In this document: in pieces, positions 1 to 64,000 of the stretch | Layout of the letters: each line of letters opens with the position of its first letter | Numbering within the stretch: the first letter of the stretch is position 1 | Assembly: GCA_021234155.1 (NCBI GenBank) | Contig: JAJEKV010000053.1 | Location: 7,083,424 to 7,147,423, forward strand | Source of the DNA: Isoetes taiwanensis | Taxonomy: Eukaryota; Streptophyta; Lycopodiopsida; Isoetales; Isoetaceae | Reading direction: 5' to 3' | DNA length: 64,000 nt | Made by a program: the position numbers and the translations under genes | The notes under the pieces: model-generated | Database searches by the model: none | Seen by the model: only the letters and a program-made list of their open reading frames with translations | Told to the model about the DNA's origin: nothing

Positions 1-3000
1 AAACAATTCTATGAGGCATACAACTAGCTAGAATACCACCTACAAAAACTCATAAGAAAATAAAAAGTGTCGTAACTCTGACTATACCTCAAAGGGCGGA
101 ACTACAAGCTAGACAAATATTGTGAAATTCTAAAGTTCCAAACTAAAAAACCGACAAAAGATATTGAAGGTGTACCAACATTCACATAACAAAATCGATG
201 GTATGACTCTCACAACTCTAAACTAACACAAATGATTCTGAAAAAGACTAGGGTCTTTCTAAAGACGCATTTGAAAGGCCTCATAAAAGAGAGAAGGCAT
301 ACCCATATGACCTACAAGCTAACAATTCAAGCATTGTAACAACTCGAAAGAAACAATTGACAACATAGATGCCAAGGAGCAAAGAACTCTCAAGACGTAC
401 TTATCATGAAAGCAGATAGCTTCAAGGGCCTCTTAGATACCCCCACATGCCAGAATGATTAAAACGATGAGCCAATCTGGAAATACTTGAAAATACATGT
501 TCATGGACCTCCAAGGCTTGCTAAAACAAATAACCCAGAACAGCATTGGGCCAAAAATTGTAGTAAACCAGCAAGGTAGACAAAAGATAATCTCACTAAA
601 TAGACTTAAATGGGCACAAGTTGAAGTAAACGAATAAGGTTCCACCCAATAACTAATAAGGTTCCACCAACATAACAGAAAATGAGAACTGCAGGCACAA
701 GGTGGAAATCCAAAGAAACTCAAATAGCACCTCCTCTATGCCTTAAACTCAAGCAACCAGAATCTCCTACTACTCAACGATACCACACCTTCTTCAAGCC
801 TGCACCACAAACTAAACTTACAGCACTCAAAAGTTTCCAATTATCCACTTCCAAAATGAACAGCATTATACAACAGGTTCTAGCAGGCTATATCAAGATT
901 AAAAAGAGCCAACATGTGAATGCAGCATGGGTTTGTGCCACTAGTAGTAGAAAGAGCAAGAGGGAATGACTGCAAGAATCAAAAGAAACGAACAAGAAAA
1001 TTAACAATGGCAGCCAGCTCCATTGCTATAAATACAACACCATCCGAAGGCCACCGACTACCGTTGCTCTAAGCACAGGTAAATGAGTCAAACCATCAAC
1101 TGTTAGAAACTCCTTAGTTGCGTAAACAGATGAAGTCCGAGGGCTAGACCAAAGCTACGTATAAAAAAAAACCATCTCATACGTACCAACAGACGTAGCT
1201 CTAACAGCGATCACACCGTTTTGTATGCTGCATATCCTGCCATGAAGTCTGAGGTTCAAAGAACAATTGCATTGAGCTCATGGTGCATAAGATAGCCCGA
1301 TCGGTCCAAGTTGCTGCTGCTATACAATTCAGAGAAACCGCTGCAAATGCAAATCTTATGAAAGGTAAATAGACTTATACTTTGACACATTGTGGATCAG
1401 GTATAGAGACCCAAACGTCATGTTAGCAGATCGACCAGATAAAAGGACCTCAATAGAAATTTAAACTGTAGGATCCAGCTCAGCCACAACCGCAACAGCA
1501 AAACAAAGGAGAACATATCTATGAGCTACTTACTAAAAGTAAAAGAAGCAAACATGCCTAAGTCTTGCTCCAAAGCTGACCCATAAGATAAGTGCAACTC
1601 AAGCATATGCTCACTATTCTGTAAGATCTGCAATGACCCGCATCATTGGATCACAAATATAGAACTCAAATGCTATGCAAGCTTCTGCAAGAAGTGCAGC
1701 AACCGAAGAGGCCAAAAATTAAGTACATGAGGCAACTATAACACTAGGAACTAAACCAACATAAGGTGCACAAGGCGACAGCGGTATGAGCGCCAATGGA
1801 ATCTAGAGCCTTAATCAACATCGAAAACTGAAGTTCATATAGACATGAAAGACTAGCAAGGCTATGATCAGGCACAAGAAGGGAAACCTACAAGGAGGGA
1901 ACCCTGCCAAACAACAAATGTAGCTAAGACAACTGGTCAACCAAAAGAACAAGGGCAGGCCTGAGGACTTCAAGGCAATGCAATATACAGCGCTAACATG
2001 CTTCATTCCAGCAAGGCAATTGCTAACCAATGCAACACAGTGAATTCGCCCCAGGGGAAATAACCGTTGATTGAAATTCCAAATGACTCCAGCACAACAA
2101 AACGTACCTTGCAAAGACTGGCGCACTTCTCCGCAGTGCATACAACATAGCTCTGCTGAATGAAATTTAAGCTACACCAACAGGAAAAGGCTGGAACAAT
2201 CCACAACAAGCAAGATGATCATAAACCCTGTCGAACACGACAATCCAGGAGGCTAGCCATGCACAAGGCTGCCGGGTTCAAAAAATATGGGACCGTGAAC
2301 TCCGTGCACAATCCAGGAAGTTGAAGATGCAAGCCAACATAATAGAGTTACAGGGATCGACCAGGACTCCTGTGACATGCAAAGCTGCAGTAGAACATAA
2401 CCAAATGCACAAAAACATGACCACCATCCATATCCATCTTAGTTAACCGAGAAGGTAACCAGGAAAGAATGATGAATGAACAAGACCGAGTACTGCACAG
2501 CTAGTTCGACCAGGGCAACAGAATGCAAGAGATCAAGACGCAAGATCATTTGCCCATGAAGCGACCACTACAAAGACTCAAACGCTCTCCCGATTACTAA
2601 AAAGGACTCACGATTAGAGGCAACAGGCAGAGTTAGAGAAGAAAGAGCAACTCCGAGGCACAAGACCAGGAGCACCGACTAAGAATAGGAAACAAAACGA
2701 ACAGGAAGAGGAAAATACATGCACATACTCCAGGAAAACCCTAAACCACAACGTAGCGAACAATATGAAAACATCCAGACTGACCAGCATAACCTGACCC
2801 TTGCAAGACAGCTTCATAGAGCGCCAGACTATGGCAACGACCTAAACCACGAGCAGCGACCCTACTCAAGCCAAAACATCCACATGCCAATTAGAAAACA
2901 ACTACAACGGCAACTAGACACCAACATGCCCACGACGTCGGCATAACACGAACCGCCAGAAACACTAGCGCGAGAGGCCTGGCCGCCATAAGAAAGGCAA

Positions 3001-3168
3001 AATCTTCCAACGACAAGCCGGGGCGCCCAAGAATGAAAGCAAAACTGTAACGGTAATGCTCACACGCACATGCTTCACGAACTGGAACAAATGACACCGG
3101 TGAGGCATGCGACTACAAAGGGGGAGGCTCAGAGACGGCTGATGAAGATGGGAGGAGTGCAACAAGTC
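1..3168. other. Intergenic DNA, no recognisable gene
   Basis: Reading frames in this stretch are short (under 110 codons), overlap each other on both strands and show no family motif, signal peptide or clean splice framework that I recognise. The sequence is A-rich on the plus strand and looks like old, decayed repeat or intron-like sequence. I see no LTR, terminal inverted repeat or tRNA in it. Confidence 0.5.
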
Positions 3169-3178
3169 TATAAATACT
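3169..3178 (+). promoter_or_regulatory. Candidate TATA box
   Basis: CTATAAATAC lies about 200 bp upstream of the ATG at 3381 and shortly upstream of a perfect hairpin (3214-3247). The spacing would place the hairpin in the 5' leader. The match and position are seen; promoter function is inference. Confidence 0.4.
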
Positions 3179-3213
3179 CCAAGGGGGACACCCTCAACTA
3201 GCCTCAAGAAGCG

Positions 3214-3247
3214 GATTTATCTGCTAATCTCAAAACGCAGATAAATC
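3214..3247. repeat. Perfect 11-bp stem hairpin in a 5' leader
   Basis: GATTTATCTGC at 3214-3224 is followed after a 12-nt loop by its exact reverse complement GCAGATAAATC at 3237-3247. It lies between the candidate TATA box and the unrecognised reading frame, so it could be a leader RNA hairpin. Confidence 0.5.
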
Positions 3248-3380
3248 GCACTTCATGGAATTTCGCAAAGAAGTGACATGCAGATCACAAGAACATCATT
3301 GCGGATCTCAATACACGTCAGTTGGAGGTAATAAAAAATGCTTTGCATAGGGGGGAAGCTCTAGTGGAGCAGGGCCTAGC

Positions 3381-4469
3381 ATGCCCCACTTTTCTTTGGA
3401 GAATCACATGAACACATCAATCTTTGTTGAACCCATACCCATAGAGGCCGTGGATGTGATACGCCTTATTGAAGAGAAACCAACTCAACGCACGTATCAA
3501 ATCAAGATCAACGAAACACAACACTTCCAAGATGATGAGCTATACAGTGGATGGGTTTTCAAGGGCGAAGATAGGGCCATGACATATGAGATGGCTCAAA
3601 GATACATACGCTTCAAGAGCCCGCATCCTGCTTTGGCTACATGCATTGGACTTGTGTATGAAGTTGCTAGCTCTAGTTGGGATAACATAGGGCCAATAGT
3701 GATTCTACCATTCATGAATGGAGAGACATTTGCACACTTAACCTCTCACGTTTTAGGAGATGGTCAAATGCAACTGGTAGAGTGCCAAGAAGAACTGACA
3801 AACACATAGGCGTTGAAGTTAGGGGTAAAATGAGAGTTGTATATCAGTATGTTCTTGCCCTAGCAGAAGGTGTCGTTGAGATAAAGGCCACCACTCACAC
3901 AAAGCTCAATTGCAAGAGAGTCAAATTATATTTTGATGACGAGTACCAAAATGTGTGGGTGGCCAATGGCCATTGGTGATTGGGACAATGCAATATATTT
4001 TTATGCCAAAGAGCGTCGTCCCTTGTTGAAGTGCCGGTACTTACTCTCGGATGGACAAGCAAAATATCCATGGTTAAAGGAAAGTGTATTCGAGAAATCA
4101 AAGGATGATGATCATGTATGGGGACACAAAATTCATGATGCCTATGCATTGGGATATATTTATGAGATGCTTCTTGATTTCGTTCAAGCTATGCGACGAA
4201 TGGAGTGGTTTAATAATAGCAACAATGCCCAATGGATTAATCCAACCCATAAGTACCAACGACGTATTGACAAGTTGGAGGAGCAGAAAACGAGAATGAT
4301 GTGCCCACATGAAGACGTACTCTCAAAACGGCCCAAAGCTTCTGAAGTTGTTGAAGCTTTACAAAGTGTTGGAATATCTTCCACCATGGTTGTGAGACAA
4401 AGACGACACATGACGTGCATGGATGCCTTGGAGATGTCAAAACTATTGTTGGCACAACTCAAAGAATGA
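3381..4469 (+). pseudogene. Unrecognised protein-coding region broken by two compensating frameshifts
   Basis: I do not recognise this family. The reading starts at the ATG at 3381 (MPHFSLENHMNTSIF...) and runs to about 3800, continues in a second frame from about 3790 to 3975 (GVEVRGKMRVVYQYVLALAE...), then returns to the first frame and ends at 4469 after a lysine/glutamate-rich tail (RRIDKLEEQKTRMM; DALEMSKLLLAQLKE). The combined reading would be about 360 residues, with many aromatic and charged residues and no membrane segment. No splice sites are needed, so it looks intronless. The two shifts cancel each other, which fits indels in a recently decayed gene or in the assembly better than random open frames. 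A TATA box and hairpin lie upstream. It could be a transposon-encoded or retrocopied gene. Confidence 0.5.
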
Positions 4470-4470
4470 A

Positions 4471-4832
4471 TGAAACATTGTATATCTTGCCAAGTTTAAG
4501 TATAATAATTTTTCTTAAATGTCGACCAAATATGTAAAGACACTTTTAACTAGAGAAATTCCAGTATCTTGAAACTTTTATTTTGTCATAAGTTTGTGAA
4601 ATGTGTAATGAACTTCCCATGTTGCTAACATTTCTTGCTTTTCTAATATGTCATTCATCACACTTCATCATGACATATATAAGCCAGCTTCATTTTTTGT
4701 TTGAGAAAATAAGTTTCTAATATTTCCGTCGTGAGAAGTCCTCTCCAGTTGACACGTTGGGTTTTAAGCTATTTTCTTTGTCCTACACGTGGTATCCCTG
4801 TTCTTTAAGCCGCATCCCTCTAGCTTCTGGCT
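4471..4832. other. AT-rich intergenic stretch
   Basis: Nothing recognised. It follows the stop of the broken frame and is rich in T runs, as expected of a 3' flank and a spacer. Confidence 0.5.
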
Positions 4833-4994
4833 ATGGCGGAACAGGGGCCAAATCCATACATGCCGGCCGCTCCCGGCGGTGCCTCCAGGGCCAGTTTTCC
4901 CCGGAAACCCCCTACCCTCGGAAGCTTCCCCTTCCAAAATGCCGTTTCTTTGCTGGAGCAAAGTCTAGGTACTCCAGTGGCATCTTCTGCATGA
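4833..4994 (+). CDS. Small GC-rich ORF or first coding exon, unknown
   Basis: A 53-codon frame begins MAEQGPNPYMPAAPGG and ends at a TGA. It is rich in proline, glycine, alanine and serine and is clearly GC-richer than its surroundings, as first exons of plant genes often are. A donor-like TAG|GTACTC lies inside it, so it may be spliced to the exon-like pieces at 5.38-6.0 kb. I do not recognise the protein; the alternative is a fortuitous frame in a GC-rich patch. Confidence 0.35.
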   Translation: MAEQGPNPYMPAAPGGASRASFPRKPPTLGSFPFQNAVSLLEQSLGTPVASSA

Positions 4995-5280
4995 TTTTTA
5001 CAGAATAACAGACCGATAGACTAACTTTACATCCTTTCTATTGTATATCGATCTTGAACAGAAGTAAGAAGTCCAGTACATGGGTTAAAGCTGCCTCGAG
5101 TTTGGAACTCTGGCTATGTAGATTTTAAGAAAGCAGGGCTTTTTAGACCCACTCCCAAGCACGAGCATGTCGCTGCTTCCACATGGGTAGTGTAAGATAG
5201 CAGAGATCAAGTGAGTTAGCTGAGGCCCTAAAGAAAAATAGTAGATGGAAAGTGCCAGAAGAAATTGAAGAAATAATAAG

Positions 5281-5376
5281 AGCCTTTGGCCGAATCTTAT
5301 AAGGCCTGTGCATTTGAATCAGATGTAATATAAGCCTTTGGCCGAATCTCATAAGGCCTGTGCATTTGAATGCGCA
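5281..5376. repeat. Tandem duplication, period about 52 bp
   Basis: Two copies of a unit starting AGCCTTTGGCCGAATCT begin at 5281 and 5333 and differ at few positions. This is a simple local duplication. Confidence 0.8.
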
Positions 5377-6006
5377 CAGCATGGTAGATAATCTGCAGCA
5401 AGCTCTTGCTGGATGCGCTCCACAACACAGTGAGTTATGCATTTCCTATTTTGGTCATTTAACATTCCATGCATATCCATTATTAAAGTTTATCAGTGTT
5501 TTGTGCTCTTTACCAAGTTTTTCTCTGTTTTCTCCGTCGCCTTTAACATGATCTTTCTTCTATGCCAATTCATTTTTGCACTTTCTATGAAGCAACAGGA
5601 TCTTTTCATGTGGTCGATTTTGGTTGGATCAATTAACTTGTGCTTCTGTAGGAGAACTTCTTGAGTACTTGCATAAGGGGGCTTTCGGAGAGTGTTCCTA
5701 TGTTCAAAATATCTTTTGGGATTGTTATACAGAACATAGAGTGAGTTGTTTTCATTATTTAATGTCTTCTATAAGGCTCCAGTCCAATTGCCGCCATGAT
5801 GCCATTTCAGGGTGTTCGTGGGAACAAAGTGTCAGAGTAGTTTAGTTCCTTCAGAATTTTTAATAGAAAAGGTCCAGAGGTCAGAATTAGCAATATGATG
5901 TCTTTTGTTCTTTGAAAGGTGGGCATTTGCAGAATGCTTACCCATGGTATGGTACTGAATCAGGAAAAGCAGCAGCACAATGGAATCACAGGGGACAATG
6001 AAGGCA
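5376..6006 (+). other. Three exon-like segments with splice borders, unknown gene
   Basis: Three short open segments have plausible borders. Near 5376-5436, after CACAG and before GTGAGT, one reads MVDNLQQALAGCAPQ. Near 5651-5741, after TTCTGTAG and before a GTGAG, one reads GELLEYLHKGAFGECSYVQ. Near 5921-6005, after TTGAAAG and before GCAAGTAAG, one reads GHLQNAYPWYGTESGKAA. A further acceptor-like site is at about 8038 (GRHYLDADASDNLQSGKKFG, then stop at about 8099). They may form one plus-strand gene together with the ORF at 4833, but phases do not let me prove it and I recognise no family. Confidence 0.25.
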
Positions 6007-7000
6007 AGTAAGTTTTCATTGAAAGTGTTATGTGGTGAATTTACCTACCTGGCTAGTTGGAAAATAGAAATGTGTTGCGCATAAAAGAGTTCAAACCATG
6101 GGGAATTTCTTGGAGTTGTATCTGAAGAAGTCATGACTTTATGAGAGACAATACATAATTTGCACACAAGTTTGTCTTTCCAGGCCAGACTGCATTGCCT
6201 GCATGCTCTTGCAAAAAATAGAAAGAACATGACTCTAATATCAAATCCAGTTATGCCACCAGCAATGCTTTTTAGTTCTTTAACAGCTTATTTTTGTTCT
6301 CAAAAGTATGTGAACAATTTGATTTATACCCTGCATCTTCATGGCCCTGAATTTTGGCTATGATATCCCTAGCATCATAAGTTTTTCTTAGTAAATCCTG
6401 CATTGTCTTTGACAAGATACATATATCAATCATCAATCTTGTTAATTTGGGATTTTCAGGTCTGGCTGAAAACATTTTTGGAATTTTTTTTAACTCAATT
6501 TCCTAAGATTGTAAGGGGTTTGTCTGCCGGAAAAACTTTCAGACTCTCCAAAAATCGGGAAGGAGTTTTTTTCGTATGATTTCATTGGCAAATTTTTCCC
6601 TTTGTGCATGTCCGCATGCCACGATTCTCGAAGACCTCATAACTCAGCGATGTCCGAAGACCTCATTCACTCATCCCTAAATTGGAAGATGCATAGATCT
6701 GATGATTCTGTTCGGATGCAAAAAAATGTCGGCCAGTTTTCAGTGCAGAAGGCAGAAAATGGAGGTCCAGGTTTGGAGAAAGTGAGGTGCAGATTCTTAC
6801 ACAGGTAGAAGATGGAAGGATTATTGGATTGGATGGGTCGAAGGGTATTCTGTCGTGCAACACATCGATTCTAGAATGGGAAGGAGCAAGCCGTTATCAG
6901 GTATCAACGGGCTTCATGCAAAACATGAGACTTATTTTCATTTTCTGTATTTGCTGGACATATTTTTTCTTGTGCTAACTTGACCGTCAGTGGAAACTTT

Positions 7001-7615
7001 CTAACAGCTGGTGAGAGCTTTCTTCTTTCGAACTCCTCTGGTGAAATGACTATGGTTTGAGCTATGCATATGTACTGTATCATTCAGAAGGAGTAGACAG
7101 AGTTCAGGAGTTGAACACGGAGTTTTTTTCTCTGATGGGCAGACGTCAGCACCTGAGCTAGAAACCCCATTACCATTTGCACACCTCTGATTCTGCTGCT
7201 TATGAACAGAACCCATGTCCCCAAACATAGATATGAGCTGATCATCATCTAGGCGGTCAAACTCCATGCCTTCTGCATGTTGGGACATAGCCTTGCAATT
7301 AGAACCTTGGCCTGCTGGTTCAAGAAATGCTACAGAATCACTGGCTGCACGGCGATGGTGGATGGATTTTTTTGCCGGAGTTTCGGCCATATCATGATCT
7401 AACCATGGTGCCTGCATATGAGCAAAGCTTGCTGATGTTGTACGTTGATGCTGCTGTTTGTTATATGCGCTCCCTTGTGTAGGGAAGCCTCCCCAGCTTC
7501 CGTTGTTAGTTGAATCATATGGAATAGATGTAAGAGTTGGGCTCTTAGGTGGAAGATGTGTTGAATTTGATGAATGCGACCAGTTTATAGTGTTCCCGTC
7601 GCTCTGATTCGCCAT
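7001..7615 (-). CDS. Group E bZIP transcription factor, N-terminal exon
   Basis: The frame starts at the ATG at 7615 (MANQSDGNTINWSHSS). Its middle carries two stretches that I recognise from plant group E bZIP proteins of the AtbZIP34/61 type: HHRRAASDSVAFLEPA (about residues 85-100) and FDRLDDDQLISMFGDM (about residues 120-135). In that family these precede the basic region and leucine zipper. No basic region is in this frame. The last 40 or so residues look unconstrained, so the real exon probably ends near 7150-7090 and the zipper exon lies beyond an intron at lower coordinates, or has been lost. The intact protein would be a nuclear DNA-binding factor. The family assignment rests on my memory of these motifs. 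Confidence 0.6.
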   Translation of the reverse strand: MANQSDGNTINWSHSSNSTHLPPKSPTLTSIPYDSTNNGSWGGFPTQGSAYNKQQHQRTTSASFAHMQAPWLDHDMAETPAKKSIHHRRAASDSVAFLEPAGQGSNCKAMSQHAEGMEFDRLDDDQLISMFGDMGSVHKQQNQRCANGNGVSSSGADVCPSEKKTPCSTPELCLLLLNDTVHMHSSNHSHFTRGVRKKKALTSC

Positions 7616-8647
7616 ATTTTCAAAGCTTTGCAGATCATAATACCCTCCCCTGGCTCTGCGTATTCAGTAAACAAAAGGGCAATCTTCAGAAACAAGCTTA
7701 TTGTACAGTTGGACAAGATGTTATATAGCGTTCTTTACCTCTACAGATCACAGATATGCATCTCCGGCATCCTTATCTTATCAACCCATATTTGGTATGT
7801 TGTTTGTTATGGCTTGCCTATACAATTTTTACATGTACAAGTAAGAGCATTTAGTTTGGTTTTGGAAAATGCTATCCCTGTTCATAACATGATGCTTCGT
7901 GTGCAACGTTTCTCGAGTAGGGGAGCAGGTGGCTTAGGGGTCTTCTGTTGTCCGATCCATATAACACCTAATCACAGCATGATTTTCTACTTTTGTAGTC
8001 TTTGTGAAATACTTACTTATATGCTTTCTGGATGCAGGGCGCCACTATCTTGATGCTGATGCTTCAGATAACCTTCAAAGTGGGAAGAAATTTGGATGAA
8101 TTCTTTGCCAAATTTTCTGTTTCAAGTAGATGAGATTGTCTGGACACTGCCATGATTTATCCTAGGTGAGTCTTTCTCCAGTTTCTTTGTTTTGCCTACG
8201 TTTTATAAAAATAGGTCTCTTCCGATGTTAATCAGTTTCCTCATCTTTGAACTACTTCTTGACTTTGAAAAAGCATTTTTATGAGCGGACTAACTTCCTC
8301 TCAAAACGTTTTGAGAAAATATCTGTTATGGCATATTAGATTCTTGCAAAATTGTCACGAAAATGTCGTAGCTTGCTTCAAAAGATTAATCACTCTTTTC
8401 CAACAATATTTTCCTGCTGGGAGGTCAGCAATTTGTTGCAAACTTCTATCTATTTTAATTTCCCCTGTTAGAATGGCTGTTTACTCGATTATGTACCACT
8501 TGGATGTAACCCTTTTGTGACAGCAGGGCAATATACATAATATGCCTACATGCAACCTCTGTTATTTTATATGAGGGCTGAATAGCCATCCAAATGCATA
8601 GTTTGCCTCAGCCATGGGATCACAATGGAAGGGTCTGCAACTTCTTC

Positions 8648-8872
8648 TCTATGTCTGGCGTTTCCAACCCTTTCTCATTACGTAAATACAATAATGTAGA
8701 TCCACCTTGATTGCTGATACTCAGTAAATATTGGCAAAGCATAAGTATGTGTCATCCTGGATATGAGGATGATGATGTTATTTCCTTTTCTCTACTTTTG
8801 GCTTTTCCAGCCCCTTTTTATTATGTAAATACAGTAATATAGATCCAACTTGATTGTTGATACTCAGTAATG
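8648..8872. repeat. Diverged direct duplication of about 90 bp
   Basis: The segment around 8660-8728 (CATTACGTAAATACAATAAT ... TACTCAGTAAAT) reappears at about 8800-8870 (TATTATGTAAATACAGTAAT ... TACTCAGTAATG) with scattered differences. It lies just before the retrotransposon insertion site. Confidence 0.65.
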
Positions 8873-8968
8873 GAGGATGGACAATGCCTCTTTTCCAACA
8901 GCAGTGGGCTTCATGGCAATGCGTGTGCAAGTTGTCTAAGCATTTGCAATTATGAGCATCTATTTCTA

Positions 8969-8973
8969 GCCAT
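8969..8973. repeat. 5-bp target site duplication, left copy (GCCAT)
   Basis: GCCAT directly precedes the TGTTAGTC that starts the left LTR and is repeated directly after the right LTR at 19984-19988. It marks the insertion point of the whole element. Confidence 0.9.
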
Positions 8974-9541
8974 TGTTAGTCCTGTGCCTCCTGGTACAGG
9001 ACTATTCATGCATACGACGGACCAGGTCAGGTCCAAGGATCCACAGTCAGGCACGGGTCAGTCGTCAAAGGTCCAGCAGCAGACCACGCAGTCAAAGCCT
9101 GGGTTCGCTACCAAGAGGCGGCGCTCAGACAAGTGATAGCCCGTCACCGCCAGCCGCGGTCGCGTGATTCGTGCACTTCAAGAGGCACCGCCAAGATTCC
9201 TCAAATGGGCCTCCTTCCAGGAGTCGGCACCGAGATCAGTCAGAGTGTCTATATTGGGCCAAAGGCCATTGTACTATATATATGAGTAGAGCTAGCACAT
9301 GAGTTTTTAGATGAGTTTTGAGCCTTGTCTCACTTCAGTTTCTCTCAGTTGCGAGAGCTCATGTATCATCATCATTGATATCAAGGAAGCTTATCATTGT
9401 TGTCTCATTGTTCTCTTGTTTTCTTTCCCTTTTCTTTGTTTTCTTGCAAATCCCGCGTGACATAGTCCCCGGATTCTCCTGTTAGATCCACGGGTCCTCA
9501 CAGAGGGTCGTCTTTGCGAGAGTTCGAACCCGGACCCCAAA
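8974..9541 (+). repeat. 5' LTR
   Basis: It begins TGTTAGTC and its right half is nearly identical to that of the 3' LTR. A TATA box (ACTATATATATGAG, about 9272) lies about 300 bp in, marking the U3/R boundary region. The inner end (CCCGGACCCCAAA) lacks the clean CA seen at the end of the 3' LTR, so the last bases are uncertain by 2-3 nt. The U3 part differs from the 3' LTR by many substitutions and indels. Confidence 0.9.
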
Positions 9542-9560
9542 TTGCCGCGGCTGCCGGTGC
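9542..9560 (+). promoter_or_regulatory. Probable primer binding site, tRNA-Asp type
   Basis: The bases directly after the 5' LTR, TTGCCGCGGCTGCCGG, match at 13 of 18 positions the complement of the 3' end of plant tRNA-Asp as I remember it (TGGCGCCGTTGCCGGGGA). Athila-like elements use this primer. The mismatches fit a decayed copy. Confidence 0.5.
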
Positions 9561-9686
9561 GATTCGATTTTCCTTTCTTACAGCCGCCATGTCTCGCGCT
9601 CAAACTTCACGCCCGGAAGAACTCCTTTCCCAGACGACGTCTCGCTTGGGCGCCATCATCGAAGGGAAGCTGTTCATGCGACATGT

Positions 9687-10920
9687 ATGGATACGCTTAT
9701 GACATTGAGGGAGGCCACATTCGGTCTAGGGCTCAGTCGGCGCCACCCACCCCTCGTGTCATGCCTCGTCCCAGTTCCCCGCCTCAAGCGTGCAAACATT
9801 GCTCATAGCCTCAGTCACCTCATCACTATCAGGAGCCCTATCCGGCTCAACCTTCTCAACCTTACTTTCAGACCCCCGAACATGCCTACATCCATCATTC
9901 TTCGGCCGGGGCGCCTACCGCCTTCACAACCATCATCTCCTACGGGTGGGACGGGGATATCCACAAGTCTCTTTTGCTCCTCCCCAGGAATTTCCATTCC
10001 CTACATTTCCCACCGCTCTTCCTGTTTACAACCTTACAGACCTCAAAACCAATGCTCAGGCACCTCCAGTTCCTCCACCTCAGCAACCCCTTCATCAGGG
10101 TCTTTCCGGCACTATGCCACCTCCAACTCCACCTCAATATAATCCCTATCCCGTTCTTGTCCAGCCAAGCACTTTCACCTCTACCTTTTCGGACCCTTTT
10201 GTCGACTTATACAACCTTTGGCAACACCTAAAGGCAAACCTTTAGACCAAAGTGCTCAGGCCCACATGGAAGAATTTGAGGCTCGCTGCCCTAAATGGTC
10301 ATGCACAACCTCAACTAAAATTCCATATCTTTTTCCACCACATGCGTGGTTCTCCTCACCAATGGCTTATGTCCAACAAAAGCCACTTTGAAACAAGATT
10401 GGTCAGAAATGAAAACTGCTTTTCTTTCTCACTATGGAACCACGGATGATGATCAACTTCATCTCAAGCAACTCAATGACCTTCAACAGGAGCCCACGGA
10501 GTCCGCCAGGGATTTTGCAGATCGACTTCACATCCTGCTCAGCAAACTCAAGGAGTACCCGACCCAGAGCCAGATCTTGATCTGGTTTCTCCAAGGACTT
10601 CCTCCAGCTTTCTCATGACTGAATACCTGCGCCCGAAGACTTTGGAGCAGGCTATTGACCTTGTCAATCTTTCACCAATGTTTTCTCCCGTGGCGTGGCT
10701 CTTCAGAGCTCCCTTTCATTCCACCAGTCCATGGTTCCACTGACTTTTTGTCCAACCTCAACACGCCACTTTCAAGCCGGGCGGACGGTGCCATATCTGT
10801 AAACATCAAGGCCACTTGGCAAATGAGTGCAACTCCACCAATGGCCCGCCTCATTGTAAAAGATGCAACATGTGCAATCATGCCACGGAAGAGTGCACTC
10901 GCACTCATCCTACACCGTTC
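9687..10920 (+). pseudogene. gag: gag remnant with two CCHC zinc knuckles
   Basis: Gag forms the particle and packages element RNA. Proline/glutamine-rich sequence (9687-10245) is followed by a capsid-core-like stretch in frame 2 (10346-10618; QLNDLQQEPTESARDFADRL), which ends at a TGA. After a frameshift, frame 1 carries two nucleocapsid knuckles of CX2CX4HX4C form: CHICKHQGHLANEC (about 10791-10832) and CKRCNMCNHATEEC (about 10857-10898). At least one frameshift and one stop separate the capsid part from the knuckles, so no intact gag can be made from this copy. Confidence 0.75.
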
Positions 10921-11089
10921 CGCAACAAACTGGTTTATCAAGTGCAAACAACACCTCAGCAACACTCGCAATATCAGCCGCAACCCCTGCACGCTCAACC
11001 CAATCAACTCTATCAGCAACAGGAGCAACAACGGGGACCCAACACACGCCCCCTTTTGATCCTTCTAAAGCGATGTTATCACATCACGA

Positions 11090-12916
11090 ATGGGGTCATA
11101 CCACCACGGCATGTCCTCAACTTCCACAAGTTCAGGTGCAACTTCCTGGCACCAATCAGACCACCTCGGTCCGCCTCACGGCTTACCAACTTTGGATTGC
11201 CAATGGCAAACAAGGCCCAAGGCCCCGTTCTTGGAAGCCACCTTGCGCCTCAAGAATCACGCTTATCACCCAGCTCCCGCCAATCAACCTCAGATGGATC
11301 AACAAGCACAGGAAGAAATTTTTCAGGCTCTTAATCCTCCAGTCCAGCCGTCAAATTGGGTTGGTTTGGTTTCACGCCAGACTACCACGCAACCTGCCTT
11401 TGCAGTCGACACAATCCCTCATGAAGAGGAAAAAAAGGTTCACTTTGCACCGGACTTGGAAAAACTCATGCCTCATGTCATGCCTAAAGTACGCCAAAGC
11501 ATTCTGAACCTCATGCAAGCTGCTGAAGGCCGCACGTTGGCTAATGTTCATGCCACCACCAGAGCTCAGCAAAGACAAGATGCACCTTCCACATCTCAAC
11601 CTCCACGCTCTCAGACATATCCGAATATTGCTGCAGAGGTCGACCTACTAAAAGAAGTTGCTGCTTCATTACCACGCACTCCAGCACCCGTGGATCCAGC
11701 AGATCCTTTTTCTCATGTGCCTCTGGAACTCCAAGAGGAGCTGGCAAAAATCAAAATTCCCTTAAGTCTGGCAACAATTTTGAAACTATGTCCTGCTCTC
11801 AAGGACCAGTTACCACTCCCGACCGTTTTGGTTGGGGCTGTCGCTACCTCTACACCCACGGTACATGCCACGGTGGGCAATCAACAAGTCAATCATGTTC
11901 AAATTGACGGAGGTAGCGCTGTCAATCTCATCACGGATAAACTCCGCAAACAAATGGGCATCAAACAACTCTATCGTGCCCCATATGACATCAAATTGGC
12001 TAATGGACATATCACGAGACCTCAAGGCGTCACACCTCTTCTTCACATCAACATTGGTGATCTCCGATTCCCCTTAGAATTTGGTGTTTGGAAGGCTGGA
12101 GAAGATCCAGGTGATTATGAAATGTTGGTTGGCAGACCTTTTCTCCGCCAGGCCAAGAGTATCCATTATTGGGCCACGGATCAGTTAGTCATCACAGATG
12201 GTCACCTCAATGCTACTATAGACTTGGAACTGGGTAAAATCATTTCTTCGACAATGCTGAACCCTCTCTCCGACACCGATTTCGAGGACGCCCGAATATC
12301 TATCAAGTTCGTGCTCGACTGCGAGTCCGCATCGTCATCCTACCCCGAATATGCTGATCCTTGGGGAGAAATGACTCTTGATCAGGACCAGGCTGTGGCT
12401 GCCTTGCTTGACCCCTACCTGGCTCCTTGCAATCGCATCCAACGTGTTGATCACTTTTCAGATGCCGAACTTCCTCCTGCTCCTGTTGATGTACACGCTG
12501 TCATGAAGCAACCTTTGCTTGATGAAAATCAGCAACCTCTTTTTTTCACCACGCAGAGCGCCACTCATCCTGTCATGCTTCAACCTCCTGCTCATATTGT
12601 CAAAGACACGGAAGTTATCCCACATATTCAGACTCCTGAAGTCGAGATTGTGGACGTGGGCAACAATCAGCCTGTCCGCATTGCTGCCAATCTTCCGACA
12701 CCCTATCGTCACAGGGCCGTCACACTCTTCAAAAAGTTCAAACATATTTTCGCACGAGCTACGAGAGACCTTCGGGGATCAACAAAACCTTGGGGAACTC
12801 ACCATTCCTACCAAACTGATGCCCGCCCAAAGATAGCAACGGCAAGCACCGGCTCAACCCCAATTACCGTGATCGCGTCAAGGCAGAAATTGACAAACTC
12901 CTTGCTGCAGGTTTGA
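11090..12916 (+). pseudogene. Gag-pol linker and retropepsin-like aspartic protease
   Basis: This 608-codon frame is the longest intact piece of the element. Near residues 270-290 (about 11,905-11,950) it reads VQIDGGSAVNLITDKLRKQM. This is the aspartic protease active-site region, with DGGS in place of the usual D-T/S-G; a DGGS variant is, to my knowledge, common in Tat-like elements. The frame continues through MLVGRPFLRQ (the second hydrophobic strand with GR-F) and a linker, and stops at 12,916 just where RT begins in the next frame, so pol is broken or shifted here. Confidence 0.75.
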
Positions 12917-13671
12917 TCTATGAGGTCAAACATTCTGAATGGGTGAGCCCCATTGTCATTGCACTCAAACACAATGGAAAGATCCGCGTTTGCGTGGACT
13001 ACCGGAAACTAAATCAGGCCACGGAGCGTGATCATTTTCCACTTCCCTTCACAGACCAGGTTCTGGAAGAGGTCGCTGGACATGAGATGTACTCCTTCAT
13101 GGATGGTTTTTCTGGCTACAATCAGATCTCAATCAAAGAATCTGATCAACTCAAGACTACTTTCACCACCCCGTGGGGCACTTTTGCCTACAAGGTGGTT
13201 CCTTTTGGATTATCAAACTCTCCATCAACGTTTCAACGCATAATGCTCTCAGTTTTTCATGATTTTATGAAGGAAAATCCCTTCTTGCAAATTTTTCAAG
13301 ATGACTTCTCTGCCTACAGTTCCATGGCTGACCATTTGGATAAATTGGAACTCGTCTTTCAGAAATGTGATGAGTCCGGCATTAGTCTCAATCCCGAGAA
13401 ATGCACCTTTTGTGTCACTTCAGGTGTTCTGTTAGGACACGTTGTCAGCAAAGCAGGTATCACCACGGATCCTGCCAAAATCAGTTGTGTACTCCAGGCT
13501 CACGCACCAGCCAATATCAAGGAGACACGCTCTTTCCTGGGTAAGGTAAATTATTACTCCACCTTCATTCCTGGACTTGCAGCCTTTGCAGATCCCATTC
13601 ATAAACTCACGGGTGATGAATCCACCTGGGCTTGGAATTCCTGTGCGGATCTTCGCTTTCCAACAGCTTGA
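12913..13671 (+). pseudogene. Reverse transcriptase domain, catalytic motif altered to FQDD
   Basis: RT copies element RNA into DNA. The 252-codon frame shows the Ty3 RT landmarks in order: RVCVDYRKLNQAT, HFPLPFTDQVLEEV, SFMDGFSGYNQI, PFGLSNSPSTFQRIM, the catalytic strand LQIFQDDFSAY, LNPEKCTFCV, and LGKVNYYSTFIPG in the connection. The usual plant Gypsy motif is F/Y-x-DD with a small hydrophobic x; here x is glutamine. It begins four bases before the end of the protease frame, overlapping in another frame. After LTGDESTWAWN the frame diverges and stops, and RNase H continues in other frames. Confidence 0.85.
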
Positions 13672-14064
13672 AGCTTTTGCTTACTCAGCCCCGGTTCTTG
13701 TTCCTCCTCAATGGGACAAGCCCTTTCATGTCCATGTAGATGTCTCTTGCTGCTCGCTATTGAGCCGTTCTTTCTCAAGAATATGATGCGCATTAATCGA
13801 CAAACCAAACAGATATGCCGCCAGAAAACTCAACCTGGCTGGCGCAACTACTCGCCACAGAGGCGTGAAGCCTTGGGTTTAATTTTTCGTGGTCCAACGC
13901 CTCCGTCACTATCTTTTAGGCAGTCGATATCAACAAATCCACCCCATCGGGCGAATTGCTCGTTGGGTCCTCCTTCGCAAGAATTTGCACCTTTTGAAAT
14001 TGTTCACAAGGCGTGCAAATCTCATGTTGTCCCGGATTATCTTTCACGATCCATCCACGGATGA
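13672..14064 (+). pseudogene. RNase H remnant in several frames
   Basis: RNase H removes the RNA strand during reverse transcription. Pieces of the Gypsy RNase H are visible in different frames: FAYSAPVLVPPQWDKPFHVH with the following VDVS (the first catalytic strand), RHYLLGSRYQ (13,898 onward) and HVVPDYLSRS (14,030), the usual end of the domain before the integrase linker. At least two indels break it. Confidence 0.65.
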
Positions 14065-14080
14065 CCCCTCCACGGGAGTC

Positions 14081-15474
14081 TCAGACGCCTTTCCTGACGC
14101 TCAACTCTTTCTGGTCACGGCAACGCCACATTGGTTCCACAACTTTCAGCAGTATCTCCTCACAGGCGCTCTTCCACCCGAGGACGCCACGCTCTCTCCA
14201 GCCCAACGCCAATCCGTGGCCGACACCAATTTCTCCGCGAGGTCCGTGGACTACACCATGGTTGCAGGCCGCCTTTATAAAAGGGCAAGGATACCGCCCT
14301 TCGACGCCGTGTTCTCCCTCATGAGGTCCCGTGATATTGTCCGAGAAGCCCATGAAGGGCGCCTTGGTGGTCATTTTCATGGTGACACCACGGCACGCAA
14401 AAATCCTTCTTGCGGGTTATTTTTGGCCCACGCTCTTCAAAGACGCCACGCCCACGCACGCCGCGCGTGTGATGCTTGTCAGCGTGTGGGAAGGCCCACG
14501 GCCCGTGACGCTCTTCCATTGACGCCGGTCGCCACGCCACTTCCTTTTAGCAAATGGGGGATGGATTTTGTGGGACCCATTGATCCTCCTGCGCGGCACA
14601 CCCGTGCCCGCTACATTTTGGTTCTCACTGACTACGCTACCAAATGGGCGGAAGCTTGCCCCCCCGCACAACTTCGCGGCAAGCACGCCCAAGGTCATCT
14701 ATCAAAGAAATCATCACGCGCGTTTTGGCTGCCCCACCTGAGTCTGGTCAGTGATCGAGGTGTCCATTTTATAAATCATACCATCAAGGAGCTGACGGAT
14801 TATCTACTGATCCATCATCACAAGAGCACACCTTACTATCCTCAAGGGAACGGTTTGGGTTTGGCTGAAAGCACCAACAAAACTCTGGTTACAATTCTCA
14901 AGAAAATTTGTGACGCTTCTCGCACTGACTGGCAAAACAAGCTTCCTACTGTTTTTTGGGCTTACAATACTTGTTTCAAAATAGCTACTGGTCACACTCC
15001 TTTCAAATTGGTTTATGGTCAAGAAGCTCTCATGCCTTTTGAATACATTCTTCCAACTCTCCGTTTTTCAATCGGCTCCCCCATAATCCGCTTTGACTCA
15101 AAGAAAGGGTTTATCAATTGGAACAGTTGGATGAACTTAGGCGTGATGCTTACATTCGTGTTCTTCATGGACAACAGTTGCAAAAATCTTTACATGACAA
15201 ACGTATTAAGACAAAAACATTCTAAGAAGGAGATTTGGTTCTTCTTTATGATTCTCGTTACAAAAACTTTCCGGGAAAGTTAAAGTTTCGATGGCTTGGC
15301 CCTTATCAAATTGTTCAAGTGGTGCAACCCAGTGTTTTCAAGCTAGCTGAATTAGATGGAACTCCATTACCTACACTAGTTAATGGCTTTCGCCTCAAAC
15401 AATTTCATACCACAGAAAGTGACAATCATACCACAGATGCTGTTCCAGACAAAGACACAACAGATAGTGACTAA
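14081..15474 (+). pseudogene. Integrase: zinc-binding part, catalytic core and C-terminal domain, frameshifted
   Basis: Integrase inserts the cDNA. The HHCC zinc region is split over two frames: KILLAGYFWPTLFKDA appears in the alternate frame at about 14,400-14,445, while RACDACQRVGRP is in the main frame. The core shows the three acidic residues in context: MDFVGP (about 14,562), SDRGVHF (about 14,750) and GLAESTNKTL (about 14,860). AYNTCFKIATGHTPF and LVYGQEALMPFEY follow. The main frame is lost near 15,150 and a third frame (15,235-15,474) gives the C-terminal domain FRWLGPYQIVQ with its stop at 15,474. Confidence 0.8.
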
Positions 15475-15609
15475 CTGGCGGCATATTTATATAGGTGGAA
15501 TTTTTTTACAAAATGTGGGCAGAGTCCATCTCTTTCCGCTATGGGCAGCGCCCTATTTACAAAAACGGGCTCAGAGCCCTATCCACTAAGTCCTAAGGAG
15601 AAAACTCCT

Positions 15610-16090
15610 CTACTCCGGGTTGGGAGCAGAGGTGATACGCAGGATGTGGTAGTAATTCTGCTCCGGATCCCAGCGCAGGTGAATCACCACCTCCATCCCG
15701 TTGGTAAGGGGATCGGGATGCTCAGCCATCCCGGCACACCACCCGTCCATGGCAATGCCACGATTGTGGCACCGCCAGAGGTCAAGGCAGTCCATCTTGC
15801 AAGTAATCCACTTCAGGCAGTTAGACGACATAGTGCATTTGTCATGCAGTCCAGCAGCAGACATACTGAGCGCCATCGGGTGTCTCCACTTCCACCACTG
15901 TTCGTCTTATATAGCCAACCGAGGACCTCCCTGTCGACGTGGACCAATCAGCAATTTCGCCAACGTGTTTGCAATGCAAGGCTGTTTCTAAATGGGGAAT
16001 CTTTTCTCCCGCCGCATATCTAGCCATGGTACCTTCTGACACCTTCGTTTTAATGATATCCCACTTCGAGTTGCCAGCACTAAATGACAT
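15610..16090 (-). pseudogene. Possible antisense additional ORF of the retrotransposon
   Basis: Two overlapping minus-strand frames, 16,090-15,842 (GEIADWSTSTGRSSVGYIRR) and 15,876-15,610 (cysteine/tryptophan-rich: CLKWITCKMDCLDLWRC), lie between pol and the 3' LTR, opposite to pol. Some Tat-like elements such as Grande carry an antisense gene at this place. The frames could be read as one protein of about 150 residues after a frameshift. I recognise no domain, and chance frames are the alternative. Confidence 0.3.
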
Positions 16091-16404
16091 TCTTTCTTTT
16101 CACGCCCGTCGAACATTAATGTGCGTTCTTTCGCCAGCTGTCACATCCGATCATTCTCTCACGTCTCATCTCCACCGTTCCTTGTTTCTCCCTTTACCGT
16201 TTGGGGACTTAGCCAAAATTTTGCCTTTCCATTGCCTCCTGCGCATCTATCGCCACCTGGCATCATCTACGGTTGCTGTTTCGCCCTCATCATGCCCCTT
16301 CGCCTACACTTGCGCGCCCTAAACCTTTTCGTCTATCTGCGCCTTCGTCTTCTGTTCTCCGCTCTCCGCCTTTGCATCACCGTTCTTTTCCGACGCTCTT
16401 CGCC

Positions 16405-19060
16405 ATGGCTGCACCCAAATTTCCTACACTTCAAGCTACTGCTCCACGGGATCCGGCTCTTTTCGAGTCTGTATCTTTCTTGACGCCCACCTTTCGTGAA
16501 GCCCTCGTTGGCCCAAGTCGTGACGTCGCGGAACGCCAGAAGCTTTATGAATTCTCGCAAATGGACCTCCCGGCCCCAAATCCAGAACAATTGAAGCAGT
16601 TCATTGCTAACATCGTCAACAGCCCGAATGGATATGCTACTGTGGTCGATGGCACCACCATTTTGCTTACCCAGCCCCTGATTTCTGAGGTATTCCGTAT
16701 TCCTTTGCAAACACCTTGTTTATCTTGGGCTGCCTTACAGGATATAGATGTCACTGAGTTCGGCGCTCCTGTTTATCAAGCAAACATGCATCGCCTGACC
16801 AATATTGCCAAGTCCCATGACACTTTTGTTAAGTTTTTGTGGCGAAAGTTACTTGGGTATTCTATCAAGAACACCCACATCAATAAAGGCGTTCTATAAT
16901 CGGTGATCACAAAGAATCCGCTCCAACCACCACGTGGATTGGCCCTAGCCGTTGTTCTACGCGCCTTCTTCAAGAAGTAGATCGTATTCGGGCTACCCCC
17001 TCCTCTATCACTGAAGTTTCAGTGGGTGGCCATCTTCAAGCCATCATCCGTCGTTACCTTCCTCCATCACCTTCTGTTTCTCCTGCTTCCCTCGGTGGTC
17101 CCTTCATTCCTTCCTCAAAATCAACCCGGTTGGCACTTCACGCCCTTCTTCTTACGGTCATGTCCGGCCATAACACCACGCATATCCTTTGTCTCCTCTT
17201 CCTCTACTGAAGCGAGGCCCTCCAGTTCTCATCATGTCTCACAAGCGTCACAAAACGGCAGCCAGCAGGCTCCTCCACCTCGCATCCTCGCCCGACTTAC
17301 GTATCAATACCCGGCGGGATGTTCAAGCTGCTGCTCTCAAGTCACAAGAATCCCAGGACGCTCTCATGAATGGGTTCAAGCGTCCCTGGAGGCCTCCGAG
17401 GCGGTTCACCGAGACCTTCACGCTGCTACCACGCAAGTTCACACTCACGGAGACCCGGCTTCAAGCAAAGCCGAGGCTCTTTTTACGGGCCCGTGAGGAT
17501 CTAAAAGGCTGCCCAAGATCGGCATAGTGCGCTTGCTGATCGCGGCCACCATTCGAGAATTGTTGGAGCAGGTCAAGGCCAGGGAGACTCTCTTGGTTGA
17601 CAAGGATAAGGACATTGCCAAGCTGGACACGCTGTATACAGAGCTCTCTCGGCATTACAACACTCAAGCCCAAGACCTTACGGTAGCGTGGGCTCAAATT
17701 TCCTCTTTAGAAGCTTTCGCCTTTCCACGGCCGACCTCTAAGCTCACGCCTCTCCAAGATCAAATTTTACGGAGGCTCGTAAACGTAAAACTATTGATGG
17801 CGGGGAGATTGCCACGCCGACTCAATATTCTGGGATATTCTGGGCAATCTTCTTCACATGCCACGCCTTCGTAAACGGGTCCGATCGATCCACGCCTTCA
17901 CGTTAGAAAAGGAGAACGGATCCGTGACCTTGAACAACTGACTCACAAAGAAGCTATTCGGTCTGGCGATGAGGCCTGCACCAAACAAGAAGGCTACGTT
18001 ACCATTGCCCTCAACATATCTCGTTGACTTCCCTATTCCTTCAAGTTATCTCGATTATGTGGTTGCGCCGCCACCCTTTCTTTCTTGAAGTGGTATGCGG
18101 TGATGGTCCGATTGATGTCCACCACAAGACCGAGGATTTTCTTCGGATATGGCCCGACCTCTCAATTGAAGACAAAGGTTTACTCTGCGCCCTTTTTAGT
18201 CTTTGACCTCATTCCTTTGTGAAGATGGGATATGATCACCTTCCACATTGTTCAAATGGATGGTAGTACATTTTCCATGATTTCTATCCGGCTGATACAC
18301 AGGATAAATTTCGTGATGGGCCACATCAGAACTTTCAGGGTGACTCAACAGTTCAATGGTTGCTTTTGGATAGCAACCCCTATTTGTCTGATCATGATCG
18401 GACACACGCTCTTCATCAAGAGTACATGCCTGAGCTTGCTCATCATTTACCTCTATGGCAAGCTGAAGCGCTGCAGCAGATAAGGAAGAATCTTGGACAT
18501 CCTGAGGATCTTCCCTTTGCCCAAGTTTATATGCAAAGACTTGGCGGGGTTACAATCAAGCTGCGTGCTCTTCTGGATAGCAAGACAGTTCCCACGGGTT
18601 GGGATAGCCTTCCTGTATACTCTCAGCTCCCTGCGTCTGCTTGGGACCATTGGTGCAAAGCTCTTGATCCCGACCTTGTCCGGTGACTTGGGGGGCGGGC
18701 TCGGCGGCCCGCCACGGGCATGGCCCCTCTCCATATGCTTCCCTGGGTGTCCCTCCACGCCCTCGGTTCCTCACCTCGATTGGCGTCTCCCTTTTGGACC
18801 AAGGTCATGGATGGCCACATTTGGATCGACTCATACTCAGATCTCGGCCGGATCTCCGGTGGGATCCCGATTTGTCGAGCCTTTCAGATTGGGAGGATAA
18901 TGCCACCTTGGACACTACCGAAACTTGGATCTATATTGCAAATGGCGTGGTTGGCAATGACCGTGATGCTATTCATGGCCTCGACACCTTCTTGCGCGAA
19001 TGCCGCCACCTCACCGGACCCTTGATTGCCGTCGGGCTGGTTTTACGTGTTTGCTCTCAA
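16405..19060 (+). pseudogene. Additional 3' ORF region of the retrotransposon, broken
   Basis: After pol, a frame with a good start at 16,405 (MAAPKFPTLQATAPRD) runs to 16,899, followed by further open pieces: 17,527-17,874 with a coiled-coil-like LLEQVKARETLLVDKDKDIA, 18,360-18,686 (DLPFAQVYMQRLGGVTIKLR; WDHWCKALDPDLVR) and 18,760-19,060 in another frame (LSDWEDNATLDTTETWIYIA). Together they look like one large, decayed extra protein of 600-800 residues. Extra ORFs downstream of pol are typical of several large Gypsy lineages. The function is unknown; I see no fusion peptide or membrane anchor that would support an envelope role. Confidence 0.5.
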
Positions 19061-19390
19061 TGCATCCCGGTCGGCTCCTTAAATCGGCGGCGTCCCATCT
19101 TTTCGCGAACCGAATGCCGTGTCGGTGCCTTGGTCTCTCGGACCTGCCTACTCATGGAGTGCGGTTTTGTTTCTTCTGAAGCCCATGCGCCCTTGAAGAC
19201 ATGGTGCGCTCTCATTTCCTCCTTGATCTTTGATCCGCCCTTGGGTTCAACACTCTGGCCGCTCTTCAAATACGTCGGGATCTCATTGGCACTTACCATA
19301 ATGGTGCCGTCCTCATTCCGTGAGGATCACTTCCAGATCTAGCTGGTTTCCGCCCTCGGAAACACTTCCTCCTTTCGTCGGTAAGTGTCG

Positions 19391-19402
19391 TTTGGTGGGG
19401 AG
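19391..19402 (+). promoter_or_regulatory. Polypurine tract
   Basis: TTTGGTGGGGAG directly precedes the TGTTAGTC of the 3' LTR. A purine run at this place primes plus-strand DNA synthesis. It is short and carries a T. Confidence 0.7.
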
Positions 19403-19983
19403 TGTTAGTCACGTGCCTCCTAGTACGGGGACTATTCATGCATCTGACGGACGGTCAGGTCCAAGGATCCTGATCGAGCCGCAGTCGATCGTCAAAGGCC
19501 CGGAGAAGACCAAGCGGCCGAACACCTTGATCAAAGCACGGGTCGCTACCAAGAGGCTAAGGCTTCAGACAAGTGATAGCCCGTCCCGCTGCGTCGGCGT
19601 CGGCGTGATTCGTGCACTTCAAGAGGCACCGCCAGCATTCCTCCAAATCAGGCCTCCTTCCAGGAGTCGGCACCGAGATCAGTCAGAGTGTCTATATTGG
19701 GCCAAAGGCCATTGTACTATATATACGAGGCTAGCACATGAGTTTTTAGATGAGTTTTGAGTCTTGTCTCACTTCAGTTTCTCTCGGTTGCGAGAGCTCA
19801 TGTATCACCATCATTGATATCAAGGAAGCTTATCATTGTTGTCTCATTGTTCTCTTGTTTTCTTTCCCTTTTCTTTGTTTTCTTGCAAATCCCGCGTGAC
19901 ATAGTCCCCGGATTCTCCTGTTAGATCCACGGGTCCTCACAGAGGGCTGTCTTGCAGGAGTTCCCGAACCCAGACCCCAAACA
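19403..19983 (+). repeat. 3' LTR
   Basis: It runs from TGTTAGTC to CCCCAAACA, so it has the canonical TG...CA ends, and is followed directly by the target duplication GCCAT. The TATA region (ACTATATATACGAG, about 19,717) and the right half match the 5' LTR closely, while the left half has diverged and differs by indels. Confidence 0.92.
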
Positions 19984-19988
19984 GCCAT
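19984..19988. repeat. 5-bp target site duplication, right copy (GCCAT)
   Basis: It is identical to 8969-8973. Exact flanking duplicates show that the two LTRs belong to one insertion that has not since been rearranged at its ends. Confidence 0.9.
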
Positions 19989-22900
19989 TATACATGTTGA
20001 CCATTTTTCAAATCCAGTAGAGCAGCAGCTCCACCTCATTGTGTTCTGTTCCTTCGTTATTTGTCATTAGCTAGAAACTCCTTTGATAGGCAACAAAGCA
20101 GCAAAGTTTGAGACCCCTATAAGGAGTTTGAAAAGTTGAATACAGAGGTGCTAGGAATAGTGCAGTAAGCTATTGAGGGACTTACTTTATCTGCTTGGAT
20201 GGTTATTTATTAAAAGGTGCAGTTTTCTCATCTTGCATGGATACACACAAAGAGGTATTAGAAAATACAACTTGGAGTGCAAAAACAAGCCACTTATAGA
20301 ATTCTGACAACTCAAGCTTTGAACTCTGCCTTGCTGCCCCGCTCCTGTTGTTCCAAGTCGCATCGACAGTATCCTAATTCTGTGATAATGTTTTAGGACC
20401 ACCATCGTCTGCTAATTATGTGTTTGAAATTTAGGTTCATCTCCACTTTGGAGTTCAGAAATCCTATGAATTGGATATCTTTGCATTTTGAATCTTCAGC
20501 CCTTTCCTAGGATCTTTAGCTTCAATTTGTTTGCTTTAATTCTCGAAGGCATTCACATGGTTGCTTTAACATTTTTTGCATGGTAATTACAAGCTATTTG
20601 ATATACGTCCTTTCATTTCTTATGGACATGTTTTATCTTCCTGCAAGTGGAACCTTGGTTACAATATAAAAAAGTATTCAAAGCACCCCTTATGGTCATG
20701 CAGACGTGCAGATATGTTATAGTATGTTCTGAAAAGTATGCAAGCCTTGCTTTGACTCTCTAAATGTTTATTTTTCACAGATATATGTTCCACATCTTCC
20801 TGGAACATGTGCTCAAGTTGGCGAGATTTTATGGCCAAGATGGTAAGAAAATGTGGAAGCTATACTATGTAGGCCAGATTGCAAAAGGAGGTTTTAAAGC
20901 CTTTCAAATCCCAGCCTTTGCTGCTTAGACTATTTGTATGCTATCAATCTCTAGAGTCTTTGAATTATTATATTCATTACATTGTCGTCCCTATAAGAGG
21001 GAGCAGAAAAGATGTCCCCATATTGCTGTTATAGTTTCAGTGTTATCAATTTCAGATTTAATACTTGCGACTATCTATCAACTAATGCCACTTCATGCAG
21101 GGCACAAGGACTTGAGACTTCATGCAAGCTGTTGTTTTTTATGTGAATGTATAAGCATTAAAGAGGCCCTTTTCTGCTGCATGCTTTTGACACTAAACAA
21201 GCTGTACTATTAGGTTCTTCTCTGAGTTTCATTGTATTTAACTTCTTATTGCTGGTGGTTGTAGATTATTAACACTTCATTGGCATCCTAGCTTCAAATG
21301 TGTCCATATCTATTTCATACTTTACGATATTGCTGAAACGCATGGGCCATAAGTATGAAGCATGACAGAAGCAAGCCAATAATATTTTTGGAGCTCAAAA
21401 TTATGGCATAATTGGGGAGATAGATAGTTACAGGTCTCTCAACAGTTGCAATAAATATTGAATTCTAGATTTTCTTGATATGGAAGTTTGTAGCTTAAAC
21501 TTTATAATTCATGAGCTTTCATTGTGTATATAATAGTCAACTTTATATATTGTGGCGAGGTTTGCTCATGCCACAGCAGGGTCAGGCATACTAGAGCTCA
21601 AGGGTCTGGGTCAACCAGAATACCATCAGTGATTATTATTTTGAGCAGGTGCTAATACTCTGAAGGTACAAAAACTCAATTCCATTATCTCTTTGAAAGA
21701 TCTAACAAATGCATTGTTGGTGCTTATTGTATCTCTCATTGGTCATGTACACATCCATATTTGAGGAGAATGAATTGAGTTTTGTGAATAGTGGTAGTTA
21801 ACCTGGCTTAACTCGCCAATTTAGCCGATTCACAAGTTAAGCATTTAACAATAAGATCCTAGAGATGTGTGTTAATTTCCATTATTTTCTCCTATCTCAA
21901 TTGATGCATAAGAACTATGTGTAGAATCTTATCGGAGGTGTTTTTTGTGGTTATCATCCAACATTCATTACGTGGAATCTTATCATAGGTGTTTTTTGTA
22001 GTTATCAGATGTTCTTCTATTGCTGCAAAGTGTACATGGATGGTCCTTTATGCTTACGCTGTCTGTGCATAGCTCTATATTTGGACATGCAAAGAAAGAG
22101 TAGAATGTCATGTTGACGTCACATGGAACGTCCATATGGTGTTACACCGTACATTTCAATCCAAATATAGCTTAAAAGAGGATGTTGAAGCATAAGCAGT
22201 ATTTGCAATACTAAGTTTGAGGCATTTAGGCTAGATGTGAGCTTAGGTGGCACAATCTATTAGCATTTATATGTTGGCATAGGTAGACATGTTAGGTTAT
22301 ATGGCAGAATCGGTTTGCACACACAATGGCGGCATAGGTAGACGCTAATTTTGTTATATTTAGTGGGTTATATAACGTGTGTTGTGCTTACTTGCCAAAC
22401 CAATTTCATGCTTGCTCCATGCTTTTTAAATTGTTGTATGATGTTATAATTGCATATATATAGTGTAATTGTTGAACGAGACAATAGACAACACAACATA
22501 TAAGGTACATGGGACATTGAAGAATTTCCATTAGCTAAGCCTCTAACACTTGACCTCCTGGCATAGGATCACTTGCATGCAATATTTTGCTTGCTTAAAT
22601 GCCATAATACAGACGAACCTAACTAGCACTACAATCCTCAAGTCCCAAATAGTATGGCATTCAAGACGATAGCTAAAAATCTATGCCGACGACAGGCACT
22701 AAAAGTCGTATGGCAAACGGGAATCATTCGACACCTTGCAATTTGCAATCGTGGAGCAGGGAGAATAGGATTGCCTTCATCGATATAACACCAAAAAATT
22801 GGTCTCGGCTTTTGGAATCACAGAAATATTTTTCGGCCACCAAACCACCAACAATCTTAGAAAATCACCGTAAAAGAAAAGCCAAAAACCTTACCAAACT

Positions 22901-24925
22901 GGAAAATTCCAAATAAAAAAGCCTCCAGCTGCCATCTAAAGCAGTTATTACAGCCCGATAATGCCAGCTAGGCATATTCTTATCATGTCTTTAGAATCCA
23001 TTTCTTTCTAGCAAGGATGTATCATTAGAACGTGTTTTAAATTATGCAAGTTTTAAGTTGATTCACGCATTGACATTTTCTCTGTATGGTTTTGTGTTCT
23101 TGGATTTCCACCATTATTCTAAGCCTCATCTCAAGCCATTCCTAGCTAATAATAATAATCTAGCACATCTCTACAAATATGGTATTTTGAAAAGCTGAAT
23201 ACCTCAAATTGTGATTGTAATTTATTCATGCCGAGTGAGACCCTCAGGTCCATGGGCGAAACCACTGTACATTGAGAGCTTCATTGTTGATAAGCTAATA
23301 CAAAAATACGTGCATGTACTCACAAATCAAAAGATGGGGTGTGCTAGGAGTGTCTTCTTGACATTTCTATTTATTTTATACCACTATTTCACTATGTAGC
23401 TAGAGGTCATTTCTTTGGCATTTGTATTACATAACAAAACACACAATGATGCCCCTCACACCCCTACCCACACTCACATTCACAAAAATTGCCACATTCT
23501 TTATTCTAGCCAACAATCAAACACAAATTGAAGCAAAGCCCGGCAACGCCGGGCACCATAACTAGTGAGCATTGTTTCTTAATCGCAAATGCCGAGGTAA
23601 CAACCAAAGTATAAGAAATTTTGCCACGTGGCAATTACACCTCTCTTTCTTTTTGTATCAATCTCTTATTTCTGTAACAATTGGACTTGTGGATTTTAAA
23701 GTTGTTTATTGTATTGTTGTTTTGGAACCCTCGAAGGGCCAACATATCTTTAGAAAAAAGATGCTTGGCCAACTTTTAATTGTTACTTTCTTTCATAATT
23801 TGAACATTTATAAGGATGTCGTCAATAGTGATACATCTGCACATCTATAAATTTGCTTTGGATTTAGCATCGTTTGATAAGCAAAAATAAACAAATGATT
23901 CCAAGTTGTTTTTAAAACCATGATTCCAATCATTTAAAAAATGATTCCGATGTTCTTAAAACCATGTCCTTATTTGCGGAAACAATACATCATGTTATTT
24001 CTAAAACCACGTCGTTCATTGAAAAAATAACACCTGAAAACATTCTGGAAACATCTTTTCTTAGAAAACTACATGTGGTTTTTATGTAAAACTATCTTAA
24101 CGTATATAAGTATTATAGGATGATTCTTTTGGAATATTACTGATTGATGCTTTATTAAAAAATTGACACCTATGCGTTTTTTGTGCTCAACACTTCTATT
24201 CGAAGTTTTATGACACGTATCGGATTAAGATAAGGTTTAAGTCTTCTAGTTTGCGAGGCGTGGATATGGCATTACCGATAATCCAACAAGAAATGCTCCA
24301 GCCAGTTCTCAACAAGAGCAATCCATCCGATTAGGTCCACCAATCCATTTAGCATGCTACTACATACCTCTGCAGCATAGGACATTGGTCAACATGCCTC
24401 TGTAAGGACATTGGTCGACGGTTCTCTTATTATTGAAATGTGCAAAATTTGAGGAGGCTACGAATGCTTCCATAAATATGGACAGTGAGCAACCATGGTG
24501 GTATACTTATATCTATATACCATTGGTCGAATATGACTACATCCCTATTAGTAAAAAGTTTTGCAGTTGAACCAAGGACCATCAGTGAAATATAAAAGGA
24601 AAACAAGCGTGAAATGTGCAGGGTGCTAAGAATGTATTTGTGTTCATAAGTGAAGATGTCTATAGGTTTGTTTCTCATCAACTGCAATGGCCTATTTGAG
24701 GAGATCATGCTCAAAGCAAACCCATGTCCTCATGGGCACAAAAACATGAGGCAACAGCATAGGTGCAGGTCCTCTAGTTCTCAAATTCATACCCATATAA
24801 GTTCGACGCACAAATCCAAAGGAACGTTCTCACACAAATTCTTCCCTGTTAAGTCATGCATTTCAAGAACATCTTTCACACCATTCCAAAGGTATACAAA
24901 CCACCATTGCAAGAGTAACTCAGGG
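19989..24925. other. AT-rich non-coding DNA, possible single exons only
   Basis: No family is recognised in about 5 kb. One exon-like piece at about 20,782-20,842 (after TTCACAG, before GTAAGAAAA) reads IYVPHLPGTCAQVGEILWP. A local duplication of ATCTTATC-GGTGTTTTTTGT-GTTATC occurs at about 21,928 and 21,978. Otherwise it looks like intron or intergenic sequence. Confidence 0.45.
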
Positions 24926-24960
24926 AAGAGAAATGTTCGCGGCGGCCTTGGCCGCCGCGA
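24926..24960. repeat. GC-rich palindrome within a 26-nt motif repeated at 37.3 kb
   Basis: TCGCGGCGGCC-TT-GGCCGCCGCGA (24,937-24,960) is a perfect 11-bp palindrome with a 2-nt centre. The 26 nt from 24,926 to 24,951 recur exactly at 37,313-37,338, where the right arm of the palindrome is replaced by TTTATTAT. It stands out in an AT-rich region and lies 12 bp upstream of a TATA box. Confidence 0.85.
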
Positions 24961-24971
24961 TAAATTTCTTG

Positions 24972-24979
24972 TATAAATA
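24972..24979 (+). promoter_or_regulatory. TATA box upstream of the mini-ORF
   Basis: TATAAATA lies 32 bp before the ATG at 25,011 and just after the GC-rich palindrome. The spacing would give a very short leader. It is a sequence match only. Confidence 0.45.
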
Positions 24980-25010
24980 ACTTAGAAGTTTTTGCACATA
25001 TCCAGCAATC

Positions 25011-25157
25011 ATGGACTACGGCGCGATGGCCTATGTTGGGTTGCTAATCCTGTTTCTTTGGTGGATTGGCAGCCTTATGGACGGCCCTAAACCCGCGAAA
25101 GCCCCTAAGAGGCGAGATTGGTTCGGGTATAGCTCCCTGTTTCCTGTCAAATTGTGA
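25011..25157 (+). CDS. 48-residue single-pass membrane mini-protein, unknown
   Basis: The frame MDYGAMAYVGLLILFLWWIG, then a short basic-proline linker (PKPAKAPKRRD) and WFGYSSLFPVKL, ends at a TGA. Residues 7-23 form one strongly hydrophobic segment, followed by lysines and arginines, so a membrane anchor with a cytosolic basic tail is expected. The frame is much richer in G and C than its surroundings, and a TATA box and a GC palindrome precede it. I do not recognise the family; whether it is translated is unknown. Confidence 0.4.
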   Translation: MDYGAMAYVGLLILFLWWIGSLMDGPKPAKAPKRRDWFGYSSLFPVKL

Positions 25158-26990
25158 AATTTCCCCTTTGAACAGATTTGTTCAAGCAGACGTGGCTGCA
25201 TACCTCTAGCTTCATCTGGACACCTCTAGCTTTTGCAATTCAATGAGCTAAAAGCAAAGATGTAAGACGACATTAGTGTAACGACAGAATATCAAGGTAT
25301 GGTAGGTTTGGATATTGAATTAGAGGCAACTACAAAATTTGGAAACTGGTCTTGTAATCTGCAACAAAGGCAAATGCTCAATTTTTAATCAGATAAAGAA
25401 TTGGGTTATATTTACCTGCCTGCAGCCACGTGATGCAACATGGATACAGGCATCCCTAGCAGCATACCAGCAAGAAACGTCCTTGCAGTAGCAATCCAAA
25501 ACAGGTAACTGAGCTTCTAACTTAATAGTGCCTGTCTGAACCATCTTCATTCATGTACAGAAGAAATCCCACATCATTGTTTCTGGCTTGTACCAGCTCC
25601 GCTTGTAACAAATCCAGGCTGCTTAATAGAACCATATAGACACAAGCACAAAACTTCAGATGCTATCACCACAAAACTTCAGATGCTGCCACCACGAAAT
25701 TGTAGATGCTGCCGCTAATCAGAATCGGCTCTGCCTCAGTGCAAGTGAATTTGACATACAACCATAGTTTACCACAGTATCCGAAAACCAGACATGTTAT
25801 ATTTGCATGAAAGAAATCTGTTGTGACCAAAATTCTTCAGAAAAGGAACTGTTATCTACTTGAAAAAAGCAGGAGAAGAAATTAGGGCTTGTCAAGACCT
25901 GTAAATTCCTGGAAGAATCGAAATTATTGTCCGCGTAGTACTCCAATCGGGAACAGAGTTAACAGCTTCTTGAATAGTGGTATAATCTCCAGTACCATCC
26001 TTTCCAACAACGATAAATCTTATTCCCGGAATAAGATTGCAGTCTGTTGGCAATCCGAAATATTTCAGCTAATGCTGATTGATCGGATTTGGGCCAGAGA
26101 ACTAATTTTTGAGGAAATAGGAACCCTAAAATGAGCTGCTAAAAAAATCTTCTCTTTGCAGTTCAGGAATCCCTCGGTTAAGGGCATCTGCCAAAGCATG
26201 ATCCAACTTCATCAGCAAAAAAGATGAGTATTACCTGGTCTGCACAAAAGGTTGCAAACAACAAATCCATTCCGGCAGCTTTTCTGTGACGGCAAATGTA
26301 TGCAAATCCATTCCGGCAGTTTTTCCTGTGATGGCAAATGTATGTTTCAACGGGTTAATCAGAGAAGCCGATTGATTTTCGAAATGCTTCTGGAATCAAC
26401 AATCGAGATCCCTTACAACAGAAACCATAAGCCAGAGAACTAATGTTAGAGGAAATAGGAACCCTAAAATGAGTTGCTCGAGCTTTGCATGTCGAGCAAA
26501 ATAAAATGTAATAGGAAAAAATAGAACATAATAGAAAAATATATCGTATATGGGTCTAGACTATTGAAAATAGGCATCAAAATTAATTCAAGCGTATGGA
26601 AATATAATGCGCACTCTAGATGTACTAATTAGTATGCCTCGTGCAATACGCCCATGAAATCATATGAAAACCATGCCAAACAGCGTATAAAATCACAAAG
26701 AAAACCCCTGTTATAATGCTAGATATTTAACAAAAACAGTCAGAAGCAAGAAACTAAGACAGAGTTTCACACAAAGGTCCCCTCAGACAGTCAAAATTAC
26801 TCTAGAAGTATCTTCAATCATCCCCTCCAAGCAGTGCCAAGCAGCGCCCTCAAGCAGACCGCAGGAGAAGACAAAATGCAAGCGCCATTGCCGGAGGCGC
26901 AGGAAAAAGGAAACACAAAATGTCTCTTTGTGTCTTTTATAGTGTGACATAGTTACTAACGTGGCAGAAAGCCAGCTAATCAATCTTTAC
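25158..26990. other. Non-coding DNA with short direct duplications
   Basis: No gene is recognised. Two copies of a unit beginning CAAATCCATTCCGGCAG stand in tandem at 26,262 and 26,304, and a segment of about 48 nt (GCCAGAGAACTAAT ... CCCTAAAATGAG) at 26,091 recurs at 26,431. Confidence 0.55.
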
Positions 26991-27095
26991 GTAAGGGCAA
27001 AGGCCCCTTGGGCCACTTTCTGGCCTGTGAAGGTGGCCTCCGCGGAGGCCACCTTGACAGGCCAGAAAGTGGCCCAAGGGACCTTTCCCTTATAC
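26991..27095. repeat. Near-perfect 105-bp foldback hairpin
   Basis: The arms of about 52 nt (TAAGGGCAAAGGCCCCTTGG ... and its complement ending CCTTTCCCTTA) pair with only about three differences, and the centre CTCCGCGGAG leaves no loop. It is GC-rich in an AT-rich region. A miniature foldback transposon is the simplest reading; a transcript through it would fold into a long double-stranded RNA. Confidence 0.85.
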
Positions 27096-27386
27096 TTAAA
27101 AACTGGTAAACCAAATCAATCTTCTTTTCCACTAATATCAATGGCCTGGTATGATCTTGCAGACAAGTAGTCTTATTTCTCTTACTTAGTTTGTTTTTCG
27201 TTTAAACAGCTACCTACAATGGACCCCTAGTCAGGTTGTAAGCACTTGCAAATTCAGGTGTGGGGCTTCTTTACGTACCAATGCTCTTCATTCTATCCAT
27301 GATTTTGACTCAATTTTGGAAGATGATGTATTTTAGCATTTCTTAGCTTATATATATTTACGTCAACGTATCCATCCAATTTTGAT

Positions 27387-28815
27387 TTGTTTCAAGGAAT
27401 AACTTCTTCTAACGGCGACCTTGGTTTTGTCACAATAGGTATTTCAATTGTCGGACTTAACATGAATCATGTGCACAGAAGAGCCACATTGCTCATGTCG
27501 ATAGCCGCTTCTGAATCAAAGACCCCATCTAGTCTCTCATCAATCAGATCTAGAAGGTTGCAAGGTTGCGCATAAGCCAACTCTTGTGCTTGCCAAACGG
27601 ACAATTTAGTTGAGTCATCGACATTGCGACTTTTTGCAGTTGGCCATGTAGGATGTTTGCCACTAAGTAGCCATAACAACACTACTCCAAAGCTGTACAC
27701 GTCCACTTTCTCTGACAACTCATTCCAGTAAATCTATTCTGCAGCAAAAAATATATAGATGAGAATTTTTATTCCAGTAGACCACTAAATAAGAACTTCT
27801 CAATTTTGGGGGCAAAGCTACTTAGGGTGAGATTCCATTACGGTGAACATTCTTTAATGACGTGGCATTAAAGTTCCTTAATTTAAGTAGCAATTTCTAC
27901 GGGGTGATTCCACATATGAAACATAAAAAATCCACGTAGGACACATTAAAGGATCAAGAAAGAAAAATAGAACAAAAAAACAAAATAGAGATCCACGTGG
28001 CAATATTTGAGCAAGGGACCCATATATTATTTTTAGGGCCAGCCAATATTGGCTGTCCTTTAAAAAAAACTCATGGCAACGCCACATAAGTATTTTTAAT
28101 TAACTTCCACTCAAGTGGAATAAATCACAACAACGACTTTTTGACATGGCATAATTATATTGGGCAATTAATTAAAATTAAACATTTTAAAGTCCTAGTC
28201 GAATCTCACCCTTAGAAGAACCATAAATATTGCTACTTAGAAGAACCATAAATATTACCTGGTGCCATGTGGCCCGAAGTTCCCAACTCTAAGAACCATA
28301 AGCATTACCTGGTGCCATGTGGTCCCAACTCTTAGTGCCATGTGGCCAAAAGTCCCAACTATGTCTCCAGCAGTTTGAGAAATTCATTCCTCTAAAAATG
28401 TAGCCAACCCAAAATCTGCTACACATGCATTCATGTCGTTGTCTAGCCAAAAATTTGCAGACTTCATATCACACTGTAGCCATGATACTTTGATTCTTCA
28501 TGCAAGTATTGCAGCCCACATGCAGTTCCGATAGCTACTTTTCTCCTAGTTGCCCAATTCAGGCCAGAGCCATGGAAAAGAGCCTTTTCTAGACTCCCAT
28601 TCTCCATGTAATCACAAACTAGAATATGAGCTTTAGACTCTCAACATTAAACCTTTAATACCCAGCAGATTTCTGTGTTGAAGCATGCAAAGGATGCAAT
28701 TTCATCCTTGACGTTTTGGCCATTCTTCCTGCTTATTTGGAGTGCCATCAGGAAGAATGCTTCTATACTGCTCCGTAAACTGCCATATCCAACAACATAA
28801 AGAGTACCAATCTCC
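27387..28815 (-). pseudogene. Truncated tandem copy of the malectin/LRR receptor kinase
   Basis: This is a 5'-truncated, mutated duplicate of the kinase gene at 29.3-32.1 kb, in the same orientation. Homology starts inside the kinase glycine loop (VGYGSLRSSIEA against GKGGFGAVYKG in the intact gene), continues through the catalytic region in broken frames (28,640-28,370), an intron, and the second exon (27,718-27,387, SEKVDVYSFGVVLL). The second exon lacks about 36 nt that encode ESANARPRMRD in the intact gene. The intron holds a MITE (27,825-28,211) and a small tandem duplication (28,205-28,350). No LRR or malectin part remains. Confidence 0.8.
27825..28211. mobile_element. Tourist-like MITE (PIF/Harbinger type)
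   Basis: The terminal inverted repeats GGGTGAGATTC (27,825-27,835) and GAATCTCACCC (28,201-28,211) are exact, and both ends are flanked by TTA (27,822-27,824 and 28,212-28,214). A 3-bp TTA target duplication with short GGG-starting inverted repeats and a length of 387 bp fit non-autonomous PIF/Harbinger elements. It carries no coding capacity and sits in the intron of the receptor-kinase pseudogene. Confidence 0.8.
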
Positions 28816-29267
28816 AACAAATTCACTAGTGACAACAATGTTCTCCTTTTATTCATCATATCTATCTGTGAAAACAGAGGTTTTGGATCCTCATTAGTCA
28901 TTATTGCTAACCATCAGACTGGCATGGCAATTGTGTCAAATTCTGTACTTAACTGCCATAACTTTTAATCTTCTCCCATGCCTTTAATGAACCTCTTAGA
29001 AAAGAGGATGCTCCAGGATAAGGCGTCAAACTAAAAAGCAGAGCCCATGGAATTTCTGCTGCATAGAAGCCTTGCCACATGGAATGCAATGCATCAGTGG
29101 TTGATGTACTAATTGCATACCAGGAGAGTTAATTCTTCCACTCAGCAATTGCCAGATTTTGATTCAGGAGATTTTATTTTTAGCATTTGTTGGCTTATAT
29201 ATATTTACATCAATAAATCCATTTTGAGATGTTCTTTTCAGTTTTGAGGGATCGTTTTCCTGATTTA

Positions 29268-32085
29268 CTAACTTCTTCTAGCAGTGGCCTTTGGATTTGT
29301 CACAGTAGGTATTTCAATTGTCTGACTCAACATGAGCCAAACATCTCGCATTCTTGGACGAGCATTCGCAGACTCTTGTGTGCACAGAAGAGCCACATTG
29401 CTCATGTCGATAGCCTCTTCTGGATCGAAGAGCCCGTCTAGTCTCTCATCAATCAGATCTAGAAGCTTGCAAGGTTGCGCATAAGCCAACTCTTGTGCTT
29501 GCCGAACAAACGATTTAGTTGAGTCATTGACATTGTGACTTTTTGCAGTTGGCCATGTAGGATGTTTGCCACTAAGTAGCCCTAACAACACTACTCCAAA
29601 GCTGTACACGTCCACTTTCTCTGACAACTCATTCCAGTAAATATATTCTGCAGCAAAAAATATATAGATGAGAGCTTATTCCAGTAAACCACTATATAAG
29701 AACTTCTCAACTTTGGGGCCAAAGCTAGACTTAAGAATTTGAAATATTACCTGGTGCCATGTAACCAAAAGTCCCAACTCTGTTTTCAACAGTTTGAGAA
29801 ATTCGTTCCTTTAAAAATGTAGCCAACCCAAAATCTGCTACACATGCGTTCATGTCCTTGTCTAGCAAAATATTTGCAGGCTTCACATCACAATGTATCA
29901 CATGATACTTTGATTCCTCATGCAAGTATTGCAGCCCACACGCAGTTCCAATAGCTACTTTTCTCCTGGTTGCCCAATTCAGGCCAGGGCCATGGAAGAG
30001 AGCCTTTTCTAGACTTCCATTCTCCATATAATCACAAACTAAAAGATAAGCTTTAGACTCTAAACAATAACCTTTGATACCCAGCAGATTTCTGTGTTGA
30101 AGCATGCTAAGGATTGCAATTTCATTCTTGAAATTCTGGCCATTCTTCCTGCTTATTTGAGAGAGTTGTTTGACTGCTACAACAGTGCCATCAGGAAGAA
30201 TGCCTTTGTATACTGCTCCAAACCCTCCCTTTCCAAGCATCATTTCCTGGTCAAAACCATTTGTAGCTTTCCACATCTCTTGATAAGTAAATATCGTTGG
30301 TCCAATACCTGATATCTTGTCCACAGTTTTTTGATCATCCGTTAGAAGTTCCATACCAGACTCTGTTGCAAGCTTCACATGAAAGTTATCCGATGATCTA
30401 TGACAGACTACAAGCATGTAAACTGCCATAGCCAACGACATAAAGAGTATTAGAGAGAAACCTATTTTCATTCCATTAAGAGAAATTGTTCCTTCAGATA
30501 TTTGGAGGGGGCTCACAGAAATAGCAGATATGATTGGACCAGAGCCCTGAGGGTACCAGAAGTTATAATGCTTCCCTTCCAATTCAATGGACAATGTTCC
30601 ATTTGTTACTGAAGCATTTACCATAAATTGGAAAGGAGAAGTGCCCACTTGAGCCCTTAAATCCAAATCTTTGAGCACCAATTTGCCTTGAACAATCACA
30701 TCAAAAACTCTCTGGCCTACACGTACTGGCAACATCTCTGTAAAATACAGAGTAATATTATAGTCTCCATTCGTCAATTTGGTACCATGATAAGCAAGGT
30801 AACTGGGAGACCACCTGGCACTTCCATACATCCCATTTTGAAAATCTGCAGTTATGAGACCTCTTTCTGAGATGGACTTGTCTTTAAAACCAGACAACTC
30901 TAATAACCAGGATGAGTCCCCAATCTGATGCAGCCCCATTGATATTTCTGCTCTATCTTCTTTGAAAGTCATGCCATTCACTATAATTTCCTCTCCCCCT
31001 GCATTAATACCAAAACCACCTTCTGAGCCTATTATGGATGGAAAACAGGGGTCTTGTCTACCAAAAGATGCATTACAGTTTAGATCTAGAAAACCATTTT
31101 GATCCTCAAAATAGTTGAAAGAGAAATCCTTTTCTTTAATAGAAGCCAAGTGTCTGGTGGAGCCTGTTAACGAGTTATGAGACAGGTCTAGTCTAAGAAG
31201 GGTTGGCAAGTTTCCAAAGGCCAAAGGAAGTGAGCCTTCAAGATGGTTATGCCCTAAAAGCAGGCTTTGTAGAGAAGACACTGCAAGAACCTCTGGAATA
31301 GTTCCATTAAACTGGTTAAAGCCCAAATCGCATTCATAAAGATAGGCAAGGGAAACATTTGGAATTTGGCCATTGAAACTATTTCCGTTAAGCCACAGAC
31401 GCCGCAATGGCATGCCTTCTATAAACGAAATATTTCCTGTGAATAAATTGTAAGACAGCGTAAGGTCGGACATGCTTCTTAGCTTTGCAAAGGATTGAGG
31501 CACTTCACCGCTGAGTTTGTTAGCATGAAGCCACAGTTTAGTCAGATGTTTTAATCTTCCAAGCTCCGCTGGAATGGTTCCTGTTAGAGAATTTGTAGCT
31601 AAAAGAAGGTCTCGCAAGCGGGTCAAATTTGCGATGGAAGATGGAATTGAACCAGAAAAATTGTTATTATCCAAATGCAAACTCAATAAGCTGCTCATGC
31701 TCCCAATCTCAGCAGGAATGCTTCCATAAAGCAGGTTAGTGCCAAGGCCTAAATTTTGGAGGGATTTGAGCTGGCCAATACAGGCAGGTATATTACCCAT
31801 CAAATTGTTCTTGTAAAGCTGGAGATTGGTAAGGGCTGAGAGATTGCAAATTGAAGAAGGGATGAATCCTTCATACCCTCTGCCAGACAACCTAATTTCA
31901 GCAATGTTGCTACGATTGGAGTTGCAAGATATACCATCCCAGTTACATGGGTCAGGTTGAGTGCTTAAATCCCAGTTGGAAATCCCAAGGGCCCTTGCAA
32001 AATCTTGCAGGGCATTCAACTCTGGTGTAGTAAGAGATTGTGCTGTCAAACCCATGCTCCATAACCATATCAACAATACAAACAT
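29268..32085 (-). CDS. LRR receptor-like kinase with malectin domain, two exons in window
   Basis: Exon 1 is 32,085-29,751 and exon 2 is 29,647-29,268. The donor CCAG|GTAATA and acceptor CTGCAG|AATATA restore the kinase motif MAPEYIYW in phase. The protein of about 904 residues has a signal peptide (MFVLLIWLWSMGLTAQS), an N-terminal LRR cap (DPCNWDGISC), about ten LRRs to residue 330, a malectin-like domain (about 350-515, GGEEIIVNGMTF), one membrane helix (about 548-570) and a Ser/Thr kinase with GKGGFGAVYKG, VAVKQL, HCDVKPANILL and DFGLA. The HRD motif reads HCD, so it is a non-RD kinase. It would act at the plasma membrane in perception of cell-wall or immune signals, as in plant subfamily LRR-VIII. 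An in-frame TGA just upstream supports the start. The frame is intact. Confidence 0.88.
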
Positions 32086-33139
32086 GCCTGCTATGCATCC
32101 TATTCACACTTCCAAGCCTTATGAACGGAACATTCAACACACTTTTGACCAAATACATTTCAAAAAGCAAGTTGGGCACCAGATTTACTTGGCTCGCACA
32201 GTCAACTTCAATAGCACAAATCCGTCCTTCGAATCCTCTTTTTCTTCCAGGATTCCAACCTCCTAGACATTCCAGATTGCTAAACCGAAAATGCACATGA
32301 ACTTTCCTTAACCTTAGGTGGATCCGACAAAAGCTTTTGAACTTTTGTAATTTCAAATTGTCAATGTTTCAACCCAAACGTCAGCATCACAGCATTTTCT
32401 TTAGGTCGGTGGCAACAAAATGCCAGTGTTACTTGTTGTCGGTTTTTCCCTCAATGGTTTGAACGTTCTTTGTGTCTTGTCTAACATATATAACTCTCCT
32501 ACAAATATTCCTTTAGGATATTCTGTTAAGATGCTTTTTTCTGAAGACGCCACGTACAAAAAAATAAAATAAAAAAAAAGAGGGAAAAAAAGGGGCAGGA
32601 AGGCCCTGTTCTCGCCGGACTTGAGGAAGAGCCCACAGCTCCTCCTTAGAGTATGTCGGCAATGCTCTGATGGAGGCCGTGGATAGTAGGCAGTAGCCAA
32701 GTTATGCTTCGCAAATTCCGCTTTTTGATTGCCATGGGTCAGCCATAGGTCGCCGCCATAGCTTCTGGCCAGGGATTTGCCAATATGTTCTTTTTGGTTG
32801 CAAGGGCAGAGAAGGTCGGCAGAATGGATTTTTATATTCTTAGGGTATCGAAGCAGGGCTATGGCCGGATTTTTGGGCGCAGACTTGGCTTCCTTTAAGT
32901 CCTCCAACAGCGTCATGGCTTGCTACAGATAGCATAATAGTGGGCCATGAGCAGTAATAACAGTATTTAGGTTTCAATCATCATTTTTTTATTATGAGAT
33001 CTCGGCTATGGCAGTGGATCTTCCGAAGAAACCTGGGGGTTTTACTCACACTTGATGATCGTTTTCAGTTCATGAACTATGATAAGCATATTCTTTTACT
33101 GCTCTTTGATCCATTCCTGAACAGGGGAGCTGCATACAA
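32086..33139. other. 5' flank of the receptor kinase, no clear gene
   Basis: A minus-strand open frame of 171 codons (32,916-32,401) is present but has low complexity around a T-rich tract (32,560-32,600) and no recognisable domain, so I do not call it a gene. Confidence 0.45.
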
Positions 33140-33350
33140 CAGAGGATTTAGAGCATGCATTTGGATTTGCAGACCTTATTGACACAATGCTATTTCAGCC
33201 AGGTGCCATGTCTGGACACCATTTTTAGGAGCATGTAAGATCCATACTGACATACAGCTTGCAGAAGAGTCAATAGCGGAAATCTTGCGGTTGGACCCAT
33301 TGAATGCTGGTGCATAAATTTCTTATCAAATATGTATGCAGAAGGTATGA
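33140..33350 (+). pseudogene. PPR protein E-domain fragment
   Basis: In shifting frames the sequence reads FADLIDTMLFQPGAMSG, then LGACKIHTDIQLAEESIAEI and LRLDPLNAGA. This is the E-domain pattern (LGAC-H-...-LDP-N-GAY) at the end of PLS-type PPR proteins, which bind organelle RNA. A frameshift and the missing repeats show a pseudogene fragment. Confidence 0.6.
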
Positions 33351-34307
33351 ACTCAGAAATTAAAATTTAATACCGGATTGTAGAACTCTGTTTTAAGCTC
33401 AGTTATGTGCTAGTTATTGTGAATCACATATTTTGATAAACATTTATTGATTTCAGAAAGCATATTATCATCTTCTGGCATGTTGGAAGATCACTAGGTT
33501 GGAGACTTCTGTTGTTCTTCATTGAGTGTCTCCATTGCTATCAAGCTTTTGTATATATTATCATGGCAATCGTAAAGCAAAAGAAGACGTTTATTATGTA
33601 AACAACAAGAAGCAATACGGCAACAAATGGGTTATTGTTGCATTACTGCCAAGTGAAAGGTCGATAATTAAGAGGAAACTTTCTTTTGTCTCTCTTTTGT
33701 TATTTTTTTTTGTAAAGTCTGACATGTATGTTCTTTATTGAGATCTCATTATGGACAATTTCAATACATGTATGTTCTTTATTGAGATCTCATTATGGAC
33801 AATTTCAATACCATAGGACAAGGAGGTGATGAATAGAGTGCGAAGATGTACTTTTGTCTGGTAAAAAAAATAACTAAGATAACTGTTCGTCCTAAGCCCG
33901 ATCCATGGGAAAGGATAAGTTTGTTGCGTTGCCATTGTTGTGATGGGACAAGGTTCTTAAAGATTTGATAAATTTGTTTTTTGATGTGAGTTCTTCACTT
34001 AACTGCGTAACTCTTAAACTGAGTATGCAAATATTAAAGCACTCCAAGTTATCACGTTAGTTCAGTGGCTGGCTAAGGGCTCTATGGTAGAACTTTGAAC
34101 CATTTGGTGATTATTTGCTTAGATCAAGTTTCCGCAGAACGTTGTGCCACTATTCCTGATGTGTATTGCTTCACATTAAGGACAAATGGCATTGACTTTT
34201 CAAGGGATAAATTCTTCATGTTTGAGGATTATCTTAAGATGATGTCCTAACCATTAGTCAATCTTGAACCTTAATTTAAGTTAAACCAAGTTTAGACTAT
34301 GTTATGG
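33351..34307. other. Non-coding DNA
   Basis: AT-rich sequence with no recognised gene. It contains the perfect tandem duplication at 33,723-33,810. Confidence 0.5.
33723..33810. repeat. Perfect 44-bp tandem duplication
   Basis: The unit CATGTATGTTCTTTATTGAG... (44 nt) starts at 33,723 and again at 33,767 without a difference, which indicates a very recent duplication or an assembly artefact. Confidence 0.9.
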
Positions 34308-34767
34308 TGATCCAGTATTTTTTTTTTTTTTTTTTTTTTTTGAAGGACAACAAGCTTTATTCACCAACTAAAAATCAGAGCAACATAAAATGCAAAGACA
34401 GGATTATAACCCCAGTGGACAAACCGATCCAGCTGAGCACAACCACCTGCCTATGCAAAAGAATGAATCTGAAGGTAAGTATGCCAGATCAGTACTTTCT
34501 TCTCTTGATCAAGAGAAGAACAATTGTAAGCCATAACAATTTTATTTTGCGCCCACTGAAGAACAATCTCATCTGCAGTATCTACGCCCTTAGAGATAAA
34601 CAACCTCCTTCTCTTCCAGATTGACCATAAAAGCCAGCCACATGCGAGATGAAAAGCTCGTTTCCGTAGTTTGGGCCAAGCATCAGGATAGATAGCAAGC
34701 AAAATTTGCTGGCTAGATTGAGACGTGCCAAAAAGGGTCAACAACCAAGACCATGCTGATCCAGTAT
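34308..34767 (-). mobile_element. 5'-truncated LINE (L1 type) with target duplications
   Basis: The insertion is bounded by an 11-bp duplication TGATCCAGTAT (34,308-34,318 and 34,757-34,767). On the plus strand it starts with about 23 T, the complement of a poly(A) tail. The minus strand encodes the end of a plant L1 ORF2: LACGWLLWSIWKRRRLFISK and VLQWAQNKIVMAYNCSSLDQ. Only about 440 bp of the 3' end were inserted. Both the duplication and the tail are intact, so it is fairly young. Confidence 0.9.
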
Positions 34768-34915
34768 GTTCCTGTGGCATTTGATACTAACATCTTATCT
34801 TGAATGAATAGGGTCAATAATGTTATTTAGTTGATATCATGCCAAGAAAGGAGTAGCTTTTATTTTATTACATGCAGAAGGGGGTGGATCTAACATTCAT
34901 TTAACCAATGATGTT

Positions 34916-35400
34916 TTGCGCAGGATGCAGACGTGTTATAGTTTCGCAATCCATTTCCATATGTCAAATGATGCAGATATTGAAATTGCATGTGACAGAT
35001 ATTATGGAGACCTTATGCTTTGTATAATTATCCTAATGGAGGCTATGTTCATGTCAACTCTAGGAGTAATACCGTTCAACTTTATAAGTTTTGGTACAAG
35101 GCAGGGGATTGGTGTCCTGGGAAACATGACCAAGATGTCTTGAATAAGATAAAAGGCATGCCTAGTTTTAGGGACATTGGTGTGAAAATAAGGTTCCTTA
35201 CCACAGCAATATTTGGTGGATTCTGTCAAGCAAGCAAGAACTTTGATAGAGTTGCTACAATGCATGCAAATTCCTGCACATGACTTGCAAGAAAGGTGAA
35301 CGATCTGAAGCTTACTCTTGAAGATTGGAAAATATACAAATCATTGACTATAAAGGAAAGACAGACTAAAGAAATGTTGTAGAGGGCTCAAAAGGAATGC
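34916..35400 (+). pseudogene. GT77 nucleotide-diphospho-sugar transferase fragment
   Basis: The pieces NDADIEIACDRYYG, YPNGGYVHVNSRSNTVQLYK, FWYKAGDWCPGKHDQDVLNK, IRFLTTAIFGGFCQASKNFD and ATMHANSC follow the order of the C-terminal half of the plant GT77 family, which transfers sugars in the Golgi to cell-wall or extensin acceptors. The ending DWKIYKSLTIKERQTKEM...CKNSF is also typical. A frameshift at about 35,010, a stop near 35,280 and a missing 5' half make it a pseudogene. There is no intron in the covered part, so a retrocopy is possible. Confidence 0.75.
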
Positions 35401-35719
35401 AAAAATTCCTTTAACAGGTACAGAAGACTGAAAATAAGTCATAGAGGAAAATGATGGCCGCTTTTCAACATAGATATGCGGATTGGTATGGGAATGAATG
35501 TTCCAAGATAAATTTAGTTAAGATAGAACTAGTTTACGACAAGAATATATGAACAGATGGATACGGAAAGGAAGCAATGATTGTCCTGTTAGCATGTGGA
35601 CAAGTCCTCTCTGACAAAGGCATCTGGACATGTATGAAGATGTCATGTGATGGGGGGAAATTGAACAATGCATTAGCAAGATTGGCTTTATTGCACTAGC
35701 AAGATCCAAAGCTCTTTCC

Positions 35720-36320
35720 TGACGCATGTTGCCAGCTCATGCAAGCATGCACTAACATGAAAGACTCGGTAAGGGGAAGACAAGTTCATGCTCATATTAT
35801 CACAATTGGATTTGTCCCAGGCATTTTATTAAATAGTCTCATCAATATCAATATGTACATTAAGTGCGGTAGTTATGATTAATGCACATCAAATGGGGCT
35901 TTTAAAAAAGATGTATTTACATGGACTACAATGATTGCAAGGCTATGCTCGCCACTAGGAAACCAAATAGGGAATCAATTTATTTAGGAAAATGCTAAAA
36001 TATGGACTAATGCCCAACAATGTCACTTATGTCAGTTTTTTAAGTGCATGCACCAATGTGTTAACTCTAACATGGTGCCAAGCTCACGAAAGCTAAAGTA
36101 ATCTCCGATATTTGCATTGGGAACTCCCTCATTGGCATGTATGGAAAGTACGGGAACATTAGGGATGCTTGCTGGCCAAGTATTTGAGAGTATGCATGCC
36201 CATGGCATCACCTCATGGAATGCTATGATCCACTGTTGGTCACAACTTCGCGAAGTAAATGAGGTCTTTAGTATGTTCAAACAAATGTTGCAACATGGTG
36301 AGAAGGCAATGGATTTCTAG
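35720..36320 (+). pseudogene. PLS-type PPR pseudogene fragment
   Basis: Several repeats are legible in different frames: CQLMQACTNMKDSVRGRQVH with AHIITIGFVPGILLNSLIN, KKDVFTWTTMIA, MPNNVTYVSFLSACTNVLT, IGNSLIGMYGKYGNIRDAC and HGITSWNAMI. These match the L/S/P repeat consensus of plant organelle RNA-editing and processing factors. Stops and frameshifts are frequent. It lies on the same strand as the E-domain piece at 33.1 kb but in reverse order, so the two are separate or rearranged. Confidence 0.75.
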
Positions 36321-37312
36321 CCATATAACTTAGGCCATCACAGATTCGGCCATATCGATTAAGCAGAAGGCAAAAAAAATTACATTTTTTCCGCATGCAG
36401 CTATTTAAGTGCCAAAATCCAACTTAGCATCCAAAATCGGCCACTAATCAGCATCATCAGTGATCTAACCTTCCTTTTTAATCCATGTTGTGTTATATAC
36501 AGATCAAATCCATTGATATACAGCCTCTCCTCTGAGGGAAAACTTTCCAACTTTTCAAAGGCATAACTGTGCTATAGACTGCCGGTCCTAAACCATTTTG
36601 CACAATATGCACGAAAATCTAAACTTTTGCCTTAGTATTTTGATGCTTAGTAAAATAAAATTATATGGACCTGTTGATATAATCAATCCACCATTAGAAA
36701 TTTAACCTCTAGAAATTCGGTGCCACACCTAAACAACCTTTAGAATCATCATAAACATAATAAAATAGGGACTTATTAATAAAAACAAGCTTCAATTTTA
36801 TTCATATGTAAGTTGACTAATAAGGACGACAAACACAACATGGTGATCATTAAGCTATCCAACTCTTAGTACTTTCTCAAATGAATATTTAGGAAATTCA
36901 AATCACTGTCATCTGTATGTTAACATGCAACACATACCAAATATTTTTTGTCGTTTGTATGTTAGCATCTAGCATATACCAAATATTCTCCATTCATACT
37001 TGGGACGTATAGTAGCAAATAAAATTTGGCAAACATTTGACATTTAACAAGTCAATAACTGATTCTATTACCAATTATGTAAAATGAGGGTTCGTATTGA
37101 ATAAGATAAGAAAGGATGTAATTGTAGTATAAATAAGGTAGAATATGAAGTAGGTTTGGCATGAAAAATCGCATGGCCAATCACTCTCATTCACAAACCA
37201 CATTCCTCATAGTCAAAGAATCCTAGAACATGAGGGAATTTTGGGGAGGTTTTTTTTACTTCTTTACACCATTTTTGAATTAACACAAAAATTCCTTATG
37301 ATGATTTTGGAA
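36321..37312. other. AT-rich non-coding DNA
   Basis: Nothing recognised in about 1 kb. Confidence 0.5.
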
Positions 37313-37338
37313 AAGAGAAATGTTCGCGGCGGCCTTGG
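37313..37338. repeat. Second copy of the 26-nt GC motif
   Basis: It is identical to 24,926-24,951 (AAGAGAAATGTTCGCGGCGG then CCTTGG). Both copies are followed, after 8-9 unlike bases, by ATAAATTT and TTG, so the shared segment is longer than the exact match. Confidence 0.85.
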
Positions 37339-37831
37339 TTTATTATAATAAATTTATTGTGGCTTTTTCGTTCGGATGTGTGTTTGTAACGGTGATTAAA
37401 TATGAGACACCCCGGTGTGGGGGCATTTGTATTAAATTGGAAAAGACTGTCTGTTTTAATATGTGAGAAGTAGATTGGGCTAGTTTGTATTATCCCCCTA
37501 GAAGAATTCGGCTCCTCCTTTTGAAGAATCCGTGCATAGTGTGAGCAGATCATAATTTTGGTGTGGATAAAACAAAACTTCTTAGTGTGAGCGACAAAAC
37601 AAAATAAAATCGATCTTGGATGCAAAAAGCACGAGAGGGGGTCAAATTCTTTTGGGAGGGAGGGGAGGGAGGGCGGATAATTCAGCCCTCCCGTAGATTG
37701 TACTTCAAAACTTGCAAATTTAAACAAATGGATGTGTGTTTTTGACGTGCTCACTCTTTATTGCTTACTTTGGATCATTGGATCCTATGCCACATGAAAG
37801 GTGGAGGAATATATGCCTCAAACCCCTGTAG

Positions 37832-38000
37832 TTTTTTTTTTAGGACGTCAGACTTTATTAATCACACTCAAAATTAATACATAAAACAATGCAGAGACAA
37901 GAATAAAAAACCCAATGGATAATTAGATCCAACTGAGCAGAGCCACCCATCTAAGCATGTCAATATAACACAAGCCAAACTAACTTTTTTCTCTTACAAA
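37832..38000 (-). mobile_element. 3' end of an L1-type LINE, minus strand
   Basis: A T run at about 37,831-37,841 (a poly(A) tail on the minus strand) is followed by a segment clearly similar to the 3' untranslated part of the LINE at 34,342-34,460 (GGAC...TTTATT, AAAAT, ATGCA-AGACA, GATCCA-CTGAGCA). The length of the insertion is unclear, and I found no target duplication. Confidence 0.6.
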
Positions 38001-38023
38001 GAAAAAATAAAACATATATATCT

Positions 38024-38608
38024 TCAAAAGAGATAAGTTTGACCAGGCCGAAGTTCTACATCCGTAGAATCATTAACATCAACTTGATTTGCTCCCTGGT
38101 GTCTCAATGCCACTGAACTAGGAACATCCACTATAAAAATCGTAGCAGGAAGTGGAGCTACAAAGTGAATTAGGGCAGCTTGAGGAATTGAGCTATTCTT
38201 GCAATATACAGCCTTCCTCATGCCCGGAGTAGACAATTCTTCTTCCAATAATTTTTGCTTGTGAGCAATATCCTGAGGATAAGAATGTTGATCCTCAGAG
38301 TCTGGTGACATAGACTTTGAGAGAGATGAACTAGAGTAAGGTGATGCTGCAAAAACAGCTTGAGAAGAAGGCACAAGTGCTGGTAATACTGGAAGCTTAA
38401 TTAGTGCAGAGGCAGACGAGGAAGAAGATGATACAAAATGATATTGAATTGAAGTAAGACCATATGTGACATGGGATAGAAGCAATTGAAGAGGTAGAGA
38501 CAAAAGTATGCCGACTAGTAAGTGGCATAGCTTCAACATTGAAAAACATCTTAGCAAGCTCAGATCTATTAAGCAGACATAGTTTATACTTGAAAAAAAG
38601 GGAGCCAC
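38024..38608 (-). CDS. Unrecognised 194-codon ORF with serine run
   Basis: The frame has a hydrophobic N-terminal part, a serine-rich stretch (SSSSSSASALIKLPVLP), and a more protein-like C-terminal half (EDQHSYPQDIAHKQKLLEEE; VDVPSSVALRHQGANQVDVN; ELRPGQTYLF). I do not know the family. It lies directly upstream, on the same strand, of the LINE 3' end, so it could belong to that element or be an interrupted host exon. Confidence 0.3.
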   Translation of the reverse strand: MAPFFSSINYVCLIDLSLLRCFSMLKLCHLLVGILLSLPLQLLLSHVTYGLTSIQYHFVSSSSSSASALIKLPVLPALVPSSQAVFAASPYSSSSLSKSMSPDSEDQHSYPQDIAHKQKLLEEELSTPGMRKAVYCKNSSIPQAALIHFVAPLPATIFIVDVPSSVALRHQGANQVDVNDSTDVELRPGQTYLF

Positions 38609-39657
38609 TTTTGATCACCACTGACTGAGGAATAGAAATACAAGTAGGAAAAGAAACTATCCACTGAAATGGCAAACAACTGCATGAGAGACAAGGTTCT
38701 GAACACACTGTAAATGAACATTATGATCAATTTCAACAACTGGCAGACCAGCCTGTGTAAGCATTTGGATACTGTTGTGCCCCATTGAATACAACCCTCA
38801 GGAAAAGTTGTATCTTGTGTTGCTAATCTATACCTGCCCATCCAACGGTCCTAAGTAGACTGCTTCGTGATCATCTTGTACTTGTAACTCATTTAGATAT
38901 CTTTCTTATAGCCAGTTTGTAATCAATACTTGCACTGTCCATATTAAATATATGATGTTGTCTAAGTTGTCCTTTCATAAAATGTTATGATGTTATTGTT
39001 CCATCAAACCTACAAAATATGTTTGCAGTGACTGAAAAATAATTTGTATAGCTTATGGACATCTTTTGACTATTTTAAAAATAAAGAAATAGGAATACCA
39101 TAAAAGAAATGATCAATATGAAGCAATTCCAATGTGCAATTTACCAAAGAAGAAAAAAAGAGAGGGAGGGGGAAGGGAGGGGAGGGGATTGCCTATGAAA
39201 TATGTAATGAATGGTGTCACATACTAAGCGGTATAAATAGTCATAAAAATTCCTGTGCAGGTACAGAAGTCTAGTTTGGTTGAAATAAAAGCATTGGTTA
39301 GGATCTAGTTTGGTTGGAATAAGAGCACTGGCTAACCCAACATTTTCGAGGATCAATGTCCATGTTCTCTTCTCTAGCTTATCATTATTAATATATTAGG
39401 CAGTGCTGCAAAAGAACATCAAATAATGAAGCATGTGAATTAGTTAATAATTAAGCCATATTTATATACCACTCCCACACATAATTAACTGTATGGTGGA
39501 TGTCAAGAATAAAAGAGCTGCAGAGAAACTCAAGGGTGTTACTTTCTACACTAGAATACTATTTATAACTCTAAAAAACTACATTCATTGCAAATTAGAA
39601 GCTGGAAAGAAGTATCAAATGGTATGTGCTCGAGATGTATTACATGAATACGATGAT
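38609..39657. other. Non-coding DNA
   Basis: Nothing recognised apart from a purine-rich tract near 39,150-39,190. Confidence 0.5.
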
Positions 39658-40389
39658 TCTTGAAGCAGGGATAGGTTCAATACTGTATACGTTTTATACG
39701 CAATACGTATTTTTCGTTTGATACGGCACAAATTTGACGTTTAATACGTCAAAAATACGGCTAAAAAAATTTCCGGCGTCGAAAACTTTCGCGTAAGCGA
39801 AAACAACTGTTTCGCTTACGCGAAGTCTGGTTCGCGTAAGCGAAACAGTATTTTTCGCTTACGCGAACCAGAAATAGTTTCGCGTAAGCGAAATGAACTG
39901 TTTCGCTTACGCGAAAACATCTTCGCGTAAGCGAAACAGTCAAGTTCGCTTACGCGAAACTATTTCTGGTTCGCGCCTCGAAATATATATAGAAAACTTC
40001 GCGTAAGCGAAAACTTCTGCTTCGCTTACGCGAACCGCCCTTCGCGTAAGCGAAACGCAAAGAATGCTTACGCGAACAAAAAAAAGTTTCGCGTAAGCGA
40101 ACCTTTATACTTCGCTTACGCGAAAAGAGTTTCGCGTAAGCGAACATTAAGGCTTCGCTTACGCGAAAGCCGGCGAGGGGATTCGCGTAAGCGAAAACTT
40201 AGACTTCGCTTACGCGAAAGAAAGTTCGCGTAAGCGAAACAGAAGGTTTCGCTTACGCGAAACTTTTTTTTTCCGGCCGGCGAGTATTAAATACAAAAAA
40301 TACGTATTTTTCCCAAAAATACGTATTTTTGCACTTTATACGTCTGAAAAAATAGTTTCATACGTACAGAACCTATCCCTGTCTTGAAG
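39658..40389. mobile_element. hAT-type MITE with perfect 8-bp target duplication
   Basis: The element (39,666-40,381, 716 bp) starts CAGGGATAGGTTC and ends with its exact complement. It is flanked on both sides by TCTTGAAG (39,658-39,665 and 40,382-40,389). An 8-bp duplication and CAGGG termini are the marks of the hAT superfamily. Just inside each end are TACG-rich stretches (AATACGTATTTTT), then short GC patches (CCGGCG). The interior is an array of inverted 14-mers. It has no transposase, so a hAT enzyme elsewhere must have moved it. Confidence 0.88.
39788..40261. repeat. Array of about 20 alternating inverted 14-mers
   Basis: TTCGCGTAAGCGAA and its reverse complement TTCGCTTACGCGAA alternate strictly, ten of each by my count, with spacers mostly of 4-12 nt. 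One unit is truncated (about 40,053) and one longer interval (about 39,970-40,000) contains a degenerate copy. Each unit is itself a near-palindrome (TTCGC/GCGAA arms), so the array can fold at two levels: within units and between neighbours. Confidence 0.92.
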
Positions 40390-40960
40390 TAAGCTTTATT
40401 AATTTTTGGGTTGCCCCTAGGGGGGCAAACCCTTGTTTATGTGGGTTTGTGGGATATCCTGAGTATATGTTGGCATATACCCACAATATGCTAGTGATTG
40501 CTCCAAACTCATTGTCCCCTGTAAACTCTCGGTCACCTGTGTTTTGGATTGCGGATGTTCCAACCGGTTAACCGGTTAACTAGGATGGCAGATCTAAGCT
40601 CAAATTTGATGAATATGGCAGCGTATTCTCCTCTGCCTTCTATCATTACTGAAAATAAATCGATGGAGTGTAAATCTTAAGCACAAATTGCAAGAGCGGT
40701 CTTCTGAGCTGAGCAAGGTTACGATTTTTTTTCTCTAACAGAGCAGTAGCTGAAGCAGGCAGTGTAATCCTCAACCCTTTTTCAGAAGCTTCAAGAACAT
40801 TTCTTTTCTTTTAAATAGGGGGTCGCGAAAGCAAGATATTTCTCACTGTGATGTGGAAGCAAGATTTCCATGCATTTTCATTCTTCCTACACTAGGGTTT
40901 AAGCCCTAGCGGAGATGGCCGAAACAAGAAAGAAACAGTGAATTCTCCTGGCTAACACTA
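40390..40960. other. 5' flank of the SDN-like gene
   Basis: No gene is seen. The pyrimidine-rich stretch and TTTAAATAGG at about 40,813 could be promoter or leader of the exonuclease gene. Confidence 0.4.
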
Positions 40961-43900
40961 ATGGGGAAAGAAATGAGTGCAAAAGAACCCCTGCATGGGT
41001 TTACAGCGGATGACAAATGGGTATGATAACATGTTTTATTCACCCTGCTATTCTGCTAGGCTGTATCTAAGATGCTACGTTTTCAATCGTAATCTGGTAT
41101 ATTAGGTACTAGTTAAGATCGTGAAAGCAAAGATGATTGTGGGCATAAAAGGGTCGAAAGGCACATGGAAGGAGTTCCTAGGTGATGATATCTTTCTCGA
41201 TCCAGCTCTACAAATGGGATGTTTTGGCTTCATTCATGCGGACATTTCGCATCTAAGATGATATTCGTGTAAGGGAAGTTATGTTGATTATACCCACTTT
41301 TAATGTGCATGTAAGAATTTCATACAGGAATTCCATCTTTGAAACATCAAATACGACAACAATAACATTGCCTTCGTAATTCCTTTTCCTTTCTTTGAAG
41401 TTGCAAGGTCACCATGTGATTTGTACGGAGACCCAAAATAATCAGGTGAACTAAAAAAAATCTTTGTGACTTGGCCTTTTATTAATCAAGGGTCCATCAG
41501 GCATCAAATCTTGAAATCCAGAATGTATTTCCCGCAAACAAAGAAGTTGATCGCATGCATTACCAAAACATGTAACAAATACATCTTTTCAATTTGAATG
41601 GTAACATGAAAGAATGAATTGTTTTATCATCTGAACATGTGTTCTGTCACAATGGCCTTTGCAACAAGAGATCAATATGTTTCGATACATTTGCAAGTTT
41701 TTGGGCATTCATCCAACTCTATGCTAGTCGTTACTTGTGGACGAACTTGAAAGGGAGTCCTTGTTTTTCATCCCCATTTATGTCCCATCAGCATTTTATC
41801 ATTACTGCGGGGAAAAAATCTTTGTTGTCTTCTGAGTCCTTGTGTTTACAGTAGTGTAATCCCCCATCTCCCCTCTCTTCCAACCAAAAAAAAAAACCCC
41901 AATCACCCAAAAGAAGAAAAAAGTGCGAAAGTGAACGTGGACCTAAGTAAACCGTAATGTAAATTATTATTTGTTTGTTCTCAGAGGATATAATGTGCTT
42001 AAGGGATAGAACCTTGTGGCATGTGGGAACCTTGAATGACTTATCCGCTTTTCGTTTCTACTATGTTTTCAGATGGTGAAAAGGTTCGGGGCATGGAAGA
42101 AGTGGATCGCAATGCATAAACTACTTGATGAAACTGATCCATGGCCTAAGTCACCGAAAGCGGGTGAACTGTGAAGCTAGCTTATGATGTATGTTTGATT
42201 GTCGACTGCTTTTTTTTACTTACTTCATTCTCAAGGGGCTCGGATGAAGATGAGGAACTGTTAATTTGTGAGGATCTTTTTTTCTTTAGCTATATTTCAC
42301 ATGAGAGGGGTTCCAAAGTAAATATATTGGAAATGTAGGTTCTAGTGCCGTTGGTTCCACCAACTAAGGCCCCCGTAAAGGTATTTGTCGATTTGCTATG
42401 TCGATAGAATAATGGCTGTTTTAAAATGAAGAAACAACCTATTTATGGTTTTATAGTAATGGTTATTTTTCTTATTAGATTATACTTTTATCGTTATTAT
42501 TCTGAGGTGCTGCATTTAATCTTTATTCTGCAATTTAACTTTAAACTGCAGTAATGGCATTGCAGTGCTTGGTGAGCCTGACATCACAGCATCCTCGTTT
42601 TGGAAGTGCATATAGCTTTTCTTCATATGGCAAGGTTAGTGCTAAAACATGTTTTATAATGTTCTTCATCTGGTAGAAACTGATAGATCAATCTTCAGCA
42701 ATGCATTTAAGGCCTACATATTAAAGGAAAAGCAACAAGTATGATAATTGCTATTAGGAAAGTTCCCTTTGGTCTTCTGCAGTTATGAAACAATTTTGAG
42801 CATAGAAGAAACTGCCAAATTGGATGACAAAAAGCCAGTCCATTTTAATTCTTTGATGAATGATTTTCACATGCCATTCCCTAATCACACAATTTTCCTA
42901 TTTAAAGGAATGGGTTCGGACAAAGCGTGGAGCTTCATCCCAGGCAAAGACACCAGAAAGGACGCTTTTCCTTGATTGTGAAATGGTGGATTGTGAGAAT
43001 GGTGAAAAGCAGGTGGTGCAAGTATGCATTGTAGATCGTGACTGCAAGGTATAGTTATCTACATCGATGTGTTATAACTTTTGAATTTCTTGAATTTACG
43101 TGTGAATGCTTTTTGTTGTGTAGACACTTGTAAATACCCTTGTAAAACCATCTAAACGAGTAGTTAATTATTTAACACCAATTCATGGCATTTCGGCTGC
43201 AGATTTGGAGAAAACAACCTGTACTCAGGAGGAAATTCAGGTAGTTTAGATCACTTTTTATACAAATTCGTTCTGTAGTTGCCAAATTATTTTTGGTGTT
43301 TCTTGAGCAGAGAAAGATAAAAAACTTACTGAAACCTGGAACCATTTTGATTGGTCACAGTCTCAATTATGATTTGCAAGGTAAATATTATTTCTGAAAT
43401 TATTGGATCTAACATACTGTTGGTTGTTATAAGGGTAATGTTGTGGATCTGCAGAGCTCAAGATTGACTATAGAAGGATTATTGATACTGCATTGATTTT
43501 TAAGCATCATGATAAGGCAGACGCTTTTTTCTCTCCTGGACATAATGACTTATGCAAGGTAGTATTTTAATCATAGTAGTCTGTTCATGTATGTTTCATT
43601 TAAGCGGATATCTGGAGCAACATGTATGTGCCACTTCCAGTTTTTGTGAAGGCTTTTACAAAGCGATGCTCAGACTTTAGAGCCGTCATCTTTGAAGGTG
43701 TTAGAGGAACCAACTAACATAGAACCGTGACTGCCTTCTTGCACATGGCTATTTTTTATTACCTTTGATATTATCTGTGGCTGACTTCTCCAGCATATAT
43801 ATAAGGTATTTAATGTGTTATTTCATTTATTTAGAGACTACTAAAGGGTTCTTAATCATCCTTTGCTTACAGCAAAAGACAACTACATTTTGCAGGTTAT

Positions 43901-44128
43901 TCTTCCTTCCAATTATGGAGAATCGTCTGGAGTCTCTTTTCCCTTTTTCCTTTCTTCCTCTAAGGTAAGAAATAGAAGGGCTTTGGCTTTTACAGGAGAA
44001 GAGCGAATTTAAGCTTGGATTTGTGCTTGCAGAAGAAGGTTTTGTGCAGATTGTTGACAGTCTTTGCGGATTGTGGTAAAGAGGAGATTGAATCACTGTG
44101 CAAACTAGAGGAGCACATTTACTTATAA
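40961..44128 (+). CDS. SDN/REX-type DEDD 3'-5' RNA exonuclease, nine-exon model
   Basis: Exons, all with GT-AG borders and consistent phases: 40,961-41,020; 42,073-42,163; 42,552-42,634; 42,908-43,048; 43,124-43,240; 43,311-43,380; 43,455-43,558; then, less surely, 43,896-43,964 and 44,033-44,128 (stop TAA). The model gives 276 residues. The family marks are LVSLTSQHPRF...YSFSSYGKEW, FLDCEMVDCE (Exo I: D and E), LVKPSKRVVNYLTPIHGISA, LIGHSLNYDLQELK (Exo II: D) and YRRIIDTALIFKH. Plant small-RNA-degrading nucleases trim short single-stranded RNAs. The last motif of the DEDDh set (H-x4-D), expected right after HNDLCK, is missing, so the enzyme may be inactive, or an exon is unseen or lost. Confidence 0.75.
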
Positions 44129-45541
44129 CTTACAGGAGCACATTTACAGTGATGTTAGGAATCAGGCTTAAAGAGGCGCACATTTACTAGACTATGGTAA
44201 ATAGGAGGCAAGTCTTTTGCATTGAAGGAGGAGATTGAAATTCAATGTGTCATTGTTTCAAACTTTTCTCTGATATATTTCTGCTACTATGGATGATAAT
44301 ATCTCTTGAATATAGTTAAGTTGGGTCTATGCTAATGATCCTCCTCCGCCTCAATCACAGTAGGGAGTAGTAGGCTCATCCAGCAGCATTAGGTTTTTCC
44401 TCATTTTTTTGCAGATTTCTCAGCATCTTTTCTCTTCTACTGTTTTCTCACAGCATGGATTAGCCAGTTAGTTGTCCTAAAGCGTACTGAAGAGCTGGGG
44501 TAAATGTACGTTCGAGCTCAACCACGGACTCCAAATCATTGCCTTCGATAGGACCTAGGCTCACAACACGACCCATAACTATTGAGCAACAAAAGACATG
44601 CCTTCGCATTTCTAAGCAGCTTTACTTTGCTTGCAACTTCCATGTATTTCATGCTATTAAATTCTTAGCAACCTTCCTCAATTTAAAATATCGAGTTCTT
44701 CCTTTGTACCCTCAACAAAATTGACATACAAAACAATTCATAGTTCCTAAGTTCTTTTTGCCCCCCCCCTTCTTATTTCTCTATTTGGATTCTTCATACA
44801 TTATTTCGTATGTTATCAAGTATCAAAAACTCTATGCTATTAATAAAGTCATGGTATCAAGTACTCTATTGTCTAAGTAGCAATTTGAATCGATTGTCAA
44901 AACATGACTTTGAACTATGATTTAAGTCACATCACAAAACATGTATTTCCATTCTCTCCTCTATTAGACTTCTCTTTATGCTTCTGCCATCCTTGTTCCA
45001 TACCGAGCACCACAGACCAATACGTTACACTCAAAACCCAAAGTCCATGTGTCCAGTTGGATCCTAGTCCAAGAGGAGCTCAACATCTAAGGAGGAGTTA
45101 GTGATGCAAATGGGTACCACCACCTTCACAAAACGTCAATGTTTTAAAATAGCAATTTCGATTGATTGTAAAAACATAACTTTCAAGTATGATCTAAGGC
45201 ACCTCAACCTCCGACCATGAAGGGCAACCCTCCGTGCGTAGCACCTTGTTTTCTTTTTATATTTATAATTTGTATAGAGGAAAATTATCATGTAATTGCT
45301 GATTAACCCACCAGCAAAGAAAAAGGTCTAATATTGGATCTGATATTGGATGGCAGTCGATCCGATGGTCACAGATTTGGTTATCATTGATGAGGATGAC
45401 GATTGTGATCTGGCTCTCTTCTAGTACTTACAGAAGGTTGGACACAGTTTGGGAGAGGCCATGAAATTGATATAAGCGGCCCTTTGTTCTGGTATACAGT
45501 ACGTTTTTGCAGTGTTATGGCACCGTGATTTTCAAAGGCCT
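44129..45541. other. AT-rich intergenic DNA
   Basis: Nothing recognised; it has a run of ten C at about 44,760. The methyltransferase-like half of the minus-strand ParB-like gene would be expected here, and I do not find it. Confidence 0.45.
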
Positions 45542-48022
45542 TTATACAGAGTCACATTTTTGCAGTTCAATGGTACCGGCATAGCCTTCATATCTCAAAA
45601 ATACTTTGCCTTCGAGAATTTCATCCATCAGTTGGCTGACCTCGGTATTATTCATTCCTCGAAGGTATCTTAGGAAAGTCTTGTTGAAGAACTCTTTAGA
45701 AGGCTTATCTGGCAGTTCCCCATGGTCATCAGCCAGCTTCCGCGTTGCCCACTTGTTAACAACAGCAACTAGCTTAGACCATGATTCTTCTTGCATGAAA
45801 AGGAATTGCTTTTCATCCTTGAATTCTTTAACCTTCAAGATCATTGTAGCTACGTCAAAGAAATCCTGTAATTAAAAGCTGGTCAGGATCGCGACGACGA
45901 TCTTCTATAGCTGAAAATAAGAACCTACCTTCCAAGCGGATGATACTGCAGTGCTTGTTGGGCCTTGTGGAGGGCATCCATAAGCCTTGTGCTGATTCCT
46001 TAATTGCTGGAGCTTTTCGATTAGTGGCTCCTTATATACTGTATCCGCTATAATGTCATTGCACTGTATGGATAACTGAATATACTCTTTATTGGAGAGA
46101 TTTCCATTTAGCACCCGGCTTCTTCGCTTTGCATAGCTTTAGCAAATTCCAGTCGTTGCTCGACATTTCCCATCATAGAACAAAGAATTTGTGCAGCAAA
46201 AATACTGTGATTACCAGAAATAATATAAACTTTCTTGTTCAAGAGCTCCTCAGGGCGGGACCAAGTGATCAACTTCCTGCATTGATGTCCCATCAATTAA
46301 TAGGCATTATAAACAGGCGGTCTAATGGAGAGAAATATGCAATAAAACTTACCTTGTCACTGGGTCAAATGGGATGACATCGGCAGGCGTGAGAACCTCC
46401 GTTGGGCACCTTTTGCAGCTCTTGATTACTGTGTGTGCATGATCATTAGATCGAACCCTATGAGTTAGATTTGCTGGGGCTGTCTTACAATAAAAAATGT
46501 TGATCTTCTGAAACCAATTCACTCCCATAGGATAAAATCTTTTAAATTCTTCTAGCTTGGAGGCGGTCTGTTCAGTAAGCTTCTTTTCTTCATCTGGATT
46601 GAATTTTAATTCATCGGGCATACGTGAAGCAGATGACAAAGTCAACATGGAAGTCGTAGCTATAGAGTTGGTGGACGAGGTGGGAGTAGACGAAGTAGAG
46701 GGCTGCCCAGTCTCTTCAGTATTTAAGTTTCGAAGCTTAACCTTGAAGGTACTTATCTTTCTTAGAAGAGGTGCTTCATGTGTATCCGAGTCTTTCATTG
46801 GAAGAGGCATAAGCATATTTTGACCTGAGGGATCAACAATGGCAGATCCGCCTGGATTTGTATTCTGTACAGGCTGAGACACTAAGGATTCTTTTGGAGT
46901 TGATGGTTCACCTACAACAGCTAATGGGACTACAGTTTTTTCTTGGCAACTACCCGCAACCAGTTCGTGTCCATCCGAAAAGGCATTTTGTTGTCATTTG
47001 TAGCCTTCAACGCAATGGAAGGAGGTTTCTTATCAGCGGAAAGGCCCTTCCTGCACATGTTGAAGCCAACAGTATATCCCTATTGCACTTTATCCCAGAC
47101 AAGCTCAACGAATCATAAGATGGCAGGTTCCAACCATATCCTTTAGCACTAGTGGGTACCTCCTTGCCACTAGCAGGCTTATTCGCCTTGCTTGCAGTCA
47201 TGATAGACGGATCATAGTTTTGCTAGCGCAAAACATACTCCACAAATTGTAGCTGCGGTGTATCCTCCACGTTGCATATGATTGCATCTTGGATATTATT
47301 TTTGGTGCCCTCCCACATAGTGACTATTATGCCCATCTGTTTAAAATCTTCTGGGCCCTTTCTGTTCCTCAAGAAGAGACACAAGTCCTTCCGGCGTTCT
47401 CCTGCCACATGAGGTTTGGCCTGAGCTATTTCCATGCACCATTTCCGACTTCTATCAGGAGTTACAATGCGCATGGATTCCACGTTGGGGCCGCGGAAAA
47501 GCTCCAATGCTGCAAGTAGAATATGAAACTGATAAGTGACACCACTCACTACTCAAAGACATGGCAAAGTGCACACAAGGAACGCGGCCGCGATCTTTAC
47601 AAGTAGACAGACAAAAATATTATTAACAAGAATATATTTGCAAGGATCGCGCCCGGATCTTTGTGAGCAAATTACAGATATGATATACGCACTAATGCTA
47701 AGTATCGCGGCCGCGATCTGTATAACAAGTAGAGATATAAGTATTATCTAGTGTTTAGGTTAATGTGCTCTAAAGGATCGCGCCCGCGATAGTTGTGAGC
47801 AATATCTTAAAACTACACTGTATTTATTGGTGAAAAGAATCACGATCGCGATTCTCACAAGCATGAATACTGTAAAAATACAGAAATACTGCTCGTGAAC
47901 ATCGCGGCCGCGATCCTATCGAGCATATAGCATGCTAAAAACAGGACAACTAATGCTAAAACGACAGCAGTGATCGTGAAAAGCGCGAAAATGCCTTTTT
48001 TTAAGGCGGCTGAGCAAGACAT
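45542..48022 (-). pseudogene. ParB-like mobile gene, copy 1 (truncated, broken)
   Basis: Exon 1 (48,022-47,995) encodes MSCSAALKK and ends one base into a codon. A phase-1 intron (47,994-47,510, GC-AG ends) holds the palindrome array. Exon 2 starts ALELFRGPNVES, then RIVTPDRSRKWCMEIAQ and WEGTKNNIQDAIICNVEDT. A TAG follows EYVLR; YGWNLPSYDSLSLSG and a low-complexity Ser/Thr region come after. A ParB-like segment spans a good intron (donor 46,352, acceptor 46,277): LTPADVIPFDPVTR, then KLITWSRPEELLNKKVYIIS with GNHSIFAAQIL. The end is LPDKPSKEFFNKTFLRYLRG to the stop at 45,542. Compared with copy 2 it has one stop, at least two frameshifts (near 46,945 and 46,108) and lacks the methyltransferase-like half. 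ParB assignment is inference from DxIPFDPxT and GNH-AAQ. Confidence 0.6.
47582..47914. repeat. Palindrome array in intron 1 of copy 1
   Basis: Six units with the core ATCGCGGCCGCGAT or a close variant lie at about 47,582, 47,645, 47,704, 47,776, 47,839 and 47,901, spaced 59-72 bp. Three carry the full GCGGCCGC; the fifth is centred on CGATCG. Spacers share TTGTGAGCA/GAGCAT-like words. The array lies wholly between the donor and acceptor of intron 1. Confidence 0.85.
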
Positions 48023-48106
48023 GGCGGCGGTCGAAGGCGCTCGAAAAATTCTGTAGGCGCTCGTGAATTGGATCGCGAAGGAGCCGAGATCTGTGATTTT
48101 CGTGAA

Positions 48107-48114
48107 TTTATAGA
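48107..48114 (-). promoter_or_regulatory. TATA box of ParB-like copy 1
   Basis: The minus strand reads TTCTATAAATT here, about 85 bp upstream of the ATG at 48,022. The same word occurs upstream of copy 2 (56,521-56,531), so it appears conserved between copies. Confidence 0.6.
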
Positions 48115-48154
48115 ATAGGGGTCATTAATGACCCGTCATAATGACGGCCAGAAA

Positions 48155-48230
48155 ATTAATTTCCGGCGGGTGCAATAAATTCCGCGGGCGCAATAAATAC
48201 CGAGGGCGCAATAAATTCCGGCGGCGGATC
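48155..48230. repeat. Short tandem repeat GGGCGCAATAAATWCCG
   Basis: Three copies with a period of about 21-22 bp stand upstream of the ParB-like copy 1 promoter. Function unknown; they may be promoter elements. Confidence 0.7.
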
Positions 48231-48334
48231 CAGAATATTCTTAAAAACGCCGGAATCGACGTTTTTATTCTCTGCACGGACGCCACCACTAAGTTCAAAA
48301 TTCTATACCATGGGACCCGGGGAAGGAGAACAAA

Positions 48335-48470
48335 ATAGTCACAGCATGCGAGTTTAAATGAGACAATGACACTCGCAATACAGCATGGGACGGGTTGCAG
48401 GATAACATATTACTCACGGCACGCGAGTTTAAATGAGACAGTGACAGTCACAATATGGCATGGAAAAGCC
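48335..48470. repeat. Two-copy direct repeat, about 80-bp period
   Basis: GCGAGTTTAAATGAGACA, followed by TGACA-TC-CAATA and GCATGG, occurs at about 48,348 and 48,425. It lies between the two divergent genes. Confidence 0.75.
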
Positions 48471-48942
48471 CCTCTAGAATTACCTGAATTTGAAATTCAA
48501 ACTCAATTCACCCAGCTACACGGCCACACCAGCCATTCGTTCAAATTGGACTCGGGGAGGAGGCTTCTAAGGCGCTGAATAGGTCTTCGAAGGCGATCGT
48601 CTAAATTGGAGGCATTTGAGACGCTCATCTGGAAATGGAAGGCGATCTTGAATATTTGAAGACATTTTTCTGGTATTTCGACTCCTGCATGCTCTGAAGA
48701 GTGGAATCAGACAAGATTTACTATTAAAACTTTGTTTTAATTAAATTATAGGACATCTATACCATTTTAACTTCTGTTATATCAAATGAACGAGTTAGAC
48801 AGCAGAAGAGGCCCAGATTTGTATGTTATATTCTATGTAAAGTAATGTCTTGTCTGAAATGAATTTCACAACATAGTTATCACCCTGGCAAACTTATCGC
48901 AGCTTCAAACCCTGGCCAACTTCAAATCACTGACCGCATTCC

Positions 48943-49325
48943 GAACGCGACAGCGATCTTCGTCTCAGCAGTCAAGAAGTATAAATAGTTAATGTTAGAG
49001 CAAACTGATAAAATGTTGGAGCAAAGTGATTTAATGATGAAGCAAATGGATACTAATTTAATGTCTATTGCTTGATCAGGGCTGCTCGTGTCCTCAGCTA
49101 GATCGCGACAGCAATCTTCATCAGCTTTCAACAAGTATATCTTAGTATTGCAGAAAACATGTCTTAGCATTGGAGCAAACGTGTCTTATCACTGGAGCAA
49201 ACTTGTACAAGCCTCTCAGTCCTCAGCTAGATCGTGGCGACGATCTTGAGCAGCACTAGCTTTTCCTGCCGTTCAACTTTTTCCTCAAACAAGCATTTAG
49301 TGCTTCGTATCATCGCCACCGCGAT
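48943..49325. repeat. Imperfect palindrome array upstream of the third gene
   Basis: Four units related to GATCGCG-RCRG-CGATC lie at about 48,943, 49,101, 49,230 and 49,312. They keep the ATCG/CGAT flanks but have diverged centres (ACAG, GGCG, CACC). Spacers contain repeated TGGAGCAAA words. The array ends just before the acceptor at 49,358. Confidence 0.65.
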
Positions 49326-49359
49326 TTCTAATAGCACTATCGGCCTTGTCTAATTCAAG

Positions 49360-50712
49360 GTGGTTGAATCAAGGTCCATACTATTCAATGGTGTCAAAGT
49401 CAGGGAGGGCAAAGTATATGGTTTCAACAAACATCACAACTTGCCCTTGCCCGTGGGCACCGTGGTAGTGTCTATGGATAAGACTTTGGACGGAAGCATA
49501 CCTTTGCCATATCCAGAAGCCGAGATTTCAACACTCAGAGAGTCGCTGGGGAGTTTCATTTTGTGGCCTGTACGTTGTATAGCGTCGCTTGCGCCCGAAG
49601 GTGACATATCGACTCCGCCAGCGCAGTTAAAAAAATTTAACTGGTAGGTAGTCGAAGACGAGGAAGGTCCATTCAAGCAAACCTGTGGTGATAAAGGCAT
49701 TTCAAGAGATGAGCTGATGGAGAGGAATTGCATGCTGATGCATGACTGCTGCTATATGCACAGGGGGTGATCATCTTCACTGATCCTAATCAGGTAGTTG
49801 GTGACATAAGGTTAGGGGAAGACTTCCTGGCTGCCACCGTGAGTGAAGATATGTCCTATGCCAGAGAAGCCGTCTATGAGATGCCAAGCTTGTGCTGAAA
49901 TGCCGCAACTACACGACTTGGTCAGGTGGTCCAATGCCTTGGTGTTAGTAGACAATATCACAATATCGACTCTCATAGAGGTTGTGAAAGAACAGAACAT
50001 CGAGACAGAACCCTGTGCAATCCAAGTGGAAGTTGCTAAGACTCAAAAGAGGTCTTATAGAATGGTGAATCGAACACCTGCTACTCCATGTAAGATTGAT
50101 AAGAAGATCACTACAGCTTCTATTCTAGACTTCAAATCCATGATTTGGTGCATTCGCAGATGTTGTGCCACTTTCTCCACCTGCGAGATCAAGTCCATGC
50201 GAAGTTTCTTTTGGAATATAAGTGCTGCGGACAGGACCACCTTTGCTTACAACATGCTTGACCTTTGCTCAGAAAATGGGCAGGTCCGGAAGGTGATGCT
50301 AAATAACAAGCAAGTCTGCTTGAAAGCATGGCACAAAGCTTACGACATTCCAATGTCAACTTTCTATAAGTGGCGTGAACTTTTCCTTGCTGGTCATTAG
50401 ACTTGTTGAACATGATAATACGGGCTCAAAGAAACCAAGGTCGCCCAACCTGTGCTAGCTACAAAAACTCCATCTGGCAATCCAATGCAAATCTGTAGCA
50501 GGCTGATAAATTCAGCCTATGCTATCTTCAACCACAAAAAATTCAAGCAAGTGCACAAAGATTTTAATAAGGAAAAGGCCTTCAGATTATTAGCAAAGAA
50601 AACAATTAAAAAAATTATATCCCCGTGCTTTCAGGTACAGCTACCTGAACTACCACAAACCCTTCGCTCCAGAACCAAAATAAAAACAGATGCTGCTGCT
50701 ACGACCTCCTAA
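49360..50712 (+). pseudogene. Transposon-like gene beside ParB-like copy 1, broken
   Basis: After an acceptor-like CAAG at 49,359 the frame reads VVESRSILFNGVKVREGKVY, LPVGTVVVSMDKTLDGSIPL and TLRESLGSFILWPVRCI. This pattern recalls the domain that accompanies plant CACTA-type transposases (listed, as I remember, as DUF8039). A second frame (49,843-50,400) has KVMLNNKQVCLKAWHKAYDI and PMSTFYKWRELFLAGH, a motif common to several plant and animal transposon proteins. A third piece (50,452-50,712) ends in a basic tail. Frames change at about 49,650 and 50,400. It lies head to head with ParB-like copy 1, so both might belong to one element. Confidence 0.4.
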
Positions 50713-53361
50713 AATTTTGGCCATAGAACACAGGTATGAAGCTGAGAATGCAGTTCTGATCAAGAAAGCCACTAGAGAAGAACCTTGGGCAAAAAAACTA
50801 GCTATTCAATGGCCTCAGCATCTCTAGCAAGAAAAAAATGAACAAAGCCGTCATGATTAGTATTGGGAAGCCTACTCACTGTTAATACATTTGGTATTTG
50901 TTTGGGCTTTGGACAATGTTATCTCATAGCAAAATGTAAAATAACGGCACACCCTAAGGGAGGTATAACCGCATTCAGATGACCTAACCCTAAAGCGAAT
51001 TTCTACTGTGGTCGCTTCTAATAGCCCGATGCCTCCAATGGATGGCCACTTCTTGTTTCTTGCAGCGGGCCTAGGCTTCAATCATCGATTCTTTGTGCTC
51101 TTCCACTTTCGAGATGAGATATGGTGGAATCCAGCAGAGTCAACTGCCTACGGAACTCTGTCTCCTCATGGTATGGTATGAGCAATTTGCAATAGATTTC
51201 GATTTTCTATCAGGATGCTCTGCTCGAAAATTGCATGTAGCTCTGATCTTTGCCACAATCGTTCCAAGATCTGATGGGATAGACAAAATACGAAGTGCTA
51301 TTTTCTTCCAATATTGAATCACTTAATTATTCTCGTGCATAAGATAAGATAAGATAAGATGAATTTTTACGTCCACTGGAAGACTAGGTAAATTTATGTT
51401 GTTTGATTAGATTGCATACGATGAAGGAGTTTTAACAGTCACGATTCCATTCGGAAACAGGGCTGCTCACGGTTGCACTTAACTCCTGCATACAAACATA
51501 ATCTGGATAAGTACAACGAAGGGAATCAAAGTATTTGGGTTGCTATTCATAGGTACAGAAGCTTTTGCGTTGCATATTAGACATGGCCTCTTACTTTTGT
51601 CCGTTTGACTTACAAAATGCAAAGCAGTTTCTTATTGATGTGTATGTTTGTGCACAGCTTGGCGAATAAAACAGGTATTGCTGTTGACCATGTAGTTTCT
51701 TCTGAAGAAATAGATGGCGTACTTACTGCAGGGTCAACATAAGTGCAGGTAAACAGCCTGCAATTTTAAGTCATATTCCTCTAATAAGCATCTCATGTGC
51801 AGTTGCATTTTGTTGTTAGCATCTAGAAAGGATCATGTGAATGTCTCAAGGTCATCCTCACCCATAGAAAATCATTCAACAAGAAACCTGTTTGGTATGT
51901 TTCTAAAGAGGGGAGAGTTTATATGGACATGGAACATGCATATAATGGGATTGGTTGCATTGCATGTTAGACATCCCAATAACATGTTTTGGGTTACTTA
52001 CTACAAATAACAAGGCGGGCAGAAGAGGAGATGTTTTTACAGAAGATTTTGAAAGAGCAGCAGGTGAGTGCACTCTTATGGATTCTTCTTTATGTAACAT
52101 ATTACATGGTATTTTCCTTGGCTGGTTTTTGAAAGCAGGAGCCCGTACAAGCACATTCTGTTATACAGCTTGTTTGTAGCATAATGAGTCCAAATTCTGC
52201 ATTAGTTTATCTGTTTCTAATATCTTAAACTCTGATTTTTGTGATTCTAGCATTTTGGACTCTGATTTCTGTGTTTCTGTTAGAAATATGTCATGAACAT
52301 GTGCTGAGGAGAATTGATTTGCAGCTGCAGAGATAAGTAAAGAAGCTTAAATGCACTTTCAGCTATTTGTTCAAAGCAAAGCGATATTTTTCTCGAGGCT
52401 TTTGGTCTTGTGGGTTCAAATCCCAAAGCTTTCTCTCAACTGCATTGCTCCGGCAGTTCCGTTCGTCTAACTTTTCTGTACACCTCGTATGTGGTTTCTT
52501 TCAGGGTGGTTTTTCTCCGGATTTGGTTTAATTCCGTTTCTTATGGTGGGCAGAGTAGACCATTGAGTTTCCATTTTTTAGGTCTCAAGTGGAACAAGAT
52601 TTCAAGGGATCTCCCTAATCAAACGGCCAGGAATATACTATGACAAAAGAAGTGAATTCTTATCATTAAACTTCACACACAAAGCAATATTAAATATCAT
52701 ATATTAGAAAATTAGGGATATTCACAACCTTGAAAAATTGTAATCGTTTTACTGTTTGAAATCATAGAAAGAAAAATTGTATTAGCAGATTTAACCACGT
52801 CAATTTGCCGCGTTGTATGTTTTCGTTTAACTACTAGAAAATATCATATATTTTAATTTAGAAAAGCCAATCATGTTTTATTATCATGCAGAATGATATG
52901 GTAAAAGAATTCATATTAGTCTATCACGTTGTGTATTGATAATTAGTCAGTGTAAAGCATCATAAAAATATGGTAAAACAAGTCATATTAGTATATTTAA
53001 ACCAAGTATATTTATTAGGTTGTGTATTGATAAATAATTAGTATAAAGCATCATGATAATTATGCACTTAAAATTATCATGTCAATATATTGGTTAAGAT
53101 AGACGGGTACAAATACCAGCCCCCTAAATTTGACATACTAAACATTCATCCATATCATATATTCTAGTTGGTTATAAAGACCACTTAAAATTACGATGTT
53201 TTAATACCATGTAACAAAACAATGTTGGTTTATCACCTTAGAAAAATATATTGATTAACCACACTATATAACTAGACATGGTTTGTAAACTTTTGAACCC
53301 ACAAACATGTACTGATTTATGGATTCGACTTTCACCAACAAATCATTAAAATAAAATCATA
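50713..53361. other. Non-coding DNA with a short (ATAAG)n microsatellite
   Basis: No gene is recognised in about 2.6 kb. A microsatellite of the unit ATAAG lies at about 51,339-51,360. The last kilobase is very AT-rich. Confidence 0.5.
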
Positions 53362-54605
53362 TTGATTCAGTTTTGGGGGCCTTGTGAAAGTAATGAGCAA
53401 CTGGCTGCTAAACTCGCTGCTCAAAATACTGTGATAATGCAAAATATGGGGGATATCCTTGCCTCCCTTGCGGGTGATGCAACCAACAATGCAATAGATT
53501 CACAGGTTAACTGGGATTTAATTGAATTGATAAGGCACCTGAGAGAGAAGGGGCCATTAATAACCCAAGCGACTCTAGTGATTTCGAGGTTTGCCAAATC
53601 AATACTAAAATTATGTCAGTTGTGAAGGACGTAAAGGAACTAATAGAAAATACAAAGATATAACAATTCTAACAGTCAGAAGAGCACAGAGATTAAGGGT
53701 GGCGAAGGGGAGAATGATGCTAACGACGACAGCGAAACTGAAGATGATAGATATGGCCTTGCAGATGAAATCGTGCCACGCGTGATTTAATTTATCTTTA
53801 GTTTGAATTAAATCGCACCAAGCATGTTTTGTTTACATTTCATTGTCAGATTAAATCATGTCGAGCGCGATTTGGTTAAGCCTAACTCAAATCACGCCTG
53901 ACGCATTTGTATTGTTGCAATGTATAATATAAGGGTGTGCATGATCATATCTTGCTGACCAGATACATGTTTGATGTTTCAGCTTCTCTCCGGTTTCTAA
54001 GAAGGTTTGGTGTTCGATCTAAACGGAGTTATTTGTAAGACTTTTCCGAAAAATAAAGTGGCTAGAGATCAGTTTCACCAGACACCAGTAGAATCAAATT
54101 TCAAGTGGAACTATTCGCGGCCGCACTTGAAAAAGATGCTAGATGAGGCATTTAGGTTATTTCGAGTTGGTATTTGGTCATCGATGGAACTAAGGAACAT
54201 CAAAGATACTGTGGAGGCATTGGGGGAAATGGGTAGACATTGGTTGACCTTTTGGGATCAACACAAATGTGTGAAGTTCACTAATTCCAAGGATCCAACA
54301 GGCAAGCCTATCTTCATCAAACATAGGACGAACTTGGTATCGAGAATAAGGATGATATAATCATAGTGGATGATGATGCTCTCAAATGCTTCTACAATCA
54401 AACGCAGGCCCTGAATCCACTATCTTATGATCCAAAAAATTTTGTGACAGATGATTTTCTGGTGAAGTTTATGTCTATTATAAATAATTTGGTTATAGGG
54501 ATGACAGTGCGTGAAGTGTTAGATTCACACCCAGAACTAGATAGAACAGTTGACATGGAACCACACCTTGTTAAATTCCTGGAAAAACATGGATTGATCC
54601 CTTAA
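53362..54605 (+). pseudogene. FCP1/NLI-interacting-factor-like HAD phosphatase, broken
   Basis: The recognisable part is at 54,007-54,605: FDLNGVICK (HAD motif I region, with DLNG in place of the catalytic DxD), VGIWSSM, FWDQHKCVKFTN, KPIFIKHR and, after a 1-nt frameshift near 54,330, IVDDDALKCFYNQ. These follow the FCP1-homology order seen in plant NLI-interacting-factor-like proteins, which act on phosphoserine in nuclear targets. Replacing the second aspartate would impair phosphatase activity. The piece at 53,362-53,625 (ESNEQLAAKLAAQNTVIMQN) and an acidic stretch near 53,720 may be its N-terminal part, separated by a stop. Confidence 0.55.
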
Positions 54606-54734
54606 TATTTTATTGAAATATATGATATTTTTGTATGATATTTGTGTCATGTATCCATAAATTCGGGTCTCCAATTGCCTCGCAAATAATGTAATCTGTT
54701 ATTATCCAACCGAATATTTTCAAGGGACCAGTGG

Positions 54735-56150
54735 TCTCGTTTGTTGCAGGATTTGGCCTTGGTTGAGGTCCCTGGGGACTTGTCTTTCACCTATTGTAAT
54801 AGGCAGATTGGTGCGGGCCGGGCGTATGCTAGGCATGACCGGTGTTATGCTTCCCCATGCGCACTGGATGGTATGCCCTCTTTGTGCCGGAGTAACATTC
54901 TGTCTACCTCCATTTCTGATCATTACCCTCAAGTTTCGTCCAGTCAGGGTGCAGTTGCCTCTCGGCCCTCTAGGACGGTGTTCCGTTTGAACACCCGGCT
55001 TCTGGCTGATGCGGATTTCTCGGCCCAGTGCCAGGAGTTGTGGCTTGATACCTTTTCATCTCTGAAGGGTATGTCTGGTATGGTGACTGCCTTGCCCAGG
55101 GTGAAGCGTTTTGCCAAGGTCTTTGGTAGGCAGCGTGTGCAGTAGGAGCGGCAGGAGTTGCATGGTCTCTATCAGGAGTTGGAGAGGATTCGGGCGCAGC
55201 CTTCTGATGCCATCAGGGAGAATGCAGTGTTGCAGCGTATTGTTGCTCTGGAGCAGGTTAAAGTCGCGGGAGGCATGTGAAGGCGGCCCTTACCGGGTTG
55301 AAGGAGGGGACACAAGTTCGTTTGTTCTTGAGCAGACTAGGGCGGCGATATCAAAGATCTATGGCGCCCCTTGCTTTGCCTCGATGGCCGGAATTTGGAG
55401 GATCCCGCTGATTTGCAGAGGTATGTGCATGCCCATTTCTTAGGGTTTTTCGCGACCGCGACTCTTCCCTATGAGCGAGGAGATGCGGGGAGCTTGTCTT
55501 GGGGGTCGTTAAGTCATTGATTCGCGCCTCACCAAACAAGTGAGAGCTTGGAGGCGGAGCTCTCCAGAGAGGATTTAGTCTGCAGCATGTATGTGCATGG
55601 CCAAGGATAAATGTCCCGGGCTGGATGGCATCCCCTGTGGAGTTCTTTTCGGACTTATTGGGAGTGGGCTGGTGAGTGATTGTACCGTGTGTATCTTGAG
55701 TTGCCGCAGTCTTCTCAAATGTTTAGGATATTGAATACCGCATGCATTTCCTTGATTCCTAAGGTTAAGCAGCCTTCTACTATTAATGATTGGAGGCCTA
55801 TCTCCTTGTTGTCCTCTGTGTATAAGATTATTGCGAAAGCCCTGGCAGAGAAGTTGAAGCCGGTGTTGACTTCTTCCATTAGTAAGGTGCGTACTGGTTT
55901 GTCCCCGGCGGGAACATTTTGACTAATGTTGCCGCAGCCTTATGAGGGCCTTTATTGGGCCAGAAGAACAGGTCAAGGCATTGCCTATCTTAAGCTTGAC
56001 TTTGCCAAAGCTTACGATAGTGTCCGTTGGGAGTTTTTGTCTGCCATGATGTTAGCACTGGGCTGTGGTCCACGCTTTAGAGAGACAGTCATGAAGTTGC
56101 ATAGGTCAGCACGGGCTACGGTCAGCACGGGCTCCAGCGCCTCGAAGATC
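54735..56150 (+). mobile_element. LINE (L1 type), 5' portion: endonuclease end and first half of RT
   Basis: ALVEVPGDLSFTYCNRQIG, ARHDRCYAS and SDHYPQVSS are the C-terminal motifs of a plant L1 endonuclease. Next come ISLIPKVKQPSTINDWRPIS with VYKIIAKALAEKL and [19 protein letters not shown], the first RT blocks. Frameshifts and stops are present. The RT stops at about 56,150 and resumes at about 61,285, after the inserted ParB-like element. The 5' end is truncated. Confidence 0.85.
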
Positions 56151-56522
56151 TTGCAAAACAATGAAATTTGAATTGGCTTTTCCCGCTTTCTCGAATTGGT
56201 TTGTTCTCGATTTCAAATTCTCTGATCCATCTGTCCGTCCAGAACCGGATTTTTTGGGGCATTTATAGTCGTGATAATGTGTCAGTCCGAAATTACGCCC
56301 GAATTTGAACGCGGACGCCCAAGTGGATAAGGACCTTTCCTACGGATTACTTGCCTTTTTCGGACGGGGTATATTCAGATTTAATCGCATTTATGTCGGG
56401 GAATAAATACGTACGGCCGGGCCGGTAATTATTATCGCCGTGCACGACGCCATTATGGCCGCACGCTTTTTCACGCAGCAAGCAATTATGAGGGGCGGAC
56501 AATTAATTTCAGCGGCAGCGTT

Positions 56523-56530
56523 CTATAAAT
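56523..56530 (+). promoter_or_regulatory. TATA box of ParB-like copy 2
   Basis: TTCTATAAATTG lies about 126 bp upstream of the ATG at 56,656 and matches the box of copy 1 (TTCTATAAATT). Confidence 0.6.
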
Positions 56531-56655
56531 TGAAACTTCAAACCTTTAAAACAAATTTCGACTACGATTTGATTCAGCGCCCTAGCCTTCACCCTCCGAA
56601 ATTTTCTCGAGCCACTCCAAAAGACTCAGATTAACGAACTCGGCCCAGCGATCCC

Positions 56656-59600
56656 ATGGCACCTAAGGACTCCCTCAAAGAAGGTATTTTCTAACATTTC
56701 ATTCAGCAAGATGGCGGCCGCGATCTTGCCTACTCGAAGCTTCTATTGTTTTCATAAGTGTAGCTGCCGGCAAGATCGCGGCCGCGGTCTTGCTTGATAG
56801 GTTTTGTAATTTCTAGACAGCGTTCTTCATAAGTGTAGCTGCTCAACAAGATCGCGGCCCCGGTCTTGCTTGATAGGTTTTGTAATTTCTAGACAAATGG
56901 TCTTCATAAGTGTAGCTGCTCAACAAGATCGCGCCACGGCCCGGCCGAAAGTATAGATTTTCTTTCTTTTATATGTTTCATGAGTACTAGTGTAGTATCG
57001 CCATTAGGTTCGCGGACCGCGATGTTTTCTTGTCGTGCTTAAGTGCTACACAACGTCGCGGCCGCGATAGTGTGGAGTTCTATTTTAGCTGCTCGGCATG
57101 ATCGCGGTCGCGTTTCTCTACAGTAGTTTCTACCTTTTCCTTGCACCACATTATGCGCACCTACCGTGCACTCACCACGGGCTTTTGTTTACAAAGACTT
57201 GCTCTCTCCGAGGACCGGATGTCGAAGCTAGTCCAGATTATAACCCCTTCCAATGAAAGGAAATGGTGTATTGAGATTGCACAGGCTATACCGCGACATT
57301 AAGGGTGACCGCAGAAAGGACCTGCAGGCTCGCTTTGCGGACCGGAAAAAGCCGAGGACGCGTTGAACAAGTTGGCATAGTGGTGGCAATGTGGGAAGGC
57401 ACGAAGAACAATGTGCAAGATGCTATCGTATGCAAAGATTGAGGACACACAAGCATTGCAGTTTTCGGAGTACATTTTGAAATGGCGCAATTATGACCCG
57501 CCTATGATGATGACCAAAATGAACAAGCCAAAATTACGTGGAAAAAACGCCCCCACGCCGCCTAAGGGTTATGGCTGGTTGTTGCCATCCTATGAATCTC
57601 TCTCTTTGTCGTATAAAGGGAAACAGAGACATATTGCTCGGGTTCTTGGCATGCGTAAATGGTTTGTCTACTGACAAGAAGCCTCCGAAGCCGTGCCTTG
57701 AAAGCGGGCTCGACGAAGATGCCCTCCGTGATGGACACTAATTGACTAAGAGCCGTGGCCAAGAAAAAAGTGTGAAGCCTATTGCTGCTTTGGGAGAGAC
57801 ATCAGCACCAAAAAAGAAATTGCTCAAGAACCACAATCCACGATAAACCCCTCCGGTATTGTTAACCCTACTCTTCCTATTGCTATGAAGGCCCCGAGAT
57901 AGCACTACATCCGGGTGGATTTATTCCAAAAAGTTCCCTCCTTTCGAATTAGCCTCGTGAATCGGACACCCATCAAGATAGCCCTTGATCCGGCCAGTTC
58001 ACAAACCCCCGCGATTCACGGATGCTTCCTCTAAACTAGCATTGCCATGGCACCACGACCGCCATTCGGTCGAGTTGAAGTTCAACCCAAGAGGAACGAA
58101 GATGGCAGAGCAAACCACTCAAGCTTGAACAAATTAAAAGGTTCTACCCCTTAGGGGTTAATTGGTTTACAAAGATTTCTATTTTTGATTGTGAACCCGC
58201 ACTCAAAGCAAACTTGACACACGAACGCGGTCAAATGACCATGTTCAAACTCTGGTTAAAAGCTTCAAGACATACCCGACAGAGGTCCTCACCCCCCGGG
58301 TGACGCCGTTCCGCTTGACCCTATTACCGTGTAACTAATTCTTTATCTTTTGGACACTCGTTATGTAGATTTGACCTCGACGGTTGTCTATCTTTCGTGA
58401 AGAGGGTGACATGGAGCAATCAGTAAGATTTGAAGGGCAAGAAATTTTATATTATTTCGGCAACCACAAAGATTTTGGCGCCAGACAACTCCTTTGTTCT
58501 GGTTGTCGGCGAAGTTCGAAAGCAAAAGAACGAGAATTTGCCAAAGTATATGCTAGAAGACGATCGAGGGTGCTCAACGGAAATCTTACGCACAAGGAAT
58601 ATATAGAGTTGAGTATTCAATGCAACGGTAATTGCAAACACCGCGGTCTGAGAGCCACCGATTGAAAAACCGCAACAACTTCGCCATCAAGACAAGGCTT
58701 ATGGTTGCCCTCCACAAGGACCTATAGGGACAAAGCTAAAACTTCAGCTTGGAAGGTATTTATTTGTTTTCTACTCGCCAAGTTCGCTAATCACGATCTT
58801 GAAGACCTTGAAATTGCTTCGCAGGATTTCCATGAAATTGCAACGACCACCTTGAAAGTGCAGGAGCTTAAGGATGAAAAACAATTCATTTTATGGATGA
58901 AAAGGTTTTCAAGAAGTTAATGGAAGTTGCCGGCCGTGGGTGAGTCGTGAAACTTCTGATGGCGACCATGGTGAGTTTCCGGACAAGCCATCCAAAGACT
59001 TCTTTAACAAGACCGGCCGGTTGTTACGAGGTATGTCGAATGCGTAGGTGTCACAAATTGCCGATGAGATTATAGAAGGCAAGACGATTTAAAGGTGCAA
59101 TCAAAGTTATAGCGGAGATTTGATTGCAAACAACGGGCAACCGACATCGTAGAACCCTCACTTTATGAGGCGAGAAATTTTTCTTATGCCACAAATTTAT
59201 CGCAAAAGGATTTCGATAGTGGGAGGAATTGCTTCGTGCTTTTCCCCGATTTGATCGAACAGAGAATACCGGATATATCGATACCGATACAGAGTAACGC
59301 CAAGGCTAATTATAACAAGGATCATACACTAGGTAACCCACCAGAGCTTTTCCGAGCCAATCGGGAATATTCTAAAAGCCGTAAGAGGCTAGAAAAAGAA
59401 AGGAAAAGAAAAATATTGTCATAGCAAAGTTGACAAAGGATGGCATCCCTACTTCCTCCCAAGTGTCGAGAATGCGACATTGATATTTATTGACATCCGA
59501 GGGATGAACAAGGTATGGGATTGCAAGAAATACACAGATCTATTTACAAGGATAGCTACCATGACGATTGCCAAAGTTTATCACTTGGTTATTATCATGC

Positions 59601-60823
59601 GCCGCTGAATTTGCCAAATTGCTTTGTACAAATAAGCAAATTCAGCATGGTGGCTACCTATCTTTAGGTTCCTATGAAGAAAGCGGGATGGGAGAGCAAA
59701 CGAAGGGTGAAAGAACATCAAGATTTTATTAGTCATATGTGCATTAACAGGGTGATGTTGTTGTGTAACACCGCGGCAACCAGAGTTGAGCTTCACCTAT
59801 CTCCACACGGCAAGGCTCCTAAGTCAACACCATTGCCTCCAATGCCGCTAACGGGTAATGAGGATGCCGACGAGAAGATAAAAAGAAATATCGACTCTTT
59901 TTACGTGCAAACCAAGATTCAAATGGGCTGCAATGGAAGGAGATCTTGTATTGAAATGCCACTGAAAACCTCCTATGCCTACCATATTGTTGAACAATTT
60001 GGTGCCGACCGATGGTTGTGTTCGGATTTTTTTCTACGGACGACTTCTCGTGTTGCTCTTATGCAAGGCAAAAAGAGCGTGGCTTTCGAAAGTTCAGGTA
60101 AAGTGTGCCGTTTCCTGAGGGCGTTCTTTGAAACGCTTGATAAAATGGCCAATCCAAGTGCCGATGGGTTTGAGGAAGAGCCGAAAGCAGAGAGGGTTGA
60201 GCCTGATCCAGCTCAACCCGACATCAGTATCACCCAAAACACAGATCTATCAAAGTTGGATTCCATTTTGGAAAACCTCGATGCTAAGTCCTACGAAGAG
60301 AGAATGCAAGAAACAAAGCGTTTGCTTGAAGAGACGGAAAAAGGTATAGAAGCCCTAGAGCCCACTTTTCAAAAATTGAGTGCACTTAATGAGAAGCTTG
60401 ATGGGTACATGCCTTTCTTGACAAAGCTTAACATCGGTTTGAATACGCGTCTTGGCGAGAACACATGGAAGCAGACCAAGAAGACATGGAGATTGACCAA
60501 GATGAGGTTCTTGGGTCACAGGAGCATCAGGTACACAGCAAGAAGCAGAAGCTCTCTCATCCACAGCAGAATGCTACTGCTGATCGGAGCTACTGCAAAA
60601 CGAACTTATAGGCGGGAGCAGTGCAATGGACAGTGAAGAATGGGAGCCTGATTCACATCTGCAGCGCATCGCAAAGGCCATGGGTGTTGTAGTTCCAGAG
60701 ATCACAGGTTATTCAGAGATGGACACAACACAAGCTATGGAATTGGGTAGAGAGCATGTCAATCGCATGGCCAATGAAATGGGTGTGATACCTGATGAAG
60801 TATCTGAAACACAATCAGAATAA
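56656..60823 (+). pseudogene. ParB-like / adenine-methyltransferase-like mobile gene, copy 2 (long, broken)
   Basis: Exon 1 (56,656-56,683) encodes MAPKDSLKE. A phase-1 GT-AG intron (56,684-57,196) holds the palindromes. Exon 2 resumes DLLSEDRMSKLVQIITPSNE, then RKWCIEIAQAIP, KIEDTQALQFSEYILKW and YGWLLPSYESLSLS. The ParB-like part has a frameshifted counterpart of DxIPFDPxT near 58,310, then GNHKDFGARQLL (about 58,460), RVLNGNLTHKEYIELSIQCN and PDKPSKDFFNKT. The next part reads ATLIFIDIRGMNKVWDCKKY, HLVII and, after a 1-nt shift, CAAEFAKLLCTN. From 59,674 come WLCSDFFLRTTSRVALMQGK and KKSVAFESS. This order (DPPW-like site first, DxFxG-like site later) is that of a permuted beta-class adenine methyltransferase, but the sites read DIRG and DFFLRT. 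A coiled coil (60,250-60,420) and an acidic tail end at 60,823. Several indels break it. Confidence 0.55.
56712..57115. repeat. Palindrome array in intron 1 of copy 2
   Basis: Seven units based on ATCGCGGCCGCGAT lie at about 56,712, 56,775, 56,851, 56,928, 57,010, 57,055 and 57,101. Three have full GCGGCCGC; others read GCGGCCCC, GCGGACCGC or GCGGTCGC. Units 2-4 sit in a longer tandem repeat of about 75 bp (CTTCATAAGTGTAGCTGCTC ... CTTGATAGGTTTTG). The array lies wholly within intron 1. Confidence 0.85.
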
Positions 60824-61284
60824 TTATCTCCTTCAATCAGTAATTATGTTGTATATTACTTCCTTCAATGGAAATTTTTGTTTCGGGAACTTTGGTTTTG
60901 TCTTTACCCATCCTCTGTAGCAATTATATGGCTTTAAATACTGAATTTTGTGTGATATCCTTGCTCCTCGGTACCTTCTTTTAACACAATGCTCTCATAT
61001 GGTTTTAATAAAAGGCACATTATTTTGTCTCCTTTCAGGTGCTAAACATCGCTTCAAGGCTTCTTGAGAAGTTTTAACACTCCCTCCTACTACGTTATAC
61101 TCATGCGGTGAACCTTTGCATTAGCGGTAAAACTATATTTTCGAATAAGACCGAAAGTTTTTGAGAATTTGTGCAAAAAACGCCAACTTTTACTCAATTG
61201 GTAGTAGTTTTTGCACTATATGGCTATCCGCTAACCTATTTCATGCTAAACGAGAATTCCAAATTTCTCTAATTAATGAATTCA
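60824..61284. other. 3' flank of the ParB-like element up to the LINE junction
   Basis: No gene is seen. Near 61,251-61,263 the complement reads GAAATTTGGAATT, similar to GAAATTTGAATT at about 56,162 next to the other LINE junction; this could be a remnant inverted end, but it is weak. Confidence 0.35.
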
Positions 61285-63331
61285 TGCTTTGGTGTGCCAG
61301 GGTGAACCCTCCGCCTTTTTCTCCTTAGGGCGTAGGGGTGCGTCGAGGGGTGCCCTTTTGGCGCTTTTTGTTTACGATTGTGGCGGAGGCAATCGTCCTC
61401 GCTTGTTTTTGGCTGCAAGTGGAGGAGGGAGTGGTGGATGGTCTTCGGATGCGGGATGGTAGCCGCCAGATTATTAACCGGTTCTTGTCGATGACACTTT
61501 CCTCTTCTTGGTGGTGGCGAAGAGGAATTTGAGGAATGTGAAGGGTTTGTTGGATACTTTCTCCTTGGCCTCGGGCATTCTTCCGAAATGGGGTAAGTGC
61601 TCGCGATTATGGGCCCGGTGACTCGCCTCCCCTTGTTTGGCTCTATTCCCTTGGAAGGTGCTTCGGGTAATGTGTGTACTAAGTTGGGTATTCCCTTTGG
61701 AGGGATGTTTCTATGGGGAGGGTGTGGGATGAGATTTTTGCGGGGGTGCGCAGAAACACCTCAATTGGTGGAAGGGTAGCAAGTTGTCCATGGCGAGGTA
61801 GGATCACTATTGCCAAGTCATTACTTTGTAGCACTCATGTGTATACAACATCGTGATGCTAGCTCCTCGAGGGTAAGATATCTGAGGCTTTGGATAAGAT
61901 TGTTCAAATTTTGTGTGGGAGGGGATGATGAAGGGGCGGTTGTTAAAGTGGCTTGGTGGAAGTGTCTCCGCCCCAGGGAGGATGGGGGCTTGGCCATTTC
62001 GGATTGGTATTTTGCATAGTAAGGTGTTGGTCTCCAAGTTTGTTTGGAGCATTCCGCAGGATGGAGCATCTTCTCTGGTCTTGGCCGTTGTTGTTGCGAT
62101 CTCTTAGCCATTGTGTGGCGTTTGGGAAGCCGTCTGTGCATGTGGAGTTGCCCCCGGCCTTTGTTGTATGGTCTCCGCCTTTCCCACATGCATCCCCTTT
62201 TCTCACGGGAGTGTTGCGGGCTTGAGATCATGTGCGTGTGCTCTTTCAGCTAGATTATGCCTCGATTTATCACCACTCTTCTCCTTTCTTGTGGGTTCCT
62301 CTACCCCCTCAAGCGCACTTGCCCTTTGGTCGCCGTGCATGCTCTGACGCTAGACCGTTGGCGGCGAGCTCTAGGCGTGCTCACCTGGAGGATTGGTATT
62401 GGGGTGGTCGGCTAGCTTCGTGGGAGTTCTTCGAGCTCGCCGCCGAGGGCTGATGGCCCGGGCTATCTCGGGAGCACGTGGCGGGGAGTATTCCGCTACA
62501 CATACCTATAGTCCCTCGGGATGATGTGGTGGTGCGAGGTTTGGAAGGTTCATCCAGGATGTTGTATCTTCTTGCTTTGTGCGGTCTTCTTTACCGGAAA
62601 GGCCGGGCTATTCATGACACCCCCCCGGGCAAGTGGTCTCGCAGCCTTCCGGGTTCTCGATGGCTTCGGTTTGGGCGTGGACATGGAGCTCACTTCCCCA
62701 CCGAAGGTTAGGGTGCTTCGTGGCGGTGGTGCAATTTGTATCGTGGTGAATGCCCTTGTGAGTCGGTTTAATTTTGGGTGTGAGCCCTCTACGCCCTTGT
62801 TGTGGCCTTCATCGTGAGACCGTGGAGCATTATGCGGTTTTATGCCCTCACTTGCGGCTGCCTGGGATTGAGTTAGGGCTTTGTTTCGGTGAGATTGACT
62901 AGCCGCCATTTGCCGCTTCATGTGTATCTCGGTGCTTGGCCGCTCTTTGCGGCAACAAGCCTTGCATCCGTCGTGGCTTGGTTGGTGTGTGGTTGATTTG
63001 GAAGCGGCGGCGATTGTGGATCTTCGGGGGATTCAAAGCTGACTGCAGCCTCTCGATTCCTCGACTTCGGTACAAGCTATTTCAAAGCTTTTCGTGTTTC
63101 GGGAGTAGTAGAGCGGAAGTTTGCCATATGGCGGGACTTCTTGGGTGTTATAGATGGTGATGGTCAGTTTGTACAGCAGTAGAGTTGCAGTTTTTCTGTG
63201 AGTTTGTTGTGGAGTGTCGAGGTATCGCTGTCTCTTTGGGGCAGTTCTCCTTCCTCCTCACTTGCTTTGTAACATTACCATTCTTTTAATATATTGATGA
63301 CACAGTTCTTCAAAAAAAAAAAAAAAAATTT
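61285..63331 (+). mobile_element. LINE (L1 type), 3' portion with poly(A) tail
   Basis: RRGVPFWRFLFTIVAEAIV continues the RT block that breaks off at 56,150 (L1 consensus R-VRQGCPL-P-LF-AE). NLRNVKGLLDTFSLASGILP, KVAWWKCLRPREDGGLAISD and later tryptophan-rich pieces give the RT C-terminus. Frames change often. The element ends with about 17 A at 63,315-63,331, preceded by TTTAATATATTGATGACA. Confidence 0.8.
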
Positions 63332-64000
63332 CATCACAATGCTCTTCAATTTTGATCTCATCTATCTTAGCAACTTGCCCGTCATTTTTGTATATTTCAA
63401 TTCGTATATGAACAACACATGGGAATTACAACCTTATGTTATTTACTGAGTCCAAGAAAAAAAATTAAAAGAAACAAAAACCCCTTAGAAGACAACAGTA
63501 GGTTGGCGTGATTTTGGAGTTAACATAATCTCAATTTAATTGGATGATGGTTACTCAAGCATCATATCTTCCAAATAATATCTTTGATGAATTCTCTTGC
63601 CTCATGATGCCATAGACCTCATGGTCTCCATGGACATTTGAAGTTAATTCAATTCAATTAATTCTTAAGGATATGCACTACCCATATTAGTAGATGCACA
63701 GCCTAGGATTAAACATATCAGAATAAGTCATTTAATCTTTCTTCAACGTCCATATATAGAGCATCCTGCTCCTTTAACATTGACGCATATATTCATTTCC
63801 TAAAAGTAAGAAAACCGAATAATTTCATTTCTAAGTTAGAAATCAGCTGCTGTTTGAGAAGGAAAGACAACTCCATCTTGTTCTTCTATGGAAATACTGA
63901 ATTATTTCCACCATTTGGCATAAGGCCAGGCCACATACACAATTCCTATACACCTTCCTTGGCATTCATTAAACCAGACATTGACAAGGTACTTGCGTCT
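63332..64000. other. Flank after the LINE, nothing recognised
   Basis: AT-rich, with no gene-like frame or repeat that I can support. Confidence 0.5.

Follow-up and report, generated by a model that had tools for sequence, protein, structure and literature searches.

In bacterial ParB/parS systems, palindromic sites of 14-16 bp lie near the parB gene. The TNPA protein of CACTA transposons binds iterated subterminal repeats, and the terminal inverted repeats (TIRs) of these elements begin with CACTA. VANDAL transposons are MULEs, characterized by a MULE transposase and a long target site duplication (TSD); their VANC proteins bind a motif and remove 5mC. According to the part of the published account considered here, the Arabidopsis VANC/VANDAL elements encode an accessory protein and carry short motifs arrayed in non-coding DNA, namely in the VANC21 and VANB21 introns and upstream of VANA21; the motif varies between related families, and VANC21 motifs are arranged in one orientation (PMC5735166). 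Sola2 transposons have TIRs and AT-rich target duplications of 4 bp, and some families possess a further gene, given as Fanzor1 in the portion of the article used (PMC3627910). Furthermore, a transposon that encodes a methyltransferase of its own has been described; it has another transposase, and the excerpt available mentions neither a ParB-like part nor cognate palindrome arrays.

We have analyzed a window of 64,000 nucleotides from the 1.66 Gb genome of Isoetes taiwanensis, in which an earlier note had described two copies of a gene for a ParB-like protein with palindromes in its first intron. Both copies are decayed remnants of one family of cut-and-paste DNA transposons. The family shares with VANC/VANDAL the accessory protein, the non-coding motif arrays and their variation between relatives, but it differs by a DUF7869 transposase, a 4-bp TSD, 14-bp palindromes and an accessory protein that appears ParB-like and methylase-derived. 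VANC/VANDAL anti-silencing is the nearest described system, and by analogy such a role is putative in Isoetes. Like CACTA elements, the family encodes two products and contains short repeated motifs, whereas its TIRs do not start with CACTA, its TSD is 4 bp long and its arrays are mainly internal. It resembles Sola2 elements in TSD length, TIRs and the presence of a second gene, which in Sola2 is Fanzor1; the transposases were compared by the TSD feature. Like ParB/parS, the family combines nearby palindromes with a protein motif similar to the ParB core, but a significant sequence match and the arginine box are missing. A search of the open-licence literature yielded no description of a plant ParB-like/methylase/DUF7869 transposon with palindromes; the earlier note knew of no plant system of this form. 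A close functional analogue, VANC/VANDAL, is published (PMC5735166).

A full element consists of a DUF7869 transposase gene and a multi-exon accessory gene, which are divergently transcribed, and inverted repeats AAGCATG... at the ends. The copy number is high: the TIR pattern gave 637 exact matches in the genome and the reversed control none. A perfect 4-bp TSD abutted AAGCATG in 9 of 10 TIR pairs tested, in agreement with the proposed mobility. The DUF7869 domain itself was demonstrated on relatives of the window's transposase fragment. These matched PF25273 with E = 4.9e-37 and 127.8 bits (cut-off 26), the query being a typed join of pieces of L014 and L021; a piece of L005 containing only the start of the domain reached 20.9 bits against the same cut-off. 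Median dN/dS values were 0.23-0.53 for accessory gene pieces and 0.41-0.48 for transposase pieces. The following features were assigned in the window.

45595..50440, minus strand: remnant of element A, with the accessory gene on the minus strand and a divergent transposase fragment on the plus strand (blastn to relatives)
47995..48022, minus strand: accessory gene A, exon 1, 28 nt (same exon in relatives)
47510..47994, minus strand: accessory gene A, intron 1, 485 nt, with the palindrome array inside (sequence)
46353..47509, minus strand: accessory gene A, exon 2, with one stop and one frameshift (sequence and blastn to relatives)
45929..46276, minus strand: accessory gene A, exon 3, with KKVYIISGNHSIFAAQIL, the ParB-like box without arginine, and one frameshift
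45595..45865, minus strand: accessory gene A, start of exon 4; homology ends at 45,595
49360..50397, plus strand: N-terminal part of a DUF7869-type transposase, divergent from accessory gene A (tblastn, 52-83% identity)
56132..61290, plus strand: remnant of element B, which retains its right end and has lost its left part (blastn to L012, L013 and L015)
56656..56683, plus strand: accessory gene B, exon 1, 28 nt (same exon in relatives)
56684..57196, plus strand: accessory gene B, intron 1, 513 nt by the acceptor given earlier, with the palindrome array inside
57197..60823, plus strand: accessory gene B, remaining decayed coding part
61267..61289, minus strand: right TIR of element B (reverse complement of AAGCATGAATTCATTAATTAGAG)
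47581..47594, no strand: palindrome site AACGCGGCCGCGAT
47704..47717, no strand: palindrome site ATCGCGGCCGCGAT
47777..47790, no strand: palindrome site ATCGCGCCCGCGAT
47839..47852, no strand: palindrome site ATCACGATCGCGAT
47901..47914, no strand: palindrome site ATCGCGGCCGCGAT, second occurrence
49312..49325, no strand: palindrome site adjoining the 5' end of the transposase fragment
56711..57114, no strand: five 14-bp palindrome sites starting at 56711, 56775, 56851, 57055 and 57101

Both copies, the 28-nt first exons, the introns of 485 and 513 nt and the palindromes are thus present as first described; the genes, however, contain stops and frameshifts in both copies, the intron 1 donor of accessory gene A is GC rather than GT, and ends are lost. 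Element A lacks both ends, being truncated at about 45,595 and at 50,440. Accessory gene B contains a ParB-like region at about 58.1-59.0 kb and a methylase-derived region at about 59.4-60.2 kb. Hand-joined readings of the two accessory genes showed 52% identity over about 300 aa. An array at 39.8-40.3 kb was considered as a third copy and rejected, as it is a separate MITE.

With a cut-off of at most two mismatches, or one outside the centre, the window contained 12 palindrome sites, and 20 mononucleotide shuffles of it contained two in total. Five sites were located in intron 1 of each accessory gene and two elsewhere, one at 49,312 next to the transposase fragment and a stray one at 17,539; a weaker sixth site in intron 1 of A, at about 47,644, falls under the cut-off.

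In the genome, ATCGCGGCCGCGAT occurred 961 times (about 2 expected; reversed control 0), and the accessory gene was present in all 20 stretches fetched around matches. Conversely, 20 copies of the window's lineage (lineage A) were chosen by their exon-2 protein alone. Each of these carried 1-6 sites upstream of exon 2, 80 in total, so that no homologue devoid of intron 1 palindromes was encountered among them, and the arrays are indeed kept across diverged copies. None of the 122 scored sites fell into coding sequence, which makes up 60% of the span (p about 2e-49). The space between the genes together with intron 1 accounted for 87, the further introns of the accessory gene for 15, its 3' side for 13 and the transposase side for 7. 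Hence, the sites occur in intron 1, as had been claimed, but are not restricted to it. Core columns were more alike than other intron columns (0.873 versus 0.645 and 0.881 versus 0.808 in unbiased copies), a comparison in which conservation is favoured because core columns were picked by motif match; in unbiased subfamily 2, 18 out of 467 circular shifts attained the core conservation.

Other DUF7869 lineages were represented by five loci (L070-L074), read from a list of 150 and including three that rank in its top four; L070 and L071 are near-identical. All five showed the same divergent two-gene layout. Each had its own repeated palindrome (GTATGAATTCATAC, GTATAAATTTATAC, TATGCGCGCATA, TATTCCGGAATA), near-exclusive to its lineage, and 4 of 81 sister sites fell inside the coding mask. 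A single base in each arm distinguishes GTATGAATTCATAC from GTATAAATTTATAC, and both types are present in L070/L071 (7 and 4). Locus L023 contained 13 foreign-palindrome sites, all confined to a fragment of the sister element to which that palindrome belongs; this fragment lies directly against the lineage A copy. The earlier note had seen the gene and its arrays; it had overlooked the transposase, the half derived from a methylase, the lineage-specific palindromes and the sites beyond intron 1.

At the level of sequence, the accessory protein is homologous to N6/N4 DNA methylases. Methylase-derived sequence was found in all five sister loci, and two exceeded the PF01555 cut-off of 26.7 bits (L070, 56.4 bits, E = 5.4e-15; L073, 34.2 bits, E = 3.2e-8). 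The catalytic motif IV of such enzymes is of the DPPY type; at this position L070-L073 have DIPYG and L074 has DIPCG. The motifs are less clear in lineage A, where 5 of 18 members matched PF01555 at all, the best with 20.1 bits and under the cut-off, NCBIfam and PDB gave no methylase match, and D[MI]R[SG] was found instead of a normal motif IV. Lineage A may therefore not methylate.

The ParB-like reading stands as a motif resemblance, from which we infer that the accessory protein may be truly related to ParB; library matches to ParB were absent from Pfam, PHROGs, NCBIfam and PDB, and PF02195 matched neither lineage A nor sister proteins at E ≤ 10. A weak profile match to a sister-lineage protein had a probability of 27%. 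The ParB arginine box reads GERRxR; GNHSIFAA was found in A5 and GGTHSYKAR in the sisters. AlphaFold models reached pLDDT values of 37.4 (ParB-like region) and 40.5, both too poor for fold comparison. Protein database searches with the window's broken copies retrieved no relative among candidates of more than 500 aa, a limit that places typical ParB proteins outside the comparison. A shorter profile retrieved three short relatives (P0003-P0005, 54-62% identity) and no ParB. Viral contigs and plasmids yielded no relative, and phages only two matches at chance level (E = 2).

We consider it fairly probable that these remnants derive from two-gene transposons whose accessory protein reads the palindromes of its own lineage and putatively keeps or marks the element active. 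The DUF7869 transposase would move the element via its TIRs, leaving 4-bp target duplications. The divergent accessory gene encodes a protein with a ParB-like region, followed toward the C terminus by one that descends from a DNA methylase of the N6/N4 type. In each lineage, arrays of one private palindrome are spread over the promoter region, the introns and the 3' part. As a dimer, the accessory protein probably binds these palindromes, and once bound may keep the element expressible by blocking host silencing; alternatively, in lineages with intact methylase motifs, it may write a self-mark. A bolder version is possible and is proposed tentatively: the ParB-like methylase of each lineage would read and, with intact motifs, mark (N6-methyladenine or N4-methylcytosine) its own palindromes, several orthogonal pairs arising in one genome via switched central bases (GAATTC, AAATTT, GCGCGC, TCCGGA, CGGCCG). 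The preferred reading, if true, would add an independently built case of transposons managing their own chromatin by sequence-specific protein-motif pairs, distinguished by the transposase and by a bacterial-type methylase protein. Since several lineages with different palindromes coexist in one genome, specificity and its switching are directly testable. The published Isoetes taiwanensis assembly was built with Nanopore reads (PMC8566536), so palindrome methylation could be examined without new plants.

It is rather unlikely that the transposase itself binds the palindromes, in the way that CACTA TNPA binds iterated subterminal repeats, and that the accessory gene is unrelated to them. The transposase contains a helix-turn-helix-like stretch, KAWHRAYGIPMSTFYKWRRLF (read by eye), and four copies (L005, L011, L019x and L021x) have one site at a distance of about 350 bp from their right end. 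Transposase and palindrome also co-vary by lineage, so that a cross-table cannot separate the two proteins. Most sites are internal, however (the 87 of 122 between the genes or in intron 1), and a shortened derivative still flanked by its two TIRs and a TSD retains one palindrome site, a state in which the deletion could postdate insertion.

Autoregulation alone, in which the accessory protein sets its own level via promoter and intron with no role in silencing or marking, is less likely still. Sites are densest in the accessory gene's intron 1, and more are found close to where the transposase gene starts, at its 5' end, which would fit this reading; the sites in later introns and 3' of the accessory gene, and the methylase-derived sequence in all five sister loci, would not.

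Binding by host factors, or action as intronic RNA hairpins, appears decidedly improbable. Arms of the same site matched slightly better than arms of different sites (6.14 versus 5.53 of 13; 0 of 2000 shuffles), but within this one genome the palindrome switches from one transposon lineage to another, a pattern not expected from a shared host factor, and the clearest two-sided change (AACGCGGCCGCGTT, 10 cases) probably goes back to one ancestral site, which weakens compensatory change as a case for hairpins. A ParABS-like segregation or clustering system, raised in the earlier note on account of the ParB-like motif and iterated palindromes, is hardly credible, as nothing in the analysis supports it, the arginine box is absent (GNHSIFAA) and an element integrated in chromosomes needs no partition and has no plausible segregation role.

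A regular spacing of the sites was considered and set aside: 62-64 bp was the most common distance, but 34, 46, 71 and 82 bp recurred as well.

The window contains two diverged copies of one gene, each with a 28-nt exon 1 and a palindrome-filled intron 1, as the earlier note had described. They lie in two decayed remnants of one DNA transposon lineage (lineage A), in which a DUF7869 transposase is accompanied by a divergent multi-exon accessory gene:

45,595-50,440: element A, retaining the front of the accessory gene (minus strand) and the front of the transposase
56,132-61,290: element B, retaining the right terminal inverted repeat (TIR), without transposase; accessory gene on the plus strand
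61,267-61,289: right TIR of element B

Both copies of the accessory gene are interrupted by stops and frameshifts; as hand-joined readings they are 52% identical over about 300 aa. Under the matching rule 12 palindrome sites were found in the window, as compared to 2 in total over 20 window shuffles. By reading, LINE reverse-transcriptase remnants flank element B (window 55.9-56.1 kb and 61.3-63 kb), which suggests that it was inserted into a LINE, between two LINE parts.

The genome (1,658,258,908 bases in 1110 pieces) was searched with the lineage A palindrome ATCGCGGCCGCGAT. It occurred 961 times, the reversed control 0 times; about 2 occurrences were expected at window composition. Accessory gene pieces were present in all 20 stretches of 10 kb fetched around the first-listed matches, a non-random choice, and similarity among these stretches extended far past the accessory gene. 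Upstream of it, on the opposite strand, a transposase with DUF7869 was identified (E=4.9e-37, typed join of two loci). The element is bounded by the inverted repeats AAGCATGATTTCATTAATTGG and AAGCATGGTTTCATTAATTAG; the TIR pattern gave 637 exact genome matches (reversed control 0). Ten facing TIR pairs 5.4-18.5 kb apart were taken from 100 places listed, wider pairs being omitted; nine showed a perfect 4-bp duplication immediately outside the TIRs, and one (C208) showed none. Two copies traced end to end measured about 9.5 and 10.3 kb. A protein search of the genome, in which 132 of 6554 candidates were scored, yielded at least 316 matches. The accessory gene is half of a transposon. A short open frame is repeated in one locus, L014 (oriented 402-692 and 1029-1322), near the transposase-side element end; it had no significant Pfam match and may represent a third product or a duplication of the end.

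An unbiased set of 20 loci was selected by protein alone, from 150 exon-2 matches listed, starting at query residue 1 or 2 and spanning 68-97% identity; for each locus the roughly 700 nt preceding exon 2 were fetched. Palindrome sites were present in 20/20 loci (1-6 each, 80 altogether; 400 shuffles gave 2), and 19 loci had a site with at most one mismatch. Homologues without palindromes, the case named against the proposal in the earlier note, were thus not encountered in this genome. Exon 1 was recognised in 17 loci, where the sites lay downstream of it with the sole exception of L061, position 145.

In the 20 stretches of 10 kb and the two window copies, all 122 sites within the scored span were non-coding (p about 2e-49; coding mask 97,484 bp, outside mask 64,850 bp; 5 of 127 sites lay beyond the span). 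Between genes or in intron 1 were 87 sites, in later introns 15, on the 3' side of the accessory gene 13, and on the transposase side 7. The half-site in the unbiased set, read outward, is CCGCGAT-CTT-nnn-GAGCA, with A at position 15 in 92%. Likeness of core versus other intron columns was 0.888 versus 0.627 and 0.832 versus 0.682 for all copies, and 0.873 versus 0.645 (reached by 1/347 shifts) and 0.881 versus 0.808 (18/467 shifts) for unbiased copies; core values are somewhat inflated because the motif itself picked the core columns. One intron 1 site reads AACGCGGCCGCGTT, with both arms altered, in L005 (4553), L021x (7879) and other copies; in these two loci the dyad reaches about 20 bp per arm.

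The accessory protein had been read as ParB-like. Its middle part resembles a ParB core (LIKSFKKYPTEVLTPADVVPFDP...KKFFIISGNHSIFAAQFL), but searches of Pfam, PHROGs, NCBIfam and the PDB gave no ParB match. AlphaFold models (pLDDT 40.5 and 37.4) were too low to inform on the fold. In the PDB the top hit was to a cytochrome construct (E=1.2e-4); it is confined to a short segment lying outside the ParB-like core and was taken as chance. The C-terminal half contains GCVLDFFSGGTASRVALMQGKRSVAFE, resembling the SAM-binding motif of N6/N4 DNA methylases. PF01555 was matched by 5/18 lineage A members (best E 6.9e-4; 20.1 bits, below the 26.7 cut-off) and a phage DNA-methyltransferase family by 3/18 (best 9.4e-3); NCBIfam and PDB gave no methylase match. 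In place of a normal motif IV there is a degenerate form, D[MI]R[SG]. Pairwise dN/dS was computed with saturated and very close pairs left out. Medians for four accessory gene pieces were 0.35, 0.23, 0.34 and 0.53 (46, 44, 33 and 31 pairs); three pieces of the transposase gave 0.46, 0.48 and 0.41 (35, 17 and 24 pairs). By this measure, constraint on the two genes has been about equally strict. Three short relatives (P0003, P0004, P0005; 54-62% identity) were found on small ENA contigs.

From 9902 first-look candidates for DUF7869, 150 matches were listed. Five sister loci of other lineages, three from the top four of this list and two ranked lower, were read in the region upstream. All five contain a divergently oriented gene in which both a ParB-like and a methylase region are present, the latter matched in L074 in the motif IV half only. 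PF01555 is clear here (E=5.4e-15 in L070, 3.2e-8 in L073), and motif IV reads DIPCG in L074 and DIPYG in the other four. DUF6551 was weakly matched by two sister proteins (0.012 and 0.0099). A profile comparison of lineage A and sister ParB-like regions aligned the same core (probability 27%, E=6.7e-4), which is suggestive of relationship. At up to 2 mismatches, no sister locus has a ATCGCGGCCGCGAT site; each has its own repeated palindrome.

Own palindromes of the sister loci (sites counted with one mismatch allowed)
L070 and L071 (nearly identical to each other): GTATGAATTCATAC, 7 and 7 sites
L072: GTATAAATTTATAC, 24 sites
L073: TATGCGCGCATA, 24 sites
L074: TATTCCGGAATA, 9 sites

Foreign sites in sisters are limited to GTATAAATTTATAC, which differs from GTATGAATTCATAC by one base per arm and occurs 4 times in L070 and 4 times in L071. 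Beyond the coding mask lie 77/81 sister sites (p about 3e-20). The sister palindrome CTATGCGCGCATAG was counted 1551 times genome-wide, as compared to 0 for its reversed control.

Reciprocally, 22 lineage A stretches (241,000 bp) contained 74 sites of their own type, none of three sister types, and 13 of GTATAAATTTATAC, all within locus L023. These lie at 7475-9615, in a piece (6998-9999) 74% identical to L072 which holds that lineage's methylase and ParB-like sequence and abuts or interrupts the lineage A copy; the exception conforms to the rule. All four sister types were absent from the 20 unbiased stretches. Altogether, five palindrome types were observed within one genome.

A palindrome which tracks its lineage in one nucleus, lies nearly only in freely varying DNA and is kept while spacers drift behaves as a cognate binding site would be expected to. 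The likeliest reader is the accessory protein, with its ParB-like and methylase-derived parts; the transposase co-varies with lineage as well and may instead be the reader. Given where the sites lie (promoter region, introns, 3' side), an effect on expression or chromatin of the element itself is a better fit than recognition of its ends. Arabidopsis VANC proteins are reported to act in this way: they attach to motif arrays situated in introns and upstream regions and cause methylation loss (PMC5735166). The palindromes described here are likewise in introns and upstream, and binding to them is predicted. Where sister lineages have normal methylase motifs, the palindromes could be marked directly; by reading, their central six bases resemble restriction-modification targets.

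Two further elements were observed in the window. A separate MITE (39666-40381) has the TIR CAGGGATAGGTTC and contains TTCGCGTAAGCGAA in 19 alternating copies; its target duplication is 8 bp long, TCTTGAAG. By target duplication and TIR we take it to be hAT-like. Direct repeats 87% identical (8974-9541 and 19403-19981, about 10 kb apart) lie either side of a Gypsy-like element and are probably its LTRs.
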